64,000 nucleotides of DNA from Limnothrix sp. FACHB-406. Lineage in GTDB: Bacteria; Cyanobacteriota; Cyanobacteriia; CACIAM-69d. Each line of letters starts with the position of its first letter. Position 1 is the stretch's first letter. Location: contig NZ_JACJSP010000004.1 of NCBI RefSeq assembly GCF_014698235.1, forward strand, positions 186,001-250,000, read 5' to 3'. Below are positions 1 to 64,000 of this stretch, in pieces. The notes beneath the pieces were generated by a model. The model did no database searches, had not been told where the DNA came from, and was given only the letters and a program-made list of their open reading frames with translations. Position numbers and translations under genes: made by a program.

Positions 1-502
1 GTCCTTGGGCGGCCTGTTGGCGCGATCGCAAAGCCTGCCGGAACCAACGCCACAGGGACCAACCCGCCGCCCCAAAGATGCCCGTCCAAAGGGCGATCGC
101 CACCGGAGCCACCCAAGGCGCGTCCGGCACTTGGGCCAAGGGCAGCGGGTAGCCATAAACGCCCCTTGCGCCTCGGGTCAGCCACTCTTCATTCAAAGCC
201 ACCAGCCGCACCACCTCCGACACCCCGATCGTGACGATCGCCAAGTAATCTTCCCGCAGGCGCAGGGTGGAAATGCCCACCAACAGGCCCAGCAGAGCCG
301 CCAACCCCGCCCCGATCGCCACCGCCAGCACAATCGGCCAACCCTGAAGCGACAGCAGAATGGTGGTGTAGGCCCCAATGGTCATGAAGGCCACATGGCC
401 AAAATTAATTAAGCCCGTGAGACCCCATTGCAAATTCAGACCCAGACCAAAGAGGGCAAAGATGCCTGAAAAGATAATCAGTGAGGTGAGGTAAGCAATC
501 AT
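1..502 (-). CDS. Branched-chain/neutral amino-acid ABC transporter permease (LivM/NatC-like), 3' part missing
   Basis: Inner-membrane permease of an amino-acid ABC importer. Translating the minus strand from an ATG at 502 gives about 167 residues without a stop, so the gene runs off the left edge. The N-terminus is a hydrophobic segment followed by the LivM-family signature GLNLQWGLTGLINFGHVAF, then a second hydrophobic stretch and the conserved LRLREDYLAIVTIG region. In cyanobacteria this family includes NatC of the neutral amino-acid transporter and the urea permease UrtC. The LivH-type partner, ATPase and binding protein are not visible, so substrate cannot be decided. It lies 141 nt downstream of the GUN4 gene on the same strand. 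Confidence 0.85.
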   Translation of the reverse strand, partial: MIAYLTSLIIFSGIFALFGLGLNLQWGLTGLINFGHVAFMTIGAYTTILLSLQGWPIVLAVAIGAGLAALLGLLVGISTLRLREDYLAIVTIGVSEVVRLVALNEEWLTRGARGVYGYPLPLAQVPDAPWVAPVAIALWTGIFGAAGWSLWRWFRQALRSRQQAAQG

Positions 503-643
503 GGGGGCGCGATCGAGCCTCAGCGTAGGAATAGCCCAAATTTCACGCCCCATTGTAGGGCAGGGAGCTGATGGATCGATGGTTTAGGCATTGGTTGAGG
601 CGCTGATTTAGGCGCTGGTTTCGCCTGGCGGGCCAAGGTTGGC

Positions 644-1801
644 TTAGGCGCTGCCCAAGGCCGCATTCACCACCTGAGGAAACAGACCCGAACACCACCA
701 AACCCCCACGGCAGAACAGTAAGGCAAATGGCCCGCCGGGGCGCTGAGGCTGAAGTTACGGCTCTTTTGGCTGGTCCAACCCAGGCGATCGCCAAACCGA
801 CACCAAGCCTCCACGGGGCTGGCCGTTTGGCTGGTGACCTCTAGCCAAATGTCGTACTGAATGCGGAAGCCAAAGTGATTGTTGCTGTGGATGGTCCAGA
901 GGCGATCGATCTCGGTTAAATCGCCCTTGGGAAATTGCTCAATGTCTTCCACCCGCAACCAACTGGCCCCCTCGCGGCCCACCACCTTCAGCATGATTCG
1001 AGTGGTTTCTCGATCGGCCTCCAGCCACTTTTGCGCTTCCAACAACTGGGACAGCCGCCCGTAGCGATCGACCGGGGCCGGAGTTGGCCCCGGCGAGGGC
1101 ATCACAAACTGCAAAATGGTCACCTCTTCCTCCGTGGGCAGCCCGTGGGCCGGCGGCATGGGGGCAGAAGGGCGATGCTCTGGCAAGTGGAAAGGATTTT
1201 CGTTGCGATCGGGATTGGCCAAGGGCGGGTTGGGATTGACCGCCGAACTCGGATTGCCCGTGTCTTGCAGGGCGGCCGTGTCCAAGGGACCCAAATCAAA
1301 CGGCAAGGGATCGGATCCCGACCCGATCGGATGGGATTGTGTCGGGGATCCTGCCTGGGGCGATCCTGTCTGTGGTGATCCCTTCTGTGGTGACCTTTGG
1401 GGCCCCGCACTCTGTTTCAGGGCTTGGATTTGTTGCTGGAGCTGACCCTGAAGCTGTTGCAGCGTTTCCAGCCATTCCGGCGAAAGGGTTTGGAGCAGCA
1501 GTTTTTGCGATTCTTGTAGTTGTGTTAGTTCCAAATACAGGTGCGATCGCTCCTGGCGGGCCCGTTTCAGTTGGCCTTCAATGTGGTTTAACTTGGCATC
1601 CAAATTTAATCGCTGCCAAAACTCCCGGGCCCAAGTGGTGCGCACCTGGTCGCGGGCCCGCAACAGGGCAATGGTCGCCCGATCGCTCCCCGTGCCCACC
1701 AGCGCCTCCGGTAACGGGGAATTATCCCAACCACAGGTTGGGCACAGCACTTCGGTGTCTGACAACTCGGTGGCACAGATAGGACAACGCACAGCAGCCA
1801 T
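644..1801 (-). CDS. Zinc-ribbon GUN4-domain protein
   Basis: 385-residue multidomain protein. Residues 1-25 form a zinc ribbon with two CxxC knuckles (Cys6/Cys9 and Cys20/Cys23). A charged, glutamine-rich coiled-coil-like region follows (about 60-130), then a low-complexity linker with repeating GSPQx pentamers, and a C-terminal GUN4 domain (about 240-375). The GUN4 part is recognised from YGRLSQLLEAQKWLEAD, the WLRVEDIEQFP segment and LWTIHSNNHFGF. GUN4 domains bind porphyrins and stimulate Mg-chelatase in chlorophyll synthesis, but cyanobacteria also carry many GUN4 fusions of unknown role. This is such a fusion and probably not the housekeeping Gun4. The ATG start directly precedes the zinc ribbon. 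Confidence 0.82.
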   Translation of the reverse strand: MAAVRCPICATELSDTEVLCPTCGWDNSPLPEALVGTGSDRATIALLRARDQVRTTWAREFWQRLNLDAKLNHIEGQLKRARQERSHLYLELTQLQESQKLLLQTLSPEWLETLQQLQGQLQQQIQALKQSAGPQRSPQKGSPQTGSPQAGSPTQSHPIGSGSDPLPFDLGPLDTAALQDTGNPSSAVNPNPPLANPDRNENPFHLPEHRPSAPMPPAHGLPTEEEVTILQFVMPSPGPTPAPVDRYGRLSQLLEAQKWLEADRETTRIMLKVVGREGASWLRVEDIEQFPKGDLTEIDRLWTIHSNNHFGFRIQYDIWLEVTSQTASPVEAWCRFGDRLGWTSQKSRNFSLSAPAGHLPYCSAVGVWWCSGLFPQVVNAALGSA

Positions 1802-2003
1802 GGGTCAAAAGGGGGGTGAGGGCAGGGGGATGCTACTGCCGCCCCTATTCTACTCAGCCGGTTGGCACTGTCGGGAACTGCGCTCTCGGCCCAGACGCAG
1901 GGGGGCCGGTGTCTGATGCAATCGTTACCGTGATCGGGGGTGGGAGCTGGGCTACACTCAAGGCGCGATCGGGACGATAAAAAGACGATAAGAAGGAGTG
2001 TTT

Positions 2004-3608
2004 ATGACCGGCACTGCGTCATTGTGGCAGCGTTACCAAGACTGGCTCTACTATCACGAGGGCTTGGGGCTGTATCTGGACGTGAGCCGGATGCGGTTCG
2101 ATGATGCATTTGTGGCTCAGATGCAACCCAAGTTGGCGAAAGCGTTTGGGGACATGACCGCTCTGGAATCGGGGGCGATCGCCAATCCCGACGAACAACG
2201 GATGGTGGGTCACTATTGGCTGCGGCAACCGGACTTGGCCCCAACACCGGAATTGCGAGACGACATCATCAACACCCTTGACCGCCTCGAAACCTTCACG
2301 GCGGCCATCCACAACGGCCAGCTCACGGCCAACGGTCAGCCTTTTACGGATGTGTTGTCGATCGGGATTGGCGGTTCGGCCCTGGGGCCGCAGTTCGTGG
2401 CGGAGGCCTTGGCTCCCAATCAGCCGCCCTTGGCCATTCACTTTGTGGACAACACCGACCCCGACGGCATCGATCGGATCCTGTCCAAGAGCACGGGCGG
2501 CTCCCCCCTGCGCGATCGCTTGGCCACAACCTTGGTGTTGATCATCTCCAAGTCCGGCGGCACACCCGAAACCCGCAACGGCATGGTGGAAATTCAAGCG
2601 GAATTTGGCCAAGCCGGATTGCCCTATCACCGCAACTTTGTGGCCATTACCTGTGAGGGCAGCGCCTTGGATCAACGGGCGATCGCGGAAGGTTGGCTCG
2701 ATCGATTCCCGATGTTTGATTGGGTCGGTGGCCGCACCTCGGAACTGTCGGCGGTGGGGCTGTTGCCAGCGGCGCTCCAAGGGATCCAAATTCGAGAAAT
2801 GCTCGTGGGCGCGCAAATGATGGATCAGGCCACCCGAGACCGCAACCTAAAAACCAACCCTGCCGCCCTGTTGGCCCTTTGCTGGTATTCCGTGGGCCGA
2901 GGCAAAGGCGAAAAAGACATGGTGGTTTTACCTTACAAAGACCGGCTACTGCTTTTTTCGCGCTATCTCCAGCAGTTGGTGATGGAATCCTTGGGCAAGG
3001 AACGCGACCTGGATGGCAACTTGGTCTATCAGGGCATTGCCGTGTATGGCAACAAGGGCAGCACCGACCAACATGCCTATGTGCAGCAGTTGCGCGAAGG
3101 GGTTCCCAACTTTTTTGCCACCCTGATTGAAGTGCTGGAAGATGGCGGCTCGGGCGTGGTGGTGGAAGACGGGGCGATCGAGTCCGGCGATTACCTCAGT
3201 GGGCTATTGCAAGGCACGCGCCAAGCGCTCTACGACAACGATCGAGAGTCAATCACCATTACGGTTCCCCGCGTCAGCGAGCGCATTGTGGGGGCCCTAA
3301 TTGCGCTCTACGAACGGGCCGTCAGCTTCTATGCCTCCCTGGTGAACATCAACGCCTATCACCAACCGGGCGTTGAGGCCGGCAAAAAAGCCGCCGCCAA
3401 CATCTTGGCCCTGCAAAAGCGGCTGGTGTCGGTCTTGCAAGATGCGGGAGAACCCCTGTTGATTGCGGAGTTGGCAACGCAGGTGGGGGCGATCGAGCAG
3501 GTGGAAACGATCTATTGGATCCTGCGGCACTTGGCGGCCAATGGGCGCGGCCCGGTGCTGGTGGGTAATCCTGGACAACCGGCCAGCCTGAAGGTGTCTT
3601 GGAAATAG
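2004..3608 (+). CDS. pgi: Glucose-6-phosphate isomerase
   Basis: Interconverts glucose 6-phosphate and fructose 6-phosphate in the cytosol, feeding glycolysis, the oxidative pentose phosphate pathway and glycogen metabolism. About 534 residues, normal for the family. PGI signatures are visible: [13 protein letters not shown] in the sugar-phosphate region, [12 protein letters not shown], and [14 protein letters not shown]. The ATG at 2004 is preferred over an in-frame GTG at 1998, because an AAGGAG Shine-Dalgarno (1993-1998) sits five bases before the ATG and overlaps the GTG. The gene is divergent from the GUN4 gene and is followed by a strong intrinsic terminator. Related in function to fbp-zwf-opcA at 14.6-18.8 kb. 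Confidence 0.97.
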
Positions 3609-3698
3609 GTGTTTGGGAAATCTTGATCCATTGCTGAGTTTGCGGTTGCCGGAATTCAATCGCAATTCAACCATTTCCCGGTTTACATTAATGTCCAA

Positions 3699-3748
3699 AA
3701 TTAATGTCCAAACCAATGTCCAACTAATACCCAAATAATGTCCAAAAG
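3699..3748. repeat. Short AATGTCCAA-type repeats in the pgi-caspase gap
   Basis: Four imperfect copies of the motif AATGTCCAA, at variable spacing, occupy the A/T-rich stretch just upstream of the pgi terminator. No gene overlaps them. Confidence 0.5.
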
Positions 3749-3752
3749 CGAG

Positions 3753-3784
3753 TCGGGGTAGATGCAAACCTACCCCGATTTTTT
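3753..3784 (+). terminator. Intrinsic terminator downstream of pgi
   Basis: Perfect 9-bp stem, TCGGGGTAG pairing with CTACCCCGA, around an 8-nt loop and followed by six T residues. It lies about 145 nt after the pgi stop and just before the 3' end of the convergent caspase gene. The leading side is only mildly A-rich, so it probably acts mainly on the plus strand. Confidence 0.85.
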
Positions 3785-3833
3785 GGGCGATCGATTCCCA
3801 ATTTGGCTTGATGCAACCATGCGCCCCGCTGCC

Positions 3834-4904
3834 CTATTCCGGTTCTCGCAGGCGATCGGGCCCCACCCACTCATCCCAATTTTCGTCGTAGTCGTCATAG
3901 CTAATGTGGTGCAGGCCATACCAAGCCTTTTTGATTGTTGCGGGATACCAATCGCCCGCCTCATCCTGCACCTCCACCGCCGCTCCCAGGTCATACATCA
4001 CTGGTTCGTAGGGACGGATGCGATCGGGCGCGACCCACTCTTCTGACTGATCCACCACGTATTGCACTCGGTATTGCGGATCGCCGTCTGAATCGCTCAC
4101 CTCCACAATTTTTGCCCGATACCAATCCTCCTCATATTCCACCTCCACCCGGCGGCCCAATTGGGGATCGAACTGATCGGTCACTCGTGACAGTTGCATT
4201 TGGGGATCAAAATCATGAGTTGTGAAAAACATTGATTTTTGGTCTTCAATGAATGCCACTTCCAATTCCGTGTAGCGGGCAAAATCATAGAGCGTAATCA
4301 CCCGATCTTCATCCAAATCAACCGTGGGATCTCCTTGTAATCCCTTCAGCAAAGAAGCCGTAAAAGTCCAAGCGCCTGTTGAAGTGTTGTGGGCATAGGC
4401 AGAGGTCACACAGGCGTAAGCAATTTCGCTTTCCCGCCGTTTGGCTTCATCAATCAGTCCCCCAGAGAAGCAACAGTCCGCCATCAGCAAGGCATGGGAA
4501 CCATTGAAGTTTTCTTCAATATCATCAAAGATGCTGGACACTTTCCAATAGGTTTCCGTATCTTCCGCATCGGCATCATAGTTGTAAAAATAATGTTCTC
4601 CCGATTCGGAATCCCAGCCGCCATGACCAGCAAAGTAGAGCATTAAGAGGGCATTTTCATCGGTGCTGGCCAAAAAATCCGGCAGTTTAGATTGAATGGC
4701 GGAGAGGGTGGCTTGACGATCCTGAAGATAAATAATTTGGGATGGGGGCACACCTTGGTTGCGGAAAAATTCCACTAACTGCGCGTCCGATCGATTGGGG
4801 ACAGCATCAGGAAAAGGGGCGAAGGCTTCTGAGTCTTGCCACTCCAGCAAACCCACCGCAAAGATCCAAGTTGTTTCGGGATTCCATTCCATGGTCAAGG
4901 GCAT
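3834..4904 (-). CDS. Orthocaspase-like C14 peptidase with two C-terminal Tudor/agenet-like modules
   Basis: 356 residues. The N-terminal half is a caspase/metacaspase fold: the histidine of the dyad is His94 in LYFAGHGGW and the cysteine is Cys145 in MADCCFSGG, which aligns with the DSCHSG motif of metacaspases. Residues 250-298 and 308-354 are two tandem barrel-like modules sharing the pattern G..VEV...(D)WY.A.I, an internal YD/YV..(S/W)EEWV..DR(I/L)R, typical of Tudor-knot or agenet-like domains. No signal peptide or membrane segment, so cytosolic. Prokaryotic orthocaspases usually cleave after Arg/Lys; targets are unknown. The small barrels may bind protein or nucleic acid and direct the peptidase. 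Start: ATG at 4904, with a second in-frame ATG four codons later; neither has a clear Shine-Dalgarno. Confidence 0.85.
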   Translation of the reverse strand: MPLTMEWNPETTWIFAVGLLEWQDSEAFAPFPDAVPNRSDAQLVEFFRNQGVPPSQIIYLQDRQATLSAIQSKLPDFLASTDENALLMLYFAGHGGWDSESGEHYFYNYDADAEDTETYWKVSSIFDDIEENFNGSHALLMADCCFSGGLIDEAKRRESEIAYACVTSAYAHNTSTGAWTFTASLLKGLQGDPTVDLDEDRVITLYDFARYTELEVAFIEDQKSMFFTTHDFDPQMQLSRVTDQFDPQLGRRVEVEYEEDWYRAKIVEVSDSDGDPQYRVQYVVDQSEEWVAPDRIRPYEPVMYDLGAAVEVQDEAGDWYPATIKKAWYGLHHISYDDYDENWDEWVGPDRLREPE

Positions 4905-5305
4905 TCTAGGAGGATGCTGTGGGGAGGATAAGGCTACGACTGGGTTCGATCGAACGGCTCTTGGCCGCCCTTGAACTTAGGACAATCGCGATCGGGCGGC
5001 GCAATTGAGGGGCAATTGGGGCGCGATCGAGCCATCCTCCGCACATCGGGCCCATCTTAATCCTGGCGTTTGGGATCTGACCACGGGCCCAGTTCGGTTT
5101 TGGGTTGCCAGAGGATGATCCCGGCCACCGAGCGATCGCCCTGGTTTTCAGGATTTGGCTCGCTTTCCATGTGATTTTTACTTGATCTCTACTTGATCCC
5201 TGCCTGGTTCTTGCTTGAACCCTGTGGCTAGCGGGCAAACCGTAACAAAGACTACAATTTAAACAGGAAGGTTGCTCCAACTACCTTCAAGGAACGACCC
5301 GAAGC
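4905..5305. other. Intergenic region between divergent caspase and gdhA genes
   Basis: 400-nt regulatory region shared by two divergent genes. It holds imperfect copies of a CTTGATC/CTTGAAC motif around 5175-5225 and the NtcA-type site described separately. No ORF in it resembles a protein. Confidence 0.6.
5242..5255 (+). promoter_or_regulatory. NtcA-type binding site upstream of gdhA
   Basis: GTA-N8-TAC, an exact match to the NtcA consensus, 50 bp before the gdhA start. Its TAC is also the start of TACAAT (5253-5258), a good -10 hexamer, so NtcA bound here could block that promoter. A weaker TAN3T (TACCTT, 5282-5287) lies 26 bp downstream, slightly farther than the usual 22-23 bp for NtcA-activated promoters. 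Direction of control is therefore open. Confidence 0.6.
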
Positions 5306-6601
5306 ATGGAAAGCCAATCGCTGTTTGTGGGTGCGCGCCAAAATCTCGATTTGGCCCTGAAGCATATCGCCATTTCGGAAGATGCGATCGAACATTTAAA
5401 GCATCCAAAAGCCAGTCTGCAAGTTTCAATTCCCGTGCGGATGGATGATGGATCGTTACAGGTTTTTCAGGGCTATCGAGTTCGCTATGACGATACGCGC
5501 GGCCCTGCCAAAGGCGGGGTTCGCTATCATCCTCAAGTGTCCTTGGATGAGGTCACATCCTTAGCATTTTGGATGACCTTTAAATGTGCAGTGTTGGATT
5601 TGCCCTTTGGCGGTGGCAAGGGTGGAATTACGGTTAATCCTAAGCAGCTTTCGCGCTTGGAGTTGGAGCGTTTAACGCGCGGCTATATTGATGCGATCGC
5701 GGATTTTATTGGGCCCGATGTGGATATTTTGGCCCCCGATGTTTACACCAACGCCACGATTATGGGTTGGATGATGGATCGCTACAACATCATTCAGCGC
5801 AAGTCCTGTCCGGCGGTGGTGACGGGCAAGCCGATCGCCCTGGGCGGCAGTGCAGGCCGAGAAACGGCCACGGCCATGGGAGCTTTTTTTGTGATGCAAA
5901 CCATTTTGCCCAAGTTCGATCGCCCACCGGCCGAAACCACCGTTGCGATTCAAGGATTTGGCAATGCGGGCAGTTTTTTGGCGGAACAAATCTATCGTGC
6001 GGGCTACCGAGTGGTGGCGGTCAGCGATTCCAAAGGCGGAATCTATGCTCCGGCGGGGTTAGATATTCCTGCCATCCGCCAAAACAAGGAAGCGGGGCGC
6101 GGCATGGAGGCCCTTTACTGCCATGGCACGGTCTGCAACATGGCAGATCATCAATCGATTACCAATGAAGCGCTCTTGGAACTGCCCGTTGATGTGTTAA
6201 TTCCGGCGGCGCTGGAAAATCAAATTACACCGGAAAACGCCGATCGAATTCAGGCCAAACTGATCTTTGAAGTAGCAAACGGGCCGATTACCTTTGAGGC
6301 CGATCGCATCCTGAATCAAAAGGGAATTTATGTCTTGCCGGACATTTTGACCAATGCAGGCGGCGTGACCGTTAGCTACTTTGAATGGGTGCAAAATCGG
6401 AGCGGTTTGTATTGGTCGGCGGCGGAGGTGGAACAGCGGTTGGCGGAACGGATGACCCGCGAAACGGAACGGATTTGGCAGCTCGCCCAATCGCTGGATT
6501 TGTCCCTGCGGACGGCGGCCTATGTCCATGCGCTCGATCGCCTGCGGGCAGCGATCGAGGTGAAGGGCACAAGGGACTATTACGCCCAAGCCAAAGCCTA
6601 A
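5306..6601 (+). CDS. gdhA: Glutamate dehydrogenase (Glu/Leu/Phe/Val dehydrogenase family)
   Basis: Reversible reductive amination of 2-oxoglutarate to glutamate with NAD(P)H. 431 residues, typical of the hexameric family. Features include the substrate region GPAKGGVRYHP, the catalytic lysine in PFGGGKGG, the LAPDVYTN segment, and a Rossmann-fold dinucleotide motif VAIQGFGNAGSF near residue 215. In cyanobacteria GDH is auxiliary to GS-GOGAT and matters late in growth or under ammonium excess. ATG at 5306 has an AAGGA about 12 nt upstream. It is convergent with pdxA, only 32 nt apart. Confidence 0.95.
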   Translation: MESQSLFVGARQNLDLALKHIAISEDAIEHLKHPKASLQVSIPVRMDDGSLQVFQGYRVRYDDTRGPAKGGVRYHPQVSLDEVTSLAFWMTFKCAVLDLPFGGGKGGITVNPKQLSRLELERLTRGYIDAIADFIGPDVDILAPDVYTNATIMGWMMDRYNIIQRKSCPAVVTGKPIALGGSAGRETATAMGAFFVMQTILPKFDRPPAETTVAIQGFGNAGSFLAEQIYRAGYRVVAVSDSKGGIYAPAGLDIPAIRQNKEAGRGMEALYCHGTVCNMADHQSITNEALLELPVDVLIPAALENQITPENADRIQAKLIFEVANGPITFEADRILNQKGIYVLPDILTNAGGVTVSYFEWVQNRSGLYWSAAEVEQRLAERMTRETERIWQLAQSLDLSLRTAAYVHALDRLRAAIEVKGTRDYYAQAKA

Positions 6602-6633
6602 GTGCCAATTTCAGCCGAGTTCAACAGCCGGGT

Positions 6634-7695
6634 TCATTCCCGGTGGGCAGCGGTCACAACCCGATCGCGCCATTGGTTGCGGGTTTCCGTGAGTTCGATC
6701 GCCCAATGGATTGCTTCAATCATGCTGGCGGGGTCGGCGATCCCTTGGCCAGCAATGTCAAAGGCCGTGCCGTGGTCGGGGGAGGTGCGCACAAAGGGCA
6801 GGCCGATCGTGGTGTTGACGGCGCGATCGAAGGCCATCAGCTTCACGGGAATCAATCCTTGGTCGTGATAAAGCGCTAAGTAGGCATCGGGCAACCCGGC
6901 TGGAAGGGTGGGCCCAAACCAAGCTTGGCCCGCTGTCACCCACATGGTGTCTGGAGGAATGGGGCCGCGCAGGGTGGCGTTGGGGTAGCGATCGCGTGCT
7001 TGGGCTAACCAGGGAATCAGCCAATCGCGCTCCTCAGTGCCCAGTTGTCCCCCTTCGCCGCTGTGGGGATTCAGTCCGGCGATCGCGATGGTGGGATGCG
7101 TGATCCCCAAGTCTCGATCGAGCATGGCGACCAGCAAATCCAGCTTCCGATCGAGCAGTTCTGCCGTGAGCACCGCAGGAACCTGATGCAGGGGAATGTG
7201 AGTGGTGGCCAGGAGGGCACAAAGTTTCCAACCGGTTTGGGGCGATCGCCCCACAAAGGCCATCCCAAACCGATCGACCCCGGCCCGTTCGGCACAAACC
7301 TCCGTTTGTCCAGGGAAGGCGTGGCCCGCTGAATGCCAGGCGGCTTTGCTGATCGGCGCGGTGACCACTCCCGCAAACCGGCCGGCCGCCGTGGCCGCCA
7401 AGGCCGCATCGAGCCAAGTGAAGCTGGCGGCTCCGGCGGCCGCATTTTCAACCCCCCAATGAATCGATCGCTCCAACAGCGGGTCGATCGGAATATCCAG
7501 AATCCTCAATTTGGCCGGATCCGCGATCGGCTGGGAACTGCGCGGCTGAAGTTGCTCATAGGTGCGGCTGAGAATCGATCGGCTGCCCACCAGCACCGGC
7601 CGCAAAGCTGCCACCGTTGGATCCGCCAGCGCCTTCAGCACGACTTCCGGCCCAATGCCCGCCGGGTCGCCAATGGAAATAGCTAGTCTAATCAT
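6634..7695 (-). CDS. pdxA: 4-hydroxythreonine-4-phosphate dehydrogenase
   Basis: NAD-dependent oxidative step of DXP-dependent pyridoxal 5'-phosphate synthesis. The family N-terminus [16 protein letters not shown] follows the ATG at 7695; an upstream in-frame extension lacks family resemblance, so this start is chosen, giving 353 residues. Further family segments are [21 protein letters not shown], and [15 protein letters not shown] with [23 protein letters not shown] near the end. Its first eight bases overlap the end of the ferritin-like gene (ATGATTAG), implying translational coupling. Many cyanobacteria carry the family although PLP synthesis is often by the other (PdxS/PdxT) route, so the physiological substrate is inferred. 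Confidence 0.93.
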
Positions 7696-8503
7696 CTTGG
7701 GATCTGGAGCGTTGTTGTCGAGAGAGGGGGTGAACGATGGGGCGCGGCATTGCCAAGGGCCTCGGGTCGATCGCCTGGTTGAGTTCGGCCCTGGCCGCTT
7801 GGGCAAAAGACCGAAACGTCCAGCCCGCCGCCCGAAACACCGGCCGATGATCTAACCACACGGCTCCTAGGGTCAGGGTCAAAAACCAACGATGGGCCAT
7901 ATGGGTCAACTTTTGATGCAGGGGCGATCGACCCCGGCGCAATTGGGCCAGTAACTGACCTTGCATTTGCAAATGTTGGCTTTCGTCCCACTCAATTTGC
8001 CATGCAACCGCTTGGGTGATCGGGTGGTCTGTGGCCCCCTGCAATGCCCGGGCATACAACAACCCCATCACCTCCGCCGTTAACAACATTGCCAGCGCTA
8101 ATTCCCAATTCATGCCCCCCCGCAGCCACCGAAAAGCCACGTCGGCCCAGTGGTGTCGCAGGCGGGGAAGCTGTTCGCGATCGAGCAGTCGCCCCAAGTC
8201 CGCCGCGTGGCGCTGTTCTTCCCGCACAAACCACTTGAACACATCCACCCAAACGGGATCCGCTCCTTGGGCAACCCAAGCCCGCACCGTTCGCATCAAC
8301 CGATGGCCCTCGGAACTTTCCCCCAACTGGAAAATCGCGATCGATTGGCGAAACCGTTTTTGTTCTTGGGGGGTGAAGCCCCCAGTTTGCTGCCAATTAA
8401 TCGGCAACAATTGGCTGTGATTCTGTTGGAAGTAAGCGAGCCAATCGGCGGCCGTGACGCGATCGGCTGTTGTCGATCGCGCCAACGAAATTGGGTGCAA
8501 CAT
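7688..8503 (-). CDS. Ferritin-like diiron protein of unknown function
   Basis: 271 residues, mostly helical. The ligand pattern of a four-helix diiron protein is visible: a Glu in LGESSEG, an ExxH in REEQRHA, a Glu in LLTAEVMG, and a D/ExxH in WDESQHL. No signal peptide. I cannot match it to a characterised enzyme; oxidase, monooxygenase and iron-storage roles are all open. It overlaps pdxA by eight bases at its 3' end, so the two proteins are probably made together. The S9 peptidase gene lies 115 nt upstream on the same strand. The C-terminal 60 residues are arginine-rich and low complexity. Confidence 0.6.
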
Positions 8504-8618
8504 AGGATGTTTTTGCCCATGCTAGCGCACCCATTTTTCTATGGGGTTAATAATCGCCATTGGGTCGATCGCCCTTTGGTTAACCGAAAAGGTGCTGACT
8601 GTTGCTCAGTTGGGGAGT

Positions 8619-10565
8619 TTAGTCACCCATTGAGTCACCCAAATTAGCAATTTCGATCGGGTCGATCGCCTCCGCCGGTTCAAAGCCAAAAACCTTGGCA
8701 TAGAAATAGAATTCTCCGTCCAGAGCGCGACGGATATTTTCTGCCTTGCGGAATCCGTGCTGCTCCCCTTCAAAGGGCACGTAGGCCACCGGAATTCCCT
8801 TTTCCTGAAGCGCATTCACCATCATTTCCGCTTGATTAGGCGGCACAATTTTATCTTCAAGTCCCTGGAAAAAGGCCACGGGGCAATTGAGCCGATCGAT
8901 GTGATGAATGGGCGATCGATCAATGTAGATATCCTGGCGCTCCGGGTAGGGGCCAATCAGTCGATCGAGGTAGCGAGCCTCGAACTTATGGGTATCTCGG
9001 GCCAGGGCTTCCAAATCGCTCACGCCGTAGTAGCTGGCTCCGGCCTTGAACTGGTCGCGGAAAGCCAAAGCGGCCAGGGTGGTGTAGCCCCCGGCGCTGC
9101 CCCCGGCAATGGTCAAGCGATCGCCATCCACCAATCCCCGATCGACCAAATATTGCGCACCATTCACGCAATCATCCACATCCACCAGCCCCCATTGGCC
9201 ATCCAACCGGCAATGGTAGGCGCGGCCATAGCCCGTGCTGCCGCCATAGTTCACATCCAACACCGCAAAGCCGCGACTCGTCCAATATTGAATCGACAAA
9301 TTCAAACTACTGGAAGTTTGGGACGTGGGGCCGCCATGAATCTTGACTTTTAATGGTGGCTTTTCGCCTTCCGGTGCTTGGAAATCACGATTTTTCGGCA
9401 GATACAAGAGGGCATAGGCTTCCCGATCGCCCGTGGTGGGAAACGCGATCGATTGTGGTTCTGACAAATAGCCCGGATCGATTTTTAAGGTGCTGCTGGT
9501 TTTCAAAACCTCGATTGTTTCCGTTGCCAAATCCAGCCGGACAATCGCCCCTGACTTAACGGCTGAACCACCCCCAAAAATGACGAAATCCTGCGTCACA
9601 AAGGGATCAGAAATTGAAGTATAGGGCTGGTTAATGACCGTTAGTTTTTCATCGGCAAGGGCCAATTTCGCCAATTGCCACAGACCATTTTGGGTATAGG
9701 CACAAACAAGGGTTTCTGAGTCCACAAACCCATAGGTAGCCATCCCAAAAACCCACTGCGGCAAGCCAAATTCCGCCTCCATGGGGCAAAGATGCCGCGC
9801 CTTGCCATCGGATTCCTGGCGATATAAATTCCACCAACCGGAGCGATCGCTCACAAAATACAATTGGCCGTCGGGCGACCAACTGGGCTGAAACACGGAT
9901 TCTTCGGCCCCGCCGGCCACGATCTGGGAATTTTGCAGGGAGCCATCATCGGCAATCGCCGCCACCCACAGAGTGGTGCTGTCCCAAGGCAAATTGGGAT
10001 GGTTCCAAGTCAACCAAGCCAACTGCGACCCATCGGGACTGAGGGCCGGCGAGGCGTAAAAGTCCCAACCCGTTGCCAATAGGCTCACCTGTTGTGATCC
10101 ATCCAGGGCGATCGCCACCAACTCGTTCACTGGCTCCCGATCAGGCTGGCTGTGATCTTCACGGATGCCAATCACCCGATCGCGCTGGGCATCCACCACA
10201 AAATCCGCATAGCGCCAGGGTTGTTCAGGCGTGAGGGCGATCGGCTCCTGGCCCGGCCGGGTGCGATACAGTCGCTGATCGGCAAAGTTCACAAAATAAA
10301 TCCAGCCCCGATCGACCGTCCAAGCACCGCCACCATACTCATGCACCCGACTGCGAGCGTTCCAAGGAGCCGCAATCACATCTTGGGTTTGGCCCTCGGG
10401 CGATCGGGTCACGATTGCCACACGTCCGCCCTCAGCCGGCCGCGATTCACTCCAATACAACGTTTCGCCTTCCGCACGGCCGCCGCCCAGCCCGATCGTT
10501 CCCGCCACGATCGCTTCGGAAGTAATCGGCGATTTCCAAGTCCCGTAGGGCGCAATTTGAGGCAT
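8619..10565 (-). CDS. S9-family prolyl oligopeptidase / acylaminoacyl-peptidase-like serine peptidase
   Basis: 648 residues from the ATG at 10565; an upstream in-frame TTG at 10583 is less likely. The N-terminal 380 residues form a beta-propeller that filters substrates (repeating LSPDGSQLAW and WSPDGQLYFVS blades). The C-terminal alpha/beta-hydrolase domain carries the nucleophile Ser in GGSAGGYT, the acid Asp in GLEDKIVPP and the His in GEQHGF. It should hydrolyse short peptides or acyl-amino acids in the cytosol, as there is no signal peptide. Divergent from sbtA. Confidence 0.92.
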   Translation of the reverse strand: MPQIAPYGTWKSPITSEAIVAGTIGLGGGRAEGETLYWSESRPAEGGRVAIVTRSPEGQTQDVIAAPWNARSRVHEYGGGAWTVDRGWIYFVNFADQRLYRTRPGQEPIALTPEQPWRYADFVVDAQRDRVIGIREDHSQPDREPVNELVAIALDGSQQVSLLATGWDFYASPALSPDGSQLAWLTWNHPNLPWDSTTLWVAAIADDGSLQNSQIVAGGAEESVFQPSWSPDGQLYFVSDRSGWWNLYRQESDGKARHLCPMEAEFGLPQWVFGMATYGFVDSETLVCAYTQNGLWQLAKLALADEKLTVINQPYTSISDPFVTQDFVIFGGGSAVKSGAIVRLDLATETIEVLKTSSTLKIDPGYLSEPQSIAFPTTGDREAYALLYLPKNRDFQAPEGEKPPLKVKIHGGPTSQTSSSLNLSIQYWTSRGFAVLDVNYGGSTGYGRAYHCRLDGQWGLVDVDDCVNGAQYLVDRGLVDGDRLTIAGGSAGGYTTLAALAFRDQFKAGASYYGVSDLEALARDTHKFEARYLDRLIGPYPERQDIYIDRSPIHHIDRLNCPVAFFQGLEDKIVPPNQAEMMVNALQEKGIPVAYVPFEGEQHGFRKAENIRRALDGEFYFYAKVFGFEPAEAIDPIEIANLGDSMGD

Positions 10566-10697
10566 AGAACCCACTACAACCAACAGTTTCTAAACAATTT
10601 CTCATCATCATCCAGCCTTGATCCTGTCGCAAGCAAGGGGAACCGTGACACCTGTGGCGGAGAGTCTTCATCAGTGAAAGCGAATAATAGTGAATAA

Positions 10698-10710
10698 TTA
10701 TGAAGAATAA
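10698..10710 (+). promoter_or_regulatory. CmpR-type LysR box (TTA-N7-TAA) upstream of sbtA
   Basis: TTA-TGAAGAA-TAA, matching the TTA-N7/8-TAA recognition element of the CO2-responsive regulator CmpR, about 87 bp before the sbtA start. It sits in an AT-rich patch between the divergent S9 peptidase and sbtA. sbtA is a classical low-CO2-induced gene. In AT-rich DNA such a short motif can occur by chance. Confidence 0.45.
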
Positions 10711-10796
10711 TCTTAATTAGTTTCAGAGGTTTACCTAACCCTAAACCTGGGCTAGGTTGGAATTTATCCCTTTCTAGTTTTTGCCCTGGATAGCCG

Positions 10797-11780
10797 ATGG
10801 ATAGTGGACTGATTCTTTCCAATATTCTCAATCCTCCCATTTTGTTCTTTTTCTTGGGAATGTTGGCCGTTTTCTGTAAATCAGATTTGGAAATTCCTGC
10901 ACCACTGCCCAAGCTATTTTCGCTCTATCTATTGGTGGCGATCGGGTTCAAAGGGGGCTATGAGCTACTAGAAAGCGGCATTACTCAGCAGGTGGCTGGC
11001 ACGCTGCTTGCTTCGATTGTGATGGCTTCTTTGGTTCCAATTTACACATTTTTTATCCTAAGAATTCGCCTGGATCCACCCAATGCGGCTGCCATTGCGG
11101 CCACCTACGGTTCCATCAGCGCCGTGACTTTTATTACGGCTAGTTCTTTTCTGGATCAACTGCACATTAGCTATGGCGGCTACATGGTGGCAGCTTTGGC
11201 GCTAATGGAATCACCCGCCATTATCATCGGCCTAATTTTGGTGCGAATTTTTGATGCCAAGGATGATAAGGACGATCCCGATCATCCCTTTGCTTGGGGT
11301 GAAGTGCTGCGAGAAGCCTTTTTGAATAGCTCTGTGCTGCTGTTGGTGGGCAGCGTGATTATTGGAATGCTGAGCGGCCCCAGCGGTTGGCACAAACTAG
11401 AACCCTTTACGCAGGGCATCTTCTATGGTGTGCTGACGTTTTTCTTGATGGATATGGGCATCATTGCCGCCAAACGAATTCGAGATCTGAAAAAAACAGG
11501 ACTATTTTTAATTGGCTTTTCGGTAATTGTGCCGCTGCTGAATGCGGTGTTGGGGATTGTGATTGCCAAGCTGCTGGGCATCGGTGAAGGCAATGGGCTA
11601 CTGTTTGCGGTGCTTTGTGCCAGTGCTTCTTATATTGCGGTTCCGGCAGCAATGCGGATGACGGTTCCGGAAGCAAATCCGAGTTTATATGTTTCGATGG
11701 CGCTGGCTTTGACCTTCCCATTCAACATTATTGTGGGAATTCCGCTGTATTTAGAACTGGAAAAAATCCTGGGGCTGTAG
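10797..11780 (+). CDS. sbtA: Sodium-dependent bicarbonate transporter SbtA
   Basis: High-affinity Na+/HCO3- symporter of the plasma membrane, part of the CO2-concentrating mechanism. 327 residues with about ten hydrophobic helices. The N-terminus NPPILFFFLGMLAVF, the AAIAATYGSISAVTFITA segment and GGYMVAALALMESPAIIIGL are characteristic. The central cytoplasmic loop (KDDKDDPDHPF) is short. The partner SbtB gene follows after 47 nt, the usual arrangement. Expected to be induced at low CO2; see the CmpR-type box upstream. Confidence 0.96.
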   Translation: MDSGLILSNILNPPILFFFLGMLAVFCKSDLEIPAPLPKLFSLYLLVAIGFKGGYELLESGITQQVAGTLLASIVMASLVPIYTFFILRIRLDPPNAAAIAATYGSISAVTFITASSFLDQLHISYGGYMVAALALMESPAIIIGLILVRIFDAKDDKDDPDHPFAWGEVLREAFLNSSVLLLVGSVIIGMLSGPSGWHKLEPFTQGIFYGVLTFFLMDMGIIAAKRIRDLKKTGLFLIGFSVIVPLLNAVLGIVIAKLLGIGEGNGLLFAVLCASASYIAVPAAMRMTVPEANPSLYVSMALALTFPFNIIVGIPLYLELEKILGL

Positions 11781-11827
11781 GGGCGTTTTTGGGGTTCATG
11801 GATTGGCTTGTTGGCTAGTAGGTTGAT

Positions 11828-12121
11828 ATGCAATTAACAAAACGTGTGGAAATTATTGTTAGCTCTTTGGAGCTAGAGGAAATTTTGGAAATGCTGGATG
11901 GCCTGAAGTTTCCGGGTTATACGGTAATTCGCGATGCTTCGGGAAAGGGCGATCGGGGAGAATTTACCAATGATTTAGGCCGAGAATTTGGCAATTGCTA
12001 TATTCTGACCACTTGCCAGGATGTGACCCAATTGGATCAGTTGGTGACGCTAATTCGCCCGATTTTGAAGCGGGTTGGGGGGCTTTGCTTGGTCAGTGAT
12101 GCGGCTTTGGTCATTCACTAA
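11828..12121 (+). CDS. sbtB: SbtB, PII-like regulator of SbtA, lacking the C-terminal R-loop
   Basis: 97-residue PII-like trimeric protein that binds SbtA and adenine nucleotides (AMP, ADP, ATP, cAMP, c-di-AMP) to control bicarbonate uptake. The family is recognised from KRVEIIVSSLELEEILEMLD, the T-loop region GYTVIRDASGKGDRGEF and CYILTTC. The protein ends ...SDAALVIH and does not carry the CGPxGC redox R-loop found at the end of Synechocystis SbtB, so redox-gated ATP/ADP diphosphohydrolase control is not expected. Co-transcribed with sbtA. Confidence 0.93.
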   Translation: MQLTKRVEIIVSSLELEEILEMLDGLKFPGYTVIRDASGKGDRGEFTNDLGREFGNCYILTTCQDVTQLDQLVTLIRPILKRVGGLCLVSDAALVIH

Positions 12122-12218
12122 ATTCCGATGCAGCTAGATCCGCCAGATGGGGCCCGCCTCCCCGTTCGTCCAACTGGATTGAGTCAAATTTGCCCCATCT
12201 ATTTTGATCTATCTATAT

Positions 12219-12259
12219 AGACAACTGGATAGATAGACAACTGGATAGATAGACAACTG
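12219..12259. repeat. 16-bp tandem repeat, 2.6 copies
   Basis: Two exact copies of AGACAACTGGATAGAT followed by a partial third, in the gap between convergent sbtB and the LmeA-family gene. No coding function seen. Confidence 0.9.
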
Positions 12260-12274
12260 CCATAGGTAGATCGA

Positions 12275-12985
12275 TCAAGGGCGCACTAGCAAAGTACCGG
12301 TGCATTGGAGTCCTTCCGGTTCGATCGACAGGCTGTTGATGGCCACGTCTTCGCCTAAGGGTAGGCGCACGGAGGATCCCTGGGCGATCGGCTCACCTGC
12401 CTGGTTCAGCCACTGGGGATTGCAGAGTTGCAAGGTTTGGGGATCAACCAATTCCAACCCCAGGCAGAGTTGCACCGGTTTCTGCTCGATCGCCCCTGAC
12501 AAAATTAACTGCCCTCCGGCTAGGGTGGCTTGGGGTTGCTCGAAGGTGACGGGTCGCCCCCAAAGGGCCAACAGCGGAGCCAGAAAGTCCGCCAACGCCG
12601 GGGCCAGCAGGGGAGCCGCCAAAGAGGCTGCCAAGTCGGGGGCAAAAAGTTTTAATTCCGCACTGACAGGAATGGGTTGCAGTAGCCTGAGGGGTTTGCC
12701 GCGCAGCACTTGCCCCAAATTGACGGCAATGTTGGTGGCTTGCAGGTTGAGATGGCTGAGGTGCAAGCCCTGATAGATCACGGATTCGGCGTTGATCTGG
12801 GCTTGGGGCAGGCGGCCCGCGAGAATGTCTCGATCGCGCCCATCCAGCCGCACAGTGATTTCAGTGGCGGCTTCCACCTGGGATCGCAGCCAGAGTTTGA
12901 CCGCTGGCGCAACTAGGGAGGTAATGAGGCGGCTGCCCTTGCTGGAGTTGCTCGGGGCGATCGACTCTTGATTTCCACTACCCAT
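12275..12985 (-). CDS. LmeA/DUF2993-family lipid-binding protein
   Basis: About 236 residues from the ATG at 12985; an in-frame TTG at 13027 would add 14. The pattern is that of DUF2993: a VEAATEITVRLDGRDRDILAGRLP start, LHLSHLNLQATNIAVNLGQVLRG, and the closing VAINSLSIEPEGLQCTGTL. Mycobacterial LmeA of this family binds phospholipid; cyanobacterial members are uncharacterised and several occur per genome. No convincing signal peptide. Divergent from the small gene that follows. Confidence 0.75.
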   Translation of the reverse strand: MGSGNQESIAPSNSSKGSRLITSLVAPAVKLWLRSQVEAATEITVRLDGRDRDILAGRLPQAQINAESVIYQGLHLSHLNLQATNIAVNLGQVLRGKPLRLLQPIPVSAELKLFAPDLAASLAAPLLAPALADFLAPLLALWGRPVTFEQPQATLAGGQLILSGAIEQKPVQLCLGLELVDPQTLQLCNPQWLNQAGEPIAQGSSVRLPLGEDVAINSLSIEPEGLQCTGTLLVRP

Positions 12986-13051
12986 CAACCGAAAACCTCT
13001 TGATACACTGGACAGCAATTCTTGCAATTTGTAAACGGTGTGTCCGGCCCT

Positions 13052-13270
13052 ATGTTCCTAGAAGAACTCAAACCCCTTGTTGAAGAAGGCCTCAAACAGC
13101 CCGTGAGCTTCTTGGGTGGACTGGCTTCCGGCCTGTTGCGCCTGGATCTGAATCAGGATCCAATTAAGAGCTGGTTGGAGCAACAGTTGGGGAGCGATCG
13201 CCCCAATGGCTCCACGGAGTCTGCACCCAGCAGCCCCAGCGGCGGCCCTCAGTCGATCTCGATCGAGTAA
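13052..13270 (+). CDS. Small conserved-looking hypothetical protein (72 aa)
   Basis: Starts at the ATG at 13052, giving MFLEELKPLVEEGLKQP as N-terminus, then a Gly/Leu-rich amphipathic stretch (FLGGLASGLLRLDL) and a Ser/Pro/Gly-rich tail. The clean helical N-terminus and normal codon use suggest a real gene, but I do not recognise a family. It is divergent from the LmeA-family gene and shares its promoter region. Confidence 0.5.
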   Translation: MFLEELKPLVEEGLKQPVSFLGGLASGLLRLDLNQDPIKSWLEQQLGSDRPNGSTESAPSSPSGGPQSISIE

Positions 13271-13882
13271 CTGGATTCAAGTCAATGAATTTGAGTGAAT
13301 GGGTTCAAGTCAGTGAATTTGAGTCAGCGAATTCCTGAACCCGTCGTCAACGTCTGAATCTGAGCGGCCAAAGCTCAAGGCTCAATGGGCGGGATCCCGC
13401 TGAGGGTTCCTGGGTTATTGGGGATCCTTATCCATCGGGGATCTTTATATAGATAGATAGAGATCCCCGGGGGATCGAGGCTGAGAGCCGGGCGGGAAGC
13501 AACGGGGCGATCGCCCACGGCCACCAAGGATCCGGACAATTGGGGGGAAAGGTCGTCAACAATTGGTAACGATCGCTAAGGGGCAATTTGCCCCCAAATC
13601 CAAGCCATTTACCCGCTGCCAACCCCTGACTTACCCTGGATTGCAAAATAAACTCCCAAGTTTACGCCAGTAGTACCCCTTTAGGGCGCTATCATGGTGA
13701 TGTCCTTTCAGCTTCTTTTGTTTTGAGCGCGATCGCGATCAGGCACAATCTCAATAGACTTGGGGCCTAGCACCGCGTGGGAATTTAGTTTGTGGAACTG
13801 TGTCCCAGTCCGCCAACCCAAGTTCTCATGAGACAAATTGAACTGAAGACTTCACGCGCTTGTTTTACCGTTCCGGACTCAA
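13271..13882. other. Intergenic region and probable long leader of the RRM gene
   Basis: Over 600 nt without a convincing gene. It begins with a 28-bp direct repeat (13272-13299 and 13300-13327, a few mismatches). A 9-bp inverted repeat, CGGGGATCT/AGATCCCCG, lies at 13436-13469 around a TATAGATAGATAG loop. The last 200 nt, before the RRM gene, are probably its long 5' leader; cold-induced RNA-binding protein genes in cyanobacteria typically have one. Confidence 0.5.
13272..13327. repeat. 28-bp imperfect direct repeat, two copies
   Basis: Two adjacent copies sharing TTCAAGTCA(A/G)TGAATTTGAGT, directly after the small 72-aa gene. Confidence 0.75.
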
Positions 13883-14176
13883 ATGACGATTTACGTTGGC
13901 AATCTTTCTTACGACGCTACCGAGCAGGATCTCCAAGAAGTTTTCTCGGAGTATGGCGTTGTTAAGCGTATCACCCTGCCGATCGACCGCGAAGTGAACC
14001 GAATTCGCGGTTTCGCCTTCATCGATCTTGAAAGCGACCAGGCCGAAGAGCACGCCATCAAAGAACTCGATGGAGCAGAATGGATGGGCCGCCAAATCCG
14101 TGCCAATAAGGCTCGTCCTAAGGAGCCTCGCTCCGGTGGTGGCGGTGGGCGCTCGTTTTTCCATAACGCGTTCTAA
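13883..14176 (+). CDS. RNA-binding protein with single RRM (cyanobacterial Rbp)
   Basis: 97 residues: one RRM followed by a short Gly/Arg-rich tail. RNP2 is IYVGNL (residues 3-8) and RNP1 is RGFAFIDL (near 42-49). Cyanobacterial Rbp proteins are abundant, often cold-induced, bind mRNA and affect message localisation and stability. It is monocistronic, with a long leader and a terminator hairpin about 105 nt after the stop. Confidence 0.95.
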   Translation: MTIYVGNLSYDATEQDLQEVFSEYGVVKRITLPIDREVNRIRGFAFIDLESDQAEEHAIKELDGAEWMGRQIRANKARPKEPRSGGGGGRSFFHNAF

Positions 14177-14235
14177 GTCTTCAGAGATGGAGCGCGGCGG
14201 AAAACAGTCTGCCTAATTCAGAATTGCCCGATCGG

Positions 14236-14255
14236 GGAACCAAGGTCTTGGTTCC
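14236..14255. other. Short perfect hairpin after the RRM gene
   Basis: Nine-base perfect inverted repeat GGAACCAAG/CTTGGTTCC with a 2-nt centre, 60 nt after the stop and before the terminator. It may protect the 3' end of the transcript. Confidence 0.6.
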
Positions 14256-14280
14256 GCTGAAATAGCAATACTCTTCTGGA

Positions 14281-14319
14281 AAAGGGGTCAGTCTACGAGA
14301 CTTGGCCCCTTTCGTTTTT
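14281..14319 (+). terminator. Intrinsic terminator of the RRM gene
   Basis: Long stem AAAGGGGTCA...TGGCCCCTTT with one mismatch, followed by CGTTTTT. Confidence 0.85.
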
Positions 14320-14578
14320 GGATCTTTCTGGGTTTTGAGCGATCGCTTAGAGGCTGAAAAGTTTGTTGAATGCTGGCCAGGACACCAACAAACGGGCGCA
14401 GCGGATCATCCATCGGTCAATTGCGACGGACTGCAAAGGACTACGACGAACTACGACGAACTAATGAAGTTTCTCTAAAAACGCCCCAGCTTTTCGGAAA
14501 TCGGTTCCTACACTGAAGGCATGACCCCCGGGGCAATGTTTCGTTGTCGTTCCGTCGTCAGTCACGAGAGGTTCTGAG
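14320..14578. promoter_or_regulatory. Upstream region of fbp
   Basis: 260 nt holding a two-copy 10-bp direct repeat CTACGACGAA (14441-14460) preceded by a related GCGACGGA, then the fbp leader. No promoter hexamers are convincing. A GAGAGG Shine-Dalgarno lies eight bases before the fbp ATG. Confidence 0.4.
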
Positions 14579-15631
14579 ATGGCTGATGCTGCCAGTGTTG
14601 ATTCCGCCAGTTATGTCGTGACCCAGGAGCGATCGCTCGATCGAGATTGCACCACGCTGGGTCGCCATGTGCTGCAACAACTGCAAAGTTTTGGCTCCGA
14701 TGCCCAAGATCTCAGCGCCCTAATGAACCGAATTGCCTTGGCGGGCAAGCTCATCGCTCGCCACCTGAGCCGATCGGGTTTGATGGAAGATGCGCTGGGC
14801 TTCACGGGCAGCACCAACGTCCAAGGCGAGGCCGTCAAAAAGATGGATCTCTACGCCAACGATGTTTTTATCTCGGTGTTTAAGCAAAGTGGCTTGGTTT
14901 GTCGCTTGGCTTCCGAGGAAATGGAGCACCCCTATTACATTCCCGAAAATTGCCCGATCGGTCGCTATACCTTGCTTTATGACCCGATCGACGGTTCCTC
15001 CAACATTGATATTGACCTCAATGTGGGATCCATCTTCGCCATTCGCCAGCAGGAAGGCAACGACGAGACGGGTGAAGCCGCCGACCTGCTGCAATCGGGC
15101 CACAAGCAACTGGCCGCTGGCTACATTCTCTATGGCCCCAGCACCATGCTGGTTTACTCGATCGGGCGCGGAGTCCATGCCTTCACCCTCGATCCCAGCC
15201 TTGGCGAATTTATCCTCAGCCACGAAAACCTGAAAATTCCCCCCAGTGGCAAGCTCTACAGCGTCAATGAAGGCAATTTTGGCCAGTGGGAGCCAGCCAC
15301 CCAAGCCTGTATTCAATATTTTCGAGAAGTGGGCGGCTATTCCTCCCGCTACAGCGGAGCCTTAGTGGCCGACCTGCACCGCATTCTGTTTCAAGGGGGC
15401 GTGTTTCTTTATCCAGGAACCCGCCAAAAACCTCAGGGCAAGCTGCGTTTGCTGTATGAGGCAGCTCCCCTCGCTTTTTTGATTGAGCAAGCGGGTGGCC
15501 AGGCCAGCGACGGCCAGAAACCGATCATGGATCTGATTCCCGATCGACTCCATGCCCGATCGCCCCTGATTATTGGCAGCCCCGAAGAAGTCAACCGAGT
15601 GGAATCTTTGCTACAGCGGGGATCGGGCTAA
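14579..15631 (+). CDS. fbp: Fructose-1,6-bisphosphatase class I
   Basis: Hydrolyses fructose 1,6-bisphosphate to fructose 6-phosphate in gluconeogenesis. 350 residues, normal for class I. The metal/substrate signature [10 protein letters not shown] is near residue 140; LASEEME and the C-terminal [21 protein letters not shown] are also conserved. In cyanobacteria the Calvin-cycle activity is usually supplied by the bifunctional GlpX-type enzyme. This class I enzyme typically heads the fbp-zwf-opcA cluster, as here. Confidence 0.96.
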
Positions 15632-15794
15632 CCCCTGACGATCGAGATCAGCAGCCCCTCAAAACCCCAACTGGGCGATCGACCCTCGGCCTTCCCTCCG
15701 CGGCCCGTGATCATCGATTTCCCTGCCCAACCCCCTTCCCCATTCAGCCTCGATCTTTCGCCTCGATCGCCCTTTTCAGATCCCACTTTCCCCA

Positions 15795-17324
15795 ATGCTG
15801 ACCTTCCAAGAAAATCCCCTGCGCGTTGGTCTTCAGCAAGAACGCATCCCCGAACCCCAAATCCTGATTATCTTTGGGGCCTCCGGTGACCTCACCCAGC
15901 GCAAACTGGTACCCGCCCTCTACCAAATGAAACTAGAGCGGCGGCTGCCCCCCGAACTCACCATCGTCGGAGTTGCCCGCCGGGAATGGAGCCACGACTT
16001 TTTCCGCGAGCACCTGCGCGAAGGCATCGAAGAATTTGGTGGCGGAACCCAAAGCGACGACCTTTGGGAAGACTTCGCCAAAGGCCTGTTCTATTGGCCC
16101 GCCAACATTGACGTACCCGAAGACTATCAAAAGCTCAAAACCTTCCTGGCAGAGCTGGACGAACTCCGAGGCACTCGGGGCAACCGAGTCTTTTACCTGT
16201 CCGTAGCACCCAAATTTTTTGGAGAAGCGATCCAGCAACTGGGGTCTGCCGGGATGCTTGCCGATCCCGACAAGCAACGCCTCGTGATCGAAAAGCCCTT
16301 TGGGCGCGACTTGGCCACCGCCCAACAGCTCAACCGCGTCGTGCAGGCCGTCTGTTCCGAAAAACAGGTCTATCGGATTGACCACTACCTCGGCAAAGAA
16401 ACCGTTCAGAATTTGTTGGTGTTTCGGTTTGCCAACGCCATTTTTGAACCCCTCTGGAACCGGCAGTTTGTGGACTGTGTGCAAATCACCGTGGCGGAAA
16501 CCGTGGGGCTGGAGGGACGCGCCGGATACTACGAAACTTCCGGGGCCCTGCGGGACATGGTGCAAAACCACCTGATGCAACTGTTTTGCCTCACGGCCAT
16601 GGAGCCGCCCAACTCCCTTGATGCGGACAGCATTCGCAACGAAAAGGTGAAAGTGCTGCAAGCAACCCGGCTCGCAGACCTGCAAAATTTGGATCTCTGC
16701 GCCGTTCGGGGCCAATACAGTCGCGGTTGGATGCGTGGCAAGCCGGTTCCGGGCTACCGCGAAGAGGACGGGGCCAGCCCCACTTCCACCACGCCCACCT
16801 ATGCGGCCCTCAAGCTGTGCATTGATAACTGGCGCTGGAAAGGTGTGCCCTTCTATCTACGCACGGGCAAACGGATGCCGAAAAAGGTGACCGAGGTGGC
16901 CATTCAATTCAAGGAAGTGCCCCTGTTGATGTTTCCGTCGGCGGCGCGCCAAACTAACCCGAATGTGTTGGCCATGCGGATTCAGCCGAATGAAGGGATC
17001 TCGATGCGTTTTGAAGTAAAAATGCCGGGCGCATCCCTGAAGACGCGATCGGTTGATATGGATTTCCGCTATGAAAGTGCCTTTGGCCAATCCCAAGGCG
17101 AGGCCTACGGTCGTTTGCTGATGGACTGTATGTTGGGCGATCAGTCCCTGTTTACGCGAGATGACGAAGTGGAGGCTTCTTGGCGGGCCCTCACGCCGGT
17201 TTTGGGGCTGTGGGATGCTCCTGCGCCGCCGGAAACGATTCCGCTCTATGAAGCGGGGACTTGGGAGCCGGTGGAGGCGGAGTTATTGCTGGAGCGTGAC
17301 GGTCGGCACTGGCGACGACTCTAG
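15795..17324 (+). CDS. zwf: Glucose-6-phosphate 1-dehydrogenase
   Basis: First and NADPH-producing step of the oxidative pentose phosphate pathway, active in the dark. 509 residues. Nucleotide-binding [17 protein letters not shown] is at residues 29-45, the catalytic signature [13 protein letters not shown] near 195, and RTGKRMPKK toward the C-terminus. Second gene of the fbp-zwf-opcA cluster, 163 nt after fbp. Cyanobacterial G6PDH is redox-controlled by thioredoxin and needs OpcA, encoded next. Confidence 0.97.
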
Positions 17325-17460
17325 GCAGAACGGGAGGTTATCGAAATCAGGTGTTGCAACTCGGCAATTCGGAAATCAGGCGTTGAACCGTAGGTCGTTC
17401 AGCGTGCTCAAGCAGATTCCTCAACCAGATCTTTCAATCAGATCCCTCAGCAGGCAAACC

Positions 17461-18774
17461 ATGACCACAACGATTACACTCCAAACCCCCAAGGATATTT
17501 CGCTCGGGGAAATTGAGGCAGAGTTAAACAAGATTTGGCTGAGTCAGGGATCCGGTGATGCGGCGATCGCCACAAGAGCCGCCACGTTCTGCATGGTGGC
17601 TTATGAGCCGGAGGAGTTTCAGCAGTTGTTGGGTTCCCTGGGGTTTTATAAGGGGGCGATCGACGGGTTGCATGGCCCCGACACCCGTAATGCCATCAAG
17701 TTGGCCCAGTCGGCCTATGGGTTTCGGGCAACCGGGCGCGTGGATATGGACACCCTGCGGGCCTTGCGCGAAGACCACGTGAGCTTTGGGCAAACGCGCT
17801 CCCCCAATTTAGATTTGCGCGGGGCCACCGTCAGCGACGCGATCGCGGCGCAAAATCCTTCTCGGATCATTGCCCTTTGTCCCACCCTGGGGCCCGATGA
17901 AGGGGTAACTGCCCAAGTGTCCGCCTATTGCCCCGTGCAAAAGAGCAAGAGTCGGAATTTGGTTTGCTGCGAATACATCACCCTGCGCGGAACCAAGGAG
18001 GCCCTGGAGCGGGTTGCCGATTTGGTGGTGTCGTTGTTGATTCCTGATTTGCCGAAGTTTGCCTGGTGGAAGGCCACGCCCAATCCTGAACAGGGCCTGT
18101 TCCAAACGCTGGCGGAAACAGCCAATTGCCTGATTTTGGATTCGTCTTACTTCAGCGATCCCGAGGCGGAATTTTTGAAAATTCAGTCGCTGATTGATCA
18201 GGAAACCTACATTGCTGATTTGAATTGGCACCGGTTGTCCCTTTGGCAGGAGCTGACGGCGGCTTCGTTTGATCCCCCGGAGCGGCGGATGTGGCTGGGA
18301 GAGGTTGATCGAATCTCGATCGATTACGAAAAAGGCAGCGCGGCCCAAGCGTTGATGTTCCTCGGGTGGTTTGCGAGCCGCCTGGGGTGGGAGCCGATCG
18401 CCTATCGGGCCACGGGCGGCGACTATGACTTGGTATATGTGGATTTTGAACGCGGTGACGGGCGATCGATCCAAGCAGAGTTGGCCGCCATTCCCACGGC
18501 TGATGTGGGTGAAATTCCGGGGGATTTGATTGGGCTGCGTTTGGCTTCCACCAATCCCAATGCTGACTGTGCCACGATTCTTTGCTCAGAAATGACGGGC
18601 TGTATGCGGATGGAGGCGGGGGGCAGTGCCCAATCGGCCCGCACCGAGCAGGTGACGGCTTTGCCCGACCAAAAGGCAGAATTGCTGATGGCCCAACAGC
18701 TTCAGCGTTGGGGCCGGGAGGTGCTGTATGAAGAAAGCATGGCCGTCACCATCAAAATTCTGCAATTGCGGTAG
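17461..18774 (+). CDS. opcA: G6PDH assembly protein OpcA
   Basis: Allosteric/assembly factor needed for full activity of G6PDH. About 437 residues from the ATG at 17461. A peptidoglycan-binding-like helical module lies near residues 50-102 (FQQLLGSLGFYKGAIDG...FRATGRVDMDTLRAL); the remainder is the OpcA domain, with WWKATPNPEQGLFQ and WHRLSLWQELTAASFDP. An in-frame open stretch upstream overlaps zwf but in a different frame and is not family-like. Located 136 nt after zwf, the normal cyanobacterial arrangement. Confidence 0.95.
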   Translation: MTTTITLQTPKDISLGEIEAELNKIWLSQGSGDAAIATRAATFCMVAYEPEEFQQLLGSLGFYKGAIDGLHGPDTRNAIKLAQSAYGFRATGRVDMDTLRALREDHVSFGQTRSPNLDLRGATVSDAIAAQNPSRIIALCPTLGPDEGVTAQVSAYCPVQKSKSRNLVCCEYITLRGTKEALERVADLVVSLLIPDLPKFAWWKATPNPEQGLFQTLAETANCLILDSSYFSDPEAEFLKIQSLIDQETYIADLNWHRLSLWQELTAASFDPPERRMWLGEVDRISIDYEKGSAAQALMFLGWFASRLGWEPIAYRATGGDYDLVYVDFERGDGRSIQAELAAIPTADVGEIPGDLIGLRLASTNPNADCATILCSEMTGCMRMEAGGSAQSARTEQVTALPDQKAELLMAQQLQRWGREVLYEESMAVTIKILQLR

Positions 18775-18844
18775 CCCAGAAAAGACCGACTAACGATCGA
18801 CCAACGATCGACCAATCATCGATTCACGGTCGCCTAGCGGTGGC

Positions 18845-19339
18845 CTAACAGTCGCCGGTTTGTTCGCAAGCGCCGATGCTGACCCAGTTGCTGGAACCAT
18901 CGGCCCAAAATTCTTTTTTCCAAATGGGGGCGTTGTGCTTCAGTTGGTCGATCGCGTAGCGGCAGGCCTCGAAAGCTTCCGATCGATGGGGAGACCCGAT
19001 CGCCACCAGCACGCTGATTTCGCCAATTTTTAGCTTGCCGATCCGATGGTGAATCACCACCCGATTCACCACGGGCCAGCGTTGGCGAATCTGGGCGGCA
19101 ATTTGCTGAAAGATGACGATCGCCATGGGTTCGTAGGCTTGATAATCCAGAGCCACCACGGGTTTGCCGTCTGTTTCTTGGCGCACAGTGCCATTCATCA
19201 CCACGATCGCGCCGTTGGCTGGGTCATCGGCCAAGCGATATACCGCGTCCAGCGAAAGGGGCGCAAAGGTAATGGCGAAGGAGTCGCGTGAGTCGGCCAG
19301 GGGCGCGGCTTTGGCAAGGGGAGACGACACGGACAACAT
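18845..19339 (-). CDS. moaE: Molybdopterin synthase catalytic subunit
   Basis: Large subunit of molybdopterin synthase, which inserts two dithiolene sulfurs into precursor Z using thiocarboxylated MoaD. 164 residues including a 20-residue N-terminal extension. Family segments: GAIVVMNGTVRQ, LDYQAYEPMA, VVIHHRIGKLKIGEISVLVAIGSPHR and the active-site lysine region APIWKKEFWADGS. MoaD is not in the window. Convergent with opcA. Confidence 0.94.
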   Translation of the reverse strand: MLSVSSPLAKAAPLADSRDSFAITFAPLSLDAVYRLADDPANGAIVVMNGTVRQETDGKPVVALDYQAYEPMAIVIFQQIAAQIRQRWPVVNRVVIHHRIGKLKIGEISVLVAIGSPHRSEAFEACRYAIDQLKHNAPIWKKEFWADGSSNWVSIGACEQTGDC

Positions 19340-19495
19340 GGCTCTGATCAGGCTCGATCGGGAACGGCGACTCCTGCTATCCTAACGCCTGGCCTTGGAC
19401 GATCGACACCAATGGCGAGATGGAATCCTAGAACAGATCCATCAGCCGTTCTTAGCTTGCGGTTATCCTGAGCTTGAAGTCAGCCTTAAACTGGC

Positions 19496-20596
19496 TTAAC
19501 CGGCGCTTGAGCTGGCCGCGTCCTCGAAGCGATCGATGATCCCGCCGCCGAGCAATACTTCACCCCGATACCAAACGGCCGCTTGACCCGGCGTGACGCT
19601 GAATTGTGGCTCATCAAACACCAGCTTCACCCGATCGCCCCCCTCTAAGGGCACGATCGTGACCGGCACGGCGGGCGATCGATAGCGAATTTGCACCTCC
19701 GCGTGAATCGGGGTGCGGGGCGGGGCGATCGACACCCAATTCACACGGCTGACCGTGCAACTGGGGCGGGTGGCTCGATCGCGCGTGGCCACCACCACTC
19801 GATTTCGCACCGCATCCAGCGCCACCACGTAAAGCGGTTCCGGCGCTGAAATGCCAATGCCCTTGCGCTGCCCGATCGTGTAGTGATGAATGCCTTCGTG
19901 TTGGCCCAACACCTTGCCATCGAGATCCACAATCTCACCCGCCTTGGGGGTGATGTACTTGTCGAGGAAGGCCTGCATGGAACCATGGGCCTCAATCAGG
20001 CACAGGTCTTGGCTTTCGGGCTTGTCGGCCACATGCAGCCCAAACTTGCGAGCAAACTCCCGGGTTTGGGCCTTGTCATATTCCCCCAGGGGAAAGAGCA
20101 CCGCGCCCAACACGTCCTGATCCAGGTCGTAGAGGAAATAGGATTGATCCTTGTTGCGATCGAGCGCCCGCAGCAATTGATAACGCCCTTGATCCGGGTC
20201 GTAGTCCGTGCGGGCATAGTGACCGGTGGCAATGCGATCGGCTCCCAACTCCTCGCGGGCATAGCGCAACATGGGGCCAAACTTCACCGCCTTGTTGCAT
20301 TGGGAACAGGGGAGCGGTGTGGTGCCGCTTTGGTAGCCATCCACCAAATAATCGATGATGTAGCTTTCAAAGGTGTCGCGAATATCCACCACATGGTGGG
20401 TAATGCCCAATTTTTCGCAGAGTTGGGCCGCGTCCACCATGCCTTCCGAGCAGCATTGGCCCTTGCCGCGCATCAACCAAAGGGTGACACCCAGGACTTC
20501 AAACCCCTGCTCTTTCAGCAACACGGCCGTGGTTGAACTATCGACTCCACCGGACAAACCGACGGCGACTTTGGAATGGAGGGTGGCGTTGCTCAT
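19496..20596 (-). CDS. mnmA: tRNA-specific 2-thiouridylase MnmA
   Basis: Adds the 2-thio group to wobble uridine-34 of Lys, Glu and Gln tRNAs. 366 residues from the ATG at 20596; an in-frame open extension upstream is not family-like. The PP-loop ATP site is [10 protein letters not shown] at the N-terminus, the catalytic cysteine is in [15 protein letters not shown], the second cysteine in ESQDLCLIE, and the C-terminal barrel has [10 protein letters not shown]. Glycosyltransferase gene 159 nt upstream on the same strand. Confidence 0.96.
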
Positions 20597-20755
20597 GGCG
20601 CGACGAAAGCTGACCCAAGGGGTGTTTTCAACGGGGCGTTTCCTATGATATGGGCGATCGCGGATCTTGCGGATCCAGACCGACTCCAAAAAAATGGCGA
20701 ATTCCGGACGAATTTTCCTGGCCGTAGCGGTCTGGTTGCCTGGCAATTGCTGGCG

Positions 20756-21709
20756 TTAGGGGGCAACTTCCACGCCCGATCGGGCCCGATAAACCGCCTG
20801 TACGTTGTACCAGTTGAGGAAAACCCGAGCCACTTCCAGGGCCAGTTGCGGCCGACCCCGATCGATCAACCACTGCAACAGGGGGCGAAGCGTGCGCTCG
20901 TTTAAGCGGCCGCCCAAGGACAGCAACCCCCACAGGGCCACATGCAGCCAGGTCATTTGAATCATCAAGCGCACATTCCAGGTGGGATGCTTGCGATAAA
21001 ACTCAATGCCCATTCGGCCCCGTTCCATTTCCCGCCGAATCAGGCCCGGAATCTCATCGAGGCTGAAGGGAGGATGCCAGTGATAGCCCACGGCTTCCGG
21101 ACAGGGAATGAGGCGCACGCCCAAGGCCTTGAGCCGCACCCCCAATTCCAAATCTTCCCAGCCATAGAGGGTAAAGCGCTCATCAAAGGCCCCCGCGCGA
21201 TCGAGCCAATGCTTCGCGATCGCCACATTTCCCGTTGCAAAAAAGGCACGGGAAAGATCCGTGATCTTGAAGGGTTCAGCGGTGGGATCATCAAAATTGC
21301 AAGTATTCACCACCCGCCCGTAGGTGAAATAGGCATCACCACCCGATCGAGTCTGAGCCGCCGCCAGCGCTTGGGCATGGCACTGCAAAAAATCCTCCAG
21401 CACCACCAAATCGCTGTCAATGAAGACGATTGTGTCTCCCTTGGCCGCCCGCAAGCCCCGGTTCCGGGCCGCAGCGGGCCCGCCATGATCCTGCTCAATT
21501 AAGCGCACATGGGGCAGGCGATCGCGCGACTCCGACAGCCAAGCCACCGTGCCATCCGTCGAGCCATCATCCACCACCACGATTTCATAGCCCGCGATCA
21601 GGTCGGGGCCATGCCACCGCTGATGCTCCATGGCCAACAGGCACTTTTGGAGGATGGGCAAGCGGTTATAAGTTGGAATGATGACACTAATAAACACAAG
21701 TGGGGGCAA
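20756..21709 (-). CDS. Family 2 glycosyltransferase
   Basis: 317 residues. GT-A fold with VSVIIPTYNR-like start (FISVIIPTYNRLPIL), the nucleotide-binding VVVDDGSTDGT, the metal-binding DSD in VFIDSDLVVLE, and the acceptor-side WEDLELGVRLKALG. The C-terminal 80 residues contain a weakly hydrophobic helix that could sit on the membrane. Likely to elongate a surface or capsular polysaccharide; donor and acceptor are unknown. Lies between mreD and mnmA on the same strand, probably with its own function rather than in the mre operon. Confidence 0.88.
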   Translation of the reverse strand: MPPLVFISVIIPTYNRLPILQKCLLAMEHQRWHGPDLIAGYEIVVVDDGSTDGTVAWLSESRDRLPHVRLIEQDHGGPAAARNRGLRAAKGDTIVFIDSDLVVLEDFLQCHAQALAAAQTRSGGDAYFTYGRVVNTCNFDDPTAEPFKITDLSRAFFATGNVAIAKHWLDRAGAFDERFTLYGWEDLELGVRLKALGVRLIPCPEAVGYHWHPPFSLDEIPGLIRREMERGRMGIEFYRKHPTWNVRLMIQMTWLHVALWGLLSLGGRLNERTLRPLLQWLIDRGRPQLALEVARVFLNWYNVQAVYRARSGVEVAP

Positions 21710-21812
21710 GACCGGGATCTATGGTTGATTGCTTTCTAGGATTGATTGTAGAAGGGGGGCTTGGAAAGGGGGTGCTTAAGGAGGGGGAAATTCTGGAAGA
21801 GAAGGCTGGGGT

Positions 21813-22385
21813 TCAACGATTGCCCAAGGATTCCATCATCCGCCACCAACGCCCCAAGGGCCAGGACACCACCGGCGACCACAAACTGCTGAGAATCGCA
21901 GAACAAAGCGTGACCTTTTGATGCAGCGCCCACACATCGCCCGCGTCGCGACCGTAGAGATAGGCAAATTGGGCCGCCATCGTGGTTTCCGAAACCGCCA
22001 CCAAAACAAAGGTGGTTAGGGGAATCATCACCCAGGCTGTCGTGTTGGCCCGTTGGTGGATGCGGGCCGTCAGCAGGGCCACCAGGGCCAACCCCCAAAC
22101 ATGGCTGGGCCAAAACTCCGTCATCCCATCCTGAAGCAGGCCCGCCACCACGCCGCCGAAGATGGCCACCCACCAGGGGCGACCCACACTCCAGCTCACG
22201 ACCCAAATGAGGGGCCAGTCAACGCCTACCCCCAGTAGTTCCAGTCCGGGTAGCCGCAGCGGCGTAAGGGCAGCGCAAAGTAACAAGGAGCCGGCCGAAA
22301 CGGCAACGTTAATCGCCACCTGCACCAGCACAGGGTAGCGATCGAGAATATCGCGTAGTTGGGGTTTTTGCTTGATTCCGTTCAA
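21813..22385 (-). CDS. mreD: Rod shape-determining protein MreD
   Basis: 190-residue integral membrane protein with about five hydrophobic helices, the usual size. Part of the elongasome linking MreB filaments to cell-wall synthesis. It appears to start at a TTG (22385), as no ATG or GTG is suitably placed. Recognition rests on gene order directly after mreC and on the GVVAGLLQDG motif conserved in cyanobacterial MreD. Confidence 0.85.
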   Translation of the reverse strand: MNGIKQKPQLRDILDRYPVLVQVAINVAVSAGSLLLCAALTPLRLPGLELLGVGVDWPLIWVVSWSVGRPWWVAIFGGVVAGLLQDGMTEFWPSHVWGLALVALLTARIHQRANTTAWVMIPLTTFVLVAVSETTMAAQFAYLYGRDAGDVWALHQKVTLCSAILSSLWSPVVSWPLGRWWRMMESLGNR

Positions 22386-22439
22386 GGCCTAGACGGCAAC
22401 CATGCCGATCGAATCAATGGTGGGCTAATTAAGGGTGGG

Positions 22440-23309
22440 TTAGTTGGCCGATGCGCGGGGCGTTGCGGGCGGCTTGGGTGCTGGGTTGGTTCCGGAATTG
22501 GGGTTAGGCTTGGGGTTCCCCGATCCGCTGGGCGTTGCGGGGGCGGGTTCCTGGAACTGCTGAAAGAGTTCTGGGTTATGGGGCAAGACAGTCACCCATT
22601 CCAACGTGCTCAGGGGAGCGGATAGTTCCACCACGGCTTCCGGGGCGAGGGATTTCTTGGTGTCGATCGCGACGATGCGCCCGATCGGCAAGCCCGCTGG
22701 GAAGAATTGACTGTAGGCAGAGGTGACGATCGCGTCGCCTGGTTTCACATCGGGCAACTTGTCAAAAAATTCCACCGTTGCCGTGCGATCGCTCTTGCCC
22801 CGGAGATAACCCATATAGCGCGATCGGGTCACCGAGATGCCAATGCGGCTGCCGGGATCGCTAACCAACAGCACCCGGCTGGTGTGGGGAGTCACGGCCG
22901 TGACACGGCCCACCACGCCCCCGGGAGCCATGACGATCGCCCCCTGTTGAATGCCATCGGCTGTGCCGCGGCCCAAGGTAATTTGTTGCCACCAGCGATC
23001 GGCACTGCGGCCAATGACCGGCGATGCAATGCCCTCCACGGGCAGGGTTTTACGGTAATTCAGCAGGGTTTGCAACTGAGCATTGCGGCTCTCCACCTCC
23101 TCAAGCCGCTGCTGAAGTTCACGGACTCGGGCATCCGCGAGGTCACTTTGAGAAGGTGCTCCCAGGTGCAGGGGCAACGTCAAGGCCCGGTAGGCTTCCA
23201 CCAAAAAACCGGCCCGGCTCTGTCGCACACCAAGGGCTAAGCCCAGTGCAGCGACGGCTAGGACTGCCTTTAGCCAATTGCGCCCCCACCATCGTCGAAC
23301 GTCATACAC
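22440..23309 (-). CDS. mreC: Rod shape-determining protein MreC
   Basis: Bitopic protein: a single N-terminal membrane helix (about residues 14-33), a coiled coil (about 60-90) and the beta-barrel periplasmic domain with VIGRSADRWWQQITLGRGTADGI-like sequence, VGRVTAVTPHTSRVLLVSDP and ISVTRSRYMGYLRG. The last 45 residues are a Pro/Asn-rich tail. Starts with GTG at 23309. Scaffold of the MreBCD elongasome, 54 nt before mreD. Confidence 0.95.
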   Translation of the reverse strand: MYDVRRWWGRNWLKAVLAVAALGLALGVRQSRAGFLVEAYRALTLPLHLGAPSQSDLADARVRELQQRLEEVESRNAQLQTLLNYRKTLPVEGIASPVIGRSADRWWQQITLGRGTADGIQQGAIVMAPGGVVGRVTAVTPHTSRVLLVSDPGSRIGISVTRSRYMGYLRGKSDRTATVEFFDKLPDVKPGDAIVTSAYSQFFPAGLPIGRIVAIDTKKSLAPEAVVELSAPLSTLEWVTVLPHNPELFQQFQEPAPATPSGSGNPKPNPNSGTNPAPKPPATPRASAN

Positions 23310-23706
23310 GACCAGCGCTCCGTTCTAGAAATTGAGTGGCTTGCTTGCCCACGAAAGTTGCTGATTAATCCTGAAATTAAGGGGTTTGTTGGCGGGTTGG
23401 CTCCAGGATCTGCGGTGATGCATTCCGGGCTACTTCCGTCTAACCAAGATGGGCGACCCGTGATTGGCCATGACGAACGGTGGTTGGTAAGGGCCAATCG
23501 ATACCGGTTAAGGAAACGGTGAATTGGGGTCAGCCAAGATCAGTGCAGTGCAGGCTGAGCAATGCAAGCTGAACGACAGAAGCTGAACAGTACAGGCTCA
23601 GGCTGAATGCAAACCGAACTTAAACAATGCAACGCAGAGGCAAGCTATGCAACGCAGGCTTGAACTGCACCTCCACCTTAGCGGAGGTCAGGTGTTTCAG
23701 TCGGTC
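23310..23706. other. mreB-mreC spacer with degenerate repeats
   Basis: Nearly 400 nt within the mre cluster, unusually long. On the plus strand it has degenerate GCAGGCT/GCAAGCTGAA copies between 23545 and 23670. A small inverted repeat, ACCTCC/GGAGGT, sits at 23669-23688, just after mreB, and might attenuate transcription into mreC. No ORF looks real. Confidence 0.45.
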
Positions 23707-24747
23707 TTAGAGATTACGCGAGCTGCCACTAAAGACCCGCTCTAATTGTTTGAAGTTTTCGAGAACGCGACCGGTTCCCAACACCACACAGCTCAGCGGA
23801 TCGGGAGCCACGTGAACCACGATGCCCGTTTCATGGCTGATCAGGGTGTCTAGGCCCTTGAGCAATGCGCCGCCGCCCGCCAGCATAATTCCCCGATCGA
23901 TGATGTCTGAGGCCAATTCCGGCGGGGTTCGTTCCAAAGTCCGCTTCACGGCTTCCACAATCACCGACAGCGGCTCCGACATGCTTTCGCGCACTTCGCC
24001 CTGTTTAACGGCAACGGTGCAAGGCAAACCGGACAGGAGGTGCAGTCCGCGCACTTCCAACACCACGTCATCTTCGTTGCTGGGGTAGGCAGAGCCAATT
24101 TGGATTTTGACTTCTTCCGCTGTCCGTTCCCCAATGACGAGGTTGTGGACTTTTTTCATGTATTGGGTGATGGATTCGCTGAGTTCATCGCCCGCCACGC
24201 GCACGGATTCGCTCAACACCGTCCCCTGCAAGCTGAGAACGGCAACTTCGGTTGTGCCGCCGCCGATGTCTACGATCATGTTACCGGTGGGTTCTGCCAC
24301 GGGCAGACCGGCCCCGATCGCCGCTGCGACCGGTTCATCAATCAAGTAAACGTCTCTGGCTCCGGCTTGGTGTGCCGCTTCCATGACGGCTCGCCGCTCC
24401 ACGCCGGTCACGCCGCTCGGAATTCCGATCACGATCCGGGGTGGCACCAGGGCTTTGCCTTCGTTGACGCGCCGAATGAAGTGCTTCAGCATCAACTCCG
24501 CTGTGTCGAAGTCGGCAATTACCCCGTCACGCAGGGGCCGCAGGGCCATGACGTTGCCGGGCGTTCGACCCAACATCTTTTTGGCATCTTCGCCAACCGC
24601 TAGGGGGACTCGCTTGTCTTGATCGATCGCCACGACGGACGGCTCTTGGAGCACGATGCCCTTGCCGGACACATACACCAAGGTATTGGCCGTCCCGAGG
24701 TCGATGCCCATATCCCGAGACAAGGAGAAGCCATTAAAAAGACCCAC
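23707..24747 (-). CDS. mreB: Rod shape-determining protein MreB
   Basis: Actin-like cytoskeletal ATPase that guides lateral cell-wall synthesis. 346 residues. Phosphate 1 motif MGIDLGTANTLVY, phosphate 2 IVDIGGGTTEVAVLSL, adenosine motif IMLAGGGALLKGLD. A short amphipathic N-terminus (MGLFNGFSLSRD) could bind the membrane. Starts with GTG. First gene of mreBCD. Confidence 0.97.
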   Translation of the reverse strand: MGLFNGFSLSRDMGIDLGTANTLVYVSGKGIVLQEPSVVAIDQDKRVPLAVGEDAKKMLGRTPGNVMALRPLRDGVIADFDTAELMLKHFIRRVNEGKALVPPRIVIGIPSGVTGVERRAVMEAAHQAGARDVYLIDEPVAAAIGAGLPVAEPTGNMIVDIGGGTTEVAVLSLQGTVLSESVRVAGDELSESITQYMKKVHNLVIGERTAEEVKIQIGSAYPSNEDDVVLEVRGLHLLSGLPCTVAVKQGEVRESMSEPLSVIVEAVKRTLERTPPELASDIIDRGIMLAGGGALLKGLDTLISHETGIVVHVAPDPLSCVVLGTGRVLENFKQLERVFSGSSRNL

Positions 24748-25232
24748 GTTTTAAGCCCCCACAAGGTCAGGAACTGAAGTTGCTTCGCCAAAAATGACTG
24801 TACCGGTGACAGTCGAGCTGGATTCTATTACGTTTTGTACCAGCCGTCTATCCCTGAGTTGGGCGATCGCCCGGGCCGTTGAAACCCTCCTCTCAGTTGC
24901 AGGCAGGCTATTTAAAAGAAGCGATGGCATGGTGTGTGGCGATCAGTGGCGATCCGGTAAGTTATGCGCTGGATTCTCTGGATCTTTCCAAGGAGTATGG
25001 GGGCGAATCCTGATGGATTTGCAACCAGCTTTCCTGAAGATTTGGGCCTGAGATTTCGGCTGGCCTAGGGATTTGGGAGGAGATTTTGGCCGGGAATCCC
25101 TAGGTTTACAAGGAATGGGAAAACAAACGAATTGACAGGGCGTTGGAGAAAAACCGGCTCAGGCAGAGATTGGAATGGGATGAGGAGATAGCTGCCGAAT
25201 CTGGACTGGTCTTGCCACCAGTCTAGCGTTGA
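24748..25232. other. Gap between queA and mreB
   Basis: About 485 nt upstream of mreB. Nothing in it resembles a protein or a structured RNA. A short hairpin at 25204-25223 (GACTGGT/ACCAGTC, 6-nt loop) lies 10 nt after the queA stop and may terminate or stabilise the queA message, though no T-run follows. Confidence 0.5.
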
Positions 25233-26402
25233 TTAGTCCTCAGTCTCGAAACGGGGGGCGATGCAAGCATCCGGCAGCAGCAACATGGCATCTCCAAAGG
25301 AGTAGAACCGGTAGCGATCGGGGTAGGGATCCGCTGGCGCATCCAAGGCAGCCTGATATAGCTCCAAGAGACGGGCCCGCCCCACAAAAGCCCCCACCAG
25401 CATCATCAAGCTCGATCGGGGTAAGTGGAAATTGGTGATCAGACCGTCCACAACCCGCCATTGATAGCCGGGATAAATAAACAGATCTGTTTTGCCGCAA
25501 AACGCTTCCACTTGGCCATGGCGTGCGGCGGACTCCAGGGTTCGCACCGCCGTTGTGCCCACCGCAAATACCCGACCGCCATTGGCCCGAGTCGTCCGAA
25601 TTTTTTCGGCCACCTCCTCGGACAGCAGGGCCCATTCCTCATGCATTTTGTGGGCGGTGATATCTGGGCTGGCCACGGGCCGAAACGTTCCCACGCCCAC
25701 ATGCAGCGTCACGAAAGCCCGCCCCACACCAGCGGCACTCAGGCGATCGAGTAATTCTGGGGTGAAGTGCAAGCCGGCCGTGGGAGCCGCCGCCGAACCG
25801 GGATCGCGGGCATAAACCGTTTGGTAGCGATCGGGCGGGGCCGCCGAATCGGTAATGTAGGGCGGCAGCGGCATTTCGCCCCAAGCATCCAGAATTTCCA
25901 GCAGAGAGTTGACCCCTGGCGGCAACTGAAACCGTAGCAGGCGGCCCCCCGTGTTCCGGTCAACGGCCACCACTTCAGCCGATAGTTTGGCGACTGTCGG
26001 AGTTGCTGTCGGAACTGCTGTCGGATTCGCCTGTGCCATGCCGGGCGGTGGGTCAAATTCAATTTGGGTTCCCACCAGCAGTCGCTTGCCAGGCCGCACC
26101 AGGGCCAGCCAGCTATCGGGCGATCGCGCTTCCAGCAACAACACTTCCACCGCCGCTCCGCTGGCCTTGTGGCCATGGAGCCGAGCTGGAATCACGGAAG
26201 AATCATTCATCACCAACAGATCGCCGGGTCTTAAGAATTCCAGCAAATCGCGAAACTGTCGGTGAACAATCTCGTGGGGCGAGGTGGCCACCAGCAATCG
26301 CGATCGATCGCGGGGTTCTCGCGGATTTTGGGCAATTCGATCATTGGGTAGCTCGTAGTGATAGCCGTCCAGCGATCGATCGGGGTCGTTGATGTATCCC
26401 AT
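25233..26402 (-). CDS. queA: S-adenosylmethionine:tRNA ribosyltransferase-isomerase
   Basis: Penultimate step of queuosine synthesis: transfers the ribosyl moiety of SAM to preQ1 in tRNA to make epoxyqueuosine. 389 residues. Conserved features: YHYELPNDRIAQ-like start, RDRSRLLV, MNDSSVIPARLHG, AAPTAGLHFT, LHVGVGTFRPV, and LITNFHLPRSSLMMLVGAF. It carries a Thr/Ala/Pro-rich insertion near residue 125. Monocistronic. Confidence 0.97.
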   Translation of the reverse strand: MGYINDPDRSLDGYHYELPNDRIAQNPREPRDRSRLLVATSPHEIVHRQFRDLLEFLRPGDLLVMNDSSVIPARLHGHKASGAAVEVLLLEARSPDSWLALVRPGKRLLVGTQIEFDPPPGMAQANPTAVPTATPTVAKLSAEVVAVDRNTGGRLLRFQLPPGVNSLLEILDAWGEMPLPPYITDSAAPPDRYQTVYARDPGSAAAPTAGLHFTPELLDRLSAAGVGRAFVTLHVGVGTFRPVASPDITAHKMHEEWALLSEEVAEKIRTTRANGGRVFAVGTTAVRTLESAARHGQVEAFCGKTDLFIYPGYQWRVVDGLITNFHLPRSSLMMLVGAFVGRARLLELYQAALDAPADPYPDRYRFYSFGDAMLLLPDACIAPRFETED

Positions 26403-26513
26403 AAAAAGGGAATAGTCACGTTTTGTAAGAATCGCTTAAGATTTTAAGTCAAGAAACGTAAATCTTGAGAGAATATTAAATGTATCGATCGCTTGGAAAT
26501 CCAAGCTCGGGCC

Positions 26514-26903
26514 ATGGAATACCTCTACCGCTTCGCCAACGCCAGTCTAACGCTCCGAGCGATCGAGCATGTCAGCACCTCCTGGCGCTCCTCTCTGCAA
26601 TTTGTCACCGTTCTCCATCAGATTGATGGATGGATTTTGCGTCTCAAGTTGTTTTCGCCGCTCATTTCCAAAGCTCATCTCGATTTGCAAGCCTTTTTGC
26701 AAGAATTAGGCTCGCCTTACTTGCCCTCGCCGCAGCTCAAAGTTGTGCTCTGGAGCCTTGAATTGGGTCAATCTCCTATTTCCGTCATGGAACGTCATCA
26801 GGTAGCCGTCATTTCCCACGGTCGTCCGGACAAGGAAGAAATAGAGGAATTCTGCAAGCAATTTATTGCTGGTTTGGGTTACTGCCCCGCAACCCTTGCT
26901 TGA
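26514..26903 (+). CDS. Uncharacterised 129-residue protein
   Basis: Starts most plausibly at the ATG at 26514 (MEYLYRFANASLTLRAIEHV); an upstream in-frame TTG at 26493 would add seven residues. Mixed alpha/beta composition, no signal peptide or membrane helix, no motif I recognise. Codon use is normal. It stands alone between queA (divergent) and an 840-nt non-coding, partly AT-rich stretch. Confidence 0.6.
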   Translation: MEYLYRFANASLTLRAIEHVSTSWRSSLQFVTVLHQIDGWILRLKLFSPLISKAHLDLQAFLQELGSPYLPSPQLKVVLWSLELGQSPISVMERHQVAVISHGRPDKEEIEEFCKQFIAGLGYCPATLA

Positions 26904-27099
26904 TGAAGAGGCTATTGTCTTTTCTATCAGGGCCAAAGCGGCTGATGTTTCTTAAAGCTCAAACCTGAAGGACAGCCACTTTGCTCCCTGATTTTTAGGT
27001 TCAGGAATTGTGGTCTCTGCTCTCCGAATGACTGCTAAGAATCAGGAAAGTTGGGACAAATCCCGAAAACCCCAAAGAGATTGATCAATCAATAAATAA

Positions 27100-27150
27100 T
27101 GGGGATGAATAATTATCATGGGCGATCGCAACGATCCCCAACCATGATAA
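27100..27150. repeat. Two interleaved inverted repeats around a HIP1 site
   Basis: Arm order A-B-A'-B': TGGGGAT (27100-27106) pairs with ATCCCCA (27134-27140), and TTATCATGG (27113-27121) pairs with CCATGATAA (27142-27150). A GCGATCGC octamer fills the central loop. As RNA this could be a pseudoknot or two alternative hairpins; as DNA, a compound operator. Confidence 0.8.
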
Positions 27151-27375
27151 CGACCTCACCCCCTGCCCATAGCCACCTGAAAGATCAGCGCTTAATTCTG
27201 AACAATACCTTGACTGAGATTCATCCTCGAAGTCATTTGCTAAATAATAAAACAACTTAATTATTGCCTTGATTGTTTTTGAAATTGACCGATTTGATCG
27301 GGTTTCTGCTTAAAATCTGACCATAAAAACTCATGAGAACAAATCGATAAAAATCAAATCAAATCAAAATTAAAA

Positions 27376-27406
27376 TAATTGAATTTGAATAATACAAATT
27401 CAATTA
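27376..27406. repeat. 12-bp perfect AT-rich inverted repeat
   Basis: TAATTGAATTTG, 7-nt loop AATAATA, then CAAATTCAATTA. Neither side has a T-run typical of a terminator, and no gene ends nearby. Confidence 0.85.
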
Positions 27407-27744
27407 AAACTCAAGCAAAAAACACGAAAACGCACCTGAAAATCTTTGATAAATATCTGGAATACCTAAAAGATCAATTTTGACCCGAAACAAAATTTAC
27501 TTGATCGCGATTTGCACCAATAGGGGCTAATTGCCCGAGAATTCCCGGTTCTGCGCGGTTCCAGACAAGACAGACCATTAGACTAGAGAAGCAAGCCTTA
27601 CGGATTGGGCGTTGGAGCGATCGCCCTGTGTGATTGTCCATTGTAATTGTGCATTGCGGTCACCCATGGGCCGCGATCGCTCCGAAATTGGTCGCCCGAT
27701 CGAGTCTTCTGCAACCGCCACCCAACTCGATTTGATTGCGATCC

Positions 27745-29286
27745 ATGCAAAGCCTTGAAACGAAAACCTCATCAAAACCAGTGCCCTATAGTCTCGCGGA
27801 CTGGCAGCGGGGCTATGAATCTCAACCCCAAGAGTTTGAGACCTGGATTGATGACATTGAAGGGGAAATTCCCAGCAACCTGACCGGCACGCTGTTTCGC
27901 AATGGCCCCGGCCTGCTGGATGTGGCCGGCGAGCCGATCGGACATCCCTTTGATGGGGATGGGATGATTTGCCAAATTACCTTCCACAATGGTCGGGCCC
28001 ATTTTCGCAATCGGTTTGTGCGCACCGAAGGCTATTTGGCCGAACAGGCAGCCGGCAAAATTCTCTATCGCGGCGTGTTTGGTACGCAAAAGGCCGGCGG
28101 TTGGCTGGCGAATTTGTTGGATCTGAAGATTAAAAATATTGCCAATACCCATGTGATGTATTGGGCCGATCGACTCTGGGCCTTGTGGGAAGCGGCAGAA
28201 CCCCACCGTTTGGATCCGAAAACCCTGGAGACGATCGGGCTGGATTCGATCGATGGACTGCTGAAGCCCGGCGATGCCTTTGCCGCCCATGCCCGCATTG
28301 ATCCTGGCACGGTTCCCGGCGCGGCCGAAACAGCCACCGGAGCCAACCGCTGGGCCATGAGTCCCAACTCGGCGGGCGATCGGCGCTTCGTGAACTTTGC
28401 CGTGAAGCCCGGCCTTTCCACCAACATCACGATCTATGAATTAGACGAAGCGGGAAAACTCGCCAGCCGCCAAACCCGTAGCGTGCCGGGATTTGCCTTT
28501 TTGCATGATTTTGCCATCACTCCCCATTGGTGCATCTTTTTCCAAAATCCCGTCAAATTTAATCCGCTGCCTTTCATGCTGGGATTCAAAGGGGCGGGGC
28601 AATGCCTGGAATTTGACCCCAAACAACCCACTCGGGCCCTGCTGATTCCTCGGGATCCGAGCCAAGCGGTGCGCGTGCTGGATGTGCCGCCTTGCTTTGT
28701 GTTTCACCACGGCAACGCCTTTGAAAGCCCCGATGGTCAACAAATCACGATCGATTCCGTTTGCTATGACTCGTTCCCAACCCTGGAACCGGGCGCAGAC
28801 TTCCGATCGGTTGATTTTGGCAGCCTGCCGGAAGGACAGCTTTGGCGATTTGAAATGGACTTGACCACCGATCGGGTGCGATCGCACTGCATCGAAAGTC
28901 GCTGCTGTGAATTTCCCAGCTTGCACCCCAATGCCGTGGGCCATGAACATCGCTACCTATATATCGGGGCAGCCCGATCGCCCCAAGGCAACGCGCCCCT
29001 GCAAGCGGTGTTGAAATTGGATTTGCAAACGGGCGATCGGGCCCTGTTTGACCTGGGCGCGCGGGTTTTTGGCGGTGAACCTCTGTTCGTTCCCAATCCC
29101 CAAGCCACCCAAGAGGACGATGGTTGGGTGTTGCTGCTGGCCTACAATGCCGAGCGCCACGCCTCCGATCTGATCATCCTGGCCGCTCAGGATCTGTCCC
29201 TGGTGGCTCGGTTGAAACTCAAGCACCATGTTCCTTATGGTCTGCATGGCAGCTTTGTGCCCCAGGTGTTTGGCATCGCAGACTAG
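27745..29286 (+). CDS. Carotenoid cleavage oxygenase (apocarotenoid oxygenase family)
   Basis: Non-haem Fe(II) dioxygenase of the RPE65/CCD family that cleaves carotenoids or apocarotenoids to aldehydes such as retinal. 513 residues from the ATG at 27745, with a TTG nine bases earlier unlikely. The propeller opens with LTGTLFRNGPGLLDVAG and HPFDGDGM; the four iron-binding histidines fit NTHV, FLHDFAITPHW, VFHHGNAFE and the terminal LHGSFVP. Cytosolic or peripherally membrane-associated. Similar in length and start to Synechocystis-type apocarotenoid 15,15'-oxygenase. Substrate not determinable. Confidence 0.93.
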   Translation: MQSLETKTSSKPVPYSLADWQRGYESQPQEFETWIDDIEGEIPSNLTGTLFRNGPGLLDVAGEPIGHPFDGDGMICQITFHNGRAHFRNRFVRTEGYLAEQAAGKILYRGVFGTQKAGGWLANLLDLKIKNIANTHVMYWADRLWALWEAAEPHRLDPKTLETIGLDSIDGLLKPGDAFAAHARIDPGTVPGAAETATGANRWAMSPNSAGDRRFVNFAVKPGLSTNITIYELDEAGKLASRQTRSVPGFAFLHDFAITPHWCIFFQNPVKFNPLPFMLGFKGAGQCLEFDPKQPTRALLIPRDPSQAVRVLDVPPCFVFHHGNAFESPDGQQITIDSVCYDSFPTLEPGADFRSVDFGSLPEGQLWRFEMDLTTDRVRSHCIESRCCEFPSLHPNAVGHEHRYLYIGAARSPQGNAPLQAVLKLDLQTGDRALFDLGARVFGGEPLFVPNPQATQEDDGWVLLLAYNAERHASDLIILAAQDLSLVARLKLKHHVPYGLHGSFVPQVFGIAD

Positions 29287-29342
29287 AAATTGCAGAGCTA
29301 GAGATCGCAAATCTAGAAATTGCAGAGCTAGAAATTGCAGAT
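29283..29342. repeat. 15-bp tandem repeat, four copies, starting at the stop of the carotenoid oxygenase
   Basis: Four copies of CTAGAAATTGCAGAG with few changes; the first copy contains the TAG stop codon. The unit is a multiple of three and in another frame would encode an LEIA(E/N) pentapeptide repeat. A related two-copy 14-bp repeat, TTGAGCTGGGTGAT, follows at 29380-29407. Confidence 0.9.
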
Positions 29343-29407
29343 TAGAACCGGAAAAACCCGATCGACTGGGCTGAACCATTTGAGCTGGGTGATTTGAGCT
29401 GGGTGAT

Positions 29408-29641
29408 TGCCCAGCCAAGACCCAGCCCGGTGAACGGTTTCAACCCATCGGCCAAGACCAACCAGCAAACTTGTCCCTGCACGGGATGCACAGATTTTGC
29501 GATACCCTAGAGGGCGGCTGTTTTGCTCGCCAGAAGTTGTTTTAATCGGCTGGCCGGTGGCGTGCGATCGCCCCAGTCTGTCGCCAACAACCGTGCAATC
29601 GCCAAGAACCGAGAGAAGCACCAAGAGAAAGCACTGCAATC
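29408..29641. promoter_or_regulatory. Upstream region of sodB
   Basis: About 230 nt between the repeat arrays and sodB. No confident promoter hexamers and no Fur-box-like palindrome were found. Confidence 0.35.
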
Positions 29642-30244
29642 ATGGCTTACCAACTTCCTGCCCTGCCCTACGATTACACGGCGCTGGAACCCTACATCAG
29701 CAAGAACACCCTGGAGTTCCACCACGACAAGCACCACGCCGCCTACGTCACCAACTACAACAAGGCCGTTGAAGGGACTGAGCTGGACGCACAGCCGATC
29801 GAAGACGTAATCAAAGCCATTGCTGGTGACGCATCCAAAGCTGGCATCTTCAACAACGCTGCCCAAGCCTGGAATCACAGCTTCTACTGGAACAGCATTA
29901 AGCCCAACGGTGGCGGCCAACCGGCCGGCGCACTGCTGGACAAAATTGTGGCTGACTTCGGCAGCTTTGATGAATTCGTGACCCAATTCAAAGCCGCTGG
30001 GGCTACCCAATTCGGTAGTGGTTGGGCTTGGCTGGTGCTCGATAACGGCACGCTCAAGGTGACCAAAACCGGCAACGCCGAAAACCCCATGACCGCCGGC
30101 CAAATTCCCCTCCTGACCATGGATGTTTGGGAACATGCCTACTATTTGGACTACCAAAATCGCCGTCCCGACTACATCAGCGATTTCGTAACCAAGCTGA
30201 TCAACTGGGAGTTTGTGGCTGAAAACTTCGCCAAAGCTGCCTAG
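29642..30244 (+). CDS. sodB: Iron superoxide dismutase
   Basis: Cytosolic dismutation of superoxide to oxygen and peroxide. 200 residues, normal size, no signal peptide. Metal ligands lie in LEFHHDKHHAAYV (first His), QAWNHSFYW (second His) and MDVWEHAYYLDY (Asp and His). The AGATQFGSGWAWL segment with Ala-Gln favours the Fe form over Mn. Monocistronic, with a strong terminator. Confidence 0.97.
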   Translation: MAYQLPALPYDYTALEPYISKNTLEFHHDKHHAAYVTNYNKAVEGTELDAQPIEDVIKAIAGDASKAGIFNNAAQAWNHSFYWNSIKPNGGGQPAGALLDKIVADFGSFDEFVTQFKAAGATQFGSGWAWLVLDNGTLKVTKTGNAENPMTAGQIPLLTMDVWEHAYYLDYQNRRPDYISDFVTKLINWEFVAENFAKAA

Positions 30245-30381
30245 TTGTTGCCTCGGAACCTTGGGGTTTTTGAATTTTTCCGATGATTTAGCCCCCAATG
30301 GGTTCAATGCTTTTTTCCTTTGCCTGTTTGGTTACAGGTTTGGCAAAAAGTTGGTCTGCTGAATCATCTAAATCATCCCTG

Positions 30382-30416
30382 GCCGACCCAAGATAGTTTG
30401 GGTCGGCATTATTTTT
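30382..30416 (+). terminator. Intrinsic terminator of sodB
   Basis: Perfect 10-bp stem GCCGACCCAA/TTGGGTCGGC, 6-nt loop, then ATTATTTTT. Confidence 0.9.
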
Positions 30417-30479
30417 GGTTTTTCCCGAAGGTCAAATTTCAATCACCCTGAACAATCAATCCGGGTGAAAAATGACCTG

Positions 30480-30514
30480 AAAAAAAACGTCCCGCACCGC
30501 TCAGGCTTGGGACG
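30480..30514 (-). terminator. Minus-strand terminator, possibly of the serralysin-like gene
   Basis: On the minus strand, a 6-bp stem CGTCCC/GGGACG is followed by seven to eight T residues. It lies about 280 nt beyond the stop of the serralysin-like gene, the nearest upstream minus-strand gene. Confidence 0.6.
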
Positions 30515-30791
30515 CGTCGCTGAATTGTCGCATTTAACATAGCAGACGACGATCGCCCAAAGACGGATGCCAGTTGTTTGCAATCCTTAATTGGCAATTG
30601 TGGTCTTGTTATTTCGGCTGCCCTATGCCCGCAAAATAACCCTTTCAGCCGATCGAATCCGACCCGACATTAGGGGTTAAATTCCGGGCAAAATTTCAAA
30701 GCGGGCAGCTCCCGCGCCCGATCGACCCGCGATCGGCTCAGGCATCTGCGAACCTGCGAACCTGCGAACCAATGATCCCGATCGATCGCGC
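30515..30791. other. Gap downstream of the serralysin-like gene, with an 8-bp tandem repeat
   Basis: Contains three exact copies of CTGCGAAC (30746-30769) close to the stop of the protease gene. Nothing else recognised. Confidence 0.7.
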
Positions 30792-32390
30792 TTAGGGAAC
30801 CGGCGAGGCAATCAGGGCCGCCCCGATCGCCTCAGCCCCCACGCCGGGCACAAAGGCCAAGAAAGCATTACTGCTGCCCGCAATACTCATCATGGTTCCA
30901 GCCTGACCGTTGAGCGTAAAGGGCGCATAGGCCACGGCCGAGGGAGAGAATCCATCCGTCAAACCGATGCGATCGACCCCTGGGGTGAAGTCCGTCAAAA
31001 TATCCGTCACTTCCGGCGTGGGCGCAGGGGTGCTCGTCCGCAACACAAAGATATCGGCTCCATCGCCCCCGGTCAGTTGATCCCGTCCCCGATCGCCCGA
31101 CAGGATGTCGTCACCAGGGCCACCAATCAACACATCAAACCCAAAACCACCCCGCAGCAGGTCATTGCCCGCCCCGCCATCCAGGGTATCTGGGCCAATC
31201 CGCCCGGAAATTTGGTCATTGCCCGCGCCCCCTTGCAAGACATTCGGCAAGGCATTGCCCAAAATTTCATCAGTCCCAGCCGTGCCAACCACGTTTTCCA
31301 AATTGGCCCCAATCCCAACGACCCAGCCGTAGCCCATATCTTGGTAGTCGGGGCCGGTCGGTTCGTTTTTGCCCTTGTAAATACGTGCGCCCAAGGCAGA
31401 ACGCTCCGTCAAGCGGCCGTTATCGATCAGATCAAACAGGTAATCGCCTGCCGGGAGGGCCGATGCGTCCACCGTGTCATTGCCCCCACCATCCCAAATC
31501 GCTTGCACCGTGCGGAGATTACTGGAATCTAGGCGATAGGTGGTGTTTTCTGCCCGTGAACCGCGATTGGTGCCATACAAGAACTGCAAAGCGGCAATAT
31601 CCAACGCCATTAGCGTTGAAGGATCCGCAAATCCCTTGTCCTGCTGAGCATCGCCGTTGTAGCTCATGACCGTGTTCACGATATTGTCGCGAGCCGAGTC
31701 AAGAAACGGTTCTTCACCTGCGTTTTCTGCGGGTTGGCCAGGATCCTGGTTGGCGGTGGCGTTGTAGTTTCCGGGGTGCTTCAGGCCCAAGGCGTGACCA
31801 ATTTCGTGGATCAGCGTCGAATAGCCATAGCTGCCGGGGCCGGAGGTAAAGGCCGTGCTCGGGTCGCTGTTGTTTGCGGGCTGGAGGTGAACTGCGCCGC
31901 CCCGCTCGGAATTGCTGGGATAGTAGGCGTAAGCATTGCCCTCTGGCCCTGGTCCCTGGGAGTAAACGATCCGTACCTTGCTGTCTGCGGAGTCCGCCAC
32001 TTCCACAAAATTCAGCGGCACAATTTCGCTGTAGTGGCGAAAGATTGCCCGCACGTTGTTTTTAACGGACTCTTCGACCTCTTGGATGTTGGTTTCATCC
32101 GAACCGGCGTTGTAAGTGCTAGCGGTGGCAGGGGAAATGAAGCTGTAGGTGATGGTGCCGCCGGGGCCCACGGGCCACTTGTCGGGAGCGCCTGAGTCAG
32201 TGGTGGCGATGATCGTATCCACCACGGGCGAACCGCTGCCGGCCGCTAGGGGGCGGGTGGGGGCTGAGCTGCCGTTGGTGCTGCCACCCCGGGCCGATCG
32301 ACAGGCCCGACAACTGCAACGGGAAGATTCAGGAGCAGTGGGGAGAGAGGCGGGTGCGAGAACAGAGTCACTGAGAGAGAAAGTGGTCAT
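30792..32390 (-). CDS. Serralysin-like M10 metalloprotease with RTX repeats
   Basis: 532 residues. The zinc site HEIGHALGLKHPG (ligands His195, His199, His205; catalytic Glu196) and the Met-turn VMSYN (Met242) define an M10 metzincin. The C-terminal part carries Ca2+-binding RTX nonapeptides (GGAGND, GGPGDD, GGDGAD, about residues 380-465) and a final beta-rich segment, as used for type I secretion without an N-terminal signal peptide. The N-terminal 60 residues are Ser/Ala-rich with a CxCxxC cluster at 25-30, whose thiols might act as a cysteine-switch-like inhibitor (inference). Secreted protease; role in nutrient acquisition or interaction is not known. No type I exporter genes are adjacent. 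Confidence 0.92.
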   Translation of the reverse strand: MTTFSLSDSVLAPASLPTAPESSRCSCRACRSARGGSTNGSSAPTRPLAAGSGSPVVDTIIATTDSGAPDKWPVGPGGTITYSFISPATASTYNAGSDETNIQEVEESVKNNVRAIFRHYSEIVPLNFVEVADSADSKVRIVYSQGPGPEGNAYAYYPSNSERGGAVHLQPANNSDPSTAFTSGPGSYGYSTLIHEIGHALGLKHPGNYNATANQDPGQPAENAGEEPFLDSARDNIVNTVMSYNGDAQQDKGFADPSTLMALDIAALQFLYGTNRGSRAENTTYRLDSSNLRTVQAIWDGGGNDTVDASALPAGDYLFDLIDNGRLTERSALGARIYKGKNEPTGPDYQDMGYGWVVGIGANLENVVGTAGTDEILGNALPNVLQGGAGNDQISGRIGPDTLDGGAGNDLLRGGFGFDVLIGGPGDDILSGDRGRDQLTGGDGADIFVLRTSTPAPTPEVTDILTDFTPGVDRIGLTDGFSPSAVAYAPFTLNGQAGTMMSIAGSSNAFLAFVPGVGAEAIGAALIASPVP

Positions 32391-32659
32391 AAAAATAATG
32401 AACGGTTTAACATCCCTTCAACCATTCATCCATTTATAGAAATCCTTTCTGTGAATGCCAAGGTAAAAAGGAAAGTGTTGCTATCCGTAAAGGAATGAAT
32501 CCTAAATTGATGTTTTGTGGGGAGCTGTGATTAGTCCCTTTCCTTGAATTGGATCATTAGGGACGCAAGGTGATTGAGGCGATGATTGAGGCTCTCAGAA
32601 TGCTTGCTCTGGAGTAAATTGACCCAAGAAGTTGGAGACTTTGTGGGAGCAAGATCAGG

Positions 32660-33424
32660 CTAGGGTTCTGGCCAAAGGGTGTCTAGGGTGATGCTGAGGC
32701 TCCAATCGGCATCGGTCAGCAAGGCTCCGCGTAGGTCGGCGCGACAGAGGTTCGCTCCGTGCAAATTGGCCCCTCGTAAGTCGGCCCCTTGCAGGTTGGC
32801 ATCGCTGAGATTCGCCCAGGCAAAGTCTGCACCAACCAGGCTGGCTCCGGACAGGTCGGCTTCGGCCAGTTGAGCGGCGGCCCAGTGGGAACGATCGCCC
32901 CGTAATTCTCGGGCCTGGAGGCCGTGGGCTTGCAGTTGCCCAAATTCGGCCCCCAAGACCAAGGCGCGATCGAGCAGGGCCCCTTGCAAAATTGCCCCTT
33001 GGGCACGGGTGAAGGCCCAGGTCGATCGCGCCAGTTGTCCGCGACTGAGGTTGGCTCCCCGCAGGTCAGCTTCGGCCAGGTTCACGCCGGCCCAACTCAC
33101 ATCCCGCAAGTCTGCGTGGCGCAGGTCGGCTTGGCGGAAGTTGGCCGCAATGGCTTGGCTGTGGCGCAACTGAATTCCGAAGCCCTGCATCCCGATCGCC
33201 CGTAAACCGAGACCTTGCAGATGGGAACCGTTGGCCCCTTGCAAGTCGGCGTGATCGAGAATTGCTTGCTGGAGTTGGGCCCCGGCCAAGTCCCACTGGG
33301 GCAAACGCCAACCGCTCAGATCTGCACCGCGCAAGTCGGCAGGCCGATCGCCCTGTTGTGCCCGCCAATCGGCCCACTGTCGGGGCGATCGGGCCAAATA
33401 CATAAGATCCGCTGCGTCTGCCAC
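32660..33424 (-). CDS. Pentapeptide-repeat protein
   Basis: 254 residues. A short helical N-terminus, then runs of A(D/N)LxG-type pentapeptides between about residues 30 and 240, broken by a less regular central part, predicting a right-handed quadrilateral beta-helix. No signal peptide. Function of most cyanobacterial members is unknown. It starts at a GTG only nine bases after the BMC-like gene, whose last codons contain its AAGGAG Shine-Dalgarno, so the two are co-translated. Confidence 0.88.
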
Positions 33425-33433
33425 GATCGATTG

Positions 33434-34102
33434 CTACTCCTTTCGGGTCAGGAGCACCGGGGTGCGGCCATCGTTGCCGTCATCCCGATCGCGTCCAGAA
33501 ACATGGGCGATCGCATCCTCAACCGCTGCCACCGCCGCCAAAATATCTCGCTCTTCGCCACCGAGGTACATCCGCCCAAAGCTGCCCACCGCCGTGATGT
33601 GCAGAATATTGATCAACGCGGCCTTTTCCGCCTCGTTGGCGGCCAGGGCCGCATAGGCCGCCGGTTCCACCTCAAAAACATAGAGGGTCTGACCCGCCAG
33701 CAGCATGTTGCCACGGCTGGTGCGGTTAATTAATTGCGCCTGGTGAGGATCAATATTGCGGATGATTTGGCTGGAGATGACGCGGGGCTTGAGGCGATCG
33801 CTCTCCCGCACTCCCAAAGCCTGCAAAATGGCCCGGCCCGCTGTCAGGGTTTCCCCTTGGCGGCTGGAGTGAATTTCTAACAGGCCATATAACCGTTCCA
33901 CAAACTGCACGCCGGGCCGCACGGAGGTGGCCTTGAGGGCCACATCGGTGATGCGGTTGATTTCAATCCCAGGCGATACTTCAATCCAAAGGGAACTGTC
34001 CCCGGGGAGCGGCAAGAAGCCGATCGCCACTGTGCCAATGTAGGCCGCATGTTGGGGTTGCAGGCGATCGAGATAAACGTAGCTTCGGAGTTCGATACCC
34101 AA
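33434..34102 (-). CDS. BMC-fold (bacterial microcompartment-like) protein, tandem domains
   Basis: About 222 residues from a TTG at 34102 ([11 protein letters not shown] start); a TTG at 34132 would add ten. No ATG is available. Two repeats resemble BMC shell domains: [29 protein letters not shown] in the N-terminal half, and [21 protein letters not shown] followed by an [10 protein letters not shown] helix in the second. Carboxysome genes are not nearby. Cyanobacteria do have stand-alone BMC-like proteins of unknown role. The family assignment is from pattern only. Overlaps functionally with the pentapeptide-repeat gene by close coupling. Confidence 0.55.
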
Positions 34103-34350
34103 GGAGGAGGCTGGCTTCCGCAGCGGGGGCAATGGCCGGAATCTGTGGGCAATCCACGGGCTTCATTGTGCCAAGGGGCCGGCCCCAGCACAAGGCCGAT
34201 CGCCCAAGGTGGGGGAACAGCGGGCGATCGGGTCAGAAAATTAGACCAGCTCGCAAAATCCCTCGCCAAAGGGAAGATTTTGGGGGGAAAACTTCCGGGT
34301 AGAATGTCGATCTATGCCTGCGCAACCCCTGTCTCTTGCGCCGTTAGTTA

Positions 34351-35442
34351 ATGCCCGTGTTATCGCGTTTTCGTACTGCTGCCAGCGCTGGCACTTTTTT
34401 GGTGACTGCCGAGGTGATGCCACCGAAGGGCAGCGACACTAGCCACATGTTGGCCATGGCCGAGCAGTTGCAACCTTGGGTTCATGCGGTGAACATCACC
34501 GACGGCAGCCGGGCCGTGTTGCGGATGTCTTCGTTGGCGGCCGCGAGCTTGCTGTTGCAACGGGGCATTGAACCCGTGTGGCAGGTGGCCTGTCGCGATC
34601 GAAACCGAATTGCCCTCCAAGCGGATTTGATGGGGGCCCATGCCCTGGGGATTCAGAACGTATTGGCCCTCACGGGTGACCCGGTGAAGGCCGGTGACTT
34701 TCCCGAAGCCCGCAGCGTCTTTGACTGGGAAGCGGTGCGCCTGTTGGAAGCGGTGAAGCGGCTCAACCAAGGGCAAGATGCAACCGATCGCCCCTTGGAA
34801 AATAGCGGAACGGATCTCTTTGTTGGAGCGGCGGTGGATCCCCAATGTAAGAGTTGGTTGGGGGTGCAGCGGCGTTTTCAGCGCAAATTAGCTGCCGGGG
34901 CCCAGTTTTTCCAAAGTCAATTAATTTCTGACTTCGATCGCTTGGATCAGTTCATGACCCAGGTGGCTGCCGGTTGCGGAAAGCCAATTTTGGCGGGGAT
35001 CTTTCTGCTGAAATCAGCGAAAAATGCGGAATTTATCAACCGCAATGTGCCCGGCGTAGAAATTCCTCAGCATTTGATCGATCGCCTGGCTCGGGCCCAA
35101 GACCCCTTACGCGAGGGCATGGCGATCGCCGCTGAACAGGTGGCCATGGCCCGCCAAATTTGCCAGGGAGTCCATATGATGGCGGTGCGCCGCGAGGACT
35201 TAATTCCCGAAATTTTGCAGATGGCTGGTTTGGAACCCGTGACCCCGCCCGCCCAGCCGATCGACAGCAATGGCCAGTCCAATGGCCATGCCCATGGTCG
35301 TCCCAACAACCATTCAGACAGCCCCTTAGGCAGCCAACCAACCGATCAGGCCACCGATCAGATCACCGATCAAACCACCGGCCAAGCCACCGGCAATAGT
35401 TCATCCCCTTCCTTGACCTCTACCTCCTTTTTGCATCCATGA
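34351..35442 (+). CDS. Methylenetetrahydrofolate reductase family protein
   Basis: FAD enzyme that reduces 5,10-methylene-THF to 5-methyl-THF for methionine synthesis. The TIM-barrel pattern is clear: VTAEVMPPKGSD, VNITDGSRA, VLALTGDPVK, FVGAAVDP, GGKPILAGIF-like and GVHMMAVRREDLIPEIL. 363 residues, of which the last 65 are a low-complexity Asn/His/Thr/Gln tail with TDQxTDQ-type repeats, unusual for the family and probably disordered. The stop overlaps the rimM start (ATGA), so the two are translationally coupled. The short barrel without extra E. coli-like features leaves some doubt about classical MetF function. Confidence 0.88.
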   Translation: MPVLSRFRTAASAGTFLVTAEVMPPKGSDTSHMLAMAEQLQPWVHAVNITDGSRAVLRMSSLAAASLLLQRGIEPVWQVACRDRNRIALQADLMGAHALGIQNVLALTGDPVKAGDFPEARSVFDWEAVRLLEAVKRLNQGQDATDRPLENSGTDLFVGAAVDPQCKSWLGVQRRFQRKLAAGAQFFQSQLISDFDRLDQFMTQVAAGCGKPILAGIFLLKSAKNAEFINRNVPGVEIPQHLIDRLARAQDPLREGMAIAAEQVAMARQICQGVHMMAVRREDLIPEILQMAGLEPVTPPAQPIDSNGQSNGHAHGRPNNHSDSPLGSQPTDQATDQITDQTTGQATGNSSSPSLTSTSFLHP

Positions 35443-35987
35443 GCACCCCTGATGATTGGCTTGAAGTGGGCAAAATTGTTGCCCCCCAAGGTCTGCGGGG
35501 GGAACTGCGGATCTATCCCGACTCCGATTTTCCAGAACGATTTATGGAGCCGGGCCAGCGCTGGTTGTTGCCGCCGGGGGCCAAGCTGGGGCGGGACGAA
35601 CCCCAACCGGTGCGCCTGCTGAGCGGTCGATATCTGAATAAGCAAAACCTGTATGTGGTGCGGTTTGCGGAAGTGGTCGATCGCACCAGTGCCGAAAACC
35701 TCCGGGGAGCCAAGTTGCTAGTTTCGGCCCACAGCCGCCCTCCCTTGGAAGCGGGGGAATATCACCTGATGGACTTGATGGGCATGGAGGTGTTTGATCA
35801 GGTGCAACAGGTTTCGATCGGGCAAGTGGTGGGCCTGGCGACCGCTGCTCAGGATTTGTTGCAAGTGCAGCTCACGGACTCGGAACAGGTGATTTTGATT
35901 CCCTTTGTGGATGAAATTGTCCCGATCGTTGACCTAACAACCAAGCGTCTGGAAATTGTGCCCCCCGCTGGTCTTTTGGATTTGTAA
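35439..35987 (+). CDS. rimM: Ribosome maturation factor RimM
   Basis: Binds ribosomal protein S19 and assists 30S head assembly. 182 residues. N-terminal RimM beta-barrel begins DWLEVGKIVAPQGLRGELRI; the C-terminal PRC-barrel has YHLMDLMGMEVFD and the closing ILIPFVDEIVPIVDLTTKRLEI. Overlaps the MTHFR gene by four bases. A two-copy 11-bp repeat CCCGAAATCTG lies just after it (36007-36028). Confidence 0.96.
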   Translation: MSTPDDWLEVGKIVAPQGLRGELRIYPDSDFPERFMEPGQRWLLPPGAKLGRDEPQPVRLLSGRYLNKQNLYVVRFAEVVDRTSAENLRGAKLLVSAHSRPPLEAGEYHLMDLMGMEVFDQVQQVSIGQVVGLATAAQDLLQVQLTDSEQVILIPFVDEIVPIVDLTTKRLEIVPPAGLLDL

Positions 35988-36081
35988 TTCCAGCGGATAA
36001 ATTCAACCCGAAATCTGCCCGAAATCTGCGGGCGATCGGCTGTTATTTCGGTTGTTGTTGCGACTTTTATTTTGGTTGTGA

Positions 36082-38361
36082 TTAAACAGCTTCTGCCAGT
36101 TCCGGCGCGGGCAATTGAGAAGCAATCGCCCAACCCGCGCGTCGAGGCAGCCGAATTTCAAAACCCGTTCCTTGACCCGGTGCAGACTGGCAACTGAGCC
36201 GACCATGGTGTTGTTCCACCACAATTTGGTAGGCGATCGACAGGCCTAAACCAGTGCCCTGACCGATCGGCTTGGTGGTGAAAAAGGGGTCAAAAATGCG
36301 TGATCGCACCTCTGGGTTAATGCCCGTACCGTTATCGGTAATTTTAACCACCACCTCATGGTCTTCCACGACCGTTTGAATGGTGATCTTGGGAACGAGT
36401 TTCGTGGAACTTTCCCCACCAGCAACACCATAGGCTAACGGCTGAAACTGGCTTTCCAGGGCATCGATCGCGTTGCTGAGTAAGTTCATAAAAACCTGGT
36501 TCACTTGCCCGGGATAGCATTCCACCAGCGGCAAATCACCATATTGGCGATCGATTTGAATCTCCAAGCCCTTCAACGAGGGTAAGAGTCGATGCTGCAA
36601 AATCAACAGCGTACTTTCCAAGCCCTCATGTAAATCCACCGCCTTCATTTCCGCTTCATCAACCCTTGAAAAATTACGCAGAGACAGTGCTAGCGATCGG
36701 ATGCGATCGGTGCCGGTCTTCATCGAGGTAATCAGCTTGGGTAAGTCAGTCTGAATAAAATCCAGATCGAGTTGATCAAGAATTTCTTCTTGCAAGTGAG
36801 GCGATTCTTGGTGTGTTTTCAGCAGTTGAATGATCTTCACCAGCTCCGCAGCATATTCTTCGAGATAACGCATATTGCCATAGATAAAACTGACAGGATT
36901 ATTCAATTCATGGGCAATTCCCGCTACTAATTGACCGAGGCTCGACATTTTTTCTGCCTGAATGAGTTGGAGTTGGGTTGATTGCAACTCTTGCAAGGTG
37001 GCTTGCAGGGTTTGTGCCTTTTCTTGTAAATGAACTTTGGATGTTCGGAGCTGGTCTTCCACCTGCTTGCGATTGGTAATGTCGGTGTGGGAACCGGCCA
37101 TGCGGTAGGGTCGCCCTTGATAGTTCCGTTGCAAGGTTCCTCGGCACAATACCCAGCGATAGGAACCATCACGATGTCGCAGGCGATATTCCAACTCCCA
37201 TTGGGTGCGATCGCTGGCAAAAAATTGGCTTAAGGCCTGAGTGAACCGATCGCGATCGTCGGGATGCAAGCGATCAAACCATTGATCAACATGGGGCGGA
37301 ATGTCTGCGGGTTGATAGCCCAACAAAGCCGCCCAGCGATCGGAAAATAGCGTCCGGCCCGTTTCCACCATCCAATCCCACAGACCATCGTGGGATCCCT
37401 TCACCGCCAGGGCAAAACTCGCCGTAGTGCGCCCAAAATCTCGATAGGGCGGCACTTGCAGCACCTGGAAACATTCATGCACTGACTGATAATTCAGGGG
37501 AATTGTCCAACCGGCGGCCCCAGCCGCTTGGGCTGCGGGCGCGTCAGTGGGCATCTGCAACAGCGCAATGGTCACCGCCTCCGCGATCGCCCGAGGAACC
37601 ATGGGCAAAACAGCGAAGGGCCATTCCGGATAGAGCCGAGTGCTGAGGGCAAAGGGCAGCGCCGACGGCACAATCGCTGGAGGCGGCAGAATTTGAATGG
37701 TGTTTAAGTCCAGCGCCCCCGTTGCCGCGAGCTGTTCCAAAACATGGGTGCTGACGATCCCCACCTCTGCTTGACCCGATTGCACGGCGGCCACCACCCG
37801 ATCGTGGCTCCCCAAAAACTCCAGCGCCGCAAAATCTCGATAGGGATCGATCGCCGCTTCGACCAATTCCCGCCACGCCATCCGCCAGCCCCCCAGGGAG
37901 GTTTCCGCCACCGCCGCCACCGATCGCCCCTTCAAATCTGACAACTGAGTCATGGGCAGGCGATCGCGCCGACTAAAAATTGCGCCGCCAAATTCCGTTA
38001 CCGGTTTTCCCAATTGCAGCGTTTTCAAAGTGGCAATTCGGTTCAGACCAAATTGTGTTTCAAACTCCACATACAGCCCCGGATTAACAATGGCAAACTG
38101 TACGGCTTGGCTGGCAATGGCTTGATGGATATCATCAAAGCTCAGGGGAACCATTGTAAATTGACGATTAGAAACAACGGCCGATAAATAATCAGCCGTT
38201 GGTTGCCACATGGACTCAGCAATCTTTAATCCTCGGTTGGCTAACACTCCAATTTTGAGTGCAGTGCCAAATTCAGATCCTTCACCATCCCATTCAGGAT
38301 TTTGGTGACTTGCCTCTCCAAAATTAAATGACTTTGCAGAACTAAATTGAATCGCTTTCAT
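36082..38361 (-). CDS. Sensor histidine kinase with TtrS/PhnD-like binding domain and PAS, no membrane anchor
   Basis: 759 residues. Domain order: PhnD/TtrS-like periplasmic-binding-protein fold (about 35-300; LKIGVLANRGLKIAESMWQP, VPLSFDDIHQAI, FAIVNPGLYVEFE), PAS_3 (about 315-433, ending in a PAC-like HTDITNRKQ), coiled coil (435-470), HisKA with the phospho-acceptor His484 in GIAHELNNPV, and HATPase with NLLSNAIDAL, DNGTGI and GTGLGLSI. In TtrS the first domain is periplasmic and senses tetrathionate. Here I see neither a signal peptide nor a transmembrane helix, so the sensor seems cytosolic. The gene start overlaps the rhodanese gene by 20 nt. No response regulator is adjacent. Confidence 0.88.
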   Translation of the reverse strand: MKAIQFSSAKSFNFGEASHQNPEWDGEGSEFGTALKIGVLANRGLKIAESMWQPTADYLSAVVSNRQFTMVPLSFDDIHQAIASQAVQFAIVNPGLYVEFETQFGLNRIATLKTLQLGKPVTEFGGAIFSRRDRLPMTQLSDLKGRSVAAVAETSLGGWRMAWRELVEAAIDPYRDFAALEFLGSHDRVVAAVQSGQAEVGIVSTHVLEQLAATGALDLNTIQILPPPAIVPSALPFALSTRLYPEWPFAVLPMVPRAIAEAVTIALLQMPTDAPAAQAAGAAGWTIPLNYQSVHECFQVLQVPPYRDFGRTTASFALAVKGSHDGLWDWMVETGRTLFSDRWAALLGYQPADIPPHVDQWFDRLHPDDRDRFTQALSQFFASDRTQWELEYRLRHRDGSYRWVLCRGTLQRNYQGRPYRMAGSHTDITNRKQVEDQLRTSKVHLQEKAQTLQATLQELQSTQLQLIQAEKMSSLGQLVAGIAHELNNPVSFIYGNMRYLEEYAAELVKIIQLLKTHQESPHLQEEILDQLDLDFIQTDLPKLITSMKTGTDRIRSLALSLRNFSRVDEAEMKAVDLHEGLESTLLILQHRLLPSLKGLEIQIDRQYGDLPLVECYPGQVNQVFMNLLSNAIDALESQFQPLAYGVAGGESSTKLVPKITIQTVVEDHEVVVKITDNGTGINPEVRSRIFDPFFTTKPIGQGTGLGLSIAYQIVVEQHHGRLSCQSAPGQGTGFEIRLPRRAGWAIASQLPAPELAEAV

Positions 38362-38701
38362 TCTTCACGACGGTTGGATAACCCGCTGCTTTCCAAGCTA
38401 AAATTCCTCCCTTCAGATGCACCAACGGTAGATTGCGATCGCGCAAGAGTCGCTGACCTCCTTCAGCCGATCGTCTGCCGCTGCGGCAATATAACACCAC
38501 TGTTCCCAATTCAGCGCTCCAAGCTATCCCATTTAGTTGACTCAAGGGTTGTAAAACAGCACCAGCAATATGCTCTGCCTCAAATTCTTGAACTTCTCTC
38601 ACATCAATTAAGGTAATTTTTTGAGTTTTCAACCATTGGTTGAGTGTCTCAGGTGTGATTTCTGAAACTGTTTGTTCCGAGATGATCTCTTGAATACTCA
38701 T
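38342..38701 (-). CDS. Single-domain rhodanese (sulfurtransferase)
   Basis: 119 residues. One rhodanese domain with the CDC25-like ITLIDVREVQEFEAEHIAGA start and active-site loop CRSGRRS, whose Cys carries persulfide. Cytosolic. Its stop lies 20 nt inside the histidine kinase gene, indicating coupled translation, and the ABC permease gene ends 172 nt upstream on the same strand. It could hand sulfane sulfur to, or report it to, the overlapping sensor (inference). Confidence 0.93.
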   Translation of the reverse strand: MSIQEIISEQTVSEITPETLNQWLKTQKITLIDVREVQEFEAEHIAGAVLQPLSQLNGIAWSAELGTVVLYCRSGRRSAEGGQRLLRDRNLPLVHLKGGILAWKAAGYPTVVKNESDSI

Positions 38702-38873
38702 GATGTTTAGAATTGAAGATTGAGACTTGAGACTGGAGACTTGAGGTTTATTGCAATCGTTCGAGATCTTTCTAAAATGGGCTATTCAGAACGCCTAGAA
38801 AAATCAACCTAAACATCACAATGTTATTTGTGTTTTCACTGGCTGTGGTTTGACTGAATGCAATCAACAGAAA

Positions 38874-39680
38874 CTAGGAATAATGGGTGAGGCGATTGAG
38901 CGATCGCAACCCGGTATCCAGCCCATAGCCGATCGCACCGATGGTCAAAATCGCAGCCATCAATTCGCTATAGGCCAGGCGATCGCGCGTATCCAAAATG
39001 AAGTAGCCCAAGCCCGAGCTAACCCCTAACATTTCGGCGGGCACTAACACGATCCAAATCACGCCGACTGCCAGCCGCAGCCCTACGAAAAGGTGCGGCC
39101 CGATCGCGGGCAAAATGACCCGACCAATCACCTCCCAACGGGTTGCACAAAGGCTGCGGGCTAACAGCAACCATCGCCGATCGACGCTATGCACTCCCGC
39201 CGCCGCATTCAGCAACACGGGCCAAACCGCCGCCACGGTGAGCAGAAAGTACACGGGCGCATCTCCAATCCCAAAGGCCATCACAGCCAGTGGCATCCAA
39301 GACAGGGGCGACACCATCCGCACAAACTGAAACAGAACAGACGTGCCCTGCTCCAGGGGCCGCCACAGCCCCAGGGCAATGCCAACGGGAATCCCAATCA
39401 GGGCGGCAGCGGCTAAGCCAACCACGACCCGCCGCAAACTCGCGCCAATGTGGGGTTCCAACGTGCCGTCACCCAGCAGCTTCAGGACGGTGGTGAGCGA
39501 TTTTTCTGGTGAAAAGTCCCCCACGATCGCGCCGGGATGCAACAGCGGGGACGTGAGCGCCCACCACAGCAATAGCCCCAGCAGCAGGCCAAGCAAGGGG
39601 CTACTCACGATCCCCAACACTCCGCGAAGTTGTCGAGCAACGCCCGATCGCCCTGCTTTTTGCCACATTCCAACCGCCAT
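38874..39680 (-). CDS. ABC transporter permease (nitrate/sulfonate/taurine type)
   Basis: 268 residues with about six membrane helices. BPD_transp_1 family of the SsuC/TauC/NrtB group: GASLRRVVVGLAAAALIGIPVGIALGLW region, the ATPase-contacting EAA loop around LLARSLCATRWEVIGRVILPAIGPHLF, and GLGYFI near the C-terminus. Last gene of an importer operon with its ATPase and binding protein upstream; 225 nt separate it from the binding-protein gene. Confidence 0.92.
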   Translation of the reverse strand: MAVGMWQKAGRSGVARQLRGVLGIVSSPLLGLLLGLLLWWALTSPLLHPGAIVGDFSPEKSLTTVLKLLGDGTLEPHIGASLRRVVVGLAAAALIGIPVGIALGLWRPLEQGTSVLFQFVRMVSPLSWMPLAVMAFGIGDAPVYFLLTVAAVWPVLLNAAAGVHSVDRRWLLLARSLCATRWEVIGRVILPAIGPHLFVGLRLAVGVIWIVLVPAEMLGVSSGLGYFILDTRDRLAYSELMAAILTIGAIGYGLDTGLRSLNRLTHYS

Positions 39681-39790
39681 GGCTGCCCAATCCCTCCAAT
39701 GCCTAATAGCTTGTCTTGACGATGCTGAATGAGTGGGGCCAATGAGTGGAATCGCTGGCCACCCTTCCCCGAAATCGGCGTGAATCTAGA

Positions 39791-39820
39791 TCGGCATGAC
39801 TCGGCATGACTCGGCATGAC
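39791..39820. repeat. 10-bp tandem repeat, three exact copies
   Basis: TCGGCATGAC three times head to tail, in the spacer between the binding-protein and permease genes of the importer. Confidence 0.95.
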
Positions 39821-39905
39821 TGTGATCTGTCGATCGGGAACTGACCCGGTCAAATTGACGTGGAATTGATGCTGAAGCGAGCTGGATCGGGTGATGCCCA
39901 AGGCT

Positions 39906-41228
39906 TCAGAGCGCGATCGTTTCCTTGCGGGTCAGGTTTTCGGGTAACCGGAAGGCAGCGGGGCCGCCCACCGCAGCCAAGGCCGCCTTCACCAAGGAGT
40001 CATCCACCAAGTCTTGGGCCACCCACTCGGGGTCAAGATCCTGTAAAAACTGGGTTTCTCCTTCCACTTGGGTTTCCTTGAGCAAGCGCACCAACTCAGC
40101 GGTGTAGGACGGAAAAGGATAGGGTTGAAAATCAATTCGATCGATCTGCCAATCGGGATGGGCGATCGCCCCTTGGGCTTTATAAACGGCTGGGTCGTAG
40201 GCCGTTAGGGCCCGAATCAGGGCTGCTTTCGGATGAGGCGTATATTTGCCCCCCTCCTTCGACAAAATTTCAGCCACACCTGCGCGGTTTTCGCCGCTCC
40301 AATGCTGGGCCTTGACGATCGCCTGCACCACCCGCTGCGCCCAATCGGGATGCTGGGTGAGGTCGTCTTCATGCATCAGCACCACACAGCAGGCGTGATC
40401 CTTCCACACATCGCCGGTAAAGCGCAGAATTTTGCCTGTTTTGAGGTTTTCTGCCGCCGCGTTGAAAGGTTCCGCCACGATGTAGCCCGCGATCGCTTGG
40501 TTGGCGAGGGCCGAAACCATATCCGGTGGCGGCAGCACAATTAAATTCACCTCGTTGGCGGCCACCTTGGCCTCTTTGGGCCGCCGCACCACCTTCAATC
40601 CTGCTTTCTTCAGCAGTTGCTGGAGCACCACGTTGTGGATTGAATACCAAAAGGGTACAGCCACCTTGCGACCGCCCAGGTCTTCCAGGCGATTAATTTC
40701 CGGCAAGACGGTCAGGGCTGAACCATTGGTGTGATTCCAGGCCACAATCTTGGCCGGAAACTTGCGGCCATAGCGCAACCACAAGGTGGCGGGCATCAGG
40801 ATATGGATGACATTCACCTGTCTGGCCAAAAACGCTTCGACCACCTGCGGCCAAGAACGAAAGAGGGTTGGTTTTTCGGCCGTTAGTCCCTCCGCTTGGT
40901 ATAGCTCGCGGGCATGGGCCACCAACAGGGGAGCCGCATCGGTGATCGGCAGGTAGCCAATTTTGACCGGGGGTTGGGCCGTGGGTGTCGCCGGGGCTGA
41001 AGCAGCGGGGCTAGATTGAGCGGGGCCTTGGGTTGGCTGGCAGCCCCCGACGGCCAGGGTTGCCCCCAGGGAGGCTGAGAATAGTCCTGTGAGTTGCAGG
41101 AAATCTCGCCGACTGAGGCCGCAGCAGTCGCAACCCAGGCCGGCAGTGGGGCCGCTGGCAAAGGGGGGCGCAATCCAATGGGGGGTGGCACGGCTCGATC
41201 GAGCGCGGGCTTGGCGATCGCTGGTCAT
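39906..41228 (-). CDS. ABC transporter substrate-binding protein (NMT1/SsuA-like), Tat lipoprotein
   Basis: 440 residues. A twin-arginine signal (SRRDFLQLTGLF, about residues 39-50) leads to a lipobox-like AVGGC, so it is probably a folded-exported, lipid-anchored binding protein. The mature part begins PVKIGYLPITDAAPLLVAHA, as in NrtA/CmpA/SsuA relatives, followed by HILMPATLWLRYG, and PFWYSIHNVVLQQLLKKAGL. Overlaps the ATPase gene by ATGA. Ligand could be nitrate, bicarbonate, sulfonate, taurine or a nitrile-type compound; the flavoprotein partner favours an organosulfur compound (inference). A CDCC motif precedes the Tat signal. Confidence 0.9.
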   Translation of the reverse strand: MTSDRQARARSSRATPHWIAPPFASGPTAGLGCDCCGLSRRDFLQLTGLFSASLGATLAVGGCQPTQGPAQSSPAASAPATPTAQPPVKIGYLPITDAAPLLVAHARELYQAEGLTAEKPTLFRSWPQVVEAFLARQVNVIHILMPATLWLRYGRKFPAKIVAWNHTNGSALTVLPEINRLEDLGGRKVAVPFWYSIHNVVLQQLLKKAGLKVVRRPKEAKVAANEVNLIVLPPPDMVSALANQAIAGYIVAEPFNAAAENLKTGKILRFTGDVWKDHACCVVLMHEDDLTQHPDWAQRVVQAIVKAQHWSGENRAGVAEILSKEGGKYTPHPKAALIRALTAYDPAVYKAQGAIAHPDWQIDRIDFQPYPFPSYTAELVRLLKETQVEGETQFLQDLDPEWVAQDLVDDSLVKAALAAVGGPAAFRLPENLTRKETIAL

Positions 41229-42259
41229 GGTTGGACACCTCCCGCGATCGAGGGCAGAACAACGGGGTCAATCACGGTCAACAACTCCTCTAAAATTTCG
41301 CGACGCAGGGCCCCTTGGGCGGCGGGGTCTCGCAGGGCGCGATCGTTCGGATCTGTGGGGGGTGATCGCAAAATCCACTGGCGACGAATCCGCCCGGGAT
41401 TGCGATCCATCAACACCACCCGATCGCCCAGGGCCAAAGCCTCATCAATGTCGTGGGTGACCATGAGCACGGCCGCTGGGTAGCGGGCGATCGCCTGAAG
41501 CAGCAGCGCTTGCATCGATCGGCGCGTAATCGCATCCAGGGCGCTGAACGGTTCATCCAACAGCAGCAGTTCCGGTTGCCGCACCAGGGCCCGTGCCAGG
41601 GCCACCCGCTGCGCCATCCCGCCCGAGAGTTGGTGAGGATAGGCCCGTTCCACGCCCCCTAAGCCAACGCTGGCCAAGGCTTCGGCCGCGCGCGATCGGG
41701 CAACTGCTTTGGCAATGGTGGGCATTCGCCGCAACTTCAATCCCCAGGTGATGTTTTGGGTCACCGTTAACCAGGGCAGCAAGGCCGGCCCCTGAAACAC
41801 CATCCCCACCGAGGGTTGTGGCTCTTGGATAGGTTGACCCTTCAGCCGCACTTCTCCGGCCGTGGCCCGTTGCAAACCGGCGATGGCCAACAGCAGAGAA
41901 GACTTGCCGCAACCGCTGGGGCCCAGCAGGCAAACCAACTCCCGAGGGTGAAGGTCGAGGTTAATTTGCGCGAAGGCCAAGACCCGATCGCGTCCTGCGG
42001 AGTAGTGATGGGTTAGCCCCCGCACGGTCAGTAATGGGCGATCCGTTCGATCTGTTTGATCCGTTTCCCGATCGGCCGCAGCGTTCCCGACACCGGATTG
42101 AGGTGCGACTGATGGGGGCGATCGAAGAGTTGAGGTTTTGAGGCGATCGGGCGGCTTTGGGGTAGGGATGTCTGAGACCGTGGATGAGCGATCGGGTAAC
42201 TCCCCGGACTCCCACAGATCCGGCGATCGGCCCACGGTCACCGGCAGCAACTCACTCAT
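41225..42259 (-). CDS. ABC transporter ATP-binding protein (SsuB/TauB/NrtD type)
   Basis: 344 residues. About 75 residues of polar low-complexity sequence precede the ABC domain. Walker A GPSGCGKSS, Q-loop GMVFQGPALLPW, signature LSGGMAQRVALARAL, Walker B LLLLDEPFSALD, H-loop VTHDIDEAL. Overlaps both neighbours by four bases (ATGA), so ATPase, binding protein and flavoprotein are one translational unit. Powers uptake of the unknown ligand. Confidence 0.95.
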   Translation of the reverse strand: MSELLPVTVGRSPDLWESGELPDRSSTVSDIPTPKPPDRLKTSTLRSPPSVAPQSGVGNAAADRETDQTDRTDRPLLTVRGLTHHYSAGRDRVLAFAQINLDLHPRELVCLLGPSGCGKSSLLLAIAGLQRATAGEVRLKGQPIQEPQPSVGMVFQGPALLPWLTVTQNITWGLKLRRMPTIAKAVARSRAAEALASVGLGGVERAYPHQLSGGMAQRVALARALVRQPELLLLDEPFSALDAITRRSMQALLLQAIARYPAAVLMVTHDIDEALALGDRVVLMDRNPGRIRRQWILRSPPTDPNDRALRDPAAQGALRREILEELLTVIDPVVLPSIAGGVQP

Positions 42260-43494
42260 CGCCTGACCTCCGATCGGGAGGGCGATCGACTCGCGGCGGT
42301 TTTGGCGATCGACGGTGGAATGGCCCCCGTAGCCAGACCGGGGGCAGTGGTCAGGGCTGTGCGGGAGGGGTTGTGGATCGCGGGGCTGATGGTTGACTCA
42401 ATTTCCGGGGTAATCGCGGTGGCGGGCGTGACGCGGGCCAACTCCGTTTCCAGTTGCACCAAGCTGGGGGTGAGCACCGGTAAAAACGCTACTTCCCGCC
42501 AGCGCCGGGCCGTTGCATGGTCGTTGAGATAGGCCCCGCCCCCCTGTGCTTCCAACTCCAGCGTGATGGCATCCACGGCCAGGCGGGTTAAGGCAATGCG
42601 GACTTCAAACAGATGCCGCGTTTCAGCAAAGGAAAACTCGGAGAGCGCCGCCAATTGCCGCAGTTGCGTGGCCAGCTCGTCGTAGCGGTGATCAAGCTGC
42701 TGCAAGGCTCCCCGCAATACCTGCGATCGGGTTTGGAGCGTGTTGCGAATGGCCCGCCGAGCCGATCGAGCCTTGCCCAAACTCAAACCGCACTGCAACA
42801 GCAAGAATGCCGGCCGAATGGTTGGCAGAAACTGCCTTGCTCGATCGCTCAAAACCCAAGTGCGATCGACCTCCACCCCTTCCAGGGTTAAGGCCGCCGT
42901 GTTGGAACCACGCAGCCCCAACAAATCCAAATCCGCACTACGCGACAGGCCCGGGGTATTCGCCGGAATCACCGCCACGATCGCCTCCCCCTCAGGGGTT
43001 TCCGCCGCCACCGCCACCAAAAACTCACCCGGCACTAAATTAGAAGCCCAGGGCAAATGGCCATCCAAGCGTAACCGTTGCCCCTGCCAACGGGCTTGTA
43101 CCCGCAAGGCCTCAATACCCGCCAAGTGCTTCATGGCGTTCGATAAACCCGTCGCGCCGAAGCGATCAGCCCGTACCACCTGGGGCAGGAGGGTTTGGCG
43201 CAACTTGTCGTTATCACTGGCCACCAAATATTCCGCAAAGGCTCGCTGGCACCAAAACACAAAGGCGCTGGTTAAGCAGTCCTCCGCCGTTTGGGCGATC
43301 GCCTCGATGGCATCCAAGCGCGTGCCCCCCGTCCCGCCTTGGCGCTCAGGAATGCCCAGCCCAAGCCAGCCAACCGATGCCAACAACCGCAACGAGTTCC
43401 GACTGTCTCGGTAACCCTCGCCATCATTCACTGCTTGGGCTTGCTCCGCCAGCAAAGCCCGAATCGCCTGTGGATCGACAACACCAGTTTTCAC
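42256..43494 (-). CDS. Acyl-CoA dehydrogenase-fold flavoprotein (DszC/SfnB-like)
   Basis: 412 residues. Acyl-CoA dehydrogenase fold: N-terminal helices with LGLGIPERQGGTGGTRLDA, middle beta domain (FGATGLSNAMKHLAG, RLDGHLPWASN, ADLDLLGLRGSNTAALTLEGVEVD) and C-terminal helices with the expected GGGAYLNDH. Relatives include true acyl-CoA dehydrogenases, DszC-type sulfur-heterocycle monooxygenases and SfnB, a dimethylsulfone-linked enzyme. The last 50 residues are low complexity. Starts with GTG, immediately after a 2-codon ATG-TGA. First gene of the importer operon, which suggests it processes the imported compound. Confidence 0.82.
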   Translation of the reverse strand: MKTGVVDPQAIRALLAEQAQAVNDGEGYRDSRNSLRLLASVGWLGLGIPERQGGTGGTRLDAIEAIAQTAEDCLTSAFVFWCQRAFAEYLVASDNDKLRQTLLPQVVRADRFGATGLSNAMKHLAGIEALRVQARWQGQRLRLDGHLPWASNLVPGEFLVAVAAETPEGEAIVAVIPANTPGLSRSADLDLLGLRGSNTAALTLEGVEVDRTWVLSDRARQFLPTIRPAFLLLQCGLSLGKARSARRAIRNTLQTRSQVLRGALQQLDHRYDELATQLRQLAALSEFSFAETRHLFEVRIALTRLAVDAITLELEAQGGGAYLNDHATARRWREVAFLPVLTPSLVQLETELARVTPATAITPEIESTISPAIHNPSRTALTTAPGLATGAIPPSIAKTAASRSPSRSEVRR

Positions 43495-43594
43495 ATCTAT
43501 TGCCTACAGAATGATTGCCTACAAAATTACCGACCTAAATCGACCCTAAATTGGTCATTTTTCTGGGCATTAACCTGAGTCTTAAACCTGAGTC

Positions 43595-44122
43595 TTAGTC
43601 CAGCGTTTCCAGACTGGTGAGCCGATCGATGGGCGCACCCACCACCTCGCGGGCTTGCTTCACCGTTGCCTCATCGGGACTGTCATAAAAACAGAGACAC
43701 TTACTCAAGTCTTCGCAAACATAGGTTCGCTCAAAGGAAACTGCCGGTACTTGAGCATAAAGAGGGGATTTTTCAGCCTTGCGTTGCAAATACTTTTCCA
43801 TCGTTAGCCCCGCTGGCAAATCCCATTCCACCAGGTAATTAGCTTTGTCCTTCTGGTTTTTAACGGCAGCTAAGTCTTGCCCCACCAAGCGCACAGGTTT
43901 AACTAGCTCGATCGTCAGGCTACTATTCAAAAAAGCCGCACGCACTGATACTTCATCCTGGGCATCAAGAATGGCAAAAAGCCGAAAAAGATCCTTGCCA
44001 ATTTGGGCCTCAATCAATTCCGAATCGGTTGCGAGGGCCGCTTTTGATACTTGATCCAAAGCGGTACGAATTTCATCCCCATGCCGGTTCAATATGGATG
44101 CTTCAACCAAAAATAGTGTCAT
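43595..44122 (-). CDS. DUF4242-family protein (duplicated ferredoxin-like fold)
   Basis: 175 residues from the ATG at 44122, chosen because an AGGAG Shine-Dalgarno lies about ten bases upstream; an earlier in-frame start has none. The C-terminal half (NYLVEWDLPAGLTMEKYLQ, FERTYVCEDLSKCLCFYDSPDEATVKQA) is the DUF4242 domain, whose Streptomyces relative SCO4226 binds nickel. The N-terminal half (MTLFLVEASILNR...) repeats the same alpha/beta pattern. Cytosolic. Same strand as, and 100 nt upstream of, the flavoprotein operon. Confidence 0.7.
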   Translation of the reverse strand: MTLFLVEASILNRHGDEIRTALDQVSKAALATDSELIEAQIGKDLFRLFAILDAQDEVSVRAAFLNSSLTIELVKPVRLVGQDLAAVKNQKDKANYLVEWDLPAGLTMEKYLQRKAEKSPLYAQVPAVSFERTYVCEDLSKCLCFYDSPDEATVKQAREVVGAPIDRLTSLETLD

Positions 44123-44443
44123 TTTTATCTCTCCTGGTTCTTCGGTTTTGGGCAATGATTGGCAGAAAATTCAGGCTAGTCGATTCATACAGCCTTTACC
44201 GAGAACGATTGGTGCGTCAAACCGCAGGTGCTATGAAGCGGTTAGGAGGTGGGCAATGCCCACCCTACAGGTTTGAGCTAGGTACAGGCTGTAATTTTGA
44301 ATCAAGTGAATTTTGAATCAAAGGGATTGGTCAATCAGTACCGGATCAATGCTGATCAACGGGTTAAAGATTGACCAATTTTGACAACCGACCCCAAGAA
44401 TCAAAATCCTGGCCTGAATTTTCAGTCAGCTTTGGGTCAATGC
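44123..44443. other. Gap between the DUF4242 and sulfurtransferase genes, with a dispersed palindrome
   Basis: Contains a 17-bp palindrome GGTGGGCA-A-TGCCCACC (44248-44264) followed by CTACAG. This resembles a small intergenic palindrome common in cyanobacteria. Nothing else recognised. Confidence 0.6.
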
Positions 44444-45439
44444 CTAGGCGCGATCAGGGCCAGTTTCCACCGGTAAATCAGTGGTGCTGTACTCAGTCCA
44501 AGACCCTTCATAAATGCGCACATTGGGATAGCCCAAAAGATGCTTCAGCACCACATATTGCAAAGTGGCTTCCCGTCCAGTGCTGCAAGAAACAATGATT
44601 TGTTTGTCGGGGGTGATGTTACGGCTGGCCAGAATCTGCCGAATTTCATCCAAGGACTTCAGCTTGTGGGGATTTTTGAGCGCTTCTTGGGAATTGTTGG
44701 CTTCGGTAAAGGTTGGCCAAGGAATATTTCTCGCGCCGGGAATGTGACCGTTTCGCACCCAAAGGGGCTTTTCACCGCTGAATAATTCCGGAGGGCGAGG
44801 GTCAATAAAAACCACGTTGGGCTGGCCAATTAATTTCCGCACATCGGCCAGGGTGACGCGAACGGAGGGATCGTCTTTGAGTTGGAATGTTTGCCGATCG
44901 TACCGGGGATATTCCTTGGTGACGGTTTGACCCGAGGTCTGATAACCGGCAAAGCCACCATCCACGATCGCAATGTCTTTGACTCCCGATCGCTCCAACA
45001 GGTAGGCCACCATGGTTGCGCCTAACACGTCATTGCCGTTGGAATAAACGGCGACCTTTTGGCGATTGTTAACCCCAGCTTTGCCAAAGAGCGATGCGAT
45101 TTTTTCGTTGTCCCAATATTGCACCGGCAAAAAGCCATCGGGGCCGCGAAAGGCTAAATCTGCAATATGCACAGCGCCGGGAACATGGCCCCCGATGTAG
45201 TCCAGGGGCGAGTTGCGCACATCCAAAACGCGCAAGTTGGTATCACTCAAATGTTGGCTGAGCCACTGGGGTGACACAAATTCAATTTTCGCCTTGGGAG
45301 CGTTGGCGACGGCGGGTAAGGCCCAAGTGGGCAACAACACCACAAGGGCGATCGCCAACATGCCCCACAGCCAGGTTGTGAAGTGCCAACGCCGGAACGC
45401 TCGTTTTGTCCAACGATCGCTGCCATTGATCCTGCCCAT
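44444..45439 (-). CDS. Two-domain sulfurtransferase (thiosulfate/3-mercaptopyruvate type), membrane-anchored or exported
   Basis: 331 residues. A Lys/Arg-rich start and a hydrophobic segment (about 20-45, ending ALPAVANA) form a signal peptide or anchor, so the enzyme faces the periplasm or lumen. Two rhodanese domains follow; the first is inactive-like (YSNGND in place of the Cys loop) and the second has the active loop CSTGRE. The pattern is that of SseA/TST. It would transfer sulfane sulfur from thiosulfate or mercaptopyruvate. Same strand as the downstream DUF4242-flavoprotein-ABC-rhodanese-kinase block. Confidence 0.9.
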   Translation of the reverse strand: MGRINGSDRWTKRAFRRWHFTTWLWGMLAIALVVLLPTWALPAVANAPKAKIEFVSPQWLSQHLSDTNLRVLDVRNSPLDYIGGHVPGAVHIADLAFRGPDGFLPVQYWDNEKIASLFGKAGVNNRQKVAVYSNGNDVLGATMVAYLLERSGVKDIAIVDGGFAGYQTSGQTVTKEYPRYDRQTFQLKDDPSVRVTLADVRKLIGQPNVVFIDPRPPELFSGEKPLWVRNGHIPGARNIPWPTFTEANNSQEALKNPHKLKSLDEIRQILASRNITPDKQIIVSCSTGREATLQYVVLKHLLGYPNVRIYEGSWTEYSTTDLPVETGPDRA

Positions 45440-45761
45440 TTGTCGAAACCCTCATTTGCCCTTGAACTGCTTGGATCTATAAAGACCGGTTTTCCGATCG
45501 GATTACCGTTTAATGCAGTGCATGGTATCACTCCTGTTCCAAAAAGTCCACTTTCCCGATCGGGTTACCGATGATTACCAAGAAACGATCGGGGCAAGCG
45601 CTCCTGGGGGGAATTGTCCGGTTGGCTGAATCCTTGGCGGGCAAAGAGATGGAAGTTAGGCTAGGCGATAATGGCCCCAGCCGATCGCCCTGTGGATTGG
45701 CTCCCGACCTGGGCCCGATGGCTGGCCGGGTCGATCGCTCGTCGCTCATTGGTTTTTCATC
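45440..45761. other. Intergenic region between divergent sulfurtransferase and GT4 genes
   Basis: Holds two similar blocks with TTCC(G/C)GATCGG(A/G)TTACCG near 45490 and 45552. No convincing gene. Confidence 0.45.
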
Positions 45762-46907
45762 GTGACCTCAGAACAACACCCCCGTCCCCAAACCCCAACG
45801 ACGATCGCGGTTTTTTATCCGTTTTTTGCGGGTGGGGGAGCGGAAGCCGTGACCCTGTGGATGTTGAATGCGTTGCAGGCAGACTATGACCTGACGTTAT
45901 TTACACTGACCCCGATCGACCTCAATCGGTTAAATCAACTCTATGGAACCCAACTTTCCGATCGGGTCAAGGTGCGCTATTGCATCCCGGCTCCCTTCAA
46001 GAATTTGGTGGAATTTCTAATCGCCAATAGTCAATTTTTTCGCAAGTTTTTTTGCCACTTTTGCATCCGATTTTTCAAGAAATTTAGTCGGCAATATAAT
46101 TTGGCGGTTTCTGGCTATAACGCGATTGATTTGGGTTGTGATGGGGTGCAATATGTCCATTGGGTGGGTGTCTTAGAAAATCGAAATTTCTATTGGGTTT
46201 CGCAGTTTTCGGAAGCCAGAATGCGGCGCAATTGGTCGATCGCCAATTCACGGATGGTGGCCACGGTGACCCAAGAGCGTTACGGTGGCCAACCGGTGGT
46301 GGTTTATCCGCCCGTGGCCGTGGATGCGCCGACGGTGGCTTGGCCCGATCGCGAGGAAGCTTTTATCTGTAGTGGGCGCTTGACCAAAGCCAAGGAACCG
46401 CATCGGGTGCTGGAAATTTTGAAGCGGGTGCGCGATCAGGGTTTTCCGATCAAGCTCTATTTCACGGGCGGCGGTGGCGGGGTTTATGGTCAAAAATATC
46501 GGCAGTTTTTACAACAAAAAATTGATGAAAATGCTGATTGGGTGACCCTTTACGAAAACTTGAGCTATGCCGATTATGTGAATGTGCTGTCTCGTTGCCG
46601 CTATGGACTCCACTGGAAAAAGGAACCCTTTGGCATCTCGATCGCGGAAATGGTGAAGGTGGGAACTATTCCCTTTGTGCGCGATCGGGGAGGTGGTCAG
46701 GTGGAAATTGTTGGAGAACAGAACAAGGAATTGATGTTCGCCAATGACGAGGAAGCGGTGGCTAGAATTGTGGCGCTGCTGTCCTCTTCGGAGCTGCAAA
46801 ATCGAATGCGATCGGCCCTTGAAAAACAGGCTCAACTGTTTTCAACGGAGCAGTTTTCCCAGGATATTCGGCAAGCCATTGAAACCTATTTGAAGCAGCG
46901 CCCTTGA
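45762..46907 (+). CDS. Family 4 glycosyltransferase
   Basis: 381 residues, GT-B fold. N-terminal glycine-rich VFYPFFAGGGAEAVTLWML for the acceptor domain; C-terminal donor domain with FICSGRLTKAKEPHRVLEIL, and the Glu-x7-Glu region KKEPFGISIAEMVKVGTIPFV. Starts with GTG. Probably makes a surface glycan or glycolipid. Stands alone upstream of recN, separated by 276 nt. Confidence 0.88.
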   Translation: MTSEQHPRPQTPTTIAVFYPFFAGGGAEAVTLWMLNALQADYDLTLFTLTPIDLNRLNQLYGTQLSDRVKVRYCIPAPFKNLVEFLIANSQFFRKFFCHFCIRFFKKFSRQYNLAVSGYNAIDLGCDGVQYVHWVGVLENRNFYWVSQFSEARMRRNWSIANSRMVATVTQERYGGQPVVVYPPVAVDAPTVAWPDREEAFICSGRLTKAKEPHRVLEILKRVRDQGFPIKLYFTGGGGGVYGQKYRQFLQQKIDENADWVTLYENLSYADYVNVLSRCRYGLHWKKEPFGISIAEMVKVGTIPFVRDRGGGQVEIVGEQNKELMFANDEEAVARIVALLSSSELQNRMRSALEKQAQLFSTEQFSQDIRQAIETYLKQRP

Positions 46908-46973
46908 TCGATATTTGATCGATTTTGATCGATACCTGAAAGGGTGTCTGAAAAGTCGCGATCGCTCAGGTCA

Positions 46974-46992
46974 GGGTTGGGAGACCCAACCC
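46974..46992. repeat. Intergenic palindrome
   Basis: GGGTTGGG-AGA-CCCAACCC, followed by CTACGG. Similar in style to the palindrome at 44248. It lies in the 276-nt gap before recN, in which nothing else was recognised. Confidence 0.8.
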
Positions 46993-47183
46993 CTACGGCG
47001 ATCTTGGTTTCGTTGGCTGCGGGTCACGATCGATTCTGTTCCGGTTGCCTCGTCCATTCCGCTGGGCCGGCTGAATCAACATAGGTTGCCGAAAGCCTTG
47101 ACCAGTTGCCAAGCCTTTCGACCTGGTAGGCGACACGCCTTAAGCTAGGAGAGCGCTAGGCGAGTGGGGTTAATCAACGGTCC

Positions 47184-49022
47184 ATGCTGCTGTCATTGCG
47201 GATTGAAAACTTTGCGCTGGTGGATGCGCTGGAAGTGACCCTTGGGCCCGGGCTGAATGTGCTGACGGGAGAAACGGGCGCGGGCAAGTCGATTATTCTC
47301 GACGCGATCGAGGCGGTGTTGGGCGGGCGCATCACGGCCCGATCGATCCGCACCGGCTGCGATCGGGCAGAAATTGAGGCGACCTTTGCCATTGATCGAT
47401 CGCTGCGGGCCTGGCTGGAAGCGAGGCAATGGGACACGACGGGCGATCGGCTGGTTTGCAGCGTGGAAATTGTCAGCAGTCCCGGCAATGGCGACGGGGG
47501 CAAAGGCGGCCGCAGCACGGTGCGCAGCCGGTTTCGCTGCAACGGGCAACCCATCCCCAAAACCCGCATGGCCATCCTGCGCGATCGACTGGTGACCATT
47601 GCCGCCCAGGGACAAACGGTGCAATTGCTGCAAGCAGAATCCCAGCGGGATTGGCTGGATGAGTTTGGCGGCGCACCGATTTTGAAGCAGCGATCGGCCG
47701 TGGCCAAGGCCTATGACCGGGCCCAGGAATTGTGGTTGCAACTGAGCAGCCGCCGACAACAGGAAGCCCAGCGACAACAACAACTCGATCTCTATCAATT
47801 CCAGTTGCAAGAGCTGATGGCGGCGGCCCTCACGGAAGCACAGGAACTGGCTGACCTGGAGCAAGAGCGCGATCGCCTGACCCATGTGGTGGACTTGCAA
47901 CAGCAGAGCTACCAGGCCTATGAGTTGCTCTATGCCGGGGCCGACGATGCGGCTTCTTGTGCAGAACTGTTGGGCAAAGCGGAAGCCCTATTGGAGCGAT
48001 CGGCCCGGTTCGATCGACAGGTGGAAGCCATTTTGGAGATGGTGACCAGCGCCCTCACCCAAGTCACGGAGGCGGGGCTGCAAATCAACGCCTACGGAGC
48101 CAGCCTGGAAAGCGATCCCGATCGGCTGGAGTGGGTGGAGGGGCGAATCATGCAACTCAAGGCCCTTTGCCGGAAATATAACCTCGACCTGGGTGCGCTG
48201 ATTGCGCGGCGCGATGAGCTGGAACAGTGGGTGGCGGAGTTGACGGACGGGGGGCAATCCCTGGAGGCCTTGGAGCACCAGTACCAAGCGGCCTATCAAG
48301 CCCTCGAAGCCGAGTGCGATCGCTTGCATCAACTGCGTCGCCGGGCCGCGCGGGATTTGGAAACGCAACTGGTGGCGGAATTGGTTCCCCTGGCCATGGA
48401 GCGGGTGCAGTTTGCTGTGGAGTTTGGGCGGGTTCCTCCCTCGTCGGCCGGGTTCGATCGAATTACCTACACCTTCAGCCCTAACCCCGGAGAACCCTTG
48501 CAACCCTTGAGCGAAACGGCTTCCGGTGGGGAAATGAGCCGTTTTTTGCTGGCGTTTGAAGCCTGTTTTTCCCAGGTGAGCCAGGTACAAACGGCGATTT
48601 TTGATGAAATTGATGCGGGGGTTTCCGGGCGGGTGGCCCAGGCGATCGCCCAAAAGCTCCATCACCTCAGCCAAGATCACCAAGTTCTGTGCGTGACACA
48701 CCAGCCGATCGTGGCGGCCATGGCCGATCACCACTTCCGCGTGGCCAAAGTGACGATTAGCACCCCCCTGGCCGAATCGATCACTGACCAAAATGATGCA
48801 GAAGGAATCCGAACCGTGGTGCGTCTCAGTGCTTTGGGATCAGAACATCGCCGGTTGGAGCTGGCCCAACTGGCCGGGGGCCTCGACGGCCCAGCGGGTT
48901 CCACGGAAACCCTGGCGGCGGCTAATGCCTTTGCCGATTCCCTGCTCGATCGAGCCGCCCGGTTGCGCCAGGGCGATCGGCCCCCACGGGCCCCGCGCCG
49001 CCTCCCTCGAAAAACGTCGTAA
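47184..49022 (+). CDS. recN: DNA repair protein RecN
   Basis: SMC-like ATPase for double-strand-break repair. 612 residues, somewhat long for the family. N-terminal LRIENFALVDALEV and Walker A GETGAGKSIILDAI; a long coiled coil from about 170 to 400; C-terminal signature ETASGGEMSRFLLAFEAC and Walker B AIFDEIDAGVSGRVAQA, then VTHQPIVAA. The coiled coil is broken by the usual hinge-less turn. Monocistronic. Confidence 0.96.
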   Translation: MLLSLRIENFALVDALEVTLGPGLNVLTGETGAGKSIILDAIEAVLGGRITARSIRTGCDRAEIEATFAIDRSLRAWLEARQWDTTGDRLVCSVEIVSSPGNGDGGKGGRSTVRSRFRCNGQPIPKTRMAILRDRLVTIAAQGQTVQLLQAESQRDWLDEFGGAPILKQRSAVAKAYDRAQELWLQLSSRRQQEAQRQQQLDLYQFQLQELMAAALTEAQELADLEQERDRLTHVVDLQQQSYQAYELLYAGADDAASCAELLGKAEALLERSARFDRQVEAILEMVTSALTQVTEAGLQINAYGASLESDPDRLEWVEGRIMQLKALCRKYNLDLGALIARRDELEQWVAELTDGGQSLEALEHQYQAAYQALEAECDRLHQLRRRAARDLETQLVAELVPLAMERVQFAVEFGRVPPSSAGFDRITYTFSPNPGEPLQPLSETASGGEMSRFLLAFEACFSQVSQVQTAIFDEIDAGVSGRVAQAIAQKLHHLSQDHQVLCVTHQPIVAAMADHHFRVAKVTISTPLAESITDQNDAEGIRTVVRLSALGSEHRRLELAQLAGGLDGPAGSTETLAAANAFADSLLDRAARLRQGDRPPRAPRRLPRKTS

Positions 49023-49584
49023 AATCAACGACAATCTCGACTCCTGAATCCCTCTATGGTCAGAGTAGCGATCAACCCGTCATCCCAAAATGGCTTTTCA
49101 ACGCTGGATCGCCCATTCTGGATCGCCCGTTTTGTTTGATCGCCTCTTGGACTCCCACAACCACGGCTTCATTCATGGCCCCGGGCCTAAGCCACCGAAG
49201 TTGCCCCCTGAGGAAAATAGAATAAACAGACTACACTAGGGCGTAAAAACAATGCTTCGGATTGCATCCTTGGAGCGATCGCCCTAGATCCGTGGACTCA
49301 GAAACGCCACGATCCACGCCAATTCTCAGGTTCGGGCAATGGTCTTCAAAACCAATTGCGAACCGGTTAATCACTGGTGACTCATCCAGTAGGGTGATCG
49401 ATCATCAGCCGCTCCCGACAGTTGTTTCAGTTCCGTGATTGTTTGAGGTTTCTTCGCACCCATAATCTCCACCCACCGCTGACCCATTTCCCCGCGCACC
49501 CTATTTGCACCCCATTCAAGTTACTTCCCTGCTGATTCTGCTTCGATCGCACCTTGACCCGCAGCGATAATCTCCCGAGCATCT
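49023..49584. other. Gap between recN and the adenylate cyclase gene
   Basis: 560 nt without a gene or obvious repeat. A TACACT hexamer near 49231 could be a -10 element. A small imperfect symmetry around 49310-49360 does not fold as a tRNA. Confidence 0.45.
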
Positions 49585-52401
49585 ATGGCCCCCTCGTCGC
49601 CTAAGCAACCGATCGCCCAAGCCACCATTCTCGAAGCCACCGTCGTGGATGTCGTCGCCACGGACTCCCGCGCTACCGAGGTTGTGACGGATAACACCGC
49701 TGCCACCCACGAGGCCAGCCGGCCCCCAGCCAATCCGCGCCCCTCCAGCAGCGGCGGCGGTGGGTTAGTGGTCTCGCGCCAAGGCGGGTTTAAGGCGTTC
49801 CTCGCACCCCTGAAGCGCGACACCTTTAAACAGGTGGTCACCGACGTGGAGGACAAGCTCCGGGTCGTGAACCAAACCCTCTCCATGTTGGACGTGCTCA
49901 ACGACAACCAAGGGGGGTTTGAAACGGTTCTGGAGGAAATGCTCGAATCGATCAGCCTGAAAACCGGGGAACTGCTCAACGCCGATCGCACCACCATCTA
50001 CCTGTTAGACGAAGAGCGGGGGGAACTGTGGTCGAAGGTGGCCAAGGGCGCACCCGAAATTCGGATTCCTTCCACCGTCGGGATTGCTGGAGAAGTGGCC
50101 ACCTCCCGCAAAGTCATCAACATTCCCTACGACTTCTACAACGATCCCCGATCGGCCGCCGCCAAAAAGTTTGATCAGCAAAACCATTACCGCACCTACA
50201 CCATGCTGGTAATGCCCCTGCTCAACGAGTTTGAAGAACTCGTGGCCGTGGTGCAACTGATCAACAAACTGAAGCCCGGCGTGGATCCGAGCACGGGACT
50301 GGCGGACAAAATTGATCTCGAAGGCTTCACCGGCCATGATGAGCAGGTGTTTCGGGAGTTTGCTCCCTCCATCCGTCTGATTTTGGAGTCGTCGCGGGCG
50401 TTCTACGCGGCCATCAAACGTCAGCGGGCGGCCAATGCGCTGATGAAGGCCACGGAAGGCCTGAGCAAGAGCAGCTTGGACTTGGAAGAAACCCTGGCCA
50501 ATGTGATGGATCAGGCCAAGGAATTGATGCAGGCCGATCGCAGCACCCTTTGGCTCTACGACGAAAATAAAAATCAGCTCTGGACCAAAATTCCGATCAA
50601 CGGTCGGCCCACGGAAATTCGGATTGATGCGGCCAGCACGGCCTTCGCCGCCCAAGTGGCCCAGTCTGGTCAGCCCCTGCGAATTGACTTTGACCTGTAC
50701 GATCGCCCCGATTCCGAAACCTCCAAACAAACCGACCAGCGCAGCGGCTACCGCACTTGCAGCATGTTGTGTATGCCGGTGTTCAATGCCGATCGGCACT
50801 TGATCGGCGTGACCCAGCTCATTAACAAAAAGCGCCAAGGCGAATTTCCCGCCTACGATCCTGCCGATTGGCCCGCTGCCCCCGAATGCTGGAAAGCCAG
50901 CTTTGACAGCAGTGACCAAGAATTCATGGAAGCCTTCAACATCCAAGCGGGGGTGGCGCTGCAAAATGCCAAATTGTTTGCGGAAATCAAACAGCAGGAG
51001 CAAATGCAGAAAGACATTCTGCGATCGCTCTCCGATGGGGTGATTTCCACCGACAAAAACGGCAAAATCCTGGCCGCCAACGACAGCGCCAAAAAGCTGC
51101 TGGGTCTGGAGTCCGATGACGAACTGGAAGGGCTTTCGGTCACGGATGTGGTGCGCCTGAAGGCCAAGGCCGATCGGGAAGGGGGTGACAAGTTTAACCA
51201 GTGGGTGCAAGCGGCCCTTTCCGCCAGCGAGGAAAAAGCCCGCCGGCAATATTACCCCGACCAAACCTTGATGCCTTCGACCCTGATCGAAGTGCCGCCG
51301 CCGGCCCCGGCCCCGACTCCTGTTCCCAAGCCCCCCGGCCTTGATGACGACCTGTGGGACGAGCCGACGATGATTGTTCCCGAGCCGGAACCGGAAGCCA
51401 AGCAGGAGGAACATAGCGTTAACCTGTCCCTGAACACGATCGCCGACGCGGCCGATCCCACCCAGGTGCGCGGGGCCTTGATCGTGATGGAAGACATCAG
51501 CGATGAAAAACGCCTGAAGAGCACCATGTATCGCTACATGACCCAAGAGTTGGCGGAACAGCTCCTGGCCAGTGGCGAAACCAAGATGGGGGGCGATCGC
51601 AAGGATGTATCGGTGCTGTTCTCCGACATCCGCAGCTACACCACCATCACCGAAAGCATGACCGCCGAAGAGGTGGTGGCCATGCTCAACGAATATTTCG
51701 AGTCGATGGTGGATGCGGTGTTCCAACACAAGGGAACCCTCGACAAATACATCGGGGACGCAATCATGGCCGTGTTTGGCTCACCGTTGCCCCTCGATGA
51801 CCATGCCTGGATGGCGGTGCAAACGGCGGTGGATATGCGCCATCGGTTGGTGGAGTTCAACCTGAAGCGTCGTGAACAGGGCAAGAAGGAAATCAGCATC
51901 GGGATTGGCTTGCATTCCGATGAAGTGATTAGCGGCAACATTGGTTCCAGTCGGCGGATGGAGTTCACCGCGATCGGGGACGGTGTGAACCTGGGGTCTC
52001 GCCTGGAAGGGGCCACCAAGCAGTATGGCTGCGACATCTTGATTAGCGAAAACACCTATCGCAAGTGCAACCCCGATCGACTCTGGGCCCGCGAACTGGA
52101 CTACATCAAAGTGAAGGGCAAGAACAAGCCCGTCTCGGTGTACGAAATCATCGCCATCAAGGAAGGGCCCCTGGCTCGCGAAGTGCCCCAAGCGAAGCTG
52201 GATATCCTGGATCACTACGGCCGCGGTCGGCGGCTCTATCTCGATCGGCAGTTTGCCCGGGCCATGGCTGAATTCGGCATGGTGTTGGAAATTAACAAGG
52301 ACGAAAAAGCCGCTCAACTGCAACTCCAACGCTGTCAGCATTACCTGACCAATCCCCCCGAGGCCGAGTGGGATGGTGCATTCACCATGACCAGCAAGTA
52401 A
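49585..52401 (+). CDS. Class III adenylate/guanylate cyclase with two GAF domains and PAS (CyaB-like)
   Basis: 938 residues. Order: disordered N-terminus (1-65), GAF-A (about 105-275), GAF-B (about 300-470), PAS (about 478-630, interrupted by a Pro/Glu-rich insertion), cyclase catalytic domain (about 645-840) and a TPR-like tail. Metal-binding Asp residues lie in VLFSDIRSYT and KYIGDAIMAVFG; the transition-state Arg in VNLGSRLEGA. This is the layout of Anabaena CyaB1/CyaB2, where GAF domains bind cAMP. An NKxnFx3DE motif is intact in GAF-A (INK...FTGHDE), but GAF-B ends FDSSDQ, with Gln for Glu. Soluble. Produces cAMP most likely, since class III residues fit, but nucleotide specificity is not proven. 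Confidence 0.92.
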   Translation: MAPSSPKQPIAQATILEATVVDVVATDSRATEVVTDNTAATHEASRPPANPRPSSSGGGGLVVSRQGGFKAFLAPLKRDTFKQVVTDVEDKLRVVNQTLSMLDVLNDNQGGFETVLEEMLESISLKTGELLNADRTTIYLLDEERGELWSKVAKGAPEIRIPSTVGIAGEVATSRKVINIPYDFYNDPRSAAAKKFDQQNHYRTYTMLVMPLLNEFEELVAVVQLINKLKPGVDPSTGLADKIDLEGFTGHDEQVFREFAPSIRLILESSRAFYAAIKRQRAANALMKATEGLSKSSLDLEETLANVMDQAKELMQADRSTLWLYDENKNQLWTKIPINGRPTEIRIDAASTAFAAQVAQSGQPLRIDFDLYDRPDSETSKQTDQRSGYRTCSMLCMPVFNADRHLIGVTQLINKKRQGEFPAYDPADWPAAPECWKASFDSSDQEFMEAFNIQAGVALQNAKLFAEIKQQEQMQKDILRSLSDGVISTDKNGKILAANDSAKKLLGLESDDELEGLSVTDVVRLKAKADREGGDKFNQWVQAALSASEEKARRQYYPDQTLMPSTLIEVPPPAPAPTPVPKPPGLDDDLWDEPTMIVPEPEPEAKQEEHSVNLSLNTIADAADPTQVRGALIVMEDISDEKRLKSTMYRYMTQELAEQLLASGETKMGGDRKDVSVLFSDIRSYTTITESMTAEEVVAMLNEYFESMVDAVFQHKGTLDKYIGDAIMAVFGSPLPLDDHAWMAVQTAVDMRHRLVEFNLKRREQGKKEISIGIGLHSDEVISGNIGSSRRMEFTAIGDGVNLGSRLEGATKQYGCDILISENTYRKCNPDRLWARELDYIKVKGKNKPVSVYEIIAIKEGPLAREVPQAKLDILDHYGRGRRLYLDRQFARAMAEFGMVLEINKDEKAAQLQLQRCQHYLTNPPEAEWDGAFTMTSK

Positions 52402-52459
52402 ATCTGGTAATGCTCGCGTAGCTGCGCAAAATCTGGCGCAATCTAGCGAAACCGGTTCA

Positions 52460-52502
52460 TAAACCCCATTGACCAGCCGATCGGGGAGGTCAGTGGGGTT
52501 TA
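52460..52502 (+). terminator. Stem-loop after the cyclase gene
   Basis: 15-bp stem with one G-T wobble (TAAACCCCATTGACC against GGTCAGTGGGGTTTA). No T-run follows, so it may stabilise the 3' end rather than terminate. Confidence 0.55.
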
Positions 52503-52667
52503 CGAGCGTTAACGGGCGATCGCCCCAGCCTTGGAAAGCTGTGGATCCCCCTGTGATTCTTCCCGATCAGTAGGCTACCTTAATGGACGCAATGGATAGG
52601 GTTGCCGCCACCATCACGGGGCCCAGCAATCCCTTGAATTGCAATCCACTTCTTCTTCAGACGTTCT

Positions 52668-53042
52668 ATGGCGAAAAATCGCTTTTTTTGGCACTCCTCC
52701 TTGGCAGGGCTAGCTGTGGCCCTCGTGGGTTCGGCCCTGGGCGCACAACCCGCTGCTGCTGAATATCAGTCGGTGACCTTCACTCTGACGAATTCCACCA
52801 GTCGGGTGCTCGAAGAATTTTATGCATCTCCCCCCAGCACCAACGATTGGGAATCAGACATTCTGGGAACTGATGTGCTCAATCCGGGCGAGTCCATTGA
52901 GATCACGATCGATGACGGCCGCGAGGATTGTCTCTACGATTTCAAAGGCGTGCTCGGCCCCGGGAATGGTGTGGGTCGGGGAGCTTTGATTCAATCCAGC
53001 GTTTCTGTCTGTGATGGCGGCACTTACGAATATTCCGAATAG
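52668..53042 (+). CDS. Small exported protein of an uncharacterised cyanobacterial/alphaproteobacterial family
   Basis: 124 residues with an N-terminal signal peptide (SSLAGLAVALVGSALGAQPAAA, cleavage near Ala31). The mature part has FTLTNSTSRVLEEFYASP, WESDILGTDVLNPGESIEI and DDGREDCLYDFKG, ending with a Cys in VSVCDGGTYEYSE; the two cysteines may form a disulfide. Similar small exported proteins are sometimes mislabelled argininosuccinate lyase; this one has no lyase domain. Function unknown. Terminator hairpin follows. Confidence 0.8.
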   Translation: MAKNRFFWHSSLAGLAVALVGSALGAQPAAAEYQSVTFTLTNSTSRVLEEFYASPPSTNDWESDILGTDVLNPGESIEITIDDGREDCLYDFKGVLGPGNGVGRGALIQSSVSVCDGGTYEYSE

Positions 53043-53083
53043 TCACGGCTCGATCGAGCGATTCTAGCGGCTGCTTACTGTTG

Positions 53084-53133
53084 GCCTTGGGATGATGGTT
53101 ACCGCCATGATTGTCCCAAGGCTCAATATTTTT
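53084..53133 (+). terminator. Intrinsic terminator of the small exported protein gene
   Basis: GCCTTGGGA (53084-53092) pairs with TCCCAAGGC (53114-53122), with an internal TGG/CCA; a TCAATATTTTTA run follows. Confidence 0.8.
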
Positions 53134-53416
53134 AGGGCGATCGGTTGGCTATTGCGCTTGGCTGAGGGTTGGCTAGAGGCTGATGTAGCGATCGGCCAGT
53201 TGCTCCAACAGTTCAACCATGGCCTGAACCATCGGCAATCCTGTTAAAAGCTCAATCCAATGTTGTAGTAATTATTGACCCACTGTGCTTTGGGGAAAAG
53301 ACCTGGCAGTGAGAAAATTAACGATTCAGTTTCTTGTTGACAATATTTGATAGCCCAAGGATCTTGTACCTCTGGAAAGGGTTGAAAGTTGTTGAGTTTA
53401 TGCCACCAAATAGCTC
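53134..53416. other. Degenerate region before the toxin-antitoxin remnants
   Basis: About 280 nt. Minus-strand fragments read as protein-like in different frames: a short tail ending ELLEQLADRYISL (stop near 53176) and a 67-residue open stretch at 53244-53447. They do not join in one frame and I recognise no family. Probably decayed gene material. Confidence 0.35.
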
Positions 53417-53518
53417 CTAGATTTTGCATTTCTCTCAAGGAATCCAAAAGAGTCAGATTCTCTTGAGCTAACTATCCGGTTTGATCTTAAGAGTGAGCAT
53501 ATTGACTTGGTTGAATAA
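53417..53518 (+). pseudogene. Remnant of a MntA-type minimal nucleotidyltransferase (antitoxin)
   Basis: 34-codon in-frame fragment reading LDFAFLSRNP...LELTIRFDLKSEHIDLVE then TAA. This matches the core after the catalytic DxD region of MNT-domain antitoxins (S-D-L-D-F-A ... IDLV), where the N-terminal part with GSxAxG is missing and an in-frame stop precedes it. It sits 32 nt upstream of a HepT fragment, in the order usual for MntA-HepT operons. Confidence 0.6.
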
Positions 53519-53550
53519 AGCCAATGGGTTTTGGATAAAGTAATTTTCCT

Positions 53551-53670
53551 ATGAGAAGCGATCAGAAAAAGTTGCTAGATATCCTGGAAGCAATCGATCA
53601 CCTTGAACAATACGCCATTCTAGGAAAGATAGAATTTGAGAAAATTGTTACCCAGTTAGCGAAGCGGTAA
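53551..53670 (+). pseudogene. Truncated HepT-like HEPN toxin gene
   Basis: 39 codons: MRSDQKKLLDILEAIDHLEQY followed by KIEFEKIVTQLAKR and a stop. The first 20 residues are the typical N-terminus of HepT (DUF86/HEPN) toxins, normally about 110 residues, with the Rx4-6H RNase motif further on. The catalytic C-terminus is absent. The fragment ends within the 3' end of the convergent DUF5615 gene. Confidence 0.65.
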
Positions 53671-54006
53671 GAAATAAACTCTCCCTTCTAATTCCTCTTC
53701 TAACGCACATTCTTCTAAGAGTAAAATATCGTCGATCGCCACTGAAACGGCTACCCGGCGGCTAACTTCAACCAGTCCAGGCATTTTCAGACCTGCTTTG
53801 ACTCGATCATAGGCAAATCCCGCCATCGTAGATACATCATGGGTTAACGTCACCCGATTCGCGTCAGCAGCCCAAGCCAAAACAGCAGGATCATCCGCGC
53901 CCGACAAGCCCACATCTTGAACTCGCTCAATATCTATGGCGGTATTGCGCCGTAAAATACCGCGCACAATCTGATTATTGAAATTTTCGTCCGCAAGAAA
54001 CTTCAT
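53656..54006 (-). CDS. DUF5615 PIN-like toxin
   Basis: 116 residues. N-terminal MKFLADENFNNQIVRGIL with conserved acidic Asp6/Glu7, then VGLSGADDPAVLAWAADANRVTLTHDVSTM. This is the DUF5615 family, a compact PIN-like nuclease fold usually paired with DUF433 antitoxins. Predicted RNase. Begins 14 nt after the DUF433 gene. Its last 15 bases overlap, on the opposite strand, the HepT remnant. Confidence 0.88.
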   Translation of the reverse strand: MKFLADENFNNQIVRGILRRNTAIDIERVQDVGLSGADDPAVLAWAADANRVTLTHDVSTMAGFAYDRVKAGLKMPGLVEVSRRVAVSVAIDDILLLEECALEEELEGRVYFLPLR

Positions 54007-54020
54007 ACTTTAGAAGTGAA

Positions 54021-54350
54021 TTAGTGATTCATCTGTCGCGCCAGCAGCCGATCGCGCAAACCCACTGGGTTATCAGTTGCTTCAATTCTTTGCTGTACTG
54101 TTACCGCCAAATTAGATCGCGATCGCAAATAGTCATCAACTTCCGATCGATGTCGCAAATAATATCCCAACACAGAATAGATATCAGCCAACTGAAGCGA
54201 AGGATATTGCTCTTGAATCTCCTCAGCTAAATTGCCTTCTAGAAATGCCAAAATTATTGTGTCCAATGTCACGCGGGTTCCTCCCACGCGAATGACACCT
54301 GTAGCATCAATGGCTAAAGGAACGGTTTCTGTCACTGGCATAATTAACAT
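54021..54350 (-). CDS. DUF433 antitoxin
   Basis: 109 residues. DUF433 winged-helix features: VIRVGGTRVTLDTIILAFLEGNLAEEI, QYPSLQLADIYSVLGYYLRHRSEVDDYL. Predicted to bind its own promoter and neutralise the downstream DUF5615 toxin. ATG at 54350 has a strong AGGAGG Shine-Dalgarno seven bases upstream. First gene of the toxin-antitoxin pair. Confidence 0.9.
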   Translation of the reverse strand: MLIMPVTETVPLAIDATGVIRVGGTRVTLDTIILAFLEGNLAEEIQEQYPSLQLADIYSVLGYYLRHRSEVDDYLRSRSNLAVTVQQRIEATDNPVGLRDRLLARQMNH

Positions 54351-54600
54351 CTCAAAGCCTCCTAATTGATTGGTTTATTTGCTAAGCGCAATTTCTACAT
54401 AAGGGTTCGGTAGCTTTGGAGATCAAAATTTAATTTATAGCGATCAATGTCGTTGCCCTCACAGTACCTGCATCCTTGATTTGGGATTAGTCCGGTAGCT
54501 GTGCGATCGCGAATCTGCATCAACTTCACTGGCAAAATCGGCAATATTGACATGCGTCACTTTGAGCGAAACGGTAAGCTTGGTGGTCTTAACAATCCAG

Positions 54601-56505
54601 TTAAATGGCTTCTTGGATTGCTTCACTGGCAAGGGGCAACTCCTCCACGGAAGGCAGCCGCTCAATCGTGAATTCGGGCTTGCGAGATCCGGCCAAACTT
54701 TGCAGGAGCTTCGGCTTGGGATCATGGAGTAAATAGATGAGCCGATCGCCCGCTAACCATGGGTCGTGGGCAGAAACCACCATCAGCCGATCGTCCCGAG
54801 CAATCAACAATGGAATTAATTCTCCGGTGCGAATCAGGGCCGTGAGATGGGCATGTTGCAAGTCTAAATCGGTTGATCGCATGATCGTTTCCCCGAGTTT
54901 GACCGCCCGATCGCTCACCAATTGATTCCACTCCTTGAGGCTGCGTTGGGTAGCAAAGGCGGGTTGCACCTTGCTGCTGCGTTTGGCTTGGCCGTTGCCG
55001 TTGCTGTTCTCTTCGGTGGGAACGGCGGCCAAGACCCGAGGCGGGGCGAATTCTTCGGCGGCGCGTTGGGCCAAAACCGCATTCACTTCCCCATTGCTGG
55101 TGGCCGCGAGGAACGTTCCCACGGACTCCAAACCGGCCGCTTCCAAAACGGCCGTGTCGAGGGCGCTGCTGGAAAAAACACGGAATCCGGCGCTTTCGGC
55201 TTGCTTGCAGGCTTCCGGGTCGGTTTCCACAATCGCCACCGCTTCCCCGCGATCGGCAAACAGCCGCGCCACCAGCAATCCAACAGGCGTGGCCCCGGCG
55301 ATCGCGATGCCGCGCCGTTCCGTGGAGGTTAACCGCAACCAATCGGCTACCCAGCCCGCCGTCAGGCCTTGGGCGGTGACCGTGGTGGCGATCGTCAAAA
55401 ACACCAAGGCTTTAATGGACTCGCCGCCGGTAATGCCCCCTTGGGTCAACAAAATCGAGAACAGGGAGGCCACGGACGCGGAAACAATTCCCTTGGGAGC
55501 CACCCAACCGGCAAATAGTTTTTGTCGCCAATTAAAGTCGCTACCGGCGGTGCAAAGCCACACGTTCAGCGGGCGCACCACCAACATCAACACCAAAACG
55601 GCAGCCAAACCACCCCAACCAAGGGTGAAAACGCTGGCCAGGGAGAGGTCTGCCGCCAACAGCACAAACAGGACGGAGATGGCCAGCAGGGTCAGTTGCC
55701 CTTTGAAGCGGCGCAGGGTGCGGGCTTCCGGCAGCTCAGCGGCCCGGAGAACAATGCCTGCAATAACCACTGCCATCAGGCCGGATTCGCTGGCGGTTTG
55801 TTGCGACAGGCTATATAGACCCCAGGCTCCGGCCAAAACGGTTAAATTCCGAAGGTCATCGGAAAGGAAGGGGGCCCGCCGCAGGAAGGCGGCGATCGCC
55901 CAGCCGCCCAACCCACCGATCAAACTGCCGGATCCCAAGCGCCATAACATGCCGGCCAGGATGGCGCTGGGGTCGCCCCCGCCGTCGATGATGATGTCGA
56001 GGACAACGACGGCCAGGATCGCCCCGATCGGGTCAATTAATACGCCTTCGCTTTCGAGAAGGGCTGAAACCTGCCGATCGACTTGAATATTTTTCAGCAG
56101 GGGGCCGATGACCGTGGGCCCGGTCACCACCACCAGGGAGGAGTAGAGCAGAGCGATCGGCCAAGGAAACTCCGCTAACCAGTGGGCTGCCATGCCGCCG
56201 CCCGCAAAGGAAACCAACGTCCCGATCGTCACCAGATTGCGCAGGCTGCCGGAGACTTTGCCCACATCGCGCAACTCCAGGCCCAGACCCCCTTCAAACA
56301 AAATGAGGGCCACTGCCAAGGAAACGATCGCCTCCAGGGCTGGCCCCAACTGTTGCGGGTCGATCGCCCCGAGGCCGCTGCGACCCAGGCTAATTCCAAA
56401 CACCAGCAGGCAAACGATGCCGGGCAGCCGCAACCAGGCCGCCACAATTTGGGCCCCGATGCCCACCAAAACGGCCAGGATGAGGGTTTGGGCAATCTCA
56501 GCCAC
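54601..56505 (-). CDS. CPA1-type cation:proton antiporter with RCK/TrkA-N domain
   Basis: 634 residues. About twelve membrane helices (residues 5-390) of the Na+/H+ exchanger fold; the acidic motif VLIDPIGAILAVVVLDI includes the ion-binding Asp. After the last helix comes a Rossmann-fold RCK/TrkA-N domain (IAIAGATPVGLLVARLFADRGEAVAIVETDP) and a TrkA-C-like tail. It should export Na+ or K+ in exchange for protons in the plasma membrane, gated by NAD(H) or another nucleotide. Starts with GTG. Monocistronic. Confidence 0.9.
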   Translation of the reverse strand: MAEIAQTLILAVLVGIGAQIVAAWLRLPGIVCLLVFGISLGRSGLGAIDPQQLGPALEAIVSLAVALILFEGGLGLELRDVGKVSGSLRNLVTIGTLVSFAGGGMAAHWLAEFPWPIALLYSSLVVVTGPTVIGPLLKNIQVDRQVSALLESEGVLIDPIGAILAVVVLDIIIDGGGDPSAILAGMLWRLGSGSLIGGLGGWAIAAFLRRAPFLSDDLRNLTVLAGAWGLYSLSQQTASESGLMAVVIAGIVLRAAELPEARTLRRFKGQLTLLAISVLFVLLAADLSLASVFTLGWGGLAAVLVLMLVVRPLNVWLCTAGSDFNWRQKLFAGWVAPKGIVSASVASLFSILLTQGGITGGESIKALVFLTIATTVTAQGLTAGWVADWLRLTSTERRGIAIAGATPVGLLVARLFADRGEAVAIVETDPEACKQAESAGFRVFSSSALDTAVLEAAGLESVGTFLAATSNGEVNAVLAQRAAEEFAPPRVLAAVPTEENSNGNGQAKRSSKVQPAFATQRSLKEWNQLVSDRAVKLGETIMRSTDLDLQHAHLTALIRTGELIPLLIARDDRLMVVSAHDPWLAGDRLIYLLHDPKPKLLQSLAGSRKPEFTIERLPSVEELPLASEAIQEAI

Positions 56506-56847
56506 AGTCGCCTCCCGCGCGATCGCCCCGAGGATGGGGATCGCGGCTGTCTTGGGTCACAATTCCCTGACGTTTGCCGAGGATGCCATATCCCGCGAGA
56601 TGCCCCGCGAGGTGCCCCGCGAACCGGTAATGCTGTGAATTGAAGGGCAACAGCAACAGCGCCATCGGGCGCAAGAACTCAGTAAAAAGCCTCGCCTGCT
56701 CTCCCCCTCATGCTTGTGTTGAGGGTGTTTTGGACAAAACTAGGGAGTTGGATTGGGAGCAATCGAGAACCTCCCAAGGCGGGGACGGCCAAAACCGCTT
56801 GTGGGCCAGTATATCGCAGGGGCCCCCGGGGCCCCTGAAGGTGATCT

Positions 56848-58203
56848 TTATCGGCCAATGCCCACGTAGTGGAAGCCTGCGGCCTCCAAAGCTGCCCGAT
56901 CGAGGAAGTTTCGACCATCAACCACCGTGGGATTGTGCATGGCTTTGGCCATCTTGGCGTAATCCAGGGTGCGGAATTGTTCCCATTCCGTGACAATCAC
57001 CAGCGCGTCGCAACCATCCGCCAGCAGTTCGGGATCGGTTTCCACATAGACGTTGGAGAGGCCGTGGCGCATTCCGGTTTGGGAAACGATCGGGTCGTAG
57101 GCCTTCACCTTCGCGCCCAGGCGGCTGAGTTGTTCAATCAAAATCAGGGACGGTGCATCGCGCATGTCGTCCGTGTCGGGCTTGAAGGTGAGGCCCAACA
57201 GGCCGATCGTCTTGCCCTTCAGGATCTTGAGGGTCTGTTGCAACTTCTCGATCGCGATCGCCCGTTGCCGTTGGTTCACGTTCACCGCCGCCTTCAGCAG
57301 TTCCGCATCGTAACCATAGTCACTGGCCGTATGCACCAGGGCGGACACATCCTTCGGGAAACAGGAACCACCCCAGCCAATCCCCGCATTCAAGAACTTG
57401 GGGCCAATCCGCGAATCTAAGCCAATGCCCTTGGCCACTTGGGTCACATCGGCCCCCACCCGATCGCAGATATTGGCCACTTCGTTGATGAAGCTAATCT
57501 TGGTGGCCAAGAATGCATTGGCCGCATATTTCACCATTTCCGCCGAGGCCAAATCCGTCGTGACGATCGGCACCGGAGGCAGAGCTTGGTTTTCTGCGAA
57601 GTCACGCCGGACGATCGGGTCATACAACTCGCTCATCATCCCCAGGGCCTTGGGGTCATTGCTGCCCAACACGATCCGATCGGGGTTGAAGGTGTCGTAA
57701 ATGGCCGAGCCTTCCCGCAAAAATTCTGGATTGCTGACCACCGCAAAGGCCGGCTCCGGTTGGCCCGGCGAATTTTCCTTAAAGGAATCGAGCACGATGG
57801 TGCGCACCCAGTCCCCCGAGCCGATCGGCACCGTGGACTTATTCACAATTACCTTATAGTTGCTGCCACTCTTCAGGCTAGTGCCAATGCCCCGGGCCAC
57901 CGCTTCCACATAGCGCGTGTCACTTTCCCCCGTGGGGAGGGGCGGCGTGCCCACGGCAATGAAGAGGATGTCGCTTTGATCAACCCCGGAAGCCAGGTCG
58001 CTGGTGAACTCGATCGTCCCCTCCGTCATGGCCGCCTGCATCAATTCCGACAGACCCGGCTCATAAATCGGGGATTGCCCCGACTTCATCAGCTTCACCT
58101 TTTCCTCGTTGTTGTCTACGCAGGTGACATGGTGGCCCGTGCGCGCCAAGCAAACTCCGGTTACCAAGCCCACGTAGCCCGTTCCAATTACACAAACACG
58201 CAT
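56848..58203 (-). CDS. ugd: UDP-glucose 6-dehydrogenase
   Basis: Oxidises UDP-glucose to UDP-glucuronate with two NAD+. 451 residues from the ATG at 58203, preceded by a GAAGGTGA Shine-Dalgarno; an upstream in-frame extension is not family-like. NAD-binding VCVIGTGYVGLVTG, NPEFLREGSAIYD, LAVTKISF-like Lys region and the catalytic cysteine in GIGWGGSCFPKDVSAL. The product is the substrate of the decarboxylase encoded immediately upstream on the same strand, so both likely supply UDP-glucuronate and UDP-xylose for surface polysaccharide. Confidence 0.97.
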   Translation of the reverse strand: MRVCVIGTGYVGLVTGVCLARTGHHVTCVDNNEEKVKLMKSGQSPIYEPGLSELMQAAMTEGTIEFTSDLASGVDQSDILFIAVGTPPLPTGESDTRYVEAVARGIGTSLKSGSNYKVIVNKSTVPIGSGDWVRTIVLDSFKENSPGQPEPAFAVVSNPEFLREGSAIYDTFNPDRIVLGSNDPKALGMMSELYDPIVRRDFAENQALPPVPIVTTDLASAEMVKYAANAFLATKISFINEVANICDRVGADVTQVAKGIGLDSRIGPKFLNAGIGWGGSCFPKDVSALVHTASDYGYDAELLKAAVNVNQRQRAIAIEKLQQTLKILKGKTIGLLGLTFKPDTDDMRDAPSLILIEQLSRLGAKVKAYDPIVSQTGMRHGLSNVYVETDPELLADGCDALVIVTEWEQFRTLDYAKMAKAMHNPTVVDGRNFLDRAALEAAGFHYVGIGR

Positions 58204-58409
58204 AAATTCACCTTCTGTACAAGTGGAGTCCTTACAAGTTGGGGCGATCGGCAACCATTCAGCCGCATCCGGGCCAAATGGTGCAGACAAACTGAGATCC
58301 GTATTCCCTGGAGCCTGGCATCAGTCCGGTTGATTGCGACCGCCCGGATGGTTTCTGGCCCGGATGGTTCCTGGATGGTTTTGAGACGCTGCCTGTTCCA
58401 ACTTGCCCC

Positions 58410-59348
58410 TTAGGCTTCAGCGGTAATCCGTTGGCGGAAGTCCTCGATCGTCTTTTGTAATCCTTCTTCGAGGGGCACGGTTGGCTCCCAACCCAGCCAC
58501 AGCTTGGCGCGGGTAATGTCGGGACGGCGGCGGCGCGGATCGTCCTGGGGCAGGGGTTTATAGTCAATTTCCACGCCGGAACCCACCTGGGCTTGGACGG
58601 CTTTGGCCAGCTCCAAAATGGTGTATTCCCCGGGGTTGCCGAGGTTAACGGGGCCAGTGTGGTCGGGATTGTTCATCATCCGAATCAACCCATCCACCAA
58701 ATCCGACACGTAACAGAAACTGCGGGTTTGGGAGCCGTCTCCATAAATGGTCAGGGGCTGGCCACGCAGGGCTTGCACAATGAAGTTGCTGACCACGCGC
58801 CCATCGTTTTCCAACATCCGAGTTCCGTAGGTGTTGAAAATACGCACCACGCGGATGTCTACGCCGTTTTGGCGGTGATAGTCAAAGGTGAGGGTTTCGG
58901 CAATCCGTTTGCCTTCGTCGTAGCAACTGCGGATCCCGATCGGGTTGACGTTGCCCCGATAGTCTTCGCTTTGGGGATGGACTTCTGGATCGCCGTAGAC
59001 TTCGGAGGTGGAGGCCAGCAGGAACCGGGCTTTGACCCGTTTGGCCAAGCCCAGCATGTTCATGGTCCCGATCGCGTTGGTTTTAACGGTTTTGACGGGA
59101 TTGTATTGGTAGTGCACCGGAGAGGCAGGACAGGCCAGGTGATAAACCTGATCCACTTCCAGCCGAATAGCTTCGGTAATATCGTGGCGGACGAGTTCAA
59201 AGTTCGGGTGGCCCAGCCAATGAACGATGTTGCGCTTGTGGCCGGTGTAGAAATTGTCGAGGCAAATGACCTCATGACCGGCGTTCATTAGCCGATCGAT
59301 CAAGTGCGAACCGATGAAGCCCGCGCCTCCGGTGACGAGGATTCTCAT
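58410..59348 (-). CDS. UDP-glucuronate decarboxylase (UDP-xylose synthase)
   Basis: SDR-family enzyme that converts UDP-glucuronate to UDP-xylose. 312 residues. Rossmann motif [12 protein letters not shown]; catalytic Ser in [16 protein letters not shown] and Tyr-x3-Lys in [11 protein letters not shown], which is the UXS form of the motif; [22 protein letters not shown] is also characteristic. Transcribed before ugd, 206 nt apart, likely as an operon. Confidence 0.95.
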
Positions 59349-59440
59349 GGCAACGTTGCGCTAGGGGGTTTGAAATCCCCAATAACCTAGCACCTGGGAT
59401 GAGGCGTTGGGTGTGTGGTGATGGATTTTCAAGGAATCGG

Positions 59441-59473
59441 GCGCGATCAAGGCGCGATCAAGGCGCGATCGGG
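59441..59473. repeat. 11-bp tandem repeat, three copies
   Basis: GCGCGATCAAG twice, then GCGCGATCGGG, in the gap upstream of the UDP-glucuronate decarboxylase gene. Confidence 0.9.
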
Positions 59474-59532
59474 TTGGTGGGCGCTGATCCCTGAGGCAAA
59501 TCTTTAGCTGGCTGATGAAATCGAAGTCTTTC

Positions 59533-60684
59533 CTAGTCTTCAAACCAAGCACTACGCCAAGCGGATTCGGCGGAGGCGATCGCTTGGCGATGTTGCACCT
59601 TCTCGTAGCGGGTGCGGAGTTGATCAAGCTGCTCCAGCACCTGTTGAATCGCGGCCCGCTGGGGCTTCAGGTCGGGGTTGCTAAAGTGAATTTCCGAGAG
59701 ACGCAAATGCACGGCCACCAGGCGGGTGGCTCCGTCGTTGTCGTTGTCGGAATCGTCATCGCCTTCGCCTTGCATGATCAGCTCAATCAGATTAGGCGAG
59801 TTGCCGGTGAAGTCGTCGAAGTCTCCCTTTGCGGCAATGTCCAGCATGGCGGGCGGGAGTTTGCGGGGCAAAATGCCGGCCGAGCGCAATAGCTCGTTGG
59901 CCTGATGGGATTGGGCCCGAAGGGTGTTGTTGGTGAGCTTTTCGCGCGATCGATGCCATTGCAGCACGCGGCTGGGGTGGGTTGCCAGCGTTGCCAGCAC
60001 TTCGGGCATTCCAGCATCCAGGTCGATCGCTGGGGGCCGGGGTTCGGGATCTGACTCCGGTTCTGAGTCGGCTGCTTCCTCTGGGTCGGCTGCTAGATCG
60101 TCGTCATCGCGCCCTGAGGATGAGTTGGCGTTGGATGAGTTCGCGTTTCGGGGGCGATCGCTCGTTTCGTCGTCAGCATCTTCAGGATCTTCAGCGTCGT
60201 CCGCATCATCCCCCTCCAGCTCGATCGACTCAATATTGACCAACGAGTTAAAAGCCGCCGCCAGAGCCGCCGCCATTTCAGCGGTGCTGGGGCCCTCGTT
60301 GTCTTCGTTGTCTGCCCCGTTGGCCGAACGGCGACCGCTGGATTTGGGTCGATCGATCGCCTCCACCTTCACAATCCGCTGTTTTCGCTCGGGCTTGGGA
60401 ATGGGTAAGGCCAGGTTTTGTGCCAACTGTTCAGACAGGTCGCGGGCCAACTGTCGCAGGGCCTGCTGTAGGTTTTGGCGCTCCATGAAAGGCAGGGCCA
60501 AAAACCGCTCAGGATACTTATGGGTACAGATGCGGTAGCTGGCCAAAATCAACTGCTGACCGGCGGCGGCTCCCAAGGTGCGCAGATAGCTCAAATCCGC
60601 CTCGTATAAGGACTCCGCCAGCGATCGAGACCGATCGCTCAGCTCCGCCAATTCTTGCTCCAGTCGATGAATCGGGTCGGTCAC
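59533..60684 (-). CDS. Uncharacterised acidic cyanobacterial protein
   Basis: About 383 residues from a GTG at 60684 with a GAAGAGG Shine-Dalgarno about ten bases upstream; a TTG at 60729 would add 15. The N-terminal 100 residues are helical (HRLEQELAELSDRSRSLAESLYEADLSYLRTLG), the centre (about 150-235) is extremely acidic (Asp/Glu/Ser-rich, disordered), and the C-terminal 140 residues are again structured (HFSNPDLKPQRAAIQQVLEQLDQL). Similar proteins exist widely in cyanobacteria to my knowledge, without function. No membrane segment. Confidence 0.6.
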   Translation of the reverse strand: MTDPIHRLEQELAELSDRSRSLAESLYEADLSYLRTLGAAAGQQLILASYRICTHKYPERFLALPFMERQNLQQALRQLARDLSEQLAQNLALPIPKPERKQRIVKVEAIDRPKSSGRRSANGADNEDNEGPSTAEMAAALAAAFNSLVNIESIELEGDDADDAEDPEDADDETSDRPRNANSSNANSSSGRDDDDLAADPEEAADSEPESDPEPRPPAIDLDAGMPEVLATLATHPSRVLQWHRSREKLTNNTLRAQSHQANELLRSAGILPRKLPPAMLDIAAKGDFDDFTGNSPNLIELIMQGEGDDDSDNDNDGATRLVAVHLRLSEIHFSNPDLKPQRAAIQQVLEQLDQLRTRYEKVQHRQAIASAESAWRSAWFED

Positions 60685-60723
60685 GGGTGGTTTCGCCTCT
60701 TCTCTCTGCACCAGTTCAAATTC

Positions 60724-60819
60724 GTGCAAATTCTTACGTGCAAATTTTTACGCACAAATTCTTACGCACAAATTTTTATGCAAATCCCACTGCGCAAATT
60801 TCACCGCGCAAATTCAGGC
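60724..60819. repeat. 14-bp degenerate tandem repeat, seven copies
   Basis: Consensus GCGCAAATTCTTAC, seven head-to-tail copies, mostly 14 bp, one 12 bp. It lies immediately upstream of the acidic-protein gene and so covers its promoter. CAATTTGC-type echoes continue to about 60865. Confidence 0.85.
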
Positions 60820-61090
60820 TACATAAACTCAAATCTGCGGCAATTTGCAGCAATTTGCACAAGCTCAAACAAATCCAATCTTTCAAACCAGGCTGAACAG
60901 TAAACCAGGCTGAACCAGACCAAAATTAGGAACGATCGCCCCAATAGCACCAAAGGCACAGCCACAGATCGTTCGGACGGTTGCGCGATCGATCGGGCCA
61001 TGCCTTCGGGTTTAATTCAGCCGTTGGGGCGACAAGCCGGACAAAACCGCCTTCCCCACAAATCGGATGGGCCATCCAGCCCCAGCCGTC
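60820..61090. other. Gap downstream of tsf
   Basis: Mixed sequence with echoes of the 14-bp repeat and no gene. No terminator is evident after tsf. Confidence 0.5.
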
Positions 61091-61750
61091 CTATTTGTTG
61101 CCGGTTTGGGCAGCCACTTCCTCAGCGAAGTTGCTTTCTCGCTTCTCGATGCCTTCACCCAACACAAAGCGCTGGAAACGACGAACTTGGATGTTTTCCC
61201 CAATCTTCGCGATCGATTCCTTGATCAGTTCTTCCACGGTCTTGCTTTGGTCGCGGATGAACGGCTGAGGCAGCAAGCACAGCTCTTCCAGACGCTTCTT
61301 AATCCGACCATCAACAATCTTTTCTTTCAGTTGCTCGGGCTTGCCGGCCAAGTCTTCGCGACCCATTTCGATCGCCTTTTCGCGGGCCACCACTGCCTCA
61401 GAAATTTCCGAAGTCGAAATGAACTCCACATTCGGACAAGCGGCAATTTGCATGGCGATGTTGCGCACCAGCTCCCGGAATTCATCGCGCTTGGCCACAA
61501 AGTCCGTTTCGCAGTTCACTTCCACCAGCACGCCGATCCGACCGCCGGTGTGGATGTATGCATCAACCAGCCCTTCAGCGGCAACGCGGCCCGCTTTCTT
61601 GCCAGCGGAGGCGATGCCCTTTTGGCGCAGCCATTCGGTGGCCTTTTCGATGTCGCCGTTGTTTTCTGCCAGGGCTTTTTTGCAGTCCATCATGCCCGCG
61701 CCGGTACGTTCGCGCAGGTCTTTAACCAGCTTTGCCGAAATCTCTGCCAT
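61091..61750 (-). CDS. tsf: Elongation factor Ts
   Basis: Nucleotide-exchange factor for EF-Tu. 219 residues, the short cyanobacterial/chloroplast form. N-terminal [21 protein letters not shown] and [10 protein letters not shown] are the two family signatures; [18 protein letters not shown] closes the protein. A GAGG Shine-Dalgarno precedes the ATG. Conserved rpsB-tsf order, but with a 435-nt spacer. Confidence 0.98.
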
Positions 61751-62185
61751 GGGGCCCTCGTTACCTAAGCGTTTGCAAGCGTTGTCGTGAACTGTGCAGC
61801 AGTTATTTGCCGTTGATTGTAAAACCTGACGAGTCAGGACGGGGTTAAGCTTGCCCTAACCCGGCTCGCCCGATCGACATCAACTTAATGAACTGAGCTG
61901 AAAATGTGCTGAGCTGAACCGAGACGAATGAACCGAAGAAGCGACGGAAACTAGGACAGTTAATTGAGCCAAAGCTTGGTGAGCCAAGGCCTGGTGAGCC
62001 AAGGCCTGGTGAGCCAAAATCTGGCGGTGTTTGATCCGGCTCGATCGACCAGCGCCGACCCTTGCGACCTGGCCGATCGATCCAGACAGTGGCTCAAGCA
62101 GTGATTTCAACGCCTGACTTCTTCGGATCTCGCAGCGGAAGAATCAGAATTTTGCCGATCCGAGGACAAGTCTTGAAGACAGACC
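61751..62185. other. rpsB-tsf spacer with a tandem repeat
   Basis: Unusually long spacer in a conserved operon. It contains three copies of a 15-bp unit (C/T)(C/T)TGGTGAGCCAAGG at 61975-62019 and GAACTGAGCTGAA-like echoes near 61890-61920. No gene or clear terminator. Confidence 0.6.
61975..62019. repeat. 15-bp tandem repeat, three copies
   Basis: CTTGGTGAGCCAAGG, CCTGGTGAGCCAAGG, CCTGGTGAGCCAAAA. Each unit is itself a small palindrome (CTTGG...CCAAG). Confidence 0.9.
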
Positions 62186-62953
62186 TTAGGCTTCGGTGCT
62201 TTCTTCTTCTTCGTACTCTTCTGCGTCGTAGTCGTACTCTTCGTCGAAGGCTTCGTCTTCGCTATCCAATTGACCGTGGCGACCTTCATAGATCGCGTCG
62301 GCCAGCTTGCCGATGATCAGCTTGATCGATCGAATTGCGTCGTCGTTGGCGGGAATGGGCACATCCACCGTATCGGGATCGCAGTTGGTGTCCAGCAGCG
62401 CCACGATCGGGATCCCCAGCTTCACGCACTCTTGCACGGCGTTGTATTCCCGACGTTGGTCAACCATGACCACGATGTCGGGCAGCTTGCGCATGTGCTT
62501 AATGCCGTTCAGGTACTTTTGCAGCTTGGCCATTTCGCGGCGCAGCACCGAAGCTTCCTTCTTGGGCAGCAGGTCAAGACCGCCGGTTTCTTCGCGGCGC
62601 TCCAGTTCCTTCAGCCGATCGGCCCGGCTCTTGATCGTGGTCCAGTTGGTGAGCATCCCGCCCAACCAACGCTGGTTCACATAGAAACTGCCGCAACGGC
62701 TAGCCTCTTGGGCCACGATGCCAGCAGCTTGGCGCTTGGTGCCCACAAACAGCACGCGCTTGCCTTGCTCGGAGGCTTCGCGCAGAAATTGATAGGCATA
62801 TTCCATGCACTGGGCGGTTTGCACCAGGTCAATGATATGCACGCCGTTGCGAGCCGCGAAGATGTAGGGCGACATCTTGGGGTTCCAGCGGCTGGCCTGG
62901 TGTCCAAAGTGAACACCAGCATCGAGCATTTGGGTAAGGGATACGACTGCCAT
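62186..62953 (-). CDS. rpsB: 30S ribosomal protein S2
   Basis: 255 residues from the ATG at 62953, with an AGGAGA Shine-Dalgarno upstream; an in-frame extension is not conserved. [38 protein letters not shown] and [27 protein letters not shown] are typical S2 segments. The last 30 residues are an acidic Asp/Glu/Tyr tail, as in other cyanobacterial S2 proteins. First gene of rpsB-tsf. Confidence 0.98.
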
Positions 62954-63197
62954 GGTTGGCGATTTCTCCTGATATTCGGGTTTATCCTCCATCCAGCGAG
63001 CGATTTTGCAGAAGGCGAAAGGCTGACTAGCTCAGGGTTTGCGACCTTGGCTTCGGCTCTTTGGCAACCAACAAAACACCCGAAACGCTGGATGTGCGTT
63101 TTAGAGAGCTTGACTAGGGTATCACGGGGGGTGCGATCGCGATATTCTTTTGCAAGCGTCCGCTGAGGCGCAAGGCCGATTCCCTAAGGATGCCCCC

Positions 63198-64000
63198 ATG
63201 ATCTCTTCTCCGGCTCGATCGATTCCTGGGTCTGAGTTGCCCTTGGATGATCGCCCCGACATCTCGATCGTTGTGCCCATCCACAATGAAATTGAAAGCC
63301 TGCCCCATCTGCTGGATGCCATTACGGCGGCGATGGAACCAACGGGCGATCGCTACGAGATTGTTTGTGTGGATGATGGATCGCGGGACGGCTCCGGCGA
63401 TTGGCTGAAGCAGGCGGCGATCGAGCGCCCCAACCTGCGATCGGTGATTTTGCGACGTAATTATGGTCAAACGGCGGCCATGGCTGCGGGGTTCGATCGC
63501 TCCCTGGGTCACACGATCGTGACCCTGGATGCGGATTTGCAAAACGACCCCCAAGACATCCCGGCCCTGCTGGAGAAGCTCAACGAGGGCTATGACCTGG
63601 TGACCGGTTGGCGGGTCAAGCGCCAAGATGCGGCCATGACCCGACTGTTGCCCTCGCGGATTGCCAATGCCATCATTCGCCGGGTCACGGGCGTGCGTGT
63701 GCGGGACTATGGCTGCTCGCTCAAGGCCTACCGCGCTGAATTGCTGGCCGATATGAACCTTTACGGCGAATTACACCGATTTTTGCCCGCCTTGGCCTTC
63801 ATGGAAGGGGCCAGAATCACAGAAATTCCCGTGCGTCACCATGCCCGCCAGTTTGGCCAAAGTAAATATGGACTAGGCCGCACGATCCGGGTCGTGATGG
63901 ATCTGCTGACCATTTGGTTCATGAAAAAATTTCTGACCCGGCCGATGCATGTGTTTGGCCCCCTAGGGTTGGGGCTAATTGCGATCGGGGGAGTCCTGTT
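63198..64000 (+). CDS. Family 2 glycosyltransferase, DPM1/GtrB-like, 3' part missing
   Basis: Starts at the ATG at 63198 with an AAGGA seven bases upstream. An ATG-CCC-CCA-TGA minicistron begins eight bases earlier and its stop overlaps this start. The GT-A domain has ISIVVPIHNEIESLPHLL, IVCVDDGSRDGS, and TLDADLQNDPQDIP (DxD), then RVRDYGCSLKAYRAELL and GQSKYGLGRTIRVVMDLL, as in polyprenyl-phosphate glycosyltransferases. A hydrophobic segment (MHVFGPLGLGLIAIGG) begins at the window edge, where further membrane helices are expected. It probably transfers a sugar to undecaprenyl phosphate for cell-surface glycans. Divergent from rpsB. Confidence 0.9.
   Translation, partial: MISSPARSIPGSELPLDDRPDISIVVPIHNEIESLPHLLDAITAAMEPTGDRYEIVCVDDGSRDGSGDWLKQAAIERPNLRSVILRRNYGQTAAMAAGFDRSLGHTIVTLDADLQNDPQDIPALLEKLNEGYDLVTGWRVKRQDAAMTRLLPSRIANAIIRRVTGVRVRDYGCSLKAYRAELLADMNLYGELHRFLPALAFMEGARITEIPVRHHARQFGQSKYGLGRTIRVVMDLLTIWFMKKFLTRPMHVFGPLGLGLIAIGGVL

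Follow-up and report, generated by a model that had tools for sequence, protein, structure and literature searches.

The window, the whole 64-kb stretch of Limnothrix DNA analysed here, carries eight ORFs between 36082 and 45439, all on the minus strand, as the original prediction had it (Table 1). The flavoprotein and ATPase genes, and likewise the ATPase and binding-protein genes, overlap by 4 nt, and the single-domain rhodanese and kinase genes overlap by 20 nt. The remaining junctions are gaps of 321, 100, 225 and 172 nt, so a single transcript for the eight genes is not implied. The listed DUF4242 ORF begins at a TTG 11 codons upstream, but its start is better set at the ATG at 44122 because homologues begin at ATG. 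Two tandem CGGT-N14-ACCG-type palindromes lie upstream of the two-domain rhodanese gene.

Table 1 Genes and operator-like sites of the locus (window coordinates)
Feature	Position	Strand	Remarks
Distal operator-like site, minus-strand CGGTAACCCGATCGGGAAAGTG	45549..45570	.	62 bp from proximal copy, about six helical turns
Proximal operator-like palindrome, minus-strand CGGTAATCCGATCGGAAAACCG	45487..45508	.	Ends 47 nt before rhodanese start codon
Two-domain rhodanese/sulfurtransferase	44444..45439	-	Pfam Rhodanese x2
DUF4242 / SCO4226-like protein	43595..44122	-	PF14026; two fused ferredoxin-like halves
Acyl-CoA-dehydrogenase-fold flavoprotein	42256..43494	-	Pfam Acyl-CoA_dh_N; no Glu at either known catalytic position
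ABC transporter ATPase	41225..42259	-	Pfam ABC_tran, PF00005; 4 nt overlap with each neighbour
Tat-type lipoprotein substrate-binding protein	39906..41228	-	Pfam NMT1_2; lipobox by eye
ABC transporter permease	38874..39680	-	Pfam BPD_transp_1, PF00528; 3' of binding protein in relatives too
Single-domain rhodanese	38342..38701	-	PF00581; loop CRSGRRSA
Predicted cytoplasmic histidine kinase	36082..38361	-	Pfam Phosphonate-bd + PAS + HATPase_c; HisKA slightly below cutoff

The eight genes are not one conserved unit, whereas genes 2-6 (DUF4242, flavoprotein, ATPase, binding protein and permease) are a cross-phylum operon. Their order exceeds chance, as it recurs in several phyla; the operon is common to cyanobacteria, Pseudomonas, Achromobacter, Deinococcus and one Armatimonadetes genome. 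An upstream partner followed by flavoprotein, ATPase, binding protein and permease was kept in 75 of the 80 best loci, and an AraC gene lay beside the operon in 67 of the 68 loci in which the partner is a CMD. Of 10 cyanobacterial genomes close to this one, three have the two-domain rhodanese joined to the operon, and a 71% homologue adjoins the same operon in genome G066.

The identical five genes, in identical order, are found on the Synechococcus elongatus plasmid pANL, directly after cysK and a gamma-glutamyltransferase gene, with EpsC, SrpI and CyD at a distance of 10-12 kb (identities of 53% for the flavoprotein and 65% for the binding protein). Unlike the Limnothrix copy, which lies on a 337-kb contig, the plasmid copy has neither the two-domain rhodanese nor the kinase beside it. 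The sulfur region of pANL (srp genes and the SrpI/CyD encapsulin) had already been named in print, the sequence paper dating from 2008; according to a passage in one paper, numerous genes on pANL relate to sulfur, and SrpI is one of many genes that sulfur starvation induces. The claim that no cyanobacterial system with this set has been described needs qualifying, since the five genes stand in the same order on pANL; in the literature outside the two primary pANL papers, we came across no account of their function. Elsewhere, the operon adjoins CysW-CysA (above cutoff) and a Crp-type regulator in G066, TauE neighbours it in Kovacikia and in one further locus (L165), and SrpI lies within 10 kb in two others (L078 and L098); sulfur genes adjoin the operon in at least five loci. 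Because of the srp genes on pANL, the TauE, CysW-CysA and SrpI neighbours, and a palindrome shared with ssuD and sulfate transport genes (see below), the import of an organosulfur compound and its metabolism, proposed originally for the whole block, have good support for the five-gene core and weaker support for the two-domain rhodanese, but are not supported for all eight genes as one conserved system. We consider it probable that the genes from 44122 to 38874 constitute an operon that imports and processes an organosulfur compound at low sulfate.

The flavoprotein has the acyl-CoA dehydrogenase fold. Its model (pLDDT 84.7) aligned with 8sgr_A at Z 40.7 (348 aligned residues, 2.3 A), and the closest folds listed were dehydrogenases, not DszC or MsuC. 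The earlier description as DszC/SfnB-like is too generous: the protein scored 50.1 bits against SfnB (cutoff 430.9) and 22.6 bits against DszC (cutoff 850), a partial match, and is only distantly SfnB/DszC-like. SfnB/DszC identity was rejected, there being no full-length match near the cutoff. A paralogue elsewhere in the genome reached 271 bits (SfnB) and 360 bits (DszC). Identity as an acyl-CoA dehydrogenase enzyme was also rejected, as the catalytic Glu was found at neither known position in any of 35 aligned rows: position 229, set by profile alignment with isovaleryl-CoA dehydrogenase (1ivh), is A, C, S, G, N or R, and position 341, set by hand alignment, is L or V. Glu does occur at the first catalytic position in L035, a relative from outside these rows.

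The group D two-component monooxygenases, here DszC, MsuC and an Acinetobacter baylyi enzyme that oxidises DMSO (PMC13352529), share with the flavoprotein the acyl-CoA-dehydrogenase fold and the organosulfur context. They differ in that the flavoprotein scores low, has dehydrogenases as its nearer folds and belongs to an operon without a reductase gene; no flavin reductase gene adjoins the operon in the window, and a search for the PF03358 family found one protein in the genome, unlinked to the operon. Alternatively, the sulfur role could be kept with a flavoprotein that is no oxygenase, being instead a C-S cleaving or desulfinating enzyme of this fold, similar to 3-sulfinopropionyl-CoA desulfinase, or else a dehydrogenase with a thioester or thioether as its substrate. 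This would agree with the dehydrogenase folds, the empty Glu positions, the invariance of Arg84 and Gln234 in the alignment, and the match of 5af7 and 5ahs, which we take to be 3-sulfinopropionyl-CoA desulfinase, to the flavoprotein profile over 9-351 of 359 positions. The NCBIfam desulfinase model also matches weakly, but its 27.6 bits lie below the cutoff of 600 (which no sequence in the 13 genomes or records exceeded), and neither a CoA ligase nor a CoA transferase is among the eight genes. We regard the non-oxygenase enzyme as a serious but rather unlikely candidate, and a reduced-flavin monooxygenase as the preferred reading.

The gene preceding the flavoprotein was assigned to DUF4242 (PF14026, 69 bits; cutoff 28.5), and a C-x5-C-x-C motif is conserved in an alignment of eight sequences. 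The best VIA match of its model (pLDDT 91.6) was SCO4226 (4oi6; Z 12.2, 80 aligned residues, 1.8 A). A CMD or OsmC protein occupies its position in other lineages, and the Variovorax CMD matches AhpD structures. AhpD/CMD and OsmC proteins are thiol peroxidases, and LsfA is found in Pseudomonas ssu operons. The folds of these peroxidases are nevertheless unrelated to that of DUF4242.

The 19-mer core of the tandem palindromes occurs without mismatches only at the proximal and distal sites in the whole genome, and with up to two mismatches it was found twice in the 64-kb window, where 0.01 occurrences are expected. A matrix trained on other genera, with Limnothrix left out, ranked the proximal site first in the window (22.71, a score that column-shuffled matrices reached in 1 of 200 cases) and the distal site third (11.48). 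The proximal palindrome adjoins a -10-like TATAGAT. The matrix also gave its top rank to a site that precedes ssuD by 183 nt in the Limnothrix genome itself (L195) and to another, 80 nt upstream of DUF4242 on pANL, the latter with a low score (10.5); the score in G016 was low as well (4.8). In G074, a site lies 57 nt before SsuD (613 bits; cutoff 518), with an FMN reductase and then SsuA (267 bits; cutoff 163.5) next in line. In other cases the site lies 378 nt upstream of a second SsuD, 22 nt upstream of a set comprising a sulfate-binding protein, OAH sulfhydrylase, MetX and CysT, and 27 nt upstream of a further sulfate-binding protein. Each of these genes was named by at least one model above cutoff, the FMN reductase by Pfam. 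In other cyanobacteria, OsmC/DUF4242-flavoprotein genes and the genes of Rrf2 regulators are likewise preceded by such sites. Only the placement of the sites speaks for them, as the strict palindrome CGGTWA-N10-TWACCG is rarer genome-wide than its reversed control (27 vs 94 sites in 24 genomes). It has no occurrence in the genome of Limnothrix, whose sites deviate in one arm; of 15 strict sites examined among the 27, four lay inside ORFs, one overlapped an ORF start and one had no gene start within 450 bp. No convincing site was seen at the operon in Microcystis, the Armatimonad, G066, Deinococcus or most proteobacterial copies.

Rrf2 genes occur near the operon on pANL, at a distance of about 7 kb, and in Kovacikia, where the operon is followed by one after three genes' length of positions. 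Those of one group (group B) have an upstream matrix match in four of four genomes; group B was not found in Limnothrix, and the gene of the type that Limnothrix has (group A) carries no site upstream. CymR/Rrf2 proteins are sulfur repressors of Firmicutes; the likeness to them lies in the nearby Rrf2 genes and the group B sites, from which we infer a link between Rrf2 and the palindrome, and the difference in the absence of group B from the Limnothrix search. We know of no sulfur-limitation operator described for cyanobacteria other than S. elongatus. In that species, CysR governs sulfate assimilation, according to an excerpt of PMC12016511. The tandem palindromes would be an operator that is apparently undescribed. 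We see an even chance that CGGTAA-N10-TTACCG serves a cyanobacterial sulfur-limitation regulon as its operator, hitherto undescribed, and is read by an Rrf2 (CymR-like) repressor. Such a regulon would bring together operons with ssuD, further luciferase-like monooxygenases, sulfate transport along with OAH sulfhydrylase and MetX, rhodaneses, and OsmC/DUF4242-flavoprotein-ABC operons; it would control a cross-phylum organosulfur importer in which the partner is exchanged (CMD, OsmC or DUF4242) and the binding protein stays constant. It provides a concrete operator-like sequence and a candidate regulon for cyanobacterial sulfur limitation, open to reporter test.

The two-domain rhodanese has an N-terminal hydrophobic segment and a single Cys (285) in a CSTGREAT loop; it scored 123 bits against the 3-mercaptopyruvate sulfurtransferase model (cutoff 250), and its best solved relatives were 1uar and 1urh. 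The kinase consists of a PhnD-type binding domain, PAS, HisKA (HELN, His484) and HATPase. TtrS has an exported sensor domain with membrane segments. The kinase reached 184 bits against NCBIfam TtrS (cutoff 750), and its hydropathy showed no clear membrane segment or signal. We therefore rejected TtrS identity; a kinase is indeed present, and calling it TtrS-like claims too much. That all eight genes form one sensing, import and metabolism system with this kinase as TtrS-like sensor, as first envisaged, appears improbable. The genes are co-directional, the same eight recur in a sister Limnothrix genome with an MgtC gene inserted, and MgtC adjoins a homologue of the kinase in G096 and lies close to the operon in G066 and on pANL. 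However, the complete set recurred only in that sister genome among the neighbourhoods read, just two of the 10 close genomes, both of them Limnothrix, show the single-domain rhodanese-kinase pair linked to the operon, and the operon was absent from all six neighbourhoods read for the kinase homologues of 14 other genomes. Gaps of 172-321 nt and the distance from TtrS likewise argue against a single system, as do the high-scoring sites in the window, which lie only before the two-domain rhodanese, apart from one match inside an unrelated ORF at 24331. The rhodanese-kinase pair is a lineage-specific neighbour of the operon.

The binding protein carries a Tat signal (19.9 bits; cutoff 16.7). The SsuABC-type labels hold at the level of the ABC superfamily only: it scored 100.6 bits against SsuA_fam, below the cutoff of 163.5, whereas a paralogue on contig C5 passes with 264.1 bits. 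SsuABC identity was rejected on this score and on the lack of an SsuD partner in the window locus; C5 carries the true SsuD/SsuA locus and, with it, the sole luciferase-like protein that turned up in the genome. With SsuABCD(E) accompanied by an SfnB/DszC-type flavoprotein, as in that C5 copy, the operon shares the importer superfamily, a flavoenzyme partner and the operator-like site. It differs in lacking SsuD and an adjacent reductase, in a flavoprotein of another subfamily, in a binding protein that shares 20% identity with the SsuA of C5, and in the extra DUF4242 and rhodaneses. The binding protein is 52-71% identical to 12 relatives; in L179 and L181 it is 70% identical, with a 31% identical flavoprotein and OsmC instead of DUF4242. 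Such conservation makes ligand discovery tractable. Import of a non-sulfur oxyanion (nitrate, bicarbonate or cyanate) beside coincidental sulfur neighbours is very unlikely: NrtA (2g29, 5.5e-14) and a bicarbonate-binding protein are among the best solved relatives in phmmer, but the protein is only 17-29% identical to the nine other NMT1_2 proteins of the genome, which cluster elsewhere with support, and the adjoining sulfur genes and the site common to ssuD and sulfate-transport genes speak against it.

For the organosulfur operon, substrate, chemistry, repression and regulator can be proposed as follows. The Tat-exported lipoprotein would bind a small sulfur compound, probably the same one across phyla, which the permease and ATPase would import and the flavoprotein would attack, most likely as a reduced-flavin monooxygenase. 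DUF4242 (elsewhere an AhpD-like CMD or OsmC) would be a small partner that may act on peroxide or on a reactive sulfur intermediate, and the two-domain rhodanese, whose gene carries the operator-like sites, would hand on sulfane sulfur. Under sulfur sufficiency, transcription would probably be switched off by a repressor, perhaps of the Rrf2 (CymR-like) type, at the tandem sites overlapping the promoter. The analysis marks out a widespread organosulfur transporter-enzyme operon, for which we found no functional name. In Limnothrix, it is flanked by metF/rimM-like genes and a glycosyltransferase-like gene, as identified by eye.

The core of five genes in the window (DUF4242 protein, flavoprotein, ATPase, binding protein and permease), together with the operator-like sites, probably serves the import and oxidation of organosulfur compounds under sulfur limitation. 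The transporter-enzyme operon is a variation on known organosulfur acquisition systems, and the operator-like site is the component that looks new. The window lies at G000:C4:186001-250000 within a 4.5-Mb genome (G, L and C numbers denote genomes, loci and contigs). Of the loci recovered from named genomes, that of Limnothrix sp. CACIAM 69d is closest, its flavoprotein being 96% identical. ORF reading recovered all eight genes and the overlaps described in the original prediction; the remaining junctions of the block are gaps of 321, 100, 225, and 172 nt. A promoter and terminator scan stayed at chance level.

The domain assignments first proposed hold at the Pfam level, and three finer labels fall short of curated model cutoffs. 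The supposed SsuA scored 100.6 vs 163.5 bits, and the supposed SfnB/DszC flavoprotein 50.1 vs 430.9 (SfnB) and 22.6 vs 850 (DszC) bits. A TtrS-like kinase was rejected, its score being far under the curated cutoff (184 vs 750 bits). A separate locus in the same genome passes the cutoffs for SsuD (621 vs 510) and SsuA_fam (264 vs 163.5), and its own flavoprotein reaches 360 (DszC) and 271 (SfnB) bits, both under cutoff. The window operon is therefore a second, different system, and a canonical SsuABC/SfnB identity was rejected because of the scores and this locus.

The core is also present on S. elongatus pANL and in Kovacikia. An AhpD-like partner protein (CMD) replaces DUF4242 in Deinococcus, Agrobacterium, and Variovorax, as well as in Roseomonas, whose record ends after the binding protein. 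Among flavoprotein relatives in named genomes (the best 80 of 458, mostly Pseudomonas), 75 of 80 loci carry an upstream partner and all three transporter genes; with full flanks on both sides, 71 of 72 are complete (the exception is L040). The partner is CMD in 68 of these best 80 loci and DUF4242 in 11, and an AraC gene adjoins 67 of the 68 CMD loci. Within cyanobacteria, the flavoprotein profile matched 60 of 388 genomes at E<=1e-30, 10 of them at E<=1e-130, and we read the neighbourhoods of all 10 close genomes and 5 of the 50 others. The core is complete in seven close genomes (window genome, its sister G001, G016, G303, G104, G182, and G265); in the other three, the ATPase ORF is short in G270, the binding protein was not found at the operon neighbourhood of G066, and the close copy in G074 stands without the core. 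No close copy occurs in G002 (same genus) or G003-G005 (same family), and the operon is therefore accessory. At the five distant loci, OsmC precedes a flavoprotein 29-31% identical to that of the window; the binding protein is 70% identical in two of them (L179 and L181) and 25-26% in the other three. The ATPase gene of Microcystis aeruginosa LEGE 91341 (L043/L170) and the flavoprotein gene of L048 were each seen as more than one ORF, which suggests frameshifts or decay.

Inclusion of the kinase in a conserved set is not supported. The rhodanese-kinase pair adjoins the operon in 2 of 10 close genomes (window and sister) and is a neighbour of the operon in Limnothrix. The kinase sensor domain was found in 16 of 194 genomes at E<=1e-20, and the operon in none of six kinase neighbourhoods read (of 14 other genomes); in one of these six, MgtC adjoins the kinase. 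The two-domain rhodanese flanks the operon in 3 of 10 close genomes (window, G001, and G066). MgtC-family genes near the operon or a kinase homologue in four genomes, one next to a probably frameshifted homologue, are tabulated below.

In a tree of 27 sequences, in which the window and C5 proteins both appear twice, the window binding protein separates, along with 12 relatives (52-71% identical), from the other nine NMT1_2 proteins of the genome (17-29%). The closest solved relative is 3un6 (1.4e-19), followed by NrtA, with bicarbonate-transport chains lower. An NrtA/CmpA-type transporter was rejected because of the tree, in which the genome's own proteins carry no assigned names. The binding proteins of all phyla likely have one ligand in common.

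Modelled with pLDDT 84.7 (under 50 in the tail, 358-405), the flavoprotein superposes on isovaleryl-CoA dehydrogenase at Z 40.7 and 2.3 A over 348 residues. Glu occurs in none of 35 rows at either of two positions, which we take to be where the acyl-CoA-dehydrogenase fold carries its catalytic Glu; a Variovorax relative outside this set has Glu at the first. The flavoprotein therefore likely catalyses a reaction other than acyl-CoA dehydrogenation. Desulfinase is a further known alternative reaction in the fold, and a comparison with it yielded no sequence over cutoff. Foldseek and VIA lists held acyl-CoA dehydrogenases, oxidases, and a few relatives; DszC/MsuC were not among the 50 matches listed, which excludes neither. 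One report (PMC13352529) describes reduced-flavin monooxygenases of the same fold in Acinetobacter baylyi, with DMSO and methanesulfinate as substrates. The DUF4242 model has two ferredoxin-like halves (pLDDT 91.6; best match SCO4226), and its likeness to sulfur oxygenase reductase (Z about 10, 3.6-3.8 A, 170-171 aligned) is too weak for function. Against AhpD structures, the CMD protein of Variovorax scores 166 bits. We read the interchange of CMD, OsmC, and DUF4242 as that of a peroxidase-type helper, a putative role for DUF4242 itself.

Several operons stand near sulfur genes. The genes immediately before the operon on pANL are cysK and gamma-glutamyltransferase, with EpsC, SrpI, and CyD 10-12 kb away; PMC9239245 describes a cluster for sulfur metabolism on both pANL and its relative. 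SrpI also lies 4.6 kb behind the flavoprotein gene in L078 and 9.0 kb in L098. These loci belong to a gammaproteobacterial MAG and a Sideroxydans MAG and provide an SrpI link besides pANL, with SrpI sulfur encapsulin genes accompanied by EpsC and CyD (~3 to 6 kb behind, L078) or by EpsC and CysK (~7 to 9 kb behind, L098). In G066, CysW (404.6 vs 329.1 bits) and a sulfate ATPase (447.2 vs 342.75) precede the operon. The L165 operon contains TauE, and in Kovacikia TauE is the second gene after the operon. In Microcystis, the reference set applied showed no sulfur gene next to the operon.

Features referred to in the text, with their positions (scores in bits as score vs model cutoff where a cutoff is given)
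Feature	Genome or locus	Position	Description
Proximal operator-like site	Window	45487-45508	CGGTAATCCGATCGGAAAACCG; 47 nt before two-domain rhodanese start codon
Distal operator-like site	Window	45549-45570	CGGTAACCCGATCGGGAAAGTG; 62 bp from proximal site
232-aa protein	Window	33434-34132	No Pfam match at E 0.001
Group B Rrf2 upstream site	G104	124 nt before gene	Score 24.0
Group B Rrf2 upstream site	G074	37 nt before gene	Score 14.5
Group B Rrf2 upstream site	G303	161 nt before gene	Score 15.45
Group B Rrf2 upstream site	G182	140 nt before gene	Score 9.7
Genes behind sites	G074		SsuD 638.7 vs 510, then FMN reductase, SsuA 266.7 vs 163.5, permease, ATPase, SfnB/DszC-type flavoprotein
Gene behind site	G182		SsuD 655 vs 510
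Genes behind site	G182		Sulfate-binding protein 270 vs 155.5, OAH sulfhydrylase 705 vs 495, MetX 412 vs 331, CysT 406 vs 246
Genes behind sites	G144		NtaA/DmoA-type monooxygenase 538 vs 279.7, OsmC, arylsulfotransferase-like protein, CMD, FAD oxidoreductase
Gene behind site	G150		Glutathione transferase
Gene order	G066		CysW, CysA, membrane protein, Crp-type regulator, MgtC, unknown, two-domain rhodanese, DUF4242, flavoprotein, ATPase, permease
MgtC-family gene	L172	7445-7972
MgtC-family gene	L178	7068-7598
MgtC-family gene	L168	3987-4550
MgtC-family gene	L031 (pANL)	12400-12948
Kinase homologue	G096 (L178)	7932-10062	Split over two overlapping frames, probably by a frameshift; MgtC adjoins
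Beta-carbonic-anhydrase-type gene	L165	2189-2770	Inside operon
Beta-carbonic-anhydrase-type gene	L166	2992-3573	Inside operon
Beta-carbonic-anhydrase-type gene	L031 (pANL)	10600-11178	~6 kb before operon
Palindrome CGGTAAATGCGTGTGTTAACCG	G041	C181:21495	Identical in G205
Palindrome CGGTAAATGCGTGTGTTAACCG	G205	C18:1801	Identical in G041

A first palindrome search upstream of the block gave many chance pairs, and the common motif was noticed only later. The 19-mer shared by the proximal and distal sites has exact copies at these two places only in the 4.5 Mb genome, and 5 further genomic sites appear with 2 mismatches. In the window, 2 matches with up to 2 mismatches were seen vs 0.01 expected. 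A matrix built from 12 sites of other genera ranked the proximal site first (22.71) and the distal site third (11.48) in the 64 kb window; the second match (17.05, at 24331) is inside an unrelated ORF, and column-shuffled matrices reached the proximal score in 1 of 200 trials. TATAGAT follows the proximal site within a few bases and TAGATT follows the Kovacikia and L165 sites, so that any protein bound there would sit over the -35 region; such promoter overlap favours repression as the probable mode of action.

Similar sites (CGGT-N14-ACCG) precede DUF4242 by 30 nt in Kovacikia and 21 nt in L165. The matrix puts first a site 183 nt before ssuD at the separate locus of the window genome (12.13, runner-up 4.15). 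On pANL its top match (10.49, runner-up 5.99) lies 80 nt before DUF4242, and in G016 a weak top match (4.82, runner-up 3.43) lies 50 nt before the DUF4242 gene. When one locus at a time was left out, in 7 of 8 loci the top match preceded a gene related to sulfur or glutathione (by 378 nt in L166), a ranking that tests sequence and not locus choice, as the sites were chosen partly for standing at these loci; in L271 a 2-hydroxyacid dehydrogenase gene follows the top match, and the site before ssuD ranks third. Across ten other cyanobacterial loci (157 kb), 2 of 157,094 positions score at least 12 and none 15, and one of the two is the window genome's own ssuD site. Within 637 kb of cyanobacterial loci, mostly picked around the operon and some of them duplicated, the strict palindrome CGGTWA-N10-TWACCG gave 5 matches (4 distinct sites) vs none for seven control palindromes, and a relaxed form 6 vs 0, 2, 0, and 0 for four controls.

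Genome-wide, the strict palindrome occurs at 27 sites vs 94 for the reversed control in 24 genomes, ten of which have none, including the window genome, its sister, G104, and G016. The pattern being rarer than its control, placement and not frequency counts as evidence. Six of the 27 sites are within ~22 kb of the flavoprotein gene (3/3 in G074, 1/1 in G150, and 2/6 in G144). We examined 15 of them; the G041 and G205 copies of CGGTAAATGCGTGTGTTAACCG are among the other twelve. Nine of the 15 have a sulfur, glutathione or redox gene within 450 bp, four are internal to ORFs (two in G303, one at G182 C17, and one in G196), one straddles the start of an ORF (G196), and one (G074 30561) is more than 450 bp from any gene start. 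The SfnB/DszC-type flavoprotein behind the G074 sites reaches 311 (SfnB) and 371 (DszC) bits, under cutoffs, and a sulfate-binding protein (277 vs 155.5) is found elsewhere in the same cluster.

Presence of an Rrf2 gene alone is non-discriminating (13 of 13 genomes asked have one). The Rrf2 genes of G104, G074, G303, and G182 form one clade (group B; support 0.82, or 0.95 with G066 added), and all four have a matrix match upstream (L249, L250, L251, and L252). In Limnothrix, one Rrf2 belongs to another group (A), which also occurs in genomes lacking the operon, and the other is more distant; no site lies upstream of the group A gene, whose best match (12.0) is behind it. In the window, Rrf2 is therefore a candidate regulator. 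We are evenly divided on whether CGGTAA-N10-TTACCG is an undescribed operator of a cyanobacterial sulfur-limitation regulon, read by a CymR-like Rrf2 repressor and controlling a cross-phylum organosulfur importer; this became slightly more likely because SsuD, SsuA, sulfate-binding protein, OAH sulfhydrylase, MetX, and CysT are above cutoff behind sites. In a search covering few subscription papers, we recognised none on the five core genes, such an operator, or Rrf2 in such a role, and guessed locus tags B2648-B2653 returned nothing.

Beta-carbonic-anhydrase-type genes accompany three of the operons. Among solved relatives, the L165 protein is closest to beta-carbonic anhydrases (a carbonic anhydrase at 159 bits), with COS hydrolase (110) and CS2 hydrolase (98) lower.
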